Positions 1 to 40,971 of a stretch of 40,971 nt of DNA are shown here, piece after piece (the stretch's first letter is position 1; each line of letters opens with the position of its first letter). The translations under genes were made by a program, and so were the position numbers. Origin of the DNA: Planctomycetota bacterium (GTDB lineage: Bacteria > Planctomycetota > Phycisphaerae > Phycisphaerales > UBA1924); assembly GCA_024276195.1 (NCBI GenBank), contig JAJRXR010000083.1, forward strand, positions 1-40,971. The letters are read 5' to 3'. The notes below the pieces were generated by a model. That model searched no databases. It was given only the letters and a program-made list of their open reading frames with translations, and was not told the DNA's origin.

Positions 1-992
1 CCGACGCCGAGAACCTGCCCGCGGGCTGGAGCTTCATCCTCGGCGGCGACTTCAACATCCAGACCTCGACCCAGGCCGCCTACCTCGAGCTCGTCGGCTC
101 GCAGGCCAACAACGACGGACGCTTCTACGACCCCATCTCGACCCCGGGCTCCTGGCAGAACAACTTTACCTACCGCTATGTCCACACCCAAGACCCCACC
201 GGCGCCGGTGGCATGGACGACCGCTACGACCAGTCGCTCATCTCTGCATCCCTCATCGACGACGAGGGCTTGTCGTACATCGGCTCCGTCGGAGTCCCCT
301 ACTCCAACACCACCTGGAACGACCCCAACCACTCCTACCGAAGCTGGGGCAACGACGGCACGTCCTACAACACCACGCTCACCGTCACTGGCAACACCAT
401 GGTCGGCCCCGTCATCGCCCAGGCGCTGAAAAACTCCACCGGAGGGCAGGCCGGGCACCTGCCAGTCGTGCTCGATCTCCAGGTTCCCGCCTCCATCGGC
501 GCCCCGAGCGTCGTTGACTTCGGCTTCATCCCCGTCGGCGCGCCCGTCTCGCTCGCGCTGAGCATCACCAACGACGCCGACGTCGCCCTCTGGGGCGCCG
601 GCGGCATCGACGAACTCGACTACATGCTCCTGCCCTCCGCCGGCGTCACCACCCCTGCGGGCGCCTTCACCCTCGACGCCGGGCAGAGCGCTGACCATCT
701 GCTCACCGTCCAGGGCGTGACCCCAGCCCCCTTCGCCGAGGTCGTCATCATCAGCTCCGACGACCCGGACCAGCCCAACGTCATGGTCTCGGTCATCGGC
801 GAGTTCACCGACTCCTGCTCGCCCGCGGACCTGGCGCCCCCGTTCGGGTCGCTCGACTTCTCTGATGTCAGCGCGTTCCTGACGGCCTTCGCCGGGGGCG
901 CGCCCCAGGCGGACCTGGCGGCGCCCTTCGGCGTCTTCGATTTCTCCGACGTTGTAGCCTTCCTGACTGCCTTCGGAGCCGGGTGCCCGTAG
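1..992 (+). CDS. Secreted endonuclease/exonuclease/phosphatase-like protein, C-terminal part, with two GC-type dockerins (5' truncated)
   Basis: The frame is open from base 3 of the window, so the start lies upstream; about 329 residues are visible. Near the visible N-terminus GGDFNIQTS matches the GDFN motif of the endonuclease/exonuclease/phosphatase fold, and GGMDDRYD is a plausible late active-site segment. A beta-rich segment follows (VDFGFIPVGAPVSLALSIT ... SSDDPDQPNVMVSVIGEF), which resembles the ASPM/SPD-2/Hydin 'choice-of-anchor D' module. The C-terminus has two tandem GC-type dockerin motifs (DLAPPFGSLDFSDV and DLAAPFGVFDFSDV) ending in GCP, a tail known from Planctomycetota secreted proteins. 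Probable role: extracellular or surface phosphodiesterase or nuclease; the substrate cannot be read from the sequence. It ends 3 nt from the convergent PilZ gene. Confidence 0.75.
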   Translation, partial: DAENLPAGWSFILGGDFNIQTSTQAAYLELVGSQANNDGRFYDPISTPGSWQNNFTYRYVHTQDPTGAGGMDDRYDQSLISASLIDDEGLSYIGSVGVPYSNTTWNDPNHSYRSWGNDGTSYNTTLTVTGNTMVGPVIAQALKNSTGGQAGHLPVVLDLQVPASIGAPSVVDFGFIPVGAPVSLALSITNDADVALWGAGGIDELDYMLLPSAGVTTPAGAFTLDAGQSADHLLTVQGVTPAPFAEVVIISSDDPDQPNVMVSVIGEFTDSCSPADLAPPFGSLDFSDVSAFLTAFAGGAPQADLAAPFGVFDFSDVVAFLTAFGAGCP

Positions 993-995
993 CGC

Positions 996-1610
996 TTACG
1001 CCGCGCCGGACAGCCGCTTGAGCTGCGTGCGCTGCGCGTCCATCGTCAGCTTGTGCAGCCCATCGTCCAGGTTGCCCGAGGCCTTGCCGTTGACGCACAG
1101 CAGCCCGCAGCGCCACCCCGCGCGCGTCTCGCGCACACTCTGAACGATGCACTCGCCCGAGTACACCTTCTCCCCGAGCGCAAACGAGACAGGCACACAA
1201 TCTCCGATGCTCAGCTCTTCCGTCGAGGTCGCGGCCAGCCCCATCGAGCTGATGTCCACAATCTTGCACGTCTTCTCGTCCCCCACGCTCGCCTGATAGT
1301 CCGCCAGCACCGCGCTTACCCGGAAGAACTGGCGTGACTCGCCGCTCACGGCGTCACCCGTCGTCTCCGTGCTGAACGCCCGCCCCTGCTCGAGCGGCTC
1401 GACGATCTTGGCCGGCTGCTGCATGAACCCCTCAGGCCCGTTGAAGAACAGCATCACGCTCTGACCTTCGAGCACCGACTCGCTCGTCGGTTCGTCGTCA
1501 ACAAAGCGCAGCACGAACGCTCTGCCGTCCGAGCCCGTCACCGTCACCGGCTCGAGCGCGTTGTCCGCCCCGCCCACACTGACAAACATCTCTTGCCCAA
1601 GCGAAAACAT
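996..1610 (-). CDS. PilZ domain protein (putative c-di-GMP receptor)
   Basis: A 204-residue soluble protein. The N-terminal 85 residues form a beta-rich domain similar in layout to the YcgR N-domain. The C-terminal half is a PilZ domain with both c-di-GMP signatures: R93-QFF-R97 (RxxxR) and D119-x-S121-x-x-G124 (D/NxSxxG). No signal peptide or membrane segment is visible. The start is supported by a very strong Shine-Dalgarno on the minus strand, GGGGAGGTGATC, 2 nt before the ATG. YcgR-like proteins brake or steer flagellar motors in response to c-di-GMP, and a flagellar cluster begins 2 kb away, but a role here in motility rather than adhesion or secretion is inference. Confidence 0.85.
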   Translation of the reverse strand: MFSLGQEMFVSVGGADNALEPVTVTGSDGRAFVLRFVDDEPTSESVLEGQSVMLFFNGPEGFMQQPAKIVEPLEQGRAFSTETTGDAVSGESRQFFRVSAVLADYQASVGDEKTCKIVDISSMGLAATSTEELSIGDCVPVSFALGEKVYSGECIVQSVRETRAGWRCGLLCVNGKASGNLDDGLHKLTMDAQRTQLKRLSGAA

Positions 1611-1743
1611 GCGATCACCTCCCCGTGTCGCGGGCGCTCATCGCCCGGTGCTGCGGGCGTATCGACCCCCCCGGGCGCCCCCTCAAGCCCGATTCCCTCA
1701 CCCCAACAACACCCTCCGGGATGTGCCGCGCAGCCCACACGCC

Positions 1744-1767
1744 CCCACCCTCCGCCGGGAGGGTGGG
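1744..1767. repeat. Perfect 10-bp stem hairpin in the divergent intergenic region
   Basis: CCCACCCTCC, a GCCG loop, then GGAGGGTGGG. It lies in the 211-nt gap between the divergently transcribed PilZ gene and the dockerin protein gene. No T-run follows on either strand, so it is not a standard intrinsic terminator. It could be a regulator site or an RNA element in one of the leaders. Confidence 0.6.
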
Positions 1768-1821
1768 ACGGCGACCACCAAACCGCTACGATTTATCGGT
1801 CTGCGAGGGGAGTCGCCGGAC

Positions 1822-2523
1822 ATGGGAATCGGGAGAGACATAACACGGATCGCCCGGATGCTCTGCGTATCGACCGCGTGCCTCGCGGGCGCTGCGCCCG
1901 CGCTCCACGCCCAGCTCATCGAGATCAGCATCGAGGTCCGCGACGAAACCCTCGGCTCCGCCAGCGCCGTCGTTCTCTTCGACACCGCCTCCGCCCCCGT
2001 CGATGGGACCGCGACAACGGTGACGTTCGACGCCTACGACGCCTCGATGAGCGTCGAGTTCGCCGACTTCTACGCCCACAGCCCCGGGTACGCCGAGCAG
2101 ATCATGCTGCGCAAAGCCAGCGCCGCCTCGCTGCGGTACTCCACCCAAGACCGCGAGATCGTCGTCCGCATCGAAGCGCCCGGGTGCTCGCTCGAACTCG
2201 AGATCGAATCCCCCGTCGGCCCCTTCCACCCCTCCATGACCGCGCTGCCGTCCAACCCCACCGCCTACCTCTTCGACGGCTTCGACACCGAGCACGTCCA
2301 CGCGACCTTCACCAAGGCCATCGACGAGCAAACCCAGCTCGAAGGCGAGGCCCAGTGGAACCCCATCGACGCCTTTACCGGCGCCATCACCTACACCATC
2401 CGCGCCCTGCCCGCGCCAGAGCCCCAGCCCTGCACCGAGGCCGACCTCGCCCCCCCCTTCGGCGTGCTCGACTTCGACGACGTCCTCGCCTTCCTTGATT
2501 CGTTCAACGCCGGGTGCCCGTAA
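1822..2523 (+). CDS. Secreted protein with C-terminal GC-type dockerin
   Basis: The chosen ATG gives a 233-residue protein with an N-terminal signal peptide (about MGIGRDITRIARMLCVST to ALHAQ) and follows a GAGGGGAG ribosome site about 10 nt upstream. Longer in-frame starts would run into the PilZ gene. The middle is a beta-strand-rich domain of unknown family. The C-terminus carries one GC-type dockerin motif (DLAPPFGVLDFDDVLAFLDS) and ends in GCP, like the protein at the left edge. A possible -10 element, TACGAT, lies at 1787-1792. Function beyond secretion and dockerin-type anchoring is not recognised. Confidence 0.75.
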   Translation: MGIGRDITRIARMLCVSTACLAGAAPALHAQLIEISIEVRDETLGSASAVVLFDTASAPVDGTATTVTFDAYDASMSVEFADFYAHSPGYAEQIMLRKASAASLRYSTQDREIVVRIEAPGCSLELEIESPVGPFHPSMTALPSNPTAYLFDGFDTEHVHATFTKAIDEQTQLEGEAQWNPIDAFTGAITYTIRALPAPEPQPCTEADLAPPFGVLDFDDVLAFLDSFNAGCP

Positions 2524-2528
2524 ACCCA

Positions 2529-2611
2529 ACCGAGCCGGGAGCGCAAGCGACCCAAGGGCTTTCCTCGCGCCTTCCGCGTTCTTTCTTGGTCGCTTGCGCT
2601 CCCGGCTCGGT
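2529..2611. repeat. REP-like long inverted repeat (24-bp perfect arms)
   Basis: Left arm 2529-2552 begins ACCGAGCCGGGAGCG and is perfectly complementary to 2588-2611; the loop is 35 nt. It starts 6 nt after a stop codon. The core GAGCG-NN-AGCGAC is shared with the inverted repeat at 3587-3664, which suggests one dispersed repeat family. It may act as an mRNA 3' stabiliser or terminator; there is no T-run. Confidence 0.7.
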
Positions 2612-2707
2612 CTTGCCCGGTCGGGACCAATGCCAGACCCGGACCACGCGAGCGGGTTCGCACGGCTCTCGCGCGGTACACTCGTGCTCCATCTCCGAGG
2701 AGCCCCC

Positions 2708-3568
2708 ATGCGCCAACTCGCCCGCACCGCCGCCCTCGTCTTCTGCATCCCCGCGTTCATCCTGAGCACCGGGTGCGGATCGCTCGACACCATCCTCAAC
2801 AGCGCCGACGGCCCGCAGGCCTCGCTCGCCAGGGCCTCGCTGAGTGATCTCGACGCCCAGAGCGTCACCCTCGACTTTGAGGTGGACATCACCAACCCGT
2901 ATTCCGTTCCCCTCCCGCTCGCCTCGCTCAGCTATGACCTGGCCAGCCGGGGCACGCCCTTCCTCTCAGGCTCCGCCCCGCTCTCGGGCTCTGTCCCCGC
3001 GCGCGGCACAAAGACCATCACCCTCCCCGCCCGCGTGCGTTTTTCCGATCTGCTCGCCTCGCTCTCGGGCGTACGCCCGGGCCAGGTCATCCCCTACGAC
3101 GCGGGCCTGAAGCTCAGCGTCAACGCCCCGGGCATCGGCCCGATCGCGCTGCCCCTGCGCCAGAAGGGCGAACTGCCCGTCCCCGCGGTTCCCGACGTCC
3201 GTCTCGCGGGCCTGAGCTGGGACGAGCTCTCGCTCACGAGCGCCAAAGCCGTCATGCGCCTGGACGTGCGCAACACCAACCAGTTCCCGCTGGACCTGAG
3301 CGCTCTGGACACCTCGCTCTCGCTTGCGGGGCGCGACATCGGGCGAACGTCGATCCGTCAGGCGCTCTCGCTCGGCGCCGGCAAGAGCGGCTCGCTCGAG
3401 GTCCCCATCTCGTTCTCCCCAATCAAGTTCGGCGCCAGCATCCTCAGCGTCCTCCGAGGCAGCGCCGCAGACTACAGCCTCAACGGCTCCGTCGAGGGCG
3501 GCACCCCCTTCGGCCCGATCAACCTCCCCTTCAACCGCTCCGGGCGCACCTCGCTCACCGGCGGGTAG
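2708..3568 (+). CDS. LEA type 2 / WHy-domain lipoprotein
   Basis: The ATG at 2708 follows CCGAGGAG and gives 286 residues. The N-terminus (MRQLARTAALVFCIP ... LSTGCGS) is a lipoprotein-type signal peptide with Cys after STG; Ser at -3 is a weak lipobox position. Two tandem LEA14/water-stress (WHy) domains follow: residues about 40-125 (VTLDFEVDITNPYSVPLPLA) and about 160-280 (AVMRLDVRNTNQFPLDLS). Each has the hallmark N-P/T-N + hydrophobic strand pattern. Bacterial members are envelope-bound stress or structural proteins of unclear mechanism. A TACACT element (2677-2682) about 26 nt before the start is a candidate -10. Longer in-frame starts would read through the inverted repeat and are rejected. 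Confidence 0.8.
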   Translation: MRQLARTAALVFCIPAFILSTGCGSLDTILNSADGPQASLARASLSDLDAQSVTLDFEVDITNPYSVPLPLASLSYDLASRGTPFLSGSAPLSGSVPARGTKTITLPARVRFSDLLASLSGVRPGQVIPYDAGLKLSVNAPGIGPIALPLRQKGELPVPAVPDVRLAGLSWDELSLTSAKAVMRLDVRNTNQFPLDLSALDTSLSLAGRDIGRTSIRQALSLGAGKSGSLEVPISFSPIKFGASILSVLRGSAADYSLNGSVEGGTPFGPINLPFNRSGRTSLTGG

Positions 3569-3586
3569 CGATCTCGCTTCTTCTTG

Positions 3587-3664
3587 AAGCCCCAAGCGTC
3601 AGCGCCGGGTTTCTTCTCGCGCGAGTCCATGCCAAGAGGAACCCGTCGCTGACGCTCAGGGCTT
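3587..3664. repeat. REP-like inverted repeat between convergent genes
   Basis: Arms 3587-3610 (AAGCCCCAAGCGTCAGCG...) and 3641-3664 are complementary at 21 of 24 positions with a 30-nt loop. It sits between the convergent lipoprotein gene and flgH. Its core, GAGCG-NN-AGCGAC, matches the repeat at 2529-2611. It probably serves as a bidirectional 3'-end structure; no T-run is present. Confidence 0.65.
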
Positions 3665-3707
3665 GAATCAAACCAACACGCTCGCGCAGGGCTTGCAATC
3701 GCCGCCC

Positions 3708-4400
3708 TCAGAACGCGAAGATCACGTCAAAGATCTTGGTGATGATCCCCTTCTGCGCCGCGTCGGCCACCTCGCCCACGCTCTCACGCACCAGCGTCAG
3801 GTTCGCGAGCTGGCTCGAGCGCACGGTGTTCTGGCTCGTGATGTCGTCGGGTCTGATCAGCCCCGCGAGCACGAGGGTCGTCTCCTCGTCGTCGGTTTTG
3901 ATGTAGGTCCGCGCCTCGACCATGAGCGTGCCGTTGGGCTTGACCTCGAGCACGCGAGCGCTGATCCGGGCGCTGAACCGGTCGGTCCGTGCGTAGTCGC
4001 CCTCGCCCTCGAACTCTCGGTTGGCGTTGAGGTTCACCAGGTCCAGGTTCGAGCTGATCCCCGCCGTCAGGCGCAGCTCCAGCAGCTCCATCGGGTCGAG
4101 CAGGCCACGCAGCCTCGCTCGGCTGACGTAGTTGTTCGATGTCTCGAGCGATTGCGAGCTCTGCTGGCGGCTGGATTCATCGACGATGATCGTGATGATG
4201 TCGTGCTTGGCGAATGTCCGCGGCGGTGGCGGCTCGAAGAACAGCATGCTCTTCTCGCGCAGATCCGCCTGCGGGTCCGGCTCGCCCGTCGTCGAGAGCT
4301 GCACCGGCGCCTCACGCTGGTACAGGCTCTGCCCGAACGCGCACGATGCGCCCAACGCCACCGTCGCGCACACCGCCAGTGAGTTCGTGTTCTTCGTCAT
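3708..4400 (-). CDS. flgH: FlgH, flagellar L-ring protein
   Basis: A 230-residue protein with an N-terminal export signal (MTKNTNSLAVCATVALGASC ... AFGQ). The family core is clear: HDIITIIVDESS, then the C-terminal ARVLEVKPNGTLMVEARTYIKTDDEE and LAGLIRPDDITSQNTV segments typical of FlgH. FlgH forms the outer-membrane L-ring bushing around the flagellar rod; it is normally a lipoprotein, and Cys20 is a possible lipidation site, although the lipobox is imperfect. It is the last gene of the leftward flgF-flgG-flgA-flgH run, starting 6 nt after flgA ends. Its presence supports a diderm envelope with an outer membrane. Confidence 0.95.
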   Translation of the reverse strand: MTKNTNSLAVCATVALGASCAFGQSLYQREAPVQLSTTGEPDPQADLREKSMLFFEPPPPRTFAKHDIITIIVDESSRQQSSQSLETSNNYVSRARLRGLLDPMELLELRLTAGISSNLDLVNLNANREFEGEGDYARTDRFSARISARVLEVKPNGTLMVEARTYIKTDDEETTLVLAGLIRPDDITSQNTVRSSQLANLTLVRESVGEVADAAQKGIITKIFDVIFAF

Positions 4401-4406
4401 ATCGTG

Positions 4407-5528
4407 CTACTCCGCTCTGGTGACCGCCACGCCCGGGAGCGAAGCTCCGTCGCCGGAGGTCTGGTTCGTGCTTTCGGATGTTTCTGTTGGGACCAGCCCG
4501 GGCGCCTCGGCCTCGTGGCGAACGATGGCGCGGTCGGAGGCGTCAACGCGGGCCATGAAGCGTCGTTTGGTCCCGAGCGCCTCGAACTTGATCCGCTCGC
4601 CCAGGCGCCCGTCGCTCATGGCCCTGGCCCGGGTTTTGAGGATGACTTTCCCGGAGAGGTAGTGGACGATCGCGAGCCCGCCGCGCCGGATCACGATCGG
4701 CGCCTCGACGTGGCGCCCGATGAGCACAACCCCCGCCTCCAGCGGAGACCGCACCACCGCGCCCGTCGCGTCCTCAGCCGACAGCGGACGCACATCCGTC
4801 CCCAGCCACCGTCGCTCTTGCGTCACGGACTCGCCAGTAATCAGCTCGCCCCGGCGCATCGGCACGCTCAGCACGCACACCGCACGCTCGATGAGCACCT
4901 CGACGCGGATCTGGCGGCGCTCGATCAGACGCTCACCCTCGTACACCGAAACCGACACCGGCACCCGCAGCGACGCCCCCGTTGTGTACGCCTCGACCAG
5001 GCGCCCCTCCAGGCCCATCGCCAGCAGATCCGCGTCCCGGCCCTCAAAGGTGACCCGCATCAGCGCCGGGTCCGTCACACCAAACGTCGCCCTCAGACGC
5101 TCCTCGATGAACGTTTTGACCGTTGGTCCCGTGGGCTGCGTGGGCAGCGCGGGCGCCAGAGCCGATGCCCTCCCCTCGCCCCGCCGGTCAAAGGAAACCG
5201 CTTCTTTCCCTGAGCGAACGCGGATCTCGCAGCGCCCGCCCCGCAGCGTGAGCAGGCCCCAGTTCACGTCCCGGGCGTCGATCATCGCGCGCAGGTGATC
5301 GATCTCGATGCGCCCCTTCCCGCGGGAAAGTGCCGGGTCATCGCCCGAGAGGACCACCAGATCGCCCAGCGCGACCGCGTCGTCGCCGATCAGGCGGGCG
5401 ACATCGCTGAGTGTGACGTCGGCGCCCTGCTCGACGCGGACAACCGTGCGCAGCTCGACGGTCCCCGCCGAGGCGACTGCGCTCACAAGAGCAATGACAA
5501 ACGGGATGAGTCTCCACTCATGTCTCAC
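4407..5528 (-). CDS. flgA: FlgA, flagellar P-ring assembly chaperone
   Basis: A 373-residue periplasmic protein with signal peptide MRHEWRLIPFVIALVSAVAS. The C-terminal half holds the SAF/FlgA domain (VLSVPMRRGELITGESVTQE; GRHVEAPIVIRRGGLAIVHY; GERIKFEALGTKRRFMARVD). FlgA helps FlgI polymerise into the P-ring. It is longer than Escherichia coli FlgA (about 220 residues) because of an extra N-terminal domain and a Ser/Thr-rich tail of about 35 residues. It lies 12 nt downstream of flgG and 6 nt upstream of flgH in the same operon; its partner flgI is first in the divergent operon. Confidence 0.92.
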   Translation of the reverse strand: MRHEWRLIPFVIALVSAVASAGTVELRTVVRVEQGADVTLSDVARLIGDDAVALGDLVVLSGDDPALSRGKGRIEIDHLRAMIDARDVNWGLLTLRGGRCEIRVRSGKEAVSFDRRGEGRASALAPALPTQPTGPTVKTFIEERLRATFGVTDPALMRVTFEGRDADLLAMGLEGRLVEAYTTGASLRVPVSVSVYEGERLIERRQIRVEVLIERAVCVLSVPMRRGELITGESVTQERRWLGTDVRPLSAEDATGAVVRSPLEAGVVLIGRHVEAPIVIRRGGLAIVHYLSGKVILKTRARAMSDGRLGERIKFEALGTKRRFMARVDASDRAIVRHEAEAPGLVPTETSESTNQTSGDGASLPGVAVTRAE

Positions 5529-5540
5529 GTGCGTATCCCC

Positions 5541-6350
5541 TTATCGCCTGAGCTGCCCGACGGTCTGGAGGGCCTCGTCGGCCGCCCGGATCGCCTGTGA
5601 GTTCATCTCGAACGCACGCTGCGTGCGGATCAGCTCGATCAGCTCGCGCGTGGGATCCACGTTCGAGCCCTCGAGCTGCCCCTGGCGGATGCGTCCGCGC
5701 TCACTCTCGCCCGGGTTGCCCGTGCTGGGTGGACCCGAGGCGGGAGACTCGAGGAGCAGGTTCTCGCCGACCTGGCGGAGGCCCGCAGGGTTGACGAACG
5801 CCGCGATCTGCAGCTGCCCGACCTCGACGGCTTCGAGCGTTCCGGGCGTGGTCGCGAAGACACGCCCGTTCTGGTCGATATCCACCTTTGTTGTGTTCTG
5901 TGGGACCGTGACGATCGGGCTCAGGCGACGCCCCTGGTCGTTGGAGAGCACCAGCTCGCCGAGCGAGTTGAGCGCGAACCCGCCCGAGCGCGTGTAGGCC
6001 GTGCCCTGGGAGGACAGGTCGGTCTCGACCTCGACCTGGAAGAAGCCCACGCCGTCGATGGTCAGGTCGAGTTCTCGGTTGGTGGTGATGGGCGCGCCCT
6101 GGGAGAAGTCGAGCTGCGTGCCCGAGGTCTTGACGCCGAGGCCAATGTAGAGCCCCGTCGGGCGTTGGTCGCCGTTGATGTTCTCGACGCCCGGCTGCGC
6201 CAGCTCGATGTAGAGCTGGTCCTGAAAGTTTGTGCGGCTGGACTTGAAGCCCGCCGTCTCGATGTTCGCGAGGTTGTTCGCGATCACGTCGAGCTTGGTG
6301 TTGAGCGAGTTGAGCCCGCTGGCGGCGGACTGGAGCGCGATGATGGCCAT
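5541..6350 (-). CDS. flgG: FlgG, flagellar distal rod protein
   Basis: 269 residues, close to the usual 260. N-terminal rod/hook signature: LNTKLDVIANNLANIETAGFK. The central LDLTIDGVGFFQVE and the C-terminal EGSNVDPTRELIELIRTQRAFEMNSQAI are diagnostic of FlgG. It builds the distal rod crossing the periplasm through the P and L rings. There is no cleavable signal peptide, as expected for flagellar type III export substrates. AGGAA lies 8 nt before the ATG, and the gene starts 13 nt after flgF ends. Confidence 0.96.
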   Translation of the reverse strand: MAIIALQSAASGLNSLNTKLDVIANNLANIETAGFKSSRTNFQDQLYIELAQPGVENINGDQRPTGLYIGLGVKTSGTQLDFSQGAPITTNRELDLTIDGVGFFQVEVETDLSSQGTAYTRSGGFALNSLGELVLSNDQGRRLSPIVTVPQNTTKVDIDQNGRVFATTPGTLEAVEVGQLQIAAFVNPAGLRQVGENLLLESPASGPPSTGNPGESERGRIRQGQLEGSNVDPTRELIELIRTQRAFEMNSQAIRAADEALQTVGQLRR

Positions 6351-6363
6351 GCCTGTGGTTCCT

Positions 6364-7146
6364 TTACGCCGAGCGTCCGAAGGTGTTGATCGCCCGGTCC
6401 ATAAGTCTGTCGTGGTACGAGATCATGCCGATGTTGGACTGGGCGGAGCGAGAGGCGCTCGTCACCGCCATGATCGCGGCGATCTCATTGACCGCCGCCC
6501 CCTCAACGACGCCCTGTCGCACCCGCCCCTCGATCGGGGTGATGCTCGATGCGCCCGCGGCTGTCGTCGCGAACAGCCCCGCGCCCTCCTTCTTGAGCGC
6601 TGCCCGGTCCGGGACGTCGGCGATCTGCACGCGAGCAAAGACCTCGCCGTTCTGCGTCATTGAGCCGTCAACCGCGACCCCCAGAGGCCCGGAGCCGGGC
6701 GGGATGATCGGCTGGTTGCGGATGTCCAGCAGCGGCAATCCTGTCGTTGACATCACGATCTGCCCGGAGCTGTCGAGCGAGAACCGCCCGTCGCGGGTGA
6801 GGCGGATCTGCACGCCATCACCCCCGGGCGAGTCGCTGCGCACGACGAAAAACCCGTCGCCCTCAATCGCGAGGTCGAGCGGGCGGTTGGTGGTTTCGAG
6901 GGCGCCCTGGGCGAAGGAGACGCGGTTCGGGGCCGCGAGCACGCCCGCGCCGAGGCGCTCGATCAGCTCGTTGCTCGCCAGATGGCTCAGCCCGTCCTCG
7001 ATCCGGGCGGGGTCGCGCTGCATGGTGGTCGGGATGTCGGGCTTGTAGCCCACGGTGGACATGTTCGCCAAGTTGTTCGAGAGCACATCCTGTCGGTACA
7101 TGCTCGTCAGAGCGCCCGAGGCCGAGATCTGCAGGGCGTAGTTCAT
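6364..7146 (-). CDS. flgF: FlgF, flagellar proximal rod protein
   Basis: The start at 7146 (MNYALQISASGALTS) gives 260 residues and follows GGAG on the minus strand; the 52 extra in-frame residues upstream are arginine-rich and lack family character. N-terminal YRQDVLSNNLANMSTVGYKP and central LDLAIEGDGFFVV are FlgF/FlgG-type rod signatures. The C-terminus (EGAAVNEIAAIMAVTSASRS) diverges from FlgG, so with flgG next door FlgF is the better assignment. It is the first gene of the leftward flagellar operon; a sigma54-like site lies at 7188-7201. Confidence 0.9.
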   Translation of the reverse strand: MNYALQISASGALTSMYRQDVLSNNLANMSTVGYKPDIPTTMQRDPARIEDGLSHLASNELIERLGAGVLAAPNRVSFAQGALETTNRPLDLAIEGDGFFVVRSDSPGGDGVQIRLTRDGRFSLDSSGQIVMSTTGLPLLDIRNQPIIPPGSGPLGVAVDGSMTQNGEVFARVQIADVPDRAALKKEGAGLFATTAAGASSITPIEGRVRQGVVEGAAVNEIAAIMAVTSASRSAQSNIGMISYHDRLMDRAINTFGRSA

Positions 7147-7187
7147 GTGTCCGGACTCCAATCGGGGCTCCGCCCCACGAGCCCAAC

Positions 7188-7201
7188 ACAACTGGCGTGC
7201 C
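7188..7201 (-). promoter_or_regulatory. sigma54-like promoter for flgFGAH
   Basis: On the minus strand GGCACG-CCAG-TTGT matches the -24/-12 consensus (GGCACG-N4-TTGC) except for the last base. The key spacing of 10 nt between GG (7201-7200) and the -12 dinucleotide is exact. A transcript would start about 30 nt before the flgF ATG. Assignment is by eye. Confidence 0.4.
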
Positions 7202-7308
7202 GAACGGGATCGGGCGCCCTTGGGCGATCGCCGGCGCACGATCTGCGCCGCCCCCGGCGCAGCCCGCCGCCCACGCGCAACTCTCGCCCGCCCCAGACCC
7301 ACGGGCGC

Positions 7309-7324
7309 TGGCGCCCTGATTGCG
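7309..7324 (+). promoter_or_regulatory. sigma54-like promoter for flgI operon
   Basis: TGGCGC-CCTGA-TTGCG fits TGGCAC-N5-TTGCW with one -24 mismatch and GG-N10-GC spacing exact (GG 7310-7311, GC 7322-7323). The predicted start, near 7335, would leave a short leader containing CACGGAGGT before the flgI ATG. RpoN control of rod, ring and hook genes is common in polar flagellar systems. Confidence 0.5.
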
Positions 7325-7346
7325 ATATGCGGGCACGGAGGTTCCC

Positions 7347-8441
7347 ATGCGCCGACTCACGATCACCCTCTCGCTCCTGACGCTCGCGTTGCTCGCTGGC
7401 CCCGGGCTCGCTCAGACGCTGCGCATCACCGAGATGGCCCGCATCAAAGGCCAGGGCGTCTCGGTGCTCCAGGGCCTGGGGCTGGTGATGGGCCTCAACG
7501 GCACGGGCGACTCGGGCAAGGAGCTGGCCGTGGCCCGCCCCATCGCCGAGGTTCTGCGCCGCAACGGCAACCCCATCCCCGATCTTGCCGAGCTGGCCAA
7601 GTCCCGCTCGGTCGCGCTGGTCATGGTGACGTGCCGGATCCCGCGCGAGGGGGCGATGACCGACGACGAGCTGGACGTACGCATCAGCGTGATCCATTCC
7701 GCGTCGAGCCTGGACGGCGGCATTCTCTACATCTCACCCCTGACGGCGCCCATCCCCGGCTCGGGCGTCTGGGCCTACGCCCAGGGACAGGTCATCGTCG
7801 AGACGCCCGAGAACCCGACGACCGGGTTCATCCCGGGCGGGGCCTATATAGCGAAGGACATCGTCACGACGCCGGACGTCAAGGCGTCGTTCGAGCTGGT
7901 GCTCGACCCGCCCTACGCCGGGTTCCGCTCCGCTGCGGAGGTCGCCGGGGCGATCAACGACGAGTACCTGCTGACCACACGGACGATCGGCGAAAAAATC
8001 GCCAAGGTTCTCGACGAACGCCGCATCCGCGTGACGGTGCCCGAGTCCGAACGGCGCGCGCCCGCAGGCTTTGTCGGCGATGTCATGGCCACGAGCGTCT
8101 CGTCCAACCGCCTGGGCCTGCCCGCCCAGGTCATCTGCAACACACGCACAGGCCATATCATGATCACGGGCGACGTGCGCATCAGCCCGGCGGTCATCAC
8201 GCACGAGGACCTGGTCATCACGACCACCGTCCCGACGCCGCAGCCAACCGCCGCCGACCCGCTCGTGGATAAATCCCGGTGGGCCGCGATCGGCCCGGGG
8301 GCGCGCGAGAGCGACCTCACCCGCATCGAGGACCTGCAGAACGCGCTCAACCAGCTCGACGTGCCCGCGACCGACCAGATCCAGATCCTCCAGATGCTCC
8401 ACCGCGCCGGCAAGCTCCACGCCCGACTCATCATCGACTGA
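7347..8441 (+). CDS. flgI: FlgI, flagellar P-ring protein
   Basis: The start at 7347 (MRRLTITLSLL) has CGGAGGT 4 nt upstream and yields a 364-residue protein with a clean signal peptide ending near PGLAQ. Family signatures are strong: QGLGLVMGLNGTGDSG, the SLDGGILYISPL block, YAQGQV, and the C-terminal DLQNALNQLDVPATDQIQIL. FlgI polymerises in the periplasm around the rod at the peptidoglycan layer with FlgA's help. It is the first gene of the rightward flagellar operon; flgJ follows after 3 nt. Confidence 0.95.
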   Translation: MRRLTITLSLLTLALLAGPGLAQTLRITEMARIKGQGVSVLQGLGLVMGLNGTGDSGKELAVARPIAEVLRRNGNPIPDLAELAKSRSVALVMVTCRIPREGAMTDDELDVRISVIHSASSLDGGILYISPLTAPIPGSGVWAYAQGQVIVETPENPTTGFIPGGAYIAKDIVTTPDVKASFELVLDPPYAGFRSAAEVAGAINDEYLLTTRTIGEKIAKVLDERRIRVTVPESERRAPAGFVGDVMATSVSSNRLGLPAQVICNTRTGHIMITGDVRISPAVITHEDLVITTTVPTPQPTAADPLVDKSRWAAIGPGARESDLTRIEDLQNALNQLDVPATDQIQILQMLHRAGKLHARLIID

Positions 8442-8444
8442 CCC

Positions 8445-8894
8445 ATGAACGCGAGCCCCTCCATCACAAGCGCCTCCTTTGGCCCCTCGGTGCTCGACCG
8501 GGTCTCTGGCCCGGGCCAGCGCCTCGCGTCGGCCCAGAACCAGTTCGCGGGCGTGCTCAACCGCGCCCGCGAGAAGGCGCCCGAGTCGAGCGAGAGCGCC
8601 GCGAGAGACGCGGCCGAGCAGCTCGTCGCCATCACACTCGTCCAGCCCCTGCTGGCGCAGCTGCGTGAGACCAACAACGCGGCTCCGCCCTTCGCCCCGA
8701 CACCCGCCGAGAAGCAGTTCGCCTCGCTGCAGGATGCGCGTGTGGCGCAGGACATCGTGCGTGGCTCGCGCTTCCCGCTGGTTGACCAGCTTGCGCGCAG
8801 CATGCTGAAGCATCTCAACCCGGGCGCCCCGAGCGCGCCCACAAGCCACGGAGGACGCCATGACCCCGACACCGCCAGCGCTGGGGCCTCTTGA
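8445..8894 (+). CDS. flgJ: FlgJ-like rod-binding protein without muramidase domain
   Basis: 149 residues. Residues about 55-122 match the FlgJ N-terminal rod-binding domain (AAEQLVAITLVQPLLAQLRE ... QDARVAQDIVRGSRFPLVDQ). The C-terminal glucosaminidase/muramidase half found in enterobacterial FlgJ is absent, so the wall-cutting enzyme must be encoded elsewhere or not needed. Single-domain FlgJ proteins are known in other phyla. The last 35 nt overlap flgN, which implies coupled translation. Confidence 0.85.
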   Translation: MNASPSITSASFGPSVLDRVSGPGQRLASAQNQFAGVLNRAREKAPESSESAARDAAEQLVAITLVQPLLAQLRETNNAAPPFAPTPAEKQFASLQDARVAQDIVRGSRFPLVDQLARSMLKHLNPGAPSAPTSHGGRHDPDTASAGAS

Positions 8895-9378
8895 CGAGAC
8901 CGCCCAGGCCTCTCTTGAGCGGATCGTCTTCGAGCTGATCGACCGGCACGAGCGCCTGCTCGACGTGCTCGGCGCCCAGCGCGTCGCCATGGCCGCGGCC
9001 GACCCGGCCCGCCTCGGGCAGGCCGGGCAGCGCTGCGCCGATCTGCTCGAAGGCATAGGCGCCCTCGAGGACGAACGCCGGATGCTCCTCGGCGAGGGCG
9101 ACTCGGGCCATCGCGTCACGATCGCAGAGCTCGCCTCGGTGCTCGACGAGGACCGGCGCGAGCGGGTGCTGGATCTTGGGTCGCGCCTGCGCGGGCTCGT
9201 CGAACGCTGCAAGCGCGAGCAGTCCACGCTGCGAGCCGCGGCGGACTCGCTCTCGGGGCACATGGAAGGTCTCATCCGCCAGGTCATCGCCCGACTCTCG
9301 CACACGGGCGCGTACGACCAGAGCGGGCGCGTCGAGCATCGCGCCGCGGTCGTGAGCGCGCTGGATATCAAGCAGTAA
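8860..9378 (+). CDS. flgN: FlgN-like flagellar export chaperone
   Basis: 172 residues, almost wholly helical with heptad-like leucines (LERIVFELIDRHERLLDVL; RERVLDLGSRLRGLVERCK), fitting the FlgN family of cytoplasmic chaperones for FlgK and FlgL. The ATG lies inside the end of flgJ, 4 nt after GGAGGA within CACGGAGGA. The position directly before flgK and flgL, its predicted clients, strongly supports the call although sequence identity in this family is weak. Confidence 0.75.
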   Translation: MTPTPPALGPLDETAQASLERIVFELIDRHERLLDVLGAQRVAMAAADPARLGQAGQRCADLLEGIGALEDERRMLLGEGDSGHRVTIAELASVLDEDRRERVLDLGSRLRGLVERCKREQSTLRAAADSLSGHMEGLIRQVIARLSHTGAYDQSGRVEHRAAVVSALDIKQ

Positions 9379-9399
9379 GGAGCCCCGCAGGACCACGCC

Positions 9400-11112
9400 A
9401 TGAGCCTCACCGCCGCCATCCAGATCGCGCGCTCGGCCCTGACGACCAGCCAGGTCGGCCTCCAGGTCGCGGGCCAGAACCTGGCCAACCTCGCCACGCC
9501 CGGGTACTCGCGCCAGACCGCCACGCTCTCGCCCATCCGCTCCAACCAGAGCAGCGAGTTCTTCATCGGGCGCGGCGTGCAGGTCAGCGGCGTCCAACGC
9601 CAGATCAACGAATCGGTCCAGAAACGCCTCTGGAACGGTGTCTCCGACGAAACCGCCAAGGCCCGCAGCTACGACATCAACGCCCAGCTCGAGAGCATCC
9701 TCAACGAGCTGACCGGCTTCGACGTTTCCTCCGAGCTGTCGAACTTCTTCAACGCGTGGTCCGAGGCGGCCAACCTGGTCGCCTCGCCCGCGGGCGTCGT
9801 CGAGCAGGGCGACCGGATGGCAAACTTCATCAACTCCATGCGCCAGGATCTGGGCGCGCTGCGCCGCCAGGTCGAGGACGAGGTGGACGCGAGCGTCCTC
9901 CGCGCCGACACGCTGCTCGACGAGATCGCCACGATCAACGTCGAGATCAAACGCACCGAGCTGACCAGCGCCACCGCCAACGCCCTGCGCGACCAGCGCG
10001 ACGCGCTCGTCACCGAACTGAGCGAGTTCATCGACATCACCGTCGTCGAAGACAACCAGGGCGGCCTCGACGTGCTCATCGGCTCCACGCCCATCGTCCT
10101 CGGTGGCGTCAGCCGCGGGCTCGATGTCCAGCGGCGCGATATCGACGGCGTCCTGACCACCCGCGTCGTCGTCGGCGTCGATGGCGAGCCGCTCAACATC
10201 ACCTCCGGCTCCATCGGGGGCCTGCTCGAATCACGCAACTCGGTCGTGGACGAGACCATCGCCAAGCTCGATGATCTCTCCGCCGAGCTGATCTTCCGGG
10301 TCAACATCCTCCACTCGACCGGGCGGAATGCTGACCAGCTCACGTCCACCGTCTCGAACCTGCAGGTCCGCGCCCCGGACCGGACGCTTGCGCTCAACGA
10401 CCCGCTCAACGAGTCCTTCGCCGAGCTGCCCTTCGCCCCGAGCAACGGCGGGTTCTTCGTCGAGGTCACCAACACGAGCACGGGCGCCACACAGCGCGTC
10501 CGCGTGGACGTGGATCTTGACGGGCTCAACAGCGACGACACCTCCGCCGAGGACATCCGCGCCGCGCTCGACGCGATCAGCGGCGTCAACGCCTCGTGGG
10601 ATGTCGAGGGCAAGCTCACCATCGCCGCCGACCCGGACTTCGAGTTCTCGTTTGCCGACGATTCGTCCAACGTCCTGGGCGCGATGGGCGTCAACAGCTA
10701 CTTCGAGGGGACCGACGCCGACTCGATCTCCGTCCGCCAGGGCCTGATCGACGACCCCTCGGGCGTGATGCTCGGGCGCACGGTCGATGGGCAGTTCGTC
10801 GAGAACGCCACCGCGATCGGCCTCGCCTCCCTGCGCGACGAGACACTCTCGGCCCTCTCCAACGGGTCGTTCTCCGAGTACTGGCGCGACCATGTCCAAC
10901 GCGTCGGCACACAGACGAGCGCCTCGCTCACCGAAGCCAACTCCGCCTCGCTCGTCCGCGAAAGCCTTGAGGCGCAGCGGGCCTCGATCAGCGGCGTGGA
11001 CGCCGACGAAGAATCGATCAACCTCATTACCTTCCAGCAGCAGTACTCCGCCGCTGCACGTTTGATCCAGATCGCCGACCAGCTCATGGACGAGCTGCTC
11101 GCGATCATCTGA
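9400..11112 (+). CDS. flgK: FlgK, hook-filament junction protein 1
   Basis: 570 residues. The N-terminus (SQVGLQVAGQNLANLATPGYS) is the rod/hook/FlgK consensus; the C-terminus (ISGVDADEESINLITFQQQY ... IQIADQLMDELLAII) is the FlgK terminal helix. A central Asp-rich segment, about residues 350-450 (VDVDLDGLNSDDTSAEDIRA), is the variable domain. FlgK is exported through the hook to form the junction zone on which FlgL and then flagellin assemble. It starts 21 nt after flgN; AAGGAG lies at the end of flgN. Confidence 0.95.
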   Translation: MSLTAAIQIARSALTTSQVGLQVAGQNLANLATPGYSRQTATLSPIRSNQSSEFFIGRGVQVSGVQRQINESVQKRLWNGVSDETAKARSYDINAQLESILNELTGFDVSSELSNFFNAWSEAANLVASPAGVVEQGDRMANFINSMRQDLGALRRQVEDEVDASVLRADTLLDEIATINVEIKRTELTSATANALRDQRDALVTELSEFIDITVVEDNQGGLDVLIGSTPIVLGGVSRGLDVQRRDIDGVLTTRVVVGVDGEPLNITSGSIGGLLESRNSVVDETIAKLDDLSAELIFRVNILHSTGRNADQLTSTVSNLQVRAPDRTLALNDPLNESFAELPFAPSNGGFFVEVTNTSTGATQRVRVDVDLDGLNSDDTSAEDIRAALDAISGVNASWDVEGKLTIAADPDFEFSFADDSSNVLGAMGVNSYFEGTDADSISVRQGLIDDPSGVMLGRTVDGQFVENATAIGLASLRDETLSALSNGSFSEYWRDHVQRVGTQTSASLTEANSASLVRESLEAQRASISGVDADEESINLITFQQQYSAAARLIQIADQLMDELLAII

Positions 11113-11128
11113 CCCAGGAGCCCCCGGC

Positions 11129-13189
11129 GTGACCAGCTCTCCATCCGGCATCGGACGCGTTCCCATGCTGATGCGCAACCGGATCTCGCTCTCGCTGATC
11201 GGGCGCACCAACGCCGACCTGTTCAAGGTCAGCCAGCAGCTCTCGTCGGGCCTGGCCATCACGCGCCCGAGCGACGACCCCATCCGCGCCGCCTCCATCT
11301 CCGTCCTCGACGGGCGCCTCGAACGCTCCGACCAGATCCTGCGCAACCTCGAGTACGCCCGCGGCTCGCTCGACGTCGTGGACAACACGCTCACCGAGCT
11401 TCAGAATCTGATCAACGAGGCCATCAGCATCGGCTCCTCGCAGATCTCCACCCCCGCGAGCCCCCAGGAACGCGAGGCCCAAGCCAACGTCCTCGATTCC
11501 ATGATCTCCTCGCTCTTTGGTCTGGCCAACCAGGAATCCATCATCGGCTACATCTTCGGCGGCACACAGCCCGGGACGCCCCCCGTCACCGACCTCGGCG
11601 GCGCATTCAGCTATGTCGGAGGCTTTGGCGGGCTCGAAACCGACATCGGACTCGGGCGATCCGTCCCCGTCACCCTCGGCGCACAGAACACCATCGGCTC
11701 CACCTCCGCCCGCGTCGAAGGCTCGGCCGACCTCGACCCCGACCTCACCCTCGACACCCTCCTGACCGATCTCAACGGCGCCCGCGACTTCGGCGTCTCC
11801 ACCGGAACCTTCGAGCTCTCGTTCAACGCCGGGCAGCGTTTCAGCGTCGATCTCGCCGGCGCTGACACCGTCGGCGATGTCGTTGACGCCATCACCGCCG
11901 CCATCGGGCAGGCCGAGATTGACCAGGGCGTGACGATCCTCGGCCCCGGCGGCGTCTCGATCGCGGGCGAGGGCATCACGATCGACGTCCCCGCCGGCAA
12001 CCTCGAGGCGTTCGACCTGACCGGCTCAAGCGTCGGCGCCGACTTCGGGCTCGTCTTCAACCCCGCAACGCCCTTCAACGCGGGCACGACGTCCGGCCTC
12101 GACCTCTCCCCACGCCTGAGCTGGACCACACCCGTCCCCTCGCTCAGCGGGATCACCCCCCCACTCGGCGAGATCCAGATCACCAACAACGGGCGCGTCT
12201 CGCTCGTCGATCTCTCGGGCGCAACGACCCTGGGCGAGATCCGGTCCATCATCGAGTCCAACGTCGAGGGGACCAGAGTCCTCCTCAGCGAGGACGGACG
12301 CTCGATCGACGTGCTCACCGAGGTCGCCGGGGGCCAGGACCGGGCCTTGACGATCACCGATGTCCCCGGGAACAACAGCACCGCGACGCAGCTCGGCATC
12401 CGCTCGTACATGAGCACCACCGAGCTGAGCGACTTCAACGACGGGCGGGGCGTGCAGGTCGTCACCGGCGCGACCGACCCCATCACGGGCCTGCCCGACC
12501 CCACGCGGGACGTGGATTTTTCCATCACCCTCTGGACCGGGACCGCGAGCGAGCTGGAGATCGACATCGACCTCCAGCCGTCGGACCTGGTGGACGTCTC
12601 CACGCTGCTGGCCTCGATCAACACCCAGGCGGACGCCACCCTGATCGCGGCGGGCATGGCCCCGGGCGATTTCACGGCCCAGCTCCCCAACGACCGCAAC
12701 GGGCTCGAACTCATCCAGTCCGGCGCGTTCGGGGGCTCGATGCTGATCACGCGCAAAAACAACTCCACCGCGCCGGAACAGCTCGGGCTGCTCGACGGCG
12801 CCGTGGACCCCAGCGGCGACATCTTCTACTCCACCGACCGCGCCAAGGTCCGTGTGAACAACCTTTTCACCTCTCTGATCGATCTGCGCGACGCGCTGCG
12901 GAACAACAGCACATCTGGCATCCAGTTTGCGTCAGACAAGATCGAAGAGGCGGGCGCCCGTCTCACAGAAACCCACGGCCTTGTCGGCGGCTACGCCAAA
13001 CGCGTGGACGACGAGATCAGACGCGAGCAGGAGCGAGTGATCCTGAACGAGACGACACGCTCGAGCCTGCGGGACACGGACTTCGCCGAGGCGGCCACCC
13101 GCCTGACGCTGCTCCAGACGCAGCTCCAGGCGGCGCTCCAGGTCACGGCGAGCACCAGCCAGCTCTCGCTGCTGAGCTTCCTGGGGTAG
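11129..13189 (+). CDS. flgL: FlgL, hook-filament junction protein 3
   Basis: A GTG start follows CAGGAG at 8-nt spacing and gives 686 residues, about twice E. coli FlgL (317). Flagellin-like N-terminus: LFKVSQQLSSGLAITRPSDD and ARGSLDVVDNTLTELQNLIN. Flagellin-like C-terminus: LRDTDFAEAATRLTLLQTQL. The enlarged middle (residues about 140-560) is Thr/Asp/Gly-rich and includes hook-IN-like repeats (TVGDVVDAITAAIGQAEIDQ; TTLGEIRSIIESNVEGTRVL), giving a large surface-exposed domain. Location after flgK separates it from true flagellins, which are encoded further on. Confidence 0.9.
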   Translation: MTSSPSGIGRVPMLMRNRISLSLIGRTNADLFKVSQQLSSGLAITRPSDDPIRAASISVLDGRLERSDQILRNLEYARGSLDVVDNTLTELQNLINEAISIGSSQISTPASPQEREAQANVLDSMISSLFGLANQESIIGYIFGGTQPGTPPVTDLGGAFSYVGGFGGLETDIGLGRSVPVTLGAQNTIGSTSARVEGSADLDPDLTLDTLLTDLNGARDFGVSTGTFELSFNAGQRFSVDLAGADTVGDVVDAITAAIGQAEIDQGVTILGPGGVSIAGEGITIDVPAGNLEAFDLTGSSVGADFGLVFNPATPFNAGTTSGLDLSPRLSWTTPVPSLSGITPPLGEIQITNNGRVSLVDLSGATTLGEIRSIIESNVEGTRVLLSEDGRSIDVLTEVAGGQDRALTITDVPGNNSTATQLGIRSYMSTTELSDFNDGRGVQVVTGATDPITGLPDPTRDVDFSITLWTGTASELEIDIDLQPSDLVDVSTLLASINTQADATLIAAGMAPGDFTAQLPNDRNGLELIQSGAFGGSMLITRKNNSTAPEQLGLLDGAVDPSGDIFYSTDRAKVRVNNLFTSLIDLRDALRNNSTSGIQFASDKIEEAGARLTETHGLVGGYAKRVDDEIRREQERVILNETTRSSLRDTDFAEAATRLTLLQTQLQAALQVTASTSQLSLLSFLG

Positions 13190-13199
13190 ACGACGCACA

Positions 13200-13215
13200 C
13201 CGGGCGAAAGCCCGG
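13200..13215 (+). other. GNRA-tetraloop hairpin after flgL
   Basis: CCGGGC-GAAA-GCCCGG, a perfect 6-bp stem closed by a GAAA tetraloop, 10 nt downstream of the flgL stop. No T-run follows, so it is more likely a stable 3' structure or processing site within the operon transcript than a terminator. Confidence 0.5.
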
Positions 13216-13340
13216 CGGGCGGGATGGATCGAATGGGCGTCAGCGCACACGGCCGCGCTGAGTCGCCAGACAGGACGTCAACCGGGGTGGATGCTCCGGG
13301 AGTCGATCCACATCGTGGCCGTAAGGATCGGAGCGCACAC

Positions 13341-13787
13341 ATGGACGTGCGGACGACACGCTTTGGGGTGATCGAGATCGCGGAGGACCGCGTGATCACG
13401 TTCCCGAAGGGAATGCTCGGGTTTCCGGGCAAGACACGCTGGTGCCTGCTGCAGCCGGGCGACGACGCGTGCTTTTTCTGGCTGCAGAGCCTGGACGAGC
13501 CGGGGCTTGCGTTTGTGGTGACCGACCCGACGCTGTTCGAGCCCGAGTATTCGGCTCCGATCCGGAGCGAGCAGATGGAACAGCTCGCGCTGGACAAGCT
13601 CGAAGACGCCCAGGTCTTCGTGATTGTCAACAAGATCGACCAGCAGCTCACCGGCAACCTCCAGGGGCCGCTCATCATCAACACCCTCGCCAGGATCGGC
13701 GAGCAGATGGTGGTCGCCGAGAAACGCTGGACGACCCGACACCCGCTGATGAAGGTGGACAAGGCGGAACAAGCCGCCTCGGCCTGA
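13341..13787 (+). CDS. fliW: FliW, flagellar assembly factor and CsrA antagonist
   Basis: The ATG at 13341, preceded by CGGAG at 7 nt, gives 148 residues, the usual FliW size; 39 further in-frame residues upstream lack family character. The protein begins [20 protein letters not shown] and continues [14 protein letters not shown], with the FliW core ([44 protein letters not shown]). FliW binds flagellin and, when free, binds CsrA and releases it from flagellin mRNA. Its placement directly before csrA and two flagellin genes is the classical arrangement for that circuit. Confidence 0.95.
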
Positions 13788-13790
13788 TCC

Positions 13791-13807
13791 GCGGACCGCA
13801 CGTCCGC
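13791..13807 (+). other. Hairpin immediately after fliW
   Basis: GCGGAC-cgcac-GTCCGC, a 6-bp perfect stem 3 nt past the fliW stop, at the start of the 188-nt fliW-csrA gap. No T-run follows. The gap also contains an imperfect CCCGGAAG/CTTCCTCCGGG pairing at about 13918-13949. These could separate fliW from csrA expression, but nothing shows how. Confidence 0.4.
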
Positions 13808-13975
13808 CCACCCGGGCGAACGCTCTTCGGACGTTCTTGCACAGGCGCCCATCGTGCGCCGAGGCCGGAACGCCCGCGGACCGATCGCAAAGGCGGCGGG
13901 AGAACAACGACGACCGACCCCGGAAGGCAGGGATGCCGCTTCCTCCGGGCACGGATGCGAAAAGGAGCTCACGCA

Positions 13976-14332
13976 ATGCTTGTGCTTTCACGGCAGCGCG
14001 ACGAGACAATCATGATCGGCGACGATATCGAGATCACCATCGTCGATATCAGGGGCGACAAGGTGCGCCTCGGGATCACCGCGCCGACCCGCATCGCCGT
14101 ACACCGCAAAGAGGTGTACGACGCGATCACGCGGGAGAACGAGCAGGCCGCCAAGATCGCGGGCGGCGCCATCGAAGAAATCGCCCAGAAAGTCAGGCCA
14201 GGACCCGCACGCAGCGCCACCCGCGCCCGCGCCTCCCGCCTGACCGCGGGGCGATCCGACCACGAACCCAAACCCAACGACCAGCAGACCGAGCCAAAGC
14301 CGCAAGGCCCCTCGATCCGCAGCACCGGATAA
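13976..14332 (+). CDS. csrA: CsrA, carbon storage / translational regulator, with C-terminal extension
   Basis: The ATG at 13976 follows AAAGGAG. Residues 1-60 are canonical Csr[21 protein letters not shown], with RNA-binding L4, R6 and R44 ([10 protein letters not shown]). At 118 residues it is nearly twice the usual 60-75; the extra about 50 residues ([16 protein letters not shown] onward) are basic, then Pro/Gln-rich and apparently disordered. CsrA dimers bind GGA motifs over ribosome sites. Lying between fliW and two flagellin genes with GGA-rich leaders, it probably represses flagellin translation until FliW titrates it. The extension could add RNA or protein contacts, but this is untested. 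Confidence 0.95.
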
Positions 14333-14413
14333 GCACACCACCGAACCCTCAGGCGTACTCACACTCCCCCGCGCACAGGATTTCGCCGGGGGCGAACACC
14401 ACGGACAACGCAA

Positions 14414-14425
14414 TCACGGAGGATT
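14414..14425 (+). promoter_or_regulatory. Candidate CsrA-binding ribosome site, flagellin 1
   Basis: TCACGGAGGATT covers the Shine-Dalgarno 3 nt before the start and contains two overlapping GGA triplets; further GGAs lie at 14378-14380 and 14403-14405. The same 12-mer occurs before the second flagellin. CsrA consensus sites centre on ANGGA at the ribosome site. CACGGAGG also occurs before flgI and flgN, so part of the similarity may simply be a strong ribosome site. Confidence 0.45.
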
Positions 14426-14428
14426 GCC

Positions 14429-15988
14429 ATGGCCAGAATCAACACCAACGTCCCGAGCATCATCGCCCAGGCGAATCTCGAACGCGCCGGGCAAGAGCTT
14501 GGCATCCGACTCGAACGCCTCTCCACCGGTCTGCGCATTAACCGGGGCAAGGACGACCCCGCCGGGCTCATCATCAGCGAACGCATCGCGACGGACATCG
14601 CGGGCATCGAGCAGGGCATCAAGAACTCGGAGCGCGCCAGCTCGGTCATCGCGACCACCGAGGCCGCCCTCGTCGAGATCTCTGACCTGCTCAACACGAT
14701 CAAGGGGCTCACGGTCGAGGCCGCCAACTCCGGCGCCATCTCAGACGAGGAGATCCAGGCCAACCAGCTCCAGATCAACTCCGCCATCCAGTCCATCACA
14801 CGCATCAGCAACACCGCCAGCTTCGGCGGCCTCAGGCTCCTCGACGGGTCGCTCGACTACATCACCAGCGGCATCAACGCCGCCGAGATCAAGACCGCCC
14901 GCGTCTTCGCCGCCAGCTTCGTCGGCACCAACTCCCTCCAGGTCGAGGTCGATGTCCTCGCCTCCGCCCAGAAGGGCGGGCTCTACCTCAACGGCGACAT
15001 GCCCGGCGCGCTGACCGACGGTGTCCTCGCCTCCGCCATCACGCTCCGTATCGCCGGCTCCCTCGGCGTCAACGAGCTCTCCTTCGCCTCGGGCGCCTCC
15101 CTCGCCAGTGTCGTCAGCGGCGTCAACGGTCGCAGCGCCCTCACCGGGGTAGAGGCCGTGCTCATCAACGGCGACCCCAACTCCGGCGTCATCTTCCGGA
15201 CCGTTGGCTACGGTTCCGACGAGTTCGTCAGCGTCGATCGCCTCGGGGGTGACGACGCAGCCACTTGGTTCAACACCTACAAGTTCGTCGATGGCGCCAC
15301 CCTGCCCGACTTCACCGGCGGCTTCCCCTGGGCCGGCATCGGCACCACCCTCACCTCCACCAACCGCGACACAGGCGAGGACGTCCAGGCCCTCATCAAC
15401 GGCTCGCTCGCCAACGGCGACGGGCTCGAGATATCCCTCAGCTCTCCCAACCTCTCTGTCGAGCTTCTCCTCGCAGAGACCTTCGCTACCGATCCCACCA
15501 TTGCCCCCTCGACGTTTGATATCACCGGGGGCGGCGCGCTCTTCCAGCTTGGCCAGGACATCAGCGCCCTCCAGCAGACCAATATCGGCATCACCTCCAC
15601 CTCCGCCTCCTTCCTCGGCGGCAGCCTCGTCAACGGCTCCGTCCAATATCTCTCCAGCCTCCAGGATGGTCAGGCCAACAGCCTTCGCGCCAGCGCCGCC
15701 AGGCGAGACTTCAACCCCACTAGCGCCATCCTTGATAAGGCCATCGACGAGGTCTCCGTCCTCCGCGGGCGTTTGGGCGCCTTCGAGCGGAACGTCCTCG
15801 AAACCAACATCAGGAGCCTCCGGTCCCAGTTCGAGAACCTCACGGCCAGCAAGTCCATCATCCAGGACGCCGACTTCGCCGCCGAGACCTCCGCCCTGAC
15901 CCGAGCCCAGATCCTCCAGAGCTCGGGCACCACCGTGCTCACGCTTGCCAACCAGCAGGCGCAGAACGTGCTCCAGCTCCTCGGCTAA
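14429..15988 (+). CDS. Flagellin 1
   Basis: 519 residues. Flagellin N-domain: MARINTNVPSIIAQANLERA, then LERLSTGLRINRGKDDPAGL and LQINSAIQSITRISNTASFG. C-domain: IDEVSVLRGRLGAFERNVLE and IQDADFAAETSALTRAQILQ, ending NQQAQNVLQLLG. The middle (about residues 150-400) is the exposed variable domain and includes a hook-IN-like segment (ASLASVVSGVNGRSALTGV). It is exported through the hollow hook to form the filament. It lies 96 nt after csrA, so it may be cotranscribed with fliW-csrA or have its own promoter; an intrinsic terminator follows. Confidence 0.95.
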   Translation: MARINTNVPSIIAQANLERAGQELGIRLERLSTGLRINRGKDDPAGLIISERIATDIAGIEQGIKNSERASSVIATTEAALVEISDLLNTIKGLTVEAANSGAISDEEIQANQLQINSAIQSITRISNTASFGGLRLLDGSLDYITSGINAAEIKTARVFAASFVGTNSLQVEVDVLASAQKGGLYLNGDMPGALTDGVLASAITLRIAGSLGVNELSFASGASLASVVSGVNGRSALTGVEAVLINGDPNSGVIFRTVGYGSDEFVSVDRLGGDDAATWFNTYKFVDGATLPDFTGGFPWAGIGTTLTSTNRDTGEDVQALINGSLANGDGLEISLSSPNLSVELLLAETFATDPTIAPSTFDITGGGALFQLGQDISALQQTNIGITSTSASFLGGSLVNGSVQYLSSLQDGQANSLRASAARRDFNPTSAILDKAIDEVSVLRGRLGAFERNVLETNIRSLRSQFENLTASKSIIQDADFAAETSALTRAQILQSSGTTVLTLANQQAQNVLQLLG

Positions 15989-16021
15989 GCGAAAACGCCC
16001 GGTTCAAGCCGATTCTGACGA

Positions 16022-16053
16022 GGCCCCACCCATTCCGGGTGGGGCCTTTCTTC
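16022..16053 (+). terminator. Rho-independent terminator after flagellin 1
   Basis: GGCCCCACCC (16022-16031), loop ATTCC, GGGTGGGGCC (16037-16046), then TTTCTT. A perfect 10-bp stem with a U-rich tail, 33 nt past the stop. It ends the upstream flagellar operon and implies a separate promoter for flagellin 2. Confidence 0.9.
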
Positions 16054-16118
16054 ATGCGCGCACCCTGACCCGGACAGCCCCCCCTGCCCGGTTTCTTTCT
16101 CATTCTTGCCGAGGCGAC

Positions 16119-16146
16119 TGAACCGTCCCCCGGACGCCGCCGATCC
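16119..16146 (+). promoter_or_regulatory. Possible sigma28 (FliA)-type promoter for flagellin 2
   Basis: TGAA (16119-16122), 16 nt, then GCCGATCC (16139-16146), compared with TAAA-N15-GCCGATAA. The -10 core GCCGAT is exact; the -35 and the spacing are each one step off. It falls between the flagellin 1 terminator and flagellin 2, where a late flagellar promoter is expected. The leader would be about 170 nt. Confidence 0.35.
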
Positions 16147-16200
16147 CCGGTTTCACACGTCCGGGTCGCAAGCCCGTGCGTGTGACTCCCCGGACGGATC
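16142..16200 (+). other. Long imperfect hairpin in flagellin 2 leader
   Basis: Nested complementary blocks: GATCC/GGATC (16142-16146 with 16196-16200), CCGG/CCGG (16147-16150 with 16190-16193), TCACACG/CGTGTGA (16153-16159 with 16179-16185), CGGG/CCCG (16162-16165 with 16173-16176), 7-nt apex TCGCAAG. It lies in the 337-nt gap between the two flagellin genes, overlapping the putative -10 and extending into the leader. It could be an operator-like palindrome or a 5' UTR structure. The rest of the gap (16201-16306) is GGA-rich but shows no other element. Confidence 0.5.
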
Positions 16201-16306
16201 CGGGGGCAACTGGTTTCACGAACGGGTCAGCACGTCGCGGACCCACCGGGTGGAGCAGCCCGTTCGGAACACACCTGGGGGAGCAGACGCTCACCCGAAC
16301 ACGCGT

Positions 16307-16318
16307 TCACGGAGGATT
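16307..16318 (+). promoter_or_regulatory. Candidate CsrA-binding ribosome site, flagellin 2
   Basis: TCACGGAGGATT, identical to the element before flagellin 1 but 7 nt rather than 3 nt from the ATG. Identity of 12 nt in otherwise dissimilar leaders suggests selection beyond ribosome binding. Confidence 0.45.
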
Positions 16319-16325
16319 CTCAACA

Positions 16326-17843
16326 ATGAGTCGCATCAACACGAACATTTCGTCACTCGTCGCACAGCGCGTTCTGGGCGCCAACAACCAGAACCTCGGC
16401 TTCTCGCTCGAGCGTCTGTCCACCGGCCTGCGGATCAACCGGGGCAAGGATGACCCCGCCGGTCTCATCGCGTCGGAGAACCTTCGCTCTGAGATCACGT
16501 CGCTCAACGCTGCGATCAACAACTCCGAGCGCGCCGACCAGGTCATCAACATTGCTGAGGGCGGTCTCCAGGAGGTCTCGAACCTTCTGACCGAACTCCA
16601 GGGCCTGCTGACCTCCTCGGCCAGCTCCGCTGGCCTTTCCGATTCGGAGAAGGAAGCCAACCAGCTCCAGATCGACTCCATCCTCCAGACCATCGACCGC
16701 GTCGCCAGCTCCACAAGCTTCCATGGCTCCAAGCTCCTCAGCGGCAACTTCGACTACCAAGTCAACAACGTCGCCTCGGGCGTCTCCGACTTCCGCGTCA
16801 ACGGCGCCAAGTTCGAGGGCGCCAGCCTCGCCGTTGAGGCCATCGTCACCCAGTCCGCCCAGCAGGCGGGCCTCTACCTCTCGCTCGGCTGCACGTCGCT
16901 TAACCTGGGCAGCTCCACCGGCTCGGCCTTCACCATTGAGATCGCCGGCGCCAAGGGCACCCGCGAGCTCCAGTTCTCCTCGAGCCAGACCCTTACCTCC
17001 ATCGCCGCCGCCGTCAACACCTTCTCTGACGTCACGGGTGTCACCGCCGTCACCAGCGGCACCGGCGTCACCCTCCGCTCCAGCGAGTTCGGCTCCGACG
17101 AGTACGTCTCCGTCACCGTCGTCCAGACCGGCGGCGTCACCGGCACCAACGTCGGCCTCTACAACTTCCAGGCTGGCGATGCCACGGCAGTCAACGGCAC
17201 GATCTCCTCCACCTTCGCCAACGCCACCAACGGCGTTCGCGACGACGGGCAGGACATCGGCGGCGCCATCAACGGCCTCCTCGCCACCGGCAAGGGCAAG
17301 GAACTCAGCGTCAACTCCGACTTCCTCGATGTCGCCATCACCCTCGACACCGGCACCGCTCAGACCCTCGCCAACGTCTCCGCCTTCAGCATCACCGGCG
17401 GCGGCGCCGACTTCCAGCTCGCCTCCGACGTCAACATCGCCGGCAAGGTTTCCATCGGTATCCAGGACGTCGCCGTCCGCAAGCTCGGTACCAGCGACCT
17501 GGGCTTCCTCGACGACCTGGGCTCTGGCAAGGACTTCAACGTCGTTGACGCCAGCAGCGCCGACTTCTCCTCCGCACAGAAGATCGTCGATGAGGCAATC
17601 GAGCAGGTCTCGAGCATGCGTGGTCGTCTCGGCGCCTTCCAGAAGAACGTGATCGGCGCCACCATCCGGAGCCTGGGCGTCGCGGTCGAGAACACCGCCG
17701 CCGCCGAGAGCACCATCCGCGATGCCGACTTCGCCAAGGAGACCGCGGGCCTGACACGCAGTCAGATCCTCGTCGCCGCTTCCACCAACGTTCTGGCCCT
17801 GGCCAACCAGGCCCCCCAGAACGTCCTCCAGCTTCTCGGCTAA
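16326..17843 (+). CDS. Flagellin 2
   Basis: The ATG at 16326 (MSRINTNISSLVAQRVLGAN) gives 505 residues; 50 in-frame codons upstream are leader sequence. N-domain: LERLSTGLRINRGKDDPAGL. C-domain: IEQVSSMRGRLGAFQKNVIG and IRDADFAKETAGLTRSQILV, ending NVLQLLG. The middle has a hook-IN motif (TLTSIAAAVNTFSDVTGVTA) aligned with flagellin 1, so the pair probably arose by duplication and then diverged. A single Cys in LSLGCTSLN is unusual for flagellins. It has its own leader and terminator, so it is likely separately transcribed and may be the major filament subunit. Confidence 0.95.
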   Translation: MSRINTNISSLVAQRVLGANNQNLGFSLERLSTGLRINRGKDDPAGLIASENLRSEITSLNAAINNSERADQVINIAEGGLQEVSNLLTELQGLLTSSASSAGLSDSEKEANQLQIDSILQTIDRVASSTSFHGSKLLSGNFDYQVNNVASGVSDFRVNGAKFEGASLAVEAIVTQSAQQAGLYLSLGCTSLNLGSSTGSAFTIEIAGAKGTRELQFSSSQTLTSIAAAVNTFSDVTGVTAVTSGTGVTLRSSEFGSDEYVSVTVVQTGGVTGTNVGLYNFQAGDATAVNGTISSTFANATNGVRDDGQDIGGAINGLLATGKGKELSVNSDFLDVAITLDTGTAQTLANVSAFSITGGGADFQLASDVNIAGKVSIGIQDVAVRKLGTSDLGFLDDLGSGKDFNVVDASSADFSSAQKIVDEAIEQVSSMRGRLGAFQKNVIGATIRSLGVAVENTAAAESTIRDADFAKETAGLTRSQILVAASTNVLALANQAPQNVLQLLG

Positions 17844-17867
17844 CGCCGAAGCCCACTCCGTAACGCG

Positions 17868-17899
17868 ACGCCCCGGCCTCCAGAGGCCGGGGCGTTTTT
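17868..17899 (+). terminator. Rho-independent terminator after flagellin 2
   Basis: ACGCCCCGGCCT pairs with AGGCCGGGGCGT (17868-17879 with 17884-17895) around a short CCAG loop, then a T-run. Very stable, 24 nt past the stop; it marks the end of the flagellar island. Confidence 0.92.
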
Positions 17900-17920
17900 C
17901 ATTCGCTCTCTGGCCCCGAC

Positions 17921-18919
17921 GTGACCGATCCTTGCTCCATGCCCGAGCGCGCCCCATCACGCACCTTCGCCCTGCGCGATCGCCTCGCCCCCGGGCTCGT
18001 GGACGTCTTCGGCCAGTTCCTCGTCTTCCTCCGCATCGAGTGCGGCCTCGCCCCCGCCACCATGGAGGCCTACGAACGCGACCTGCTCGACCTGCTCGCC
18101 GAGATCTCCGATGCCGGGGGTTCCTCGCCATCGGACGTCACACCCAGCGCGCTCATCACTCACATCCGAGCCCTCACCACCGATCGCCAGTACGCCTCGG
18201 CAACACTCGCGCGCCACCTCGCGACGATCAAGGTCTTCTGCCGTTGGCTCTGCGCACGCGGCTTCGTCGAAGCCAACGCCGCGGACATCCTCGACCAGCC
18301 CACGCGATGGAAAAAACTCCCGGGCGTGCTCAGCCCCAAGCAGATGCGCGAGCTGATAGAAGCGGCGGACGAACCTAGCAAGCCCGCGCCCGGCGCACCG
18401 CTGTGGATCCGCGACCGCGCCATCCTCGAGCTCCTCTACGCCAGCGGCCTGCGCGCCAGCGAGGTCGGCTCCATCCAGCTCGCGGATCTCAAGGACACCA
18501 TCGGCGTCATCCGTGTCACCGGCAAGGGCGACAAGCAACGCCTCGTCCCCATGGGCGTCCCGGCCCAGCGCTGGCTCAAGCGGTACCTGCGCGAGTGCCG
18601 CCCTGTGCTCATCACCGCCGAGAGCGCCGGCAAACGCCTAGACAAAGGACGCGTCTTCCTGACGCGCTCGGGTCGCCCGATCGAGCGCGTCAGGGTGTGG
18701 CAGCTCGTAAAGAAGTACGCCGCCCTCGCCGGGCTGCCCAAGGCCCACCCGCACATGCTGCGTCACAGCTTCGCGACGCACCTGCTCTCGGGCGGCGCCG
18801 ACCTGCGGACCGTCCAGGACCTGCTCGGGCACGCGGACATCAGCACGACCCAGATCTACACGCACGTGGACCGAACGCAGCTCAAGGACGTCGTCCGTCG
18901 CTGCCACCCGAGGCCCTGA
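17921..18919 (+). CDS. xerD: XerC/XerD-type tyrosine recombinase
   Basis: 332 residues from the GTG; an in-frame ATG six codons later (17939) is equally plausible, as neither has a clear ribosome site. The N-terminal SAM-like DNA-binding domain (residues about 28-115) is followed by the catalytic domain with all active-site residues: R178 (SGLRASE), K202 (GKGDKQ), H278-x-x-R281 (HMLRHSFATH), H304 (LGHADIS), Y313 (TTQIYTH). Xer recombinases resolve chromosome dimers at dif with FtsK. The C-terminal segment LSGGADLRTVQDLLGHAD fits XerD somewhat better than XerC. The flagellar neighbours appear coincidental. Confidence 0.9.
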   Translation: MTDPCSMPERAPSRTFALRDRLAPGLVDVFGQFLVFLRIECGLAPATMEAYERDLLDLLAEISDAGGSSPSDVTPSALITHIRALTTDRQYASATLARHLATIKVFCRWLCARGFVEANAADILDQPTRWKKLPGVLSPKQMRELIEAADEPSKPAPGAPLWIRDRAILELLYASGLRASEVGSIQLADLKDTIGVIRVTGKGDKQRLVPMGVPAQRWLKRYLRECRPVLITAESAGKRLDKGRVFLTRSGRPIERVRVWQLVKKYAALAGLPKAHPHMLRHSFATHLLSGGADLRTVQDLLGHADISTTQIYTHVDRTQLKDVVRRCHPRP

Positions 18920-19040
18920 GAACGCGCCCAGAGTCGTGTATGCTCCTCGCTCCCCATTCGGGAGGAGGCCCCCCATCAGCGTCCCAGCACCCGCAATCGA
19001 CCCCGCCATCGCCAGCGCCGCAACTGCCGGCGCGACAACG

Positions 19041-20594
19041 ATGGACACGGCCTGGAAGATCCTCGCCGTCGCGCTCTACGCGGCGGTGCTCCTGCTCATC
19101 GGCTACCTCGCCTCCAAACGGATGAAGGACATCCGCGACTACTTCGCCGGCGGCAAACGCCTGGGCTTTATCAACGTCGCCTTCAGCGCGCGCGCCACGG
19201 GCGAGTCCGCGTGGCTCCTGCTCGGGCTCACCGGCTTGGGCTTCGCCATGGGCGTCAACGCCTTCTGGGTTGTGCTGGGCGAGATGCTGGGCGTCGGGGG
19301 GGCGTGGCTGATCATGGCCCGCCGCTTCAAGCGACTCACAGACAAGTACGATTCCGTCACGATTCCCGATTACCTCGAATCACGCCTGCGCGACAGCGGG
19401 CACTGGCTGCGCCTGATCGCCGCCGGCTCGCTCGTGATCTTCGTCTCGATCTACGCCGGCGCCCAGGTCTTCGCAACCGGCGGGGCGTTCAACTCATTCC
19501 TCAACTGGAATCACTACGCCGGCGCCGCCGTGGGCTTTGCCGTCGTGCTGATGTACATCACGCAGGGCGGCTTCACCGCCGTCGTCTGGTCCGACGTCTT
19601 CCAGGGCTCGCTGATGTTCCTGGGCCTCGTCGCGCTGCCCGTCATCGGATTCCTTGAGTACACAGGCACGACGCAACTGCTCGATTCGCTCCGCGCCATC
19701 GACCCCCACCTGCTCACCCTCCACGGCCCGGGAACAGAAGGCCCCAGCACGGGTTCGTGGGGCATGACTTCCATCATCGCGATCATTGGCCTCGTCGCCA
19801 TCGGCATCGGCTTCTGGGGCTCGCCCCAGGTCTTTGTCCGGTTCATCTCACTCCGCTCCGAGAGGGAGATCAACAAGGGCGCCGCCGTCGCCTTGTTCTG
19901 GACCCTCTTCGCCGACTCGGGCGCCGTGCTCATCGGCATCGTCGGGCGCGGGCTCTACACCAAGGAACAGATCGGCGGACACCAGGACGACATCCTCCCC
20001 TTCATGGCCGTCACGCTCCTGCCCGCGTTCTTCGCCGGCGTCTACATCGCGATGGTCCTCTCGGCGATCATGTCCACCATCGACTCGCTCCTCGTCGTCG
20101 CCTCGTCCGCAGCCGTCCGCGACTATTGGCAAAAATCTCGCCACCCCGAGATGACAGACCAGCAACTCATGTCGCTCTCGAAGAAGCTCACGATCATCCT
20201 CGCGCTCATCGCCTTCGGCATCGGCGTCGGCATCCTGTTGTACGACAAAGAGGACGGCGTCTTCTGGATCATCATCTTCGGCTGGTCCGGCATCGCCGCC
20301 ACCTTCTGCCCGATCATGATCCTGTCGCTGTTCTGGTCCAAGCTCACAGCCACCGGCGCCAAGTGCGCCATGGTCGCCGGATTCCTGGGCGTCCCGTTCT
20401 TCAAGTTCGCGGCGCCGCCCATCCTCACGAGCATGGGCCAAGATGGCCTCGTTGCGCACCTCAGCGCCCTCGACGTCCTTCTCCCCTCGTTCCTCATCGG
20501 CTTCGGTGTCGCCATCGTCGTCAGCCTCGCAGACAAGAAGGGCCAGGCCCGCCTCGAAGGTGTGGCCGAGGAGTTGCGTGATGCCGGTGCATGA
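19041..20594 (+). CDS. Sodium:solute symporter (SSS family)
   Basis: The ATG at 19041 (MDTAWKILAVALYAAVLLLI) begins just before TM1, as is normal for the family, and gives 517 residues with about 13 hydrophobic helices. Family marks are FSARATGESAWLLLGLTGLG in TM2 and LSAIMSTIDSLLVVASSAAV in the region corresponding to the Na+ site of PutP/vSGLT. It resembles proline/Na+ symporters (PutP), but the substrate is not certain. The start is unresolved: a strong GGGAGGAGG (18960-18968) lies about 70 nt upstream, with no ATG, GTG or TTG nearby. Confidence 0.85.
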   Translation: MDTAWKILAVALYAAVLLLIGYLASKRMKDIRDYFAGGKRLGFINVAFSARATGESAWLLLGLTGLGFAMGVNAFWVVLGEMLGVGGAWLIMARRFKRLTDKYDSVTIPDYLESRLRDSGHWLRLIAAGSLVIFVSIYAGAQVFATGGAFNSFLNWNHYAGAAVGFAVVLMYITQGGFTAVVWSDVFQGSLMFLGLVALPVIGFLEYTGTTQLLDSLRAIDPHLLTLHGPGTEGPSTGSWGMTSIIAIIGLVAIGIGFWGSPQVFVRFISLRSEREINKGAAVALFWTLFADSGAVLIGIVGRGLYTKEQIGGHQDDILPFMAVTLLPAFFAGVYIAMVLSAIMSTIDSLLVVASSAAVRDYWQKSRHPEMTDQQLMSLSKKLTIILALIAFGIGVGILLYDKEDGVFWIIIFGWSGIAATFCPIMILSLFWSKLTATGAKCAMVAGFLGVPFFKFAAPPILTSMGQDGLVAHLSALDVLLPSFLIGFGVAIVVSLADKKGQARLEGVAEELRDAGA

Positions 20595-20603
20595 GTAAGA
20601 CAA

Positions 20604-20720
20604 ACGCAGAGAGCGCGGAGAGTGCGAAGGCCGCAGAGAAATACTGAGGAGGAAGTCTTCTCCTCACCCCGTCTCTGCATCTCTCCGCGACCTCCGCGCC
20701 CCCTCCGCTGCCTCCGCGTA
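20604..20720. repeat. CGCAGAG-type purine/pyrimidine inverted repeat
   Basis: A purine-rich arm (ACGCAGAGAGCGCGGAGAG, from 20604) and a pyrimidine-rich arm (TCTCTGCATCTCTCCGCG, about 20672-20689, with further CTCCGCG units to 20720) flank an inner hairpin TGAGGAG/CTCCTCA (20645-20666). CGCAGAG repeats of this kind are dispersed in several phyla. It fills most of the 248-nt gap before mqnC and probably acts as a 3' structure for the symporter mRNA. Confidence 0.55.
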
Positions 20721-20842
20721 CGCCTTTCTCCCCCCAACCGCTGCCGACCGCCCCCAGAGCCCCCACCCGCCTACCATTTCAATGATTCTTGAAAGTTCAG
20801 GACGCCGCCTCTCGGGCTGGCGCCCCATCGCGAGGCTCACGG

Positions 20843-22273
20843 ATGACGATCTACGCCCCCCCGCCCGAGTTTCCCCAGCATGACGCGACCGACCCGGGCC
20901 TGCTGGGCGCGATCGCCCGGGGTGAGGCCCGCCTCACGACTGGGCAGGCTCTCGAGTTGCTGACCAAGGCTCCGATTCATGCCCTCGGTCGCGCCGCCGA
21001 CGCGCGCTGCCGCGAGGTGCATGGGGATTCTGTCCGCACCTACGTCATCGACCGCAACATCAACTACACCAACGTCTGCACCGCCCGCTGCACGTTCTGC
21101 GCGTTCTACCGCACCGCCGACGCACCCGACGCCTACACGCTCGAGTACGAGCAGCTCTTCGAGAAAATCGAGCAGCTCTCCGCCATCGGGGGCACGCAGA
21201 TCCTCATGCAGGGCGGCATGAACCCCGACCTCTCGCTCGACTGGTACCTCGACCTGCTCAACGAAATCCGGCAGCGCTACCCGCACATCCATGTCCACGC
21301 CTTCAGCCCGCCCGAGTTCATCGAGTTTGTGCACTTCTTCAACCCCCCCGGCAAGAATCTCGAAGAGAAGTGCCGTTGGGTCATGGTCCGCCTCAAGGAC
21401 GCCGGGCTGCACTCGATCCCGGGTGGCGGCGGCGAGATATTCGCGCCCAGCGTCCGCTCCAAAATCGGCATGGGTAAATGCGATGCCGAGGCTTGGCTGA
21501 CCGTCATGTACGTCGCGCACAGCCTGGGCATGCACACCAGCGCCACGATGATGTTCGGACACATCGAGGGTCTCGCCGACCGCGTGCATCACATGAGCCT
21601 CGTCCGCGCCTGGCAGGACAAGGCCCTGCGCGACTTCGGCGCAAACAACTCGAACGATGCGGGCGCCGCACCCGGCGGGCACTACACCGCCTTCATCGCC
21701 TGGCCCTTCCAGCCCGAGAACACCCCCCTCGGGCGCCTCAAGGAATGGCCCAGCGAGGGCGACACCGAACGCTTCGGCGAGACGTTCCCGGGTGACGCTG
21801 TCGCCAAGCTCGATGGCTCCGGAACCAAGGGCATGCACCCCGAGTTCGGTCGGCGCCTGCGCCGGGCGGGCGCCACGCAGTACCTGCGCACGCAGGCGCT
21901 CAGCCGCCTCTTCCTCGACAACATCTACTCCATCGGCTCGAGCTGGGTGACGATGGGCCCGCACATCGGGCAGGTGGCGCTCCAGTTCGGCGCCAACGAC
22001 ATGGGCTCGGTCATGATGGAAGAGAATGTCGTCTCCGCCGCGGGCACGACGTACTGCCTCGACGAGGCCGTGCTGTGCAGGCTCATCCGCGACGCCGGCT
22101 TCACCCCGGCCCAGCGGAACAACACCTACGACGTGATCCGCCTCCATGCCGACGAGACAGCGCCGGATAAGCGAGTGATCGACTGGTCCGAGCACCGGGC
22201 CAAGCGCCTGCACCACGAGCGGGCGACGGAGGTCAAGGGCACGGCGGAGTTAACCGTCGGCGCCACGACCTGA
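20843..22273 (+). CDS. mqnC: MqnC, cyclic dehypoxanthinyl futalosine synthase (radical SAM)
   Basis: The ATG at 20843 gives 476 residues. Radical SAM cluster C79-x3-C83-x2-C86 lies in NVCTARCTFCAFYR. Other MqnC marks: GGTQILMQGGMNPDLSLDWY, HAFSPPEFIEF, LHSIPGGGGEIFAP, TSATMMFGHIEG and NDMGSVMMEENVVSAAG. The enzyme cyclises dehypoxanthinyl futalosine in the futalosine route to menaquinone. It is about 100 residues longer than typical; much of the excess is an insertion near residues 290-350 (ANNSNDAGAAPGG and WPSEGDTERFGETFPGDAVA). The cofactor-type CofH and MqnE are alternatives, but the GGGGEI and MMEEN blocks favour MqnC. No other mqn gene is in the window. Confidence 0.88.
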   Translation: MTIYAPPPEFPQHDATDPGLLGAIARGEARLTTGQALELLTKAPIHALGRAADARCREVHGDSVRTYVIDRNINYTNVCTARCTFCAFYRTADAPDAYTLEYEQLFEKIEQLSAIGGTQILMQGGMNPDLSLDWYLDLLNEIRQRYPHIHVHAFSPPEFIEFVHFFNPPGKNLEEKCRWVMVRLKDAGLHSIPGGGGEIFAPSVRSKIGMGKCDAEAWLTVMYVAHSLGMHTSATMMFGHIEGLADRVHHMSLVRAWQDKALRDFGANNSNDAGAAPGGHYTAFIAWPFQPENTPLGRLKEWPSEGDTERFGETFPGDAVAKLDGSGTKGMHPEFGRRLRRAGATQYLRTQALSRLFLDNIYSIGSSWVTMGPHIGQVALQFGANDMGSVMMEENVVSAAGTTYCLDEAVLCRLIRDAGFTPAQRNNTYDVIRLHADETAPDKRVIDWSEHRAKRLHHERATEVKGTAELTVGATT

Positions 22274-22295
22274 TGGCGTTTGTTATGCTCGGCGC

Positions 22296-22973
22296 ATGTC
22301 CTCCACCCATCGGAGACACACGAATCGAGGACTGCGTTCTTGGGTGTGCGCGATTGTCTGCGGCGCCAGCCTCACGTACGCCATCGCCTGGGCGTCTGCG
22401 CTCTGGTCGCCGTACACCCGGAGAGTTCGCCCCACGGTCCTTGAAAAGTACATCGGAATCGGTCAGGAGCACCATCACGCCTTCGGCTTCCACGTCCGCA
22501 CCACCAGGGGCTCGCGGGGCTTCTCGGAGATGGGCTACTGGCATTTCAAGGAGTGGTCCGGCCACTATGACTCCACATTCACAGCCGGCTGGCCCACACA
22601 GGCGGTGACCTCCGACGTGCGCGCGTATCACGCCGAACCCTTGGGCCCCGCCCTCCAAGGCCTCGACCTCCCTGTCGGCATTCTGCTCACACGCGGCTAC
22701 CCCACCGACCGCCTCCCGGCATTCCTCCATGCCCAACCACGCCGACGCCTCCCGCTCATCCCCGCTTGGCCCGGCTTCCTGGTCAGCACGGTCTTCTATG
22801 CCATCCTTACGCTCGCACTCTGGCTGACGGCAAGCAATGCCCGCCGATGGCTCCGCACCCGCCGCGACTGCTGCCCATCCTGCGGCTACAGCCTTGCAGG
22901 CCTTCGCAGCAACTCTTGCCCAGAATGCGGGTCCGACACATACAGCGTCAACGCAAGCGTCGGCAGAGATTGA
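22296..22973 (+). CDS. Membrane protein with C-terminal zinc ribbon
   Basis: 225 residues. An N-terminal hydrophobic helix (WVCAIVCGASLTYAIAWASA) and a second near residues 155-180 (FLVSTVFYAILTLALWLTAS) bracket an about 110-residue, His/Trp-rich extracytoplasmic segment. The C-terminus is a cytoplasmic ribbon C-x2-CGYSLAGLRSNSC-x2-C, a pattern recurrent in Phycisphaerae membrane proteins. Function unknown. No ribosome site is visible; a TATGCT at 22284-22289 ends 6 nt before the ATG, so the mRNA may be leaderless. Confidence 0.7.
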   Translation: MSSTHRRHTNRGLRSWVCAIVCGASLTYAIAWASALWSPYTRRVRPTVLEKYIGIGQEHHHAFGFHVRTTRGSRGFSEMGYWHFKEWSGHYDSTFTAGWPTQAVTSDVRAYHAEPLGPALQGLDLPVGILLTRGYPTDRLPAFLHAQPRRRLPLIPAWPGFLVSTVFYAILTLALWLTASNARRWLRTRRDCCPSCGYSLAGLRSNSCPECGSDTYSVNASVGRD

Positions 22974-22974
22974 G

Positions 22975-23463
22975 CTACGCCTCGGCCTTCGCTGGCGTCC
23001 GCCCCGTCGCCAAGCACCACTGCTGCAACTGCCCGTTGTGGTACGGCTCGTGATACGCCAGCAGGTACACCACCGCATCGCCCACACGCGGGAAGAACGA
23101 CCGGTACTCCTCCATCGGCAGCGGCAGCTCCAGCGCATCCGCATCGAGTTGTGTGAACAGGTCCGTCACGCGCGCGTGCTCCGCGACGAGCAGTGAAATC
23201 AGTTCCGCCTTGGACGGGTACTTCCCGCGGTTGGCCTCGGGCTCGGTGCCCGGGGCAAAGAGCGCGTCGAGCTTCTCGTGCTGGCGCTGCCCGCCGCAGA
23301 ATCCCGCCGCGAAGTCCGCCCCGACAACCAGGTGCCCCAGGTGCCAGGCCGGGTGTTTCCCGCCTGATATCTCGGCGCAGTCCTCGCACGCGATCGGCTC
23401 GGACCGTTTGAGGGCCTCCTCCAACGAGGCGGCAAACAGGCGTGTCACAAAGTCGCTGTTCAT
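22975..23463 (-). CDS. DinB-like four-helix protein
   Basis: The ATG at 23463 (MNSDFVTRLFAASLEEALKR) follows AGGAGAG on the minus strand and gives 162 residues. Helical pattern and histidines (PAWHLGHLVVGADF; LAYHEPYHNGQLQQW) match the DinB/DUF664 superfamily, whose members use three His to bind a divalent metal and often act as thiol-dependent transferases. A Cys pair (ACEDC) near residue 30 is additional. It converges on the preceding gene with only 1 nt between the stops. Substrate unknown. Confidence 0.7.
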   Translation of the reverse strand: MNSDFVTRLFAASLEEALKRSEPIACEDCAEISGGKHPAWHLGHLVVGADFAAGFCGGQRQHEKLDALFAPGTEPEANRGKYPSKAELISLLVAEHARVTDLFTQLDADALELPLPMEEYRSFFPRVGDAVVYLLAYHEPYHNGQLQQWCLATGRTPAKAEA

Positions 23464-23638
23464 GGTCGATCTCTCCTGTGGGATATCGGGCTCGAACCGT
23501 CGCCCGGGACCACCCAACTGGCGGGTTTGCGGGCGCTGGGCGAGCCTAGCGCCCGCCCGTGTCCAATAAAATCCGCCCCCCGCCCCCGGCAGCGCCCCTG
23601 CCCACCGATCTGACGGATTGAGCATGTAAGTCGTTGGC

Positions 23639-23660
23639 GTGCAGGCCTTTCAGGCCGCAC
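23639..23660. other. Hairpin in the divergent DinB / PEP-CTERM gap
   Basis: GTGC-A-GGCCT, loop TTC, AGGCC-GCAC: a 9-bp stem with one bulged A. It lies in the 298-nt gap 23464-23761 between the divergent DinB-like and PEP-CTERM genes. No T-run. Confidence 0.4.
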
Positions 23661-23714
23661 ATTCCGCACGACAGAACGTGCTATTCGTCTCATGGCCCAT
23701 TCGTCGCGGGCCGC

Positions 23715-23733
23715 TCTCCTCCGGCGGGAGAGA
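23715..23733 (+). other. Hairpin 28 nt before the PEP-CTERM gene
   Basis: CTCTCC-tccggcg-GGAGAG, probably within the 5' leader of the PEP-CTERM protein gene; the ribosome site ACGGAGGT lies just downstream. Its role is unknown. Confidence 0.35.
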
Positions 23734-23761
23734 CACATGAGACTCGGACGGAGGTGGAACG

Positions 23762-24523
23762 ATGGAACGGTTCGCTCTCGCTGCGGGGGTCCTGGCGACG
23801 GCTTGCTCACTCTCTTTGGGTGGCGCTGTCACAACCCTGAACTTCGACACCGAGGATGATTTCCTCACCCCGCTCCTCAACGGGCAGGCCATCTCCAGCC
23901 CCACGACCTTCGGGGCTCTGGTCAACATCAACGCCTTCGGGGCCAACAACCTCGGAGCCGCGATCTTTGACACCAGCTTTGCTGGTCCGAACCTCGGAGG
24001 CCAGGATCCAGACCTGCTCGTCGGGCTCGGAAACGCCCTCATCCTCCAGAGCCCGGACTCGCCCGTGCAGACAGTCCCGGGCATCTTCGATGCGCCCAAC
24101 GACGCGCTCGGAGGCGGCACGTTCGTCTTTGACTTCATCAACGCCGTCGAGATGCGCTCCGTCAAGCTCCTCGATGTTGATGGCGGCAACGAGGTCATCG
24201 TCACCATGATCGACCTCGAAGGCGCCATGCGCGTCTACGACGTCCCCGCCAGTTGGTCCTTCGACATCGACGCCCAAGGCCCCAACGGGTACGACACGCT
24301 CGACATGACGACGCTCGCCGGGCAGATCGGCGAGGGCGGCGCCACCGCCACCGCCACCGAAGACGAAGGCTTCGACGCGACCCGCGTCACCAGCGTCACC
24401 TTCGAGTTCTCAGGCTCGGGCGGGCTCGACGATGTTTCGTTCGTCGTCATCCCGACCCCGGGCGCCGCAACCCTGCTGGCCCTCGCAGGCGGAGCGACGC
24501 TGACACGCAGACGCCGACGCTAA
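23762..24523 (+). CDS. PEP-CTERM-type secreted protein
   Basis: 253 residues with a short signal peptide (MERFALAAGVLATACSLSLG). The C-terminus VIPTPGAATLLALAGGATL followed by RRRRR is a PEP-CTERM-like sorting signal: a P-x-P motif, one hydrophobic helix, then a basic tail, recognised by an exosortase. The body is a beta-sandwich-like, Asn/Asp/Gly-rich domain (LNFDTEDDF; FDFINAVEMRSVKLLDVDGG) of the kind found in surface and matrix proteins. GGAGG lies 8 nt before the ATG. No exosortase gene is in the window. Confidence 0.8.
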   Translation: MERFALAAGVLATACSLSLGGAVTTLNFDTEDDFLTPLLNGQAISSPTTFGALVNINAFGANNLGAAIFDTSFAGPNLGGQDPDLLVGLGNALILQSPDSPVQTVPGIFDAPNDALGGGTFVFDFINAVEMRSVKLLDVDGGNEVIVTMIDLEGAMRVYDVPASWSFDIDAQGPNGYDTLDMTTLAGQIGEGGATATATEDEGFDATRVTSVTFEFSGSGGLDDVSFVVIPTPGAATLLALAGGATLTRRRRR

Positions 24524-24542
24524 AGGCGGGCGAGCGGGCCAT

Positions 24543-25523
24543 TCACCCCCCGCTCAGCTCGTCGTACACCGCCCCGATCGCCCGGGCACGGATCGACTCG
24601 AACTCAAGCCCTTCCATGAACGCCCAGGACTTCTCCTGGGCGTTTTCCTTTGCCGCCCCGGCGTCGATCTCCTTCTGGACCGCCTCGATCAACGCCGTGT
24701 GATATCCGATCGCGGCGCTGATGATCGAGCGGTCCCCGACCATGCCGTGCCCGGGAATGACAACCGTGTCCTCGTCGCACAACGCCAGCACGCGCTCGAG
24801 CGAGCCGATCCACCCGCGCGCGCTCACCCCCGCCTCCGGGTCGTAGTACGCGTGCAGCCCGTTGAACACCAGATCGCCCGTGTGGACCAGATTCAGCGAA
24901 GGAACCCGGACAACCAGATCGTTGTCGGTGTGCCCGGCCCCAAAGTGGCTGATCTCAACGCTCCGCTCGCCAATCTCAAGCGTTGTCCCCTCATCGTTGA
25001 TGGCGTGGTCCGGGACAAACATCTCTGCGGTCCACGAGCCCGCGGCGCTCCGCACGCTTTTCGCAAGCACTTCCATCGCCGGACCAGAGCCCTTGGCGTT
25101 CCGCCCGGCGCTCTTGAACCGCTCGATCTGCGCCTCGATCCGTGGCAGCGCCCGTGCATGGGCGTACGAAGGAACATCGGCGAACGCCTCGTTGCCCCCC
25201 GTGTGATCGCCGTGGTGGTGTGTGTTGAGCAGGGTCACGCCCGCGCCATCGCTGAGTACCTCGGTGTCGCCCCGGATCGCCGCGCCCAGCAGGGGCGACT
25301 TGGTATCCACCACCAGCGCCTGCCCCTCCGAAACCAGCATCAGCGAGTTGCCCCCGGTGCTCAGGTCCGCCATCACAAAAACACCCGATCCGCGCTCGTT
25401 CCAGTCGAGCAAGGTGCCGTCGCCCAGCGCCAGCGCCGAGGCGAACACCCGATCAACCCCGAGGGCGAGCATCCCGCCCGCCGAGACCATCCCACCAAGA
25501 AACGCGCGTCTGTCCATCGTCAT
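24543..25523 (-). CDS. Tat-exported metallo-beta-lactamase-fold hydrolase
   Basis: The start at 25523 (MTMDRRAFLGG), after GGAGGA, gives 326 residues; upstream in-frame residues are untranslated leader. The twin-arginine signal DRRAFLGGMVSAGGMLALG suggests export of the folded, metal-loaded enzyme. The catalytic motif HHHGDHTGG supplies HxHxDH; the later HTGDLVFNG and IPGHG supply the remaining ligands of a binuclear zinc site. The family includes beta-lactamases, lactonases and glyoxalase II-like enzymes; the closest layout is the SoxH/quinoprotein-relay type periplasmic hydrolases, but the substrate cannot be assigned. It converges with the PEP-CTERM gene. Confidence 0.82.
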   Translation of the reverse strand: MTMDRRAFLGGMVSAGGMLALGVDRVFASALALGDGTLLDWNERGSGVFVMADLSTGGNSLMLVSEGQALVVDTKSPLLGAAIRGDTEVLSDGAGVTLLNTHHHGDHTGGNEAFADVPSYAHARALPRIEAQIERFKSAGRNAKGSGPAMEVLAKSVRSAAGSWTAEMFVPDHAINDEGTTLEIGERSVEISHFGAGHTDNDLVVRVPSLNLVHTGDLVFNGLHAYYDPEAGVSARGWIGSLERVLALCDEDTVVIPGHGMVGDRSIISAAIGYHTALIEAVQKEIDAGAAKENAQEKSWAFMEGLEFESIRARAIGAVYDELSGG

Positions 25524-25650
25524 CGAACGGTCCTCCATCCGGGCGAATGCCATCACACCCGGGACGCGGAGCCTACCATCCGAGCCCGGCCCGGCGGGAG
25601 CAAACACCACAAATCCCCCCCTCCCCGGGGGTTCTGAGCGAGTAGAAACC

Positions 25651-26217
25651 ATGAAGGCCAACGATCTGCGTCCGGGCGTCGCCATCACCCTCAACGGCAA
25701 GCTCTACGTCGTCGTCAAAACCGAGCACGTCAAGCCCGGCAAAGGCCCCGCCTACATCCAGGCCAAGATGCGAGGCATCGACGGCTCGGGCACCAGCGAG
25801 AAACGCTTCAACTCCTCCGACAACGTGGACGGCGCCACCCTCGACCGACGCAACGTCGAGTTCCTCTACGAAGACGGCTCGGGCACGGGCACCTTCATGG
25901 ACCTCGAAACCTTCGATCAGAGCGAGATCGGCCCCGACATCCTCGGCGACAGCCTCAAGTTCCTCGCCCCCAACACCGCCTGCATGATCCTCTTCCACGA
26001 CGACAACCCGGTCGTCATCGAACTGCCCGCTGCTGTTGACGTCACCATCACCGACACACCCCCCAACGTCAAGGGCGCCACCGCGACCAACCAGCTCAAG
26101 GACGCCCTCTGCGATACCGGGCTCAAGACCCGCGTCCCCCCGTTCATCGAGATCGGCGAGAAGGTCCGCATCTCGACCGCCGACGGGTCGTACATGTCGC
26201 GCGTCAAGAGCGAGTAA
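25651..26217 (+). CDS. efp: Translation elongation factor P
   Basis: 188 residues. The KOW-like N-domain starts MKANDLRPGVAITLNGKLYV, with KPGKGPAYIQAK carrying Lys31 at the tip of the loop that enters the peptidyl-transferase centre. Two OB domains follow (VEFLYEDGSGTGTFMDLETF; LPAAVDVTITDTPPNVKGAT). EF-P rescues ribosomes stalled at polyproline. Whether Lys31 is modified cannot be told: no epmA/epmB or rhamnosyl-transferase gene is here, and a Lys rules out the Arg-rhamnosyl type. The longer in-frame upstream extension lies within the divergent MBL gene and is rejected. Confidence 0.95.
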   Translation: MKANDLRPGVAITLNGKLYVVVKTEHVKPGKGPAYIQAKMRGIDGSGTSEKRFNSSDNVDGATLDRRNVEFLYEDGSGTGTFMDLETFDQSEIGPDILGDSLKFLAPNTACMILFHDDNPVVIELPAAVDVTITDTPPNVKGATATNQLKDALCDTGLKTRVPPFIEIGEKVRISTADGSYMSRVKSE

Positions 26218-26236
26218 AGCCGCAGGCGAACCCAGC

Positions 26237-26770
26237 GTGGGACAACGCAAGCACATCCTCCTCGCGGGCCTGCGCGGCTCGGGCAAGACGACCCTCGGTC
26301 GCCTGCTCGCCGACCGCCTCACCCTCCCGTTCGTCGATCTCGACGACCGGACCGCCCGCGTGCTCAGCCGCGACACCTGCGCCCAGGCCCTGCGCGACCT
26401 CGGCGAACCCGCCTTCCGCGCGGGCGAAGCCAAGGCCCTCGCCCAAGTCCTCTCCGACCCCCCGTCCGTCGTCTCCCTCGGCGGCGGAACCCCCACCGCC
26501 CCCGGCGCACGCGAACTCATCAAAGCCTCGGGCGCCCTGGTGCTCTACCTCCGGCTCACGCCCAAGCGCCTTGCGGCGAGACTCGCCCAGACCGATCTCG
26601 AATCGCGCCCGAGCCTCACCGGGCACGGTGTTATCGAAGAAATAGAACAGCTCTTCGCCCAGCGAGACCCGATCTACCAACGCCTCGGCGAGACGCTTGA
26701 CATTGAGACCGAGGGTCCTGTGCAGACGCTTGAACGCCTAGTCGATCTCGCCACCAGCCTGGACATGTGA
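26237..26770 (+). CDS. aroK: Shikimate kinase
   Basis: A GTG start (GQRKHILLAGLRGSGKTTLG) gives 177 residues, the standard family size. Walker A is G11-LRGSGK-T18. FVDLDD supplies the Asp pair that binds Mg2+ and shikimate; AFRAGEAKAL the substrate Arg/Glu helix; SLGGG the shikimate-binding loop; SRPSLTG the lid Arg. It phosphorylates shikimate at the 3-hydroxyl in the chorismate pathway. It lies 19 nt after efp and is probably cotranscribed. Gluconate kinase is a weaker alternative. Confidence 0.85.
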   Translation: MGQRKHILLAGLRGSGKTTLGRLLADRLTLPFVDLDDRTARVLSRDTCAQALRDLGEPAFRAGEAKALAQVLSDPPSVVSLGGGTPTAPGARELIKASGALVLYLRLTPKRLAARLAQTDLESRPSLTGHGVIEEIEQLFAQRDPIYQRLGETLDIETEGPVQTLERLVDLATSLDM

Positions 26771-26836
26771 GATCATCAAACGGCTGCCCAGCGCCCTGCG
26801 GAGATCCGCCGGCAGGCCTGGTTTGAGAGGAAACCG

Positions 26837-27361
26837 ATGACCGAGATTCCAGACGATCTCGACCGCCAGATCCGATTTCTGGATGCGATGTTCTTCGGCG
26901 ATGGCCCTTCGCAAAGTGTCGAGGAAGAAACGGCAGAATTCTACAAGCAATCCATGGCGGTCTTTGAGAGCACCGCACTTACAAGGCCCGCCCTGGAGAA
27001 AGTTGCTGTGTATCAGGGGGGCTACTGGACGGACTATTCAGCAGACATGAAAGCCCGCATGGCCCTTGCCATTCTTGACGCTAGCTCGCGTTTCGAATCC
27101 GACATCGGGCTCGCGTTCTTCACCTTTGAGCTTCCGTACATTCTTCCGTTCGCTGGAGACTCTCAACAGGATCTGGCCCAAGCCGTAGAGAGGATGGCCC
27201 AGTCGGATCTCCCGCTGCTTCGCGCGTTCGCGGTCGATGCGTGCATCCGCGTACAAGAAGCAAGGCCCGAGCTCTCGCGTACAATGGGGTTTGACGCCTG
27301 TCTCGAAAGGCTGAGACTCGATAAAGACCCTGATGTCCAGCGCGAGTTTCAGGGCTTCTAG
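26837..27361 (+). CDS. Hypothetical soluble helical protein (orphan)
   Basis: 174 residues; ATG preceded by GAGAGG at 6 nt. I do not recognise a family. The sequence is acidic and helical with no signal peptide, membrane helix or Cys cluster; the C-terminal half (LPLLRAFAVDACIRVQEARP) has a weak HEAT-like look. Codon use is visibly less GC-rich at third positions than in neighbours, suggesting later acquisition or weak selection. Its stop shares the tetranucleotide CTAG with the convergent trpF stop. Confidence 0.6.
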   Translation: MTEIPDDLDRQIRFLDAMFFGDGPSQSVEEETAEFYKQSMAVFESTALTRPALEKVAVYQGGYWTDYSADMKARMALAILDASSRFESDIGLAFFTFELPYILPFAGDSQQDLAQAVERMAQSDLPLLRAFAVDACIRVQEARPELSRTMGFDACLERLRLDKDPDVQREFQGF

Positions 27362-27996
27362 CCAGCGTCTACCGCCCGGACCGCAGCACAGAACTCGCGG
27401 ATCTTGTCGTGGTCCTTGACACCCGGGGCCGATTCCACGCCGCTCGATACGTCCACCCCGAACGGGCGCACGCCCCGGATCGCCTCGCCCACGTTCCCTG
27501 CGTGCAGGCCCCCCGCGATCATCACCGGCTTGGCGAACTCACCGAGTGCTTCGCCCAGCTCGCCCCAGTCAAAGCTGACGCCCTCGCCCCCGCTCGAGCC
27601 GTCGATGAGCACCGCGTCCACCTCGTCGATCGCGCCCCAGCGCGAAAGCTGCGAGGCGATGGTCGCCGCGTCGTACTTGAACGCCTTGACCACGCCCGGC
27701 CCGCAGGCGCGAACCGTTTTCTCGTCCTCACGCCCGTGGAGCTGGAACACCGGCGCCGGGCACGCGCTCTCGAGGTCGCAGAACGCGTCCACGTCCAGGT
27801 CCGCCGTGACGCCCACCGCCGTGACAAACACCGGCAGCGCCCCCATGATCTCCAGCCCCATCCCGGGGCCGATCGCCCGGGGTGACCGCTCGACAAACAT
27901 CAGCCCGACCGCGTCCGCCCCGGCTTGGGCGCAGACCAGCGCCGTCTCCGGGTCGCGCACGCCGCAAATCTTGATCCGTGTACGTCCCTTGTTCAC
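27358..27996 (-). CDS. trpF: Phosphoribosylanthranilate isomerase
   Basis: 212 residues from a GTG start. TIM-barrel TrpF marks: TRIKICGVRDPETA at strand 1 with the catalytic Cys, VFQLHGRED, DAVLIDGSSGGEGVSFDW, MIAGGLHAGNV and the phosphate-binding GVDVSSGVESAPGVKD. It converts phosphoribosylanthranilate to CdRP in tryptophan synthesis. The start overlaps the stop of the rhomboid gene as GTGA, so translation is probably coupled. No other trp gene is nearby, as is common for trpF outside operons. Confidence 0.93.
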   Translation of the reverse strand: MNKGRTRIKICGVRDPETALVCAQAGADAVGLMFVERSPRAIGPGMGLEIMGALPVFVTAVGVTADLDVDAFCDLESACPAPVFQLHGREDEKTVRACGPGVVKAFKYDAATIASQLSRWGAIDEVDAVLIDGSSGGEGVSFDWGELGEALGEFAKPVMIAGGLHAGNVGEAIRGVRPFGVDVSSGVESAPGVKDHDKIREFCAAVRAVDAG

Positions 27997-29156
27997 ACTC
28001 CGCCTCCGTTCAGGTGGTCGATCTCTTCCTGGGCGATGGATCGCAGCTCGTCGTCGTGCGTGCTTTCAAGAACAGCACCGAGCAGCTCACGGGCCTGCTC
28101 GTCCTGCCCCAGGTATCGCCCGCGCAGTCGCCCGAGCATCAGGCGGATCTGCTCGCTCTCGCGGTCATTGGGGTAGGCGTCGAGCAACCGCTCGAACGCC
28201 GCAGCGGCCCCGCTGTGATCGCCCGTGCCCACCATGTGGGCCGCGAGCTTGTACTGCGCATCGCGCGCCAGCGTCGCGCCGCGCGATTCATCACTGAAAC
28301 GGGACACCAGCTCGTGGTACCGCTGCGCCGCCGAGTCCATGTCGCCCGAACTGACAAGCGCCGAGACCTCGGCCCGGGCCGAGGCGAGCGCATCGGCGCG
28401 CTGGTCCCGCTTCTCATCGCGCACCGCCGCCCTAGGGCCGGCGGTCTGGGCCATCGCGCCCGCCGCCTTGAACGCCCGCCGGCGCTGCGCCTGGCGGAAG
28501 ATCGTGAACAGGTCGTACGTCTCCCTCGGGAAGACCTTGGCCCAGAGCAGGAGCATGCTCACGCCAAACCCGAACCCGTACCCGCCCAGGTGCGCCAGAC
28601 GGGCGATGTTGTCCTTGGTCCGGAACGTGTGGGCGAGCAGGTCCCAGGCCATGGCGAACCCGATGAACCACCACGCCGGGACCAGCACGATCGAGATCGT
28701 GAAGATCCAGAAGCACCTGATCCGGGTCCGCGGGAACAGGACCAGGAACGCGCCCTGCACCCCGGCAATGGCGCCCGAGGCCCCGATGGCCGGGTTCGCC
28801 TCGAACACCGTGTGAACCCCCCCGCTGGCGATCCCCCCAAGCAGGTAGAGCCCCAGAAAGCCCAGGCGCCCGTACCGGTCCTCGACCGAAGGCCCGAACA
28901 CCCACAAAAACAGCATGTTGCCGATCAGGTGCAGCCAACTGTCCGGGCTGTGCAGCAGCAGGCTCGTCACCAGCCCCCACCACCGGAACTCGCTCCCCCC
29001 GACATCGAACGTGTCGTACACCCACATCGCCCGCTCCGGGCTCGTCCGAAGCAGGATCTGCAGGACCAGGTGGACCCCGACCGTCAGCGCGATGATCGTG
29101 GGCGTGACAACGCTCGGGCGGCGGGTCGGGCGGTCTGTTCCGAGTGGAATGAGCAC
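27993..29156 (-). CDS. Rhomboid-family intramembrane serine protease with TPR-like tail
   Basis: 387 residues from GTG. A six-helix rhomboid core spans residues 15-205, with HLIGNMLFLW (H76, N80) lining the site, catalytic Ser127 in GASGAIAG and His189 in HLGGYGFGFG. Residues about 210-387 form a cytosolic helical domain with TPR-like repeats (AAQRYHELVSRFSDESR; AAAAFERLLDAYPNDRESEQ), a rhomboid-TPR layout seen in several bacteria. Substrates are unknown. A TAGGAT sits 6 nt before the GTG, so the message may be leaderless. Upstream of and coupled to trpF. Confidence 0.88.
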   Translation of the reverse strand: MLIPLGTDRPTRRPSVVTPTIIALTVGVHLVLQILLRTSPERAMWVYDTFDVGGSEFRWWGLVTSLLLHSPDSWLHLIGNMLFLWVFGPSVEDRYGRLGFLGLYLLGGIASGGVHTVFEANPAIGASGAIAGVQGAFLVLFPRTRIRCFWIFTISIVLVPAWWFIGFAMAWDLLAHTFRTKDNIARLAHLGGYGFGFGVSMLLLWAKVFPRETYDLFTIFRQAQRRRAFKAAGAMAQTAGPRAAVRDEKRDQRADALASARAEVSALVSSGDMDSAAQRYHELVSRFSDESRGATLARDAQYKLAAHMVGTGDHSGAAAAFERLLDAYPNDRESEQIRLMLGRLRGRYLGQDEQARELLGAVLESTHDDELRSIAQEEIDHLNGGGV

Positions 29157-29325
29157 GGCGCGATCCTACTCGCGCCGCCGAGGCCCCAGATCGTCGCCCA
29201 AAAACGCCCCGAGGCGCCCGTGCGTCTATAGTGCCCTCCAAGCCGGGACCGCCCGGCGTGCGGCGAGGCCCAGCGCCCCGTCCGACCCTGTTTCACCCGC
29301 GAGCTGCGAAAAGAGGAACGCCTTG

Positions 29326-30456
29326 ATGACCACCTTCTCAAAGGGCCTGGAAGGCATCGTCGCCGCCGAGACGGCCATCTCATACATCGACGGCACGAAC
29401 GGCATCCTCGAATACGTCGGCATCCCCATCGGCGAGCTCGCCTCGAAATCCACCTTCGAGGAGACCGTCTACCTCCTCTGGAACCAGCGCCTTCCCAACA
29501 AGGGCGAACTCGCGGCCTTCACCTCCGACCTCCGCGCCCGCTACTCGCTGCCCGCGGGCATGCTCGAGCGCATCGCCGGCGTCCCCACCGACGCCGAGCC
29601 CATGCACGTCCTGCGCACCATGGTCAGCGCCCTGTCCATGTACGACCCAAACCCCAACGAGAACACCGTCGAGGCCGCCCGCGACAAATCCCTGAACATC
29701 CTCGCCTGGACCCCCTCGATCGTCGCCGCCTTCGACCGCGGGCGGCGCGGGCTCGAGCCCGTCACCCCCGACACCTCGCTGGGCTTCAGCGCCAACTTCC
29801 TCTACATGCTCAACGACAAGAAGCCGACCGAGGCCATGGTCCGCGCCTTCGACATCTGCATGATTACCCACGCCGACCACGGGCTCAACAACTCCACCTT
29901 CACCGCCCGCGTCATCATCTCCACACTCTCGGACATGTACTCCGCGATCACGGGCGCCATCGGCTCGCTCCGAGGCCCGCTCCACGGCGGCGCCAACGAG
30001 GGCGTCATGAAAATGCTCAACGAGATCGACTCCGTCAGCGACGCCGAGGCCTACGTCATGGGCAAGCTCGAGCGCAAGGAGCGCATCATGGGCTTCGGGC
30101 ACCGGGTCTACAAGGCCAAGGACCCGCGCGCGACGGAACTCATGACACTCGCCAAGCAGCTCGCCGACGACACCGGCAACGCCGACCTCTACGAAAAATC
30201 ACACGCCATCGAGCTCATCATGGAGCGCGAGGTCGCCGCCAAGGGCATCTACCCCAACGTCGATTTCTACTCCGCCACGACGTACCACTGCATCGGGCTC
30301 AAGCTCGACCTGTTCACGCCCATGTTCGCCCTCAGCCGCATCGCAGGCTGGTCCGGGCACGTCATCGAGCAGCTCGCCGACAACCGCCTCTTCCGCCCCA
30401 CCGTCAACTACGTCGGCCCACACGACGCCCCCTACATCCCCATCGACAAACGCTGA
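29326..30456 (+). CDS. gltA: Citrate synthase
   Basis: The ATG at 29326, with AAGAGGA upstream, gives 376 residues, the short (Gram-positive/archaeal-like) dimeric type without the N-terminal regulatory domain of E. coli GltA. Active-site segments: MITHADHGLNNSTFTARV, LRGPLHGGANEGVMKML (His), MGFGHRVYKAKDPRA (His/Arg), YPNVDFYSATTYHCIGL (Asp) and SRIAGWSGHVIEQ. It condenses acetyl-CoA and oxaloacetate as entry to the TCA cycle. 2-Methylcitrate synthase is a possible alternative. A TATAGT (29227-29232) about 95 nt upstream is a candidate -10. Confidence 0.93.
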   Translation: MTTFSKGLEGIVAAETAISYIDGTNGILEYVGIPIGELASKSTFEETVYLLWNQRLPNKGELAAFTSDLRARYSLPAGMLERIAGVPTDAEPMHVLRTMVSALSMYDPNPNENTVEAARDKSLNILAWTPSIVAAFDRGRRGLEPVTPDTSLGFSANFLYMLNDKKPTEAMVRAFDICMITHADHGLNNSTFTARVIISTLSDMYSAITGAIGSLRGPLHGGANEGVMKMLNEIDSVSDAEAYVMGKLERKERIMGFGHRVYKAKDPRATELMTLAKQLADDTGNADLYEKSHAIELIMEREVAAKGIYPNVDFYSATTYHCIGLKLDLFTPMFALSRIAGWSGHVIEQLADNRLFRPTVNYVGPHDAPYIPIDKR

Positions 30457-30471
30457 CACATGATCACAGTG

Positions 30472-30492
30472 GGACAGGCGTCTCGCCTGTCC
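30472..30492. terminator. Bidirectional hairpin between gltA and the lipoprotein gene
   Basis: GGACAGGCG-TCT-CGCCTGTCC, a perfect 9-bp stem with a 3-nt loop between convergent genes. Hairpins of this GACAGGCG type recur in intergenic DNA of several phyla. There is no long T-run, so termination is inferred from position. Confidence 0.5.
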
Positions 30493-30505
30493 GAATCCCC
30501 TTGTC

Positions 30506-30979
30506 TCAATACCCCAGGCTCGTGAGCACATCCTCAAGGATCGCCACGGAAGCCCCGCGCGCCCCCCACGGCTCAAACCGCACCGACAGCCGCGTCGCGT
30601 CCACCAGCACCAACGCCCGGATCGTCACCGTCCGATCCCCCTCGGGCGGACGCCCGACAACCATCCCCAGGTCGGCGGTCGTCTCGGTTCGCCGGATCGT
30701 GTACCCGCGCTCTTCGAGCACCGAGCGCGACGCCGAGATGATCGACTCGACGCGAACCTCCGGAGGAAGCTCCGTCGTCAGGCGCCCGACGTGGTAGGTA
30801 CTCATCAGGCGGGTCTGCCCGATCGGCTCCTCGATGGGCTGGACCACGTCCTGGACCGCCTGCAAGCACCCGCCCAGGGCGCCCAGGGCGCCGATCAACG
30901 CCGGCGCGAGGAGCCACCGCGAGAAGGCCCTCGCCCGCCGGTTCCGGGCCGCTTGATGTCCTGAACGTCGCTGATCCAT
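30506..30979 (-). CDS. Small lipoprotein of unknown family
   Basis: 157 residues if started at 30979. A basic N-terminus, then the hydrophobic LLAPALIGALGALGGC with a good lipobox (LGGC). The mature part (about 110 residues) is a compact alpha/beta domain: LPPEVRVESIISASRSVLEE, ERGYTIRRTETTADLG, TVTIRALVLVDATRLSVRF. This resembles small DUF3568-type envelope lipoproteins, an uncertain match. The start lies 85 nt inside the upstream NYN gene; no good ribosome site is visible, so coupling with that gene is likely. Confidence 0.65.
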   Translation of the reverse strand: MDQRRSGHQAARNRRARAFSRWLLAPALIGALGALGGCLQAVQDVVQPIEEPIGQTRLMSTYHVGRLTTELPPEVRVESIISASRSVLEERGYTIRRTETTADLGMVVGRPPEGDRTVTIRALVLVDATRLSVRFEPWGARGASVAILEDVLTSLGY

Positions 30980-31743
30980 CGGCTCATGTCCAGATCGTCC
31001 AAGCTCAGGCGCCCGCGCCACTCTTCGAACGCATCAGCCAGCAGCGGGTCCAGCGGCTCATGCTCCGGGTTGCCCGGGCAGGGGTCATTCTCCGCCGGCG
31101 TGGGCGCCCCAGGACGCTTGCGCTCCGCTGGGCGAGGGATCTCCATCGACGCGCCAAACGCCCGCTCAACGGGCGGTGATGGCTTCCGCTTGGGCTCTTT
31201 CGCCTTATCCAACTCGGGTGGGCGCTCGAGCGCCGTGTCCGCCTCGTACCCGAACTCGCGCATCCAGTGCGCCACCGAGTAGGCGTCCAGCGGGACCTCG
31301 CTGGCGAACGCCGGACGCCCGGACCCGGGCTTGGCCCGCACATCCGAGCTGAGCTGCTTGAGGAACGTCCCGTTGCCGACCTGGGCCGCCCCGGCCCGCC
31401 CGGCCGCCCGGATCAGACGCCGATCCGAGCTCACCATCAGCACCCGGATCCCCCGGGACCGCTCAAGCACATCCTCGATCACGTCGTCGGCTTCCTGGTC
31501 AGGCCCGGAGAACACCACCTCCGCGCCGCCGATCCGTGTCCAGACCAGCCCCGAGTGGGTCTCAAGCAGCCCCGACACGGGCCACCCAGGCCCGGGCCTC
31601 CCGTCGCAGATCACCCGGACCCGGCGCTCGCTGTACCGGCTCCGCCCCACCAGACGAACCAGCCCGGGAACGTCCATCCCCCGCTCGGAAGCCGGCAAGG
31701 CCCACTGGGCATGAAGCACGTTGTACGCGTCGATCAGCAGCAT
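30895..31743 (-). CDS. YacP-like NYN-domain ribonuclease
   Basis: 282 residues. The NYN/PIN-like fold occupies residues 1-165: MLLIDAYNVLHAQ (Asp5, Asn8), VRVICDGRPGPGW, GPDQEADDVIEDVLERS and VLMVSSDRRLIRAA supply the acidic metal-binding residues. The family includes Bacillus YacP/Rae1, an RNase that cleaves mRNA on ribosomes. The tail, residues about 165-282, is Pro/Lys/Glu-rich with a short conserved-looking helix (DAFEEWRGRLSLDDLDMSRW) and ends in an Arg/Gly/Ser-rich, possibly RNA-binding stretch. Confidence 0.85.
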   Translation of the reverse strand: MLLIDAYNVLHAQWALPASERGMDVPGLVRLVGRSRYSERRVRVICDGRPGPGWPVSGLLETHSGLVWTRIGGAEVVFSGPDQEADDVIEDVLERSRGIRVLMVSSDRRLIRAAGRAGAAQVGNGTFLKQLSSDVRAKPGSGRPAFASEVPLDAYSVAHWMREFGYEADTALERPPELDKAKEPKRKPSPPVERAFGASMEIPRPAERKRPGAPTPAENDPCPGNPEHEPLDPLLADAFEEWRGRLSLDDLDMSRWISDVQDIKRPGTGGRGPSRGGSSRRR

Positions 31744-31806
31744 GACTGAGCAGACGATAGGGAGCGAACGCCGGGCCTCGGGCTCGATTGTCTCCGGGGG
31801 GCAGTC

Positions 31807-31835
31807 TTGATCGGGCGGGCGAGGCGCCCTTTACT
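31807..31835 (+). promoter_or_regulatory. sigma70-like promoter for rpsU
   Basis: TTGATC (31807-31812), 17-nt spacer, TTTACT (31830-31835). Start expected near 31843, giving an about 55-nt leader with a GCGGC/GCCGC hairpin (31846-31862) before AAGGAG and the ATG. The hairpin is a candidate regulatory structure. Confidence 0.5.
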
Positions 31836-31896
31836 TGAGGCCCGAGCGGCAGAGCATGCCGCCCGCACGAAGCCCCAGAGCGGGCAAGGAGCGACG

Positions 31897-32088
31897 ATGG
31901 CGATCCGGATCAAGGCCCGCGGCGGCGAGAGCGTCGAGCAGATGATGCGCCGCTTCAAGAAGCTCTGCTAAAAAGAGGGGCTGACCAAGGACATCAAACG
32001 CAAGGAATTCTTCGAGAAGCCCTCCGAGCGCAAGCGCCGTGCCCAGCGCAAGACCGTCGCCCGCGTCGCCCGCGAAGAGCGGACCTGA
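31897..32088 (+). pseudogene. rpsU: rpsU (ribosomal protein bS21) interrupted by an in-frame UAA: broken or recoded
   Basis: The ATG at 31897, 5 nt after AAGGAG, starts a bS21 frame: MAIRIKARGGESVEQMMRRF then KKLC, followed by TAA at 31969-31971 (codon 25), then, in the same frame, KEGLTKDIKRKEFFEKPSER and KRRAQRKTVARVAREERT to a TGA at 32086-32088. The family has Glu after KKLC (KLCEKEG), so GAA to TAA by one base change accounts for it. Both halves are perfectly conserved in pattern and promoter, ribosome site and terminator are intact. TAA is used as an ordinary stop by other genes here. Possible explanations: sequencing error, recent nonsense mutation with a second copy elsewhere, or stop-codon readthrough. 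Confidence 0.85.
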
Positions 32089-32146
32089 CCGAGCCCGGCG
32101 CCCAGCGTCCCTCGCTGGCCGGCCCTCAAGAGTCACGCGATACCCG

Positions 32147-32174
32147 CCGCCCGCCCTGAGCGGGCGGTTTCTTT
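32147..32174 (+). terminator. Rho-independent terminator after rpsU
   Basis: CCGCCCGC (32147-32154), loop CCTGA, GCGGGCGG (32160-32167), then TTTCTTT. It lies 58 nt past the rpsU terminal stop, indicating monocistronic transcription. Confidence 0.9.
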
Positions 32175-32292
32175 GCGCTGACACCCCATCTGGCCGATGA
32201 TCCGCGCCCCACGCCCCTTGTCGGGGCGCCCAGCCGGGATGGCGCTGGCCTATGCTTGCCGCCCGGCTCGGTGCGGGGAGTCGCCAACGGGC

Positions 32293-32310
32293 CTGGTCGC
32301 TTGTGACCAG
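32293..32310 (+). other. Hairpin in hppA leader
   Basis: CTGGTC-gcttgt-GACCAG, a perfect 6-bp stem 56 nt before the hppA ATG, downstream of a TATGCT (32251-32256) that could be a -10. A possible 5' UTR structure; no riboswitch class is recognised. Confidence 0.35.
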
Positions 32311-32366
32311 TCTCGACACACGTTGTGTTCAAACTTTGTTCGTATCCATCCGCGGAGATGACGCTG

Positions 32367-35129
32367 ATGAGCAGTCTGACTGTCCAAACACTCGGCACGA
32401 TTGACAATATCCCGGCGGCGTTTTACTTCGCCCCCATCGGCGGGCTCGCCGCCCTCGGTATGGCCTACTTCTTCTATGGCTCGGTCATGAAGAAGTCTGA
32501 GGGCGATGCTGAGATGATCCGCATCGCCCAGGCCGTCCGCGACGGAGCGATGGCGTACCTCACGCGCCAGTACAAGGTCGTCGCGGGCGTCTTTGTTCTG
32601 CTCGTCGCCTTCCTCGCTGTCATGTGGCAGCTCAAGCTCCAGTCCCCCGTCACCATGATCGGCGTGCCGATCGCCGGGCTCTTCTCGGGCCTGTGCGGGT
32701 GGTTCGGCATGAAAATGGCGACCAACGCCTCCGCCCGGACCGCCCACGCCGTGAAGGACAGCCTCAACGATGGCCTGACCGTCGCGTTCCGTTCCGGCGC
32801 CGTCATGGGGCTCGTCGTGGTCGGCTTCGCCATTCTCGACGTCTCGGCCTGGTTCCTGATCTTCAACGCCACCGGCATCGGGGGCGATATCCAGGCCCTA
32901 ACCACCGTCATGCTCACCTTCGGCATGGGCGCCTCGACGCAGGCGCTCTTCGCCCGCGTGGGCGGCGGCATCTACACCAAAGCCGCCGACGTCGGCGCCG
33001 ACCTCGTCGGCAAGGTCGAGGCCGGCATCCCCGAGGACGACCCACGCAACCCCGCCACCATCGCCGACAACGTCGGCGACAACGTCGGCGATGTCGCCGG
33101 CATGGGCGCCGACCTCTACGAATCGTACTACGGCTCCATCCTCGCCACCATGGCCCTCGGCGCCGCCGCCGCCTTCACCATCCCGGGTGTCACCAACTCT
33201 GACTCGACCTCGCTCGCTATCACTCTGGCCGTCGCCCCCATGGCCCTGGCCGGCATCGGCATCTTCTGCTCCATCGCCGGCATCTTCACCGTCAAGGCCA
33301 AGGAGAACGCCACCTTCTCGCAGCTGCTCAAGGGACTGCACAAGGGCGTCTATGTCGCCTCGGGCCTCATCATCCTGCTCGCCTTCGCCCTGCTCTACAT
33401 GCTCTTCAACAACCGCCCAGAGCTTGCCGGCATCACCGAGTGGTGGCGCCTGGGCCTCTCGATCGTCTCGGGCCTTGTCGCCGGCCTCGTCATCGCCAGC
33501 GCCACCGAGTACTACACCAGCTACGAGCACCCGCCGACCAAGCGCATCGCCGAGCAGGCGCTCACCGGCCCGGCCACCGTCATCATCGCCGGCATCGCCG
33601 AGGGCATGAAGTCCACCTGGGCCTCCATCCTTACCGTCGTCATCGCCATCATCGCCGCCTTCACCTTCGCGGGCGGCAGCGAGAACTTCCTCATGGGCCT
33701 CTACGGCGTCGGCATCGCCGCCGTCGGCATGCTCTCGACACTCGGCATCACACTCGCGACGGACGCCTACGGCCCGATCGCCGACAACGCCGGCGGCAAC
33801 GCCGAGATGACCAGCCAGCCCCCCCACGTCCGTGAGCGCACGGACATGCTCGACTCATTGGGCAACACCACCGCCGCGACGGGCAAGGGCTTCGCCATTG
33901 GCTCGGCCGCGCTGACCGCCCTCGCCCTCTTCGCCGCCTACATCCAGGTCGTCCAGGTCCAGATCACGACCCAGGCCGGCACCTACGCCGATCGCGGCTC
34001 CTTTGTCGCGCCCGAGAACGACACGCTCTACGCCGTCTATCAGGGACACGGAAAGTTCGCCGTCGTCGAAACCGGCCTCGCCTCTGAAGACGGCGTCACC
34101 GAAGACGGCGCCTCCGAAACCACCATCGACGGCGGCATGACCATCAGCGCCTCGACCGACCACGGGCACTCGTCCGTTGACAAGCTCCTCAACGCCGGCG
34201 ACGTGATCACCAATGTCTCTCGCCCGCGCTTCGACCGCTACACCCTGACCGGGACCACCTCCCATGGAGACCACGACGGAACGTTTACCATCGAACTCGC
34301 CTCGGCCTCCCAGGGCTCCATCTCCGACGTGCTCGCGTTTTATGACGTAACCATCGCCAACCCCCGCCTGCTCGGGGGCATCTTCATCGGCGTGCTCCTC
34401 GCCTTCCTCTTCTGCGCTCTGACCATGAACGCCGTCGGACGCGCCGCCTACGCCATGATGGGCGAGTGCCGGCGCCAGTTCGCCAAGATGCGCGACGGCC
34501 TCCGCCAGCAGGGCATGTCCGAAGAGGACGTCGCCAACCCCGACAACTGGCCCCGCGAAGGGCTCGATGTTGACGGACACCACTACCCCGACTACGCCAA
34601 CTGTGTCGCTATCTCGACCGCAGGCGCCCAGAGGGAGATGGTCATCCCGGCCATCCTCGCGATCTCCGTCCCCATCGCCGTGGGCATGGTGCTCTCGGTC
34701 CCGGGTGTGCTGGGCCTGCTCGCAGGCGGGCTTACCTCGGGCTTCGCCGTCGCCGTCTTCATGGCCAACGCTGGCGGCGCTTGGGACAACGCCAAAAAGC
34801 TCCTCGAGTCCTACGGCAAGATCACCGCCAGCGATATGGTCGAAGGGACCGGAAACTCGTCCAAGGTTCCCGACACCATTCGCGACGCCATCATGGCCCG
34901 CGCTCAGGAAGCGGTCAACGCCGGCAACGGCGATCTGATCGTCTACGGCAAGGGCTCGGAAGACCACAAGGCCACCGTCGTTGGCGATACCGTCGGCGAC
35001 CCCTTCAAGGACACCTCAGGCCCCGCCCTCAACATCCTCATCAAGCTCATCTCGATCGTCTCGGTCGTCTTCGCAGGGCTCATCGTCGCCTACGGCTCCG
35101 TCCTCGGCTCCCTCATCGGCCTCCACTGA
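32367..35129 (+). CDS. hppA: Membrane-bound proton/sodium-translocating pyrophosphatase
   Basis: The ATG at 32367 follows GGAG by 9 nt and gives 920 residues; usual length is 660-800. About 16 membrane helices. Catalytic motifs are intact: DVGADLVGKVEAGIPEDD, ADNVGDNVGDVAGMGADLYE and the C-terminal VVGDTVGDPFKDTSGPALN. LGNTTAATGKG has Ala where K+-independent enzymes have Lys, so K+ dependence is predicted; H+ versus Na+ pumping is not decidable by eye. Extra length comes mainly from an insertion at residues about 535-660, rich in Asp/Thr/Ser/His (SASTDHGHSS; TGTTSHGDHDGTFTIEL), between two helices, and a shorter one near 815-860 (ITASDMVEGTGNSSKVPD). PPi hydrolysis is coupled to ion export. 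Confidence 0.95.
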   Translation: MSSLTVQTLGTIDNIPAAFYFAPIGGLAALGMAYFFYGSVMKKSEGDAEMIRIAQAVRDGAMAYLTRQYKVVAGVFVLLVAFLAVMWQLKLQSPVTMIGVPIAGLFSGLCGWFGMKMATNASARTAHAVKDSLNDGLTVAFRSGAVMGLVVVGFAILDVSAWFLIFNATGIGGDIQALTTVMLTFGMGASTQALFARVGGGIYTKAADVGADLVGKVEAGIPEDDPRNPATIADNVGDNVGDVAGMGADLYESYYGSILATMALGAAAAFTIPGVTNSDSTSLAITLAVAPMALAGIGIFCSIAGIFTVKAKENATFSQLLKGLHKGVYVASGLIILLAFALLYMLFNNRPELAGITEWWRLGLSIVSGLVAGLVIASATEYYTSYEHPPTKRIAEQALTGPATVIIAGIAEGMKSTWASILTVVIAIIAAFTFAGGSENFLMGLYGVGIAAVGMLSTLGITLATDAYGPIADNAGGNAEMTSQPPHVRERTDMLDSLGNTTAATGKGFAIGSAALTALALFAAYIQVVQVQITTQAGTYADRGSFVAPENDTLYAVYQGHGKFAVVETGLASEDGVTEDGASETTIDGGMTISASTDHGHSSVDKLLNAGDVITNVSRPRFDRYTLTGTTSHGDHDGTFTIELASASQGSISDVLAFYDVTIANPRLLGGIFIGVLLAFLFCALTMNAVGRAAYAMMGECRRQFAKMRDGLRQQGMSEEDVANPDNWPREGLDVDGHHYPDYANCVAISTAGAQREMVIPAILAISVPIAVGMVLSVPGVLGLLAGGLTSGFAVAVFMANAGGAWDNAKKLLESYGKITASDMVEGTGNSSKVPDTIRDAIMARAQEAVNAGNGDLIVYGKGSEDHKATVVGDTVGDPFKDTSGPALNILIKLISIVSVVFAGLIVAYGSVLGSLIGLH

Positions 35130-35154
35130 TCCGCGATCTGATCTGATCCACCCC

Positions 35155-35185
35155 AAGGCCCGGGCAGCTCTGCCCGGGCCTTTTC
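35155..35185 (+). terminator. Rho-independent terminator after hppA
   Basis: AAGGCCCGGGCA (35155-35166), 4-nt loop GCTC, TGCCCGGGCCTT (35171-35182), TTC. A perfect 12-bp stem, 25 nt after the hppA stop. On the minus strand the A-run also gives a T-tail, so it may serve both this gene and the convergent gene ending at 35207. Confidence 0.92.
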
Positions 35186-35206
35186 TGTGCGCCGAACGAA
35201 CACGCC

Positions 35207-37090
35207 TCAGTCGTCGAACACATCGTCCTTGCGGCTGCCGAGTCTTGCGCTGATCCCCTGCGCCCGCGAGTCTTCCCCGATCTCTCGCCAGAGCTCCGCC
35301 AGGCGGAACCCGACGCGGTACCAGTTGCTGTAGGTTCGGAAGGCGCCCGCCATCTGACGCGGGCGGTCGATCTCCCGCCAGGCCCGCTCGTACATGGGGA
35401 TGATGTCGCGCCGAACGGTCTCGGGCGTCGAGCCCTTCTCATCGCGGACCATCGACTCCGCCGCCGTGAGCGCCCCGACAACCGACGTCCCGTGGTTGGC
35501 GAAGCGGTTGACGACCTCCATGTACGCCCCCCACGCGGCCTCTGGGTCGCCCGCACGGCGCATCAGCTCGCCCTGATTCATCAGGACCTCCGACGCCAGA
35601 TCCGGGCGCTGGCGCAGGCGATCAAACAGCCACCCCCACAGGCGCGTCTGGTCCTGCGTATCGACAACCGACCGGAACATCGGGCTCAGCACCTCGACCA
35701 TGAAATCCGGGTACTTCTTCCCGCACAGCCGGTCGATCACCCTCGCCCACTGGTCCATCTGCTTGATCTCAAGCTCCTGACGCTCGGCGACATCAATCAA
35801 CACCTGCCACCCGTCGACATACCCGGGGCGAAGGCGTAGCCCCGCTTCGAGCAAGGCCAACTGGTCATCAACCGCGTGTGTCCGGGGCTTGAACCTGCTG
35901 GTCTTGGTCACTCCGTCTGGCGGCGCCTTGGGAACCGCATACCCGCGCATCGCCCGCTGAGCCCCCAGGCGCGCCGCCGCAGAACACGCGCTCACGGCAA
36001 TACGGCGCTGCGCTTCATCTTTCAACACATCTTCGGCGAGCAGCCCCAACTCGGAGTCGGGCCTTTGCTGACGGGTCTGCGGGTCGATGAAGTCCCCGCG
36101 GATACCCTCGTACGCGTCGTAGCGTCCCGAGTCGAAGTTCCACTTCGCCGACCGACCGCGCATCTCGAAAAAACCGAGCCACACATGCTGGAACTGGGAT
36201 CCCCGCGCGATGACATACGCCGAGGGAATCCCCTTGGCCTTGCCCACGCTCATCGCAAAGTACACCTGATCTGAGGTCACGCCCCCGTAGGTCTTGATCG
36301 CCTGGAGTGTGAACTCGCCCGATTCGGTGAGCGCTTTGGGGTGCGCCTTTGGGTCCCGGTAATACGCCTCGTCATAGTCGATCTCGAAGAACCGGTTTCC
36401 AAGGTTCACATCGCGCTTGTACTGGGAGAGAGCCCACTCCATCTGCTCGGTCGACTCTGTCGTATCAACCACATACACAAGCAACTCCGCGGGCATCCTC
36501 GTCAGGTCGTTCGCAAACTCGCGGATGTGGCCCGCGTAGTACGCGAAGATGTCCGCCGCCTCCATCGCCTGCGCCGTGTTCTCGTCGATCTGAATCTCGT
36601 ACGGCCCGTCGTGCACAACGCTGATCGCCGCCGCCAGATTGTCGAACACCGCGACCTTCTTTACCCCGTGCGCGTCGATCAGCTGCGCCAGCGTCCGGTA
36701 CACGCCCGCCACATCATCGTGCTCCGGGTCAACCAGCAGCGCCAGCGTCCACGCCAGCTCCTCGTTCTCGAGCAGGACCGGGAACAGCTCGCCCTGCGTC
36801 TTCCGGTCCGCCTGCGCCAGCTGGGCGACAAGCAACAGCGGCGCGTACGCCTGGACGATCGCGTCGAGCTCTTTGTCGGTCGAGTACCGGATCGTCCGGT
36901 CGAGCAGATCGCCCAGGGCCTGCTGCGTCGCACCGAAATCCCCAGACAACTCCAACGCCGCCAGATGCCCCTGGGCCAGCTCTCGCACGCGCTCGCTCAT
37001 GGGCGAGGGCTTGCTCGCCCGTCCCCGCTGTGCGGCTGCGGGCGACGCCAGGGCCAGGCCCACGATCAACGCGATGCTCGTCGTTCTCAT
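35207..37090 (-). CDS. Secreted protein with transglutaminase-like core lacking the catalytic Cys
   Basis: The ATG at 37090 (MRTTSIALIVGLALASPAAA) has a signal peptide and AGGAG upstream; 627 residues. Residues about 265-325 look like a transglutaminase-like cysteine-peptidase fold: GGVTSDQVYFAMSVGKAKGI, HVWLGF (His302) and WNFDSGRY (Asp320). In this fold the first block is GG-x-C-x-D/Q, but Thr272 replaces the Cys, so it is probably not a classical cysteine enzyme. N- and C-terminal regions (45-260; 390-600) are helical and TPR-like. It may be a periplasmic binding scaffold. It lies downstream of the dehydratase gene on the same strand, 98 nt apart. Confidence 0.7.
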   Translation of the reverse strand: MRTTSIALIVGLALASPAAAQRGRASKPSPMSERVRELAQGHLAALELSGDFGATQQALGDLLDRTIRYSTDKELDAIVQAYAPLLLVAQLAQADRKTQGELFPVLLENEELAWTLALLVDPEHDDVAGVYRTLAQLIDAHGVKKVAVFDNLAAAISVVHDGPYEIQIDENTAQAMEAADIFAYYAGHIREFANDLTRMPAELLVYVVDTTESTEQMEWALSQYKRDVNLGNRFFEIDYDEAYYRDPKAHPKALTESGEFTLQAIKTYGGVTSDQVYFAMSVGKAKGIPSAYVIARGSQFQHVWLGFFEMRGRSAKWNFDSGRYDAYEGIRGDFIDPQTRQQRPDSELGLLAEDVLKDEAQRRIAVSACSAAARLGAQRAMRGYAVPKAPPDGVTKTSRFKPRTHAVDDQLALLEAGLRLRPGYVDGWQVLIDVAERQELEIKQMDQWARVIDRLCGKKYPDFMVEVLSPMFRSVVDTQDQTRLWGWLFDRLRQRPDLASEVLMNQGELMRRAGDPEAAWGAYMEVVNRFANHGTSVVGALTAAESMVRDEKGSTPETVRRDIIPMYERAWREIDRPRQMAGAFRTYSNWYRVGFRLAELWREIGEDSRAQGISARLGSRKDDVFDD

Positions 37091-37188
37091 TGCCGTCGTC
37101 TCCTGCGCGGGCGTTGCCCGCGTCCAAGGCTGTACGTCCCACATCGCCCCTCGTTCCTCTGAACCGGGTGAGCGGGCTGTTCATTCGA

Positions 37189-38232
37189 TCAGGTTTGGCG
37201 CCCCGCCGCCAGGGCCTCCACCCTCGGGATCATCGCCAGATCCAGGTTCCCCCCGGTCAGGATCACCCCGACCCGAGACCCAACACCGCCCGCCGAAGCC
37301 CGCCTGCCCAGCCCCGCAAGGCCCAGCACGCCCGTTGGCTCAACCACGATCCGCAGTCGCTCGAGGCAGAACATCACCCAGCGGGCCAGTTCCGCGTCGC
37401 TGACGCTCATCATCTCGTCCACGTTCCGGCGGACCATCGGGAAGGTGTACCGCCCGAGCCTGGGCGTCCTCGCCCCGTCGGCGATCGTCCCCGGGTTGCT
37501 CACCTCGTGCAGACGCCCCGTCCGAAAGCTCATCGTCGCGTCATCGCCCGCCTCAGGCTCAACCCCGATGACCCGGCACTCCGGACGCAGCCCCCGCGTC
37601 ACGATCGCGCTGCCCGAGAGCAGCCCGCCCCCGCCGCAAGGCGCCCACAGCGAATCGAGCCCGGGGATTTCCTCGTGCAACTCCAGCGCCGCCGTCGCCT
37701 GCCCCGCGATCACGCCCGGGTGGTCGTAGGGCGGGATGATCGTCAGCCCGCGCTCATGCGCCAGGCGAGCCCCGATCTCCTCGCGGACCTCTGTCTGTGG
37801 GTCGTACTCAACGAGCGTGCTGCCCTCGGGCGCGCGCGCCAGGTAGCTCTCCGTCGCGCGCCGCTTGACGAGCGGGGCGTTGCTCGGCATCACGATCGTC
37901 GCGGCAACGCCCAGCGCCGCCGCGGCGCACGCGACGCCCTGGGCGTGGTTCCCGCTCGAAAACGCCAGCACCCCCGCGCGCCTGGCCTTGTCATCCAGGA
38001 GCGAGAGCGCGTTGTACGCCCCGCGAAACTTGAAGGCGCCGACCCGTTGCAGGTTCTCGCACTTGAGAAAGACCTCCGCCCCGATGATCTCGCTGAGCGC
38101 CCTGCTCGTGAGCACGGGTGTTCGCTTGCTGACGCCCTCGAGGCGCGACGCCGCGGCACGGACGTCCTCGATCGTCACAGCGTCCGCGAGCGAGAGATCG
38201 GGCAGGATGTCGGTGGGAGTCGCGCCGGGCAT
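37189..38232 (-). CDS. PLP-dependent serine/threonine dehydratase (ammonia-lyase)
   Basis: 347 residues, fold type II. PLP lysine K68 in VGAFKFRGAYNAL, SSGNHAQGVA binding the cofactor ring, the phosphate cup GGGGLLSG and C-terminal LTGGNLDL. There is no C-terminal ACT-like regulatory domain, so it resembles catabolic threonine dehydratase, serine racemase or 3-hydroxyaspartate ammonia-lyase rather than feedback-regulated IlvA. The mRNA lacks a ribosome site; TACCAT ends 7 nt before the ATG, and an intrinsic terminator on the same strand ends about 20 nt upstream, so either a leaderless transcript or attenuation is implied. Confidence 0.85.
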   Translation of the reverse strand: MPGATPTDILPDLSLADAVTIEDVRAAASRLEGVSKRTPVLTSRALSEIIGAEVFLKCENLQRVGAFKFRGAYNALSLLDDKARRAGVLAFSSGNHAQGVACAAAALGVAATIVMPSNAPLVKRRATESYLARAPEGSTLVEYDPQTEVREEIGARLAHERGLTIIPPYDHPGVIAGQATAALELHEEIPGLDSLWAPCGGGGLLSGSAIVTRGLRPECRVIGVEPEAGDDATMSFRTGRLHEVSNPGTIADGARTPRLGRYTFPMVRRNVDEMMSVSDAELARWVMFCLERLRIVVEPTGVLGLAGLGRRASAGGVGSRVGVILTGGNLDLAMIPRVEALAAGRQT

Positions 38233-38249
38233 AGATGGGATGGTAGCGC

Positions 38250-38286
38250 GAAGAAAAAACCGCCTGCCCGCTTGCGCGGGAGGCGG
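38250..38286 (-). terminator. Rho-independent terminator just upstream of the dehydratase gene
   Basis: On the minus strand CCGCCT-CCCGC, loop GCAA, GCGGG-C-AGGCGG with one bulged C, followed by TTTTTTCTTC. It ends about 20 nt before the dehydratase start codon and in the same direction. It therefore either ends an upstream RNA or is an attenuator of the dehydratase gene. Confidence 0.88.
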
Positions 38287-38323
38287 CCGTAGGATTGCCT
38301 TCTTCTGAGGCGATGTCCTGCGT

Positions 38324-38374
38324 GGGCTGCACTCAACGGCAGTCCCCGTCGAGCTGCCGGTTAGTGGCGCAGCC
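38324..38374 (-). other. Long hairpin overlapping the mini-ORF
   Basis: Minus strand: GGGCTGC pairs with GCAGCCC (outer), CACT with AGTG (middle), CGGCAG with CTGCCG (inner), with an 11-nt apex. The 5' arm covers the last codons and stop of the 12-codon frame, so a ribosome there would open it. Confidence 0.55.
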
Positions 38375-38399
38375 CTTTCATACAGTCACACGGTTGCAC
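38361..38399 (-). CDS. Candidate 12-residue leader peptide with an extended Shine-Dalgarno
   Basis: GTG at 38399 starts MQPCDCMKGLRH and ends TAA at 38361. Seven nt upstream is GGAGG within AAGGAGGTGATCCAG (38413-38399), all 15 nt complementary to the conserved 3' end of 16S rRNA (CUGGAUCACCUCCUU). Such a ribosome site is far stronger than any other in the window. Two TGT Cys codons flank one Asp codon. The position before a hairpin and terminator resembles an attenuation leader. No homolog is known to me. Confidence 0.3.
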   Translation of the reverse strand: MQPCDCMKGLRH

Positions 38400-38668
38400 T
38401 GGATCACCTCCTTCGTCAGACGCTTCTCCAGCCGTCGCGAGAGCGGTGTGCCCCTCGCCCGCCGGACTCCGTTCCCCCGAAGCCGTCGCCCGGGGCTCAG
38501 CGCCCGAGGGTTGTCTAGAACACCCTCGGTCGTCGCGGGTCGGCTTGGACGATCGCCGGTGGTTCTCACCGGGTCAGGCCCTTGCCCATCCCGCGATGCT
38601 CTTGTATCGCCAATCCATACGCCAACGCAACAGAGAAGTTCCATCCACCCCCCCGCCCGCTGCCCGCC

Positions 38669-38854
38669 TCAGCCCTCGAACGCCTTGAAGGCGCCCGAGC
38701 CCGCCTGCTCGTCGAGGTACGCCTGAAAGTCGCCCATTTTGTACGAAATGAAGCAAAAGACGTGGTGCAGCGTGAGCCACTCGATGTCCGTCCCGTCCTC
38801 GTCCAGGTCCTTGCGCAGGCGGTTGAGTTCCGCGAGCATCGTCTCCGCTTTCAT
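38669..38854 (-). CDS. Small hypothetical protein (61 aa)
   Basis: The start at 38854 follows GAGGGA on the minus strand: MKAETMLAELNRLRKDLDED, then GTDIEWLTLHHVFCFISYKM, ending AFKAFEG. Acidic, helical, with one His-His-x-x-Cys cluster. No family recognised. It lies 38 nt downstream of the metal ABC permease gene on the same strand, so it may be the last gene of that operon. Confidence 0.6.
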   Translation of the reverse strand: MKAETMLAELNRLRKDLDEDGTDIEWLTLHHVFCFISYKMGDFQAYLDEQAGSGAFKAFEG

Positions 38855-38892
38855 GGGTGATCCCTCTGTGTCATCTCGGATCGCCCGCGCCT

Positions 38893-39783
38893 TTAGGCGG
38901 GCGCCGAGGATCTGATTCTGACCAGTCCAGCCAACGCCGACAGCGCGTACAGCGCGATCAGCACCAGCACAATCATTGGTCCGCCCTGGCGGTTGAGCTC
39001 GAAGCTCAGCACCAGCCCCCCCAGCACCCCGACAAGCCCGGCGCCGACCGACACCCCCACCACCGTCGCCAGCCGATCGCTCAGGCGCAGCGCGATCGCG
39101 CCGGGCAGCACAAACAGCGCCGTCGCCAGCACCACCCCCGCGAGCTTGACCGTGACGACCACCGCCAGCGCCAGCAGCACCAGCAGAACAAGTTTCATGC
39201 GCGCGCCCGGCGCCCCGAACGCCTCGCACGCCTCCTCATCAAACGCCCAGAAAAGCATCGGACGCCTGAGCCAGAACATCGTCAGCCCGACAACCAGCAG
39301 CCCCGCCCCCCCGACCAGCGCATCGCCCCACCCGACGCTGACGATGCTCCCGAAGAGCACCGACTCGATATCCGGTGGCGCCGCCCGCCCTGCCGCTGCG
39401 GCGCGCACCCCCGCCTCGCGCAGCAGCACAAACCCCAGCGCCATCGACAGCGCCAGCACAATACCGATCGCGGTATCGGTGCGCGTCCCGCGCCGCGAGC
39501 TGAGCCACGCGATGCCCAGAGCCGCAGCGACTGAGAACCCGAGCACGATCGCCAGCAGCGTCCCCGCGCCCGCCCGCGTTGCGCCGGTCACACCCAGCAG
39601 GTACGCCAGGCCCACGCCCCCGAAGGCCGCGTGGCTCACGCCCTGCCCGATGAAGGCGAGGCGTTTGAGCACGACGAGCACGCTGAGCAATCCCCCGAGC
39701 ACGCCGACGATCATGCCCGTGACGACGCCGGGCCAGTACAGGCCCGCCAGCTCCGGGCTGGTGAGGTACTCGATGGTGCGCAT
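38893..39783 (-). CDS. znuB: Zinc/manganese ABC transporter permease (ZnuB/MntB type)
   Basis: 296 residues, 8-9 membrane helices, ABC-3 family. Characteristic: LVVLKRLAFIGQGVSHAAFG near the N-terminus (the His-containing cytoplasmic helix) and VVTVKLAGVVLATALFVLPG near the C-terminus. It forms the dimeric membrane channel. Its ATG overlaps the stop of the ATPase gene by one base (TGATG), indicating coupled translation. Confidence 0.9.
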   Translation of the reverse strand: MRTIEYLTSPELAGLYWPGVVTGMIVGVLGGLLSVLVVLKRLAFIGQGVSHAAFGGVGLAYLLGVTGATRAGAGTLLAIVLGFSVAAALGIAWLSSRRGTRTDTAIGIVLALSMALGFVLLREAGVRAAAAGRAAPPDIESVLFGSIVSVGWGDALVGGAGLLVVGLTMFWLRRPMLFWAFDEEACEAFGAPGARMKLVLLVLLALAVVVTVKLAGVVLATALFVLPGAIALRLSDRLATVVGVSVGAGLVGVLGGLVLSFELNRQGGPMIVLVLIALYALSALAGLVRIRSSAPA

Positions 39784-40673
39784 CAGGGCGTCCCTCCATC
39801 GTTGGCGTGGTCACGCCCGTCGCACGAGTGCGGCTTGTGATGGCGCCCCGGGTCGGGGCAGTCCTCGGCCCGGTGGGCGTCGATGTGGACCTCGCCGAAC
39901 ACGCCCTCAAGATCGTGCGTGAACACCTCGGCCAGCACCGCGGGCGTCAGCCCCCCCGGCGCCGCGTGGTAGTGCAGGCTCCGGTGCAGGCACGCGACCC
40001 GGTCGCACCCCGTCGCGACCGTGCGCAGATCATGGCTCACGATCACGATCGTCAGGCCCAGCTCGCTCGAAAGGCGCTGGATCAGATCCGCGAACCGGCG
40101 TTGCCCTTCAATATCAATCCCGACCATCGGCTCATCGAGCACGAGGATCTTGGGATCGCACGCGAGCGCGCGCGCGATCATGACCCGTTGGAGCTGCCCG
40201 CCCGAGAGGCGCCCGATCGCCCGGTCGCGCAGGTCGTGGGCGCCGACGAGTTCGATGGCGCGATCAACCTGGGCCTGGCGCCCTTTGGGCATGCGCCGCA
40301 GCGGGCTCAGCCCGGCGCTCGCGCCCATGGCCACGACCTGGCGCACGCTCAGCGGGAACTCCAGCTCGGCGCCGACCTTCTGCGGGACGTACCCAATCAG
40401 CCCCAGGCGGCTCGCCTCGCGTGCTGTCCGCCCCAGGACCCGGATCTCGCCCGAGGCGCCCGACAGCAAGCCGACGATAAGTTTGAGGAGGGTGGACTTG
40501 CCCCCGCCGTTGGGGCCGAGGATGCCAAGTCGCTCGCCGCGCTCGACGACGAGGCTGACGTCCTCGATCGCTGGCCCGCGTTCGCCGGCGCCCATCGGGG
40601 CACGGGGGTAGGTGAACGAGACGGATCGCATCTCGATCGCGGGCTCGGTGTGGTCGGGGGTGGTCTCGGACAT
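39783..40673 (-). CDS. znuC: Zinc/manganese ABC transporter ATP-binding protein (ZnuC type)
   Basis: 296 residues. Walker A GPNGGGKST, Q-loop YVPQKVGAELEFPLSV, signature LSGGQLQRVMIARAL, Walker B KILVLDEPMVGID, H-loop IVIVSHDLRT. The C-terminus (HIDAHRAEDCPDPGRHHKPH then SCDGRDHAND) is His/Cys/Asp-rich, a likely metal-binding tail seen in many zinc importers. It starts 11 nt after the binding-protein gene ends. Confidence 0.92.
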   Translation of the reverse strand: MSETTPDHTEPAIEMRSVSFTYPRAPMGAGERGPAIEDVSLVVERGERLGILGPNGGGKSTLLKLIVGLLSGASGEIRVLGRTAREASRLGLIGYVPQKVGAELEFPLSVRQVVAMGASAGLSPLRRMPKGRQAQVDRAIELVGAHDLRDRAIGRLSGGQLQRVMIARALACDPKILVLDEPMVGIDIEGQRRFADLIQRLSSELGLTIVIVSHDLRTVATGCDRVACLHRSLHYHAAPGGLTPAVLAEVFTHDLEGVFGEVHIDAHRAEDCPDPGRHHKPHSCDGRDHANDGGTP

Positions 40674-40684
40674 CGAGACGGAGT

Positions 40685-40971
40685 CTACGGCCCCTGCGCC
40701 CCGGACCCGGGCGGGGGAGGGACGGGGGTGAGCCCCTCGACGAGGACATCCAGGTTCGTGCGCATCATCTCGAACCAGTCGCCCGAGCCGATCGGGTCGA
40801 GCGAGGCGACCGAGACGCCGGCATTTTTGGCGAGGCGGTGGGCGAGTGCCGCGTCGAACTGGGGCTCGACGAAGATGGCGCCGACGCCCTCGCGCTCGAT
40901 CGCCTCGCGGGCGCGGGCCAGCTCGGCGGGCGTGGGCTCGCCCGAGGCGACCGGGCGCAGCACCGCGACAA
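40685..40971 (-). CDS. znuA: Metal ABC transporter substrate-binding protein, C-terminal part (ZnuA type, 5' truncated)
   Basis: 94 residues are visible; the start is beyond the right edge (the frame is open to 40969). GEPTPAELARAREAIEREGV, AIFVEPQFDAALAHRLAKNA and VASLDPIGSGDWFEMMRTN match the C-lobe of cluster A-I (ZnuA/MntC) periplasmic binding proteins, including the Glu/Asp metal-ligand region (FVEPQF; LDPIG). The protein captures Zn2+ or Mn2+ and delivers it to the permease. It is first in the znuACB order. Confidence 0.88.
   Translation of the reverse strand, partial: VAVLRPVASGEPTPAELARAREAIEREGVGAIFVEPQFDAALAHRLAKNAGVSVASLDPIGSGDWFEMMRTNLDVLVEGLTPVPPPPGSGAQGP

Follow-up and report, generated by a model that had tools for sequence, protein, structure and literature searches.

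The rpsU gene of this uncultured, planctomycete-like draft genome, which encodes ribosomal protein bS21, is interrupted by an in-frame TAA at codon 25. We conclude that this is probably a one-base nonsense difference in one draft genome, reflecting an error or a recent null allele rather than a new reading of a stop codon. Between these two, we favor a flaw of the draft assembly, either an erroneous consensus base or a minority variant, at a rough probability of 0.55, with the wrong base itself deduced from the comparisons below. Recoding in rpsU would matter because bS21 is located near the 16S 3′ end; the evidence instead points to a lesion in a single genome. The features of the locus are given below, with positions counted in the window, meaning the whole 40,971-nucleotide stretch of DNA that was analyzed.

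31886..31891, + strand: AAGGAG, Shine-Dalgarno-like, 5′ of the rpsU ATG (read by eye)
31897..32088, + strand: rpsU (bS21) frame of 63 codons and a TGA, with an internal stop at codon 25 (translation, Pfam match)
31969..31971, + strand: in-frame TAA, rpsU codon 25; Glu is encoded here in each of the 55 relative loci read
32146..32168, + strand: intrinsic-terminator-like hairpin with a T-rich tail, 3′ of rpsU (terminator scan)
32343..35129, + strand: intact gene, judged by its sequence to encode a membrane pyrophosphatase-like protein; downstream neighbor of rpsU, in the same position in congeners

Translation of 31897–32088 yields 24 residues up to RRFKKLC, a stop, and then KEGLTKDIKRKEFFEKP... 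to a natural TGA. Read across the stop, the product scores 53.3 bits against the Pfam S21 model PF01165, above the curated cut-off of 27, and conserved bS21 sequence flanks the TAA on both its 5′ and 3′ sides (core RRFKKLC-x-KEGL). The gene thus resembles other bS21 genes in its score, its conserved core, its congener-like neighborhood and its status as sole copy, and differs from them in lacking an uninterrupted frame, with one in-frame TAA at codon 25. The in-frame TAA is confirmed as genuinely part of the database record. An earlier note on this DNA had described an in-frame UAA with an intact frame on both sides and had argued that frameshifting is not needed, and both points hold, as the same frame resumes directly after the TAA. 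The note had also called the promoter, ribosome site and terminator intact. The latter two were recovered, whereas a simple scan of 31700–32360 returned 0 sigma-70-type promoters, a result that weighs little because the genome is GC-rich and may rely on promoters of another type.

The genome is a draft assembly split over 88 contigs and totaling 3,036,756 bases, with completeness of 91.04% and contamination of 2.59%. In a profile search with the S21 model, rpsU at 31897–32088 was the sole match above cut-off in this 91%-complete draft, and the only other match scored 14.9 bits. By the neighboring pyrophosphatase protein, the nearest named records are Phycisphaeraceae and Phycisphaerales drafts at 69–72% identity (best segment), so the window belongs in or near the Phycisphaerales. 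A search of genome_contigs, which may omit the window's own genome, for same-species rpsU, using an exact pattern that allowed any letter at the variable base, gave 0 matches.

The stop codon is not conserved and is confined to this genome among those compared. Within the family, 140 of 151 genomes (own included) have bS21, and an internal stop occurs in this genome alone. The conserved stop expected of a readthrough gene was therefore absent, with internal stops in 0 of the 139 other genomes with bS21. Every family genome with completeness of 90% or more and contamination of 5% or less has the protein (108/108). Across the wider order, a bS21 match was found in 365 of 401 genomes and in 258 of the 263 good ones, leaving five good genomes without a match; among the matches listed for these wider relatives, none contains an internal stop. 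At the codon level, position 25 is GAA or GAG in 55 of 55 relative loci from 55 genomes (L003–L055, L057 and L058, with one spurious motif match in L008 dropped). In 80 named pyrophosphatase loci, a bS21 motif lies nearby in six, and all six carry Glu. The three congeners have GAA and an identical gene length, which fits the earlier note's proposal of a single GAA to TAA substitution at a normally Glu position. Their DNA identity to this genome is approximately 73–80% over aligned stretches, so the comparison set lacks a very close relative. The note's further suggestion of a conserved, possibly regulatory readthrough does not survive this comparison, which was the note's own test; the relatives rule it out (0/139 with a stop, 55/55 with Glu).

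The 3′ half of the gene is without decay, and by sequence comparison both flanks of the stop are under normal constraint. Over codons 26–60 (the variable codons 61–63 are omitted from these counts), this genome differs from congener G113 by 4 synonymous and 2 non-synonymous changes, from G038 by 8 and 2, and from G088 by 5 and 6. With G088 as outgroup, a non-synonymous change at codon 53 falls on this genome's branch and one at codon 50 falls on the G038 plus G113 side. An undecayed 3′ half implies that the TAA is very recent, is unreal, or is silent, with the protein still being produced.

Under the favored reading, the organism's usual rpsU would be a normal single-copy bS21 gene, the TAA would have been written into the contig by the assembler, as an erroneous consensus base or a minority variant, and no special translation mechanism would be involved. 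Consistent with this are bS21 in all 108 good family genomes with the stop in 1 of 140, Glu at codon 25 in every relative locus, the undecayed 3′ half, and the draft state of the assembly (88 contigs, 91.04% complete). Two further isolated single-base lesions at conserved places in the genome also agree with it. The first is a tRNA gene at C68:25497–25579 (L103, L106), which looks like a damaged tRNA-Leu(CAA). Its anticodon loop consists of six bases, one A fewer than in 28 of 28 aligned tRNA-Leu(CAA) relatives (anticodon confirmed by ARAGORN in 19 and read by eye in the other 9), and ARAGORN assigns it no identity; a 29th aligned row, a tRNA-Leu(UAA), also has the longer A run. The second is a gene at C26:126764–127435, presumably for an MBL-fold hydrolase-like protein judging by its motif, in which codon 159 of about 224 is an in-frame TAG. 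Conserved sequence flanks this TAG, and in all three congeners codon 159 is Ser and the frame continues. Both lesions fit consensus errors, and also fit real losses.

Against an assembly-level origin, all three lesions could be genuine, tolerable losses, and the genome is not visibly error-rich. Syntenic window genes other than rpsU have a stop in 0 of 17 in the comparison with G038, a count that omits four low-identity rows (two at 28–35% without a stop, two at about 48% with one stop each) and leaves out the rows against G088 and G113. RpoB has an internal stop in 0 of 30 genomes searched (three partial). In this genome it carries 2 changes at otherwise invariant columns across 27 full-length sequences, where the range is 0–12 and the genome ranks 16th with ties, although the power of this test is low.

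In a wider survey of this genome, queries from G038 (59 genes, 18,015 codons) raised flags for 3 stops and 3 frame breaks, and queries from G088 (77 genes, 27,137 codons) for 9 stops and 1 frame break. For G038, the same survey gave 6 stops and 2 frame breaks with its own queries (65 genes) and 3 stops and 2 frame breaks with those of G088 (51 genes). For G088, it gave 3 stops and 1 frame break with its own queries (88 genes) and 0 stops and 1 frame break with those of G038 (57 genes). Except for rpsU and the MBL-fold gene, the flags in all three genomes were judged, mostly by eye, to stem from shadow frames or from starts placed too far upstream. In this genome, six regions were viewed in all six frames and one, 119346–116581, was read in detail; both of its flagged stops lie upstream of the start of what we take to be a UbiD-like protein. 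Since the counts are of the same order in the relatives and mostly reflect shadow frames by eye, an excess of errors in this genome is unproven.

A real, recent nonsense mutation is the less probable of the two leading explanations and is still a serious one. The strain would then make no more than the N-terminal 24 residues, and its ribosomes would lack bS21, a predicted null allele. The normal appearance of base quality elsewhere in the genome (window genes, RpoB) is in line with a true mutation. So is the region downstream of the stop, where the codons checked include one CTG and one ATC and no in-frame ATG, GTG or TTG; re-initiation after the stop was rejected on this ground, and rescue by ordinary re-initiation is not expected. 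The five good order genomes without a bS21 match also agree with loss. PMC9976891 describes bS21 as dispensable in both Bacillus subtilis and Listeria monocytogenes. Variants with rpsU lost or reduced arise spontaneously in Listeria, where PMC4424878 lists mutations of the RBS, a frameshift that follows the eighth residue and deletion of the gene, and describes such variants as slower-growing and more stress-resistant. Given this dispensability in some bacteria and the Listeria variants, a real null is possible. The L. monocytogenes variants, as covered in PMC4424878 and PMC11006974, resemble the present case in that single small lesions abolish or lower functional S21. They differ in coming from selected laboratory variants that had a phenotype and were sequenced, whereas here there is a draft consensus alone.

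Several observations weigh against the null allele. All 108 good family genomes keep bS21, which suggests that its loss is costly, and the downstream half of this rpsU is undecayed. According to PMC9976891, Flavobacterium johnsoniae cannot do without bS21, and the same apparently holds for E. coli; in F. johnsoniae, a C-terminal truncation that removes codons 43–64 was viable, while attempts at a null failed. In addition, for a real mutation to become the consensus it would need to have neared fixation in the sampled population.

Readthrough of a real stop, by near-cognate decoding or an unseen suppressor and at a level that supplies enough full-length bS21, is improbable, and functional readthrough of this UAA is without positive support. 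As in known readthrough or recoded genes, the frame past the stop is open and constrained, and the interrupted gene is the sole copy found. The differences from such genes are that the stop is unconserved, with TAA absent from every relative examined, and that the searches turned up neither a suppressor tRNA nor a downstream structure. Rfam matched 46 tRNAs in the genome, 44 of them above cut-off. ARAGORN, run on all 46 stretches, assigned 43, left one unassigned and called none in the two weak ones. Among the 44 above cut-off in this roughly 91%-complete genome, none has a UUA, CUA or UCA anticodon, and a tRNA able to read UAA, as the suppression raised by the earlier note would need, was not found. 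The unassigned one is the damaged tRNA at C68:25497–25579 (ARAGORN "tRNA-???"), which was rejected as a UAA suppressor since its loop, UUCAAA, holds no UUA triplet. As about 9% of the genome is missing, a suppressor tRNA may have escaped detection. ARAGORN also called a 92-base tRNA-Glu(TTC) at 24307–24398 on the minus strand, taken as a false positive because it is absent from the Rfam matches and overlaps an intact reading frame. The supported tRNA-Glu(TTC) is located at C15:63497–63571.

The termination machinery also argues against readthrough. Genes for both prfA (RF1)-type and prfB (RF2) release factors are present, the former as the genome's best match at 353.6 bits, short of the strict cut-off, which for that model is 423.25, and the latter at C13:4445–5482 on the minus strand. 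A TGA within the prfB match presumably reflects the well-known RF2 frameshift. TAA ends 18 of 71 relative-supported genes sampled from contig C26 and the window; it is an ordinary terminator here, and the codon shows no sign of reassignment. The 75 nt 3′ of the stop fold no better than shuffled sequences (z +1.12) and so offer no stimulatory RNA structure, a feature that not every case of readthrough requires. A search of the literature centered on rpsU and bS21 found nothing on point for rpsU readthrough. A narrower version is harder still to credit: a strain-specific, real UAA in the sole bS21 gene, tolerated via low-level readthrough, such that termination efficiency sets bS21 supply. If true, a supply set in this way could alter use of the 16S 3′ end. 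In practical terms, a frame that stays open on both sides of a stop in a single draft does not count as evidence of readthrough before relatives and reads have been checked.

A second intact rpsU in the unassembled part of this roughly 91%-complete genome, with the copy at 31897–32088 a pseudogene, is very unlikely, as rpsU is nearly always single-copy in the family and the present copy adjoins the pyrophosphatase gene, the usual place of rpsU in congeners. The earlier note had listed a second copy among its options, and the genome search found none. Just 2 of the 140 matching genomes in the family search gave a second bS21 match. In G097 it is a piece of 29 positions where a contig ends (30.2 bits, above cut-off), and in G070 a 22-bit match, under cut-off.

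Elsewhere in the window, the congener stretches compared, which cover parts of contigs only, contain nothing that matches positions 1–23057 at the DNA level. Positions 1–18000 hold a long run of flagellar-type genes, which we take, by their sequences, to be flgH/A/G/F/I/K/L-like genes, fliW, csrA and two flagellin-like genes.
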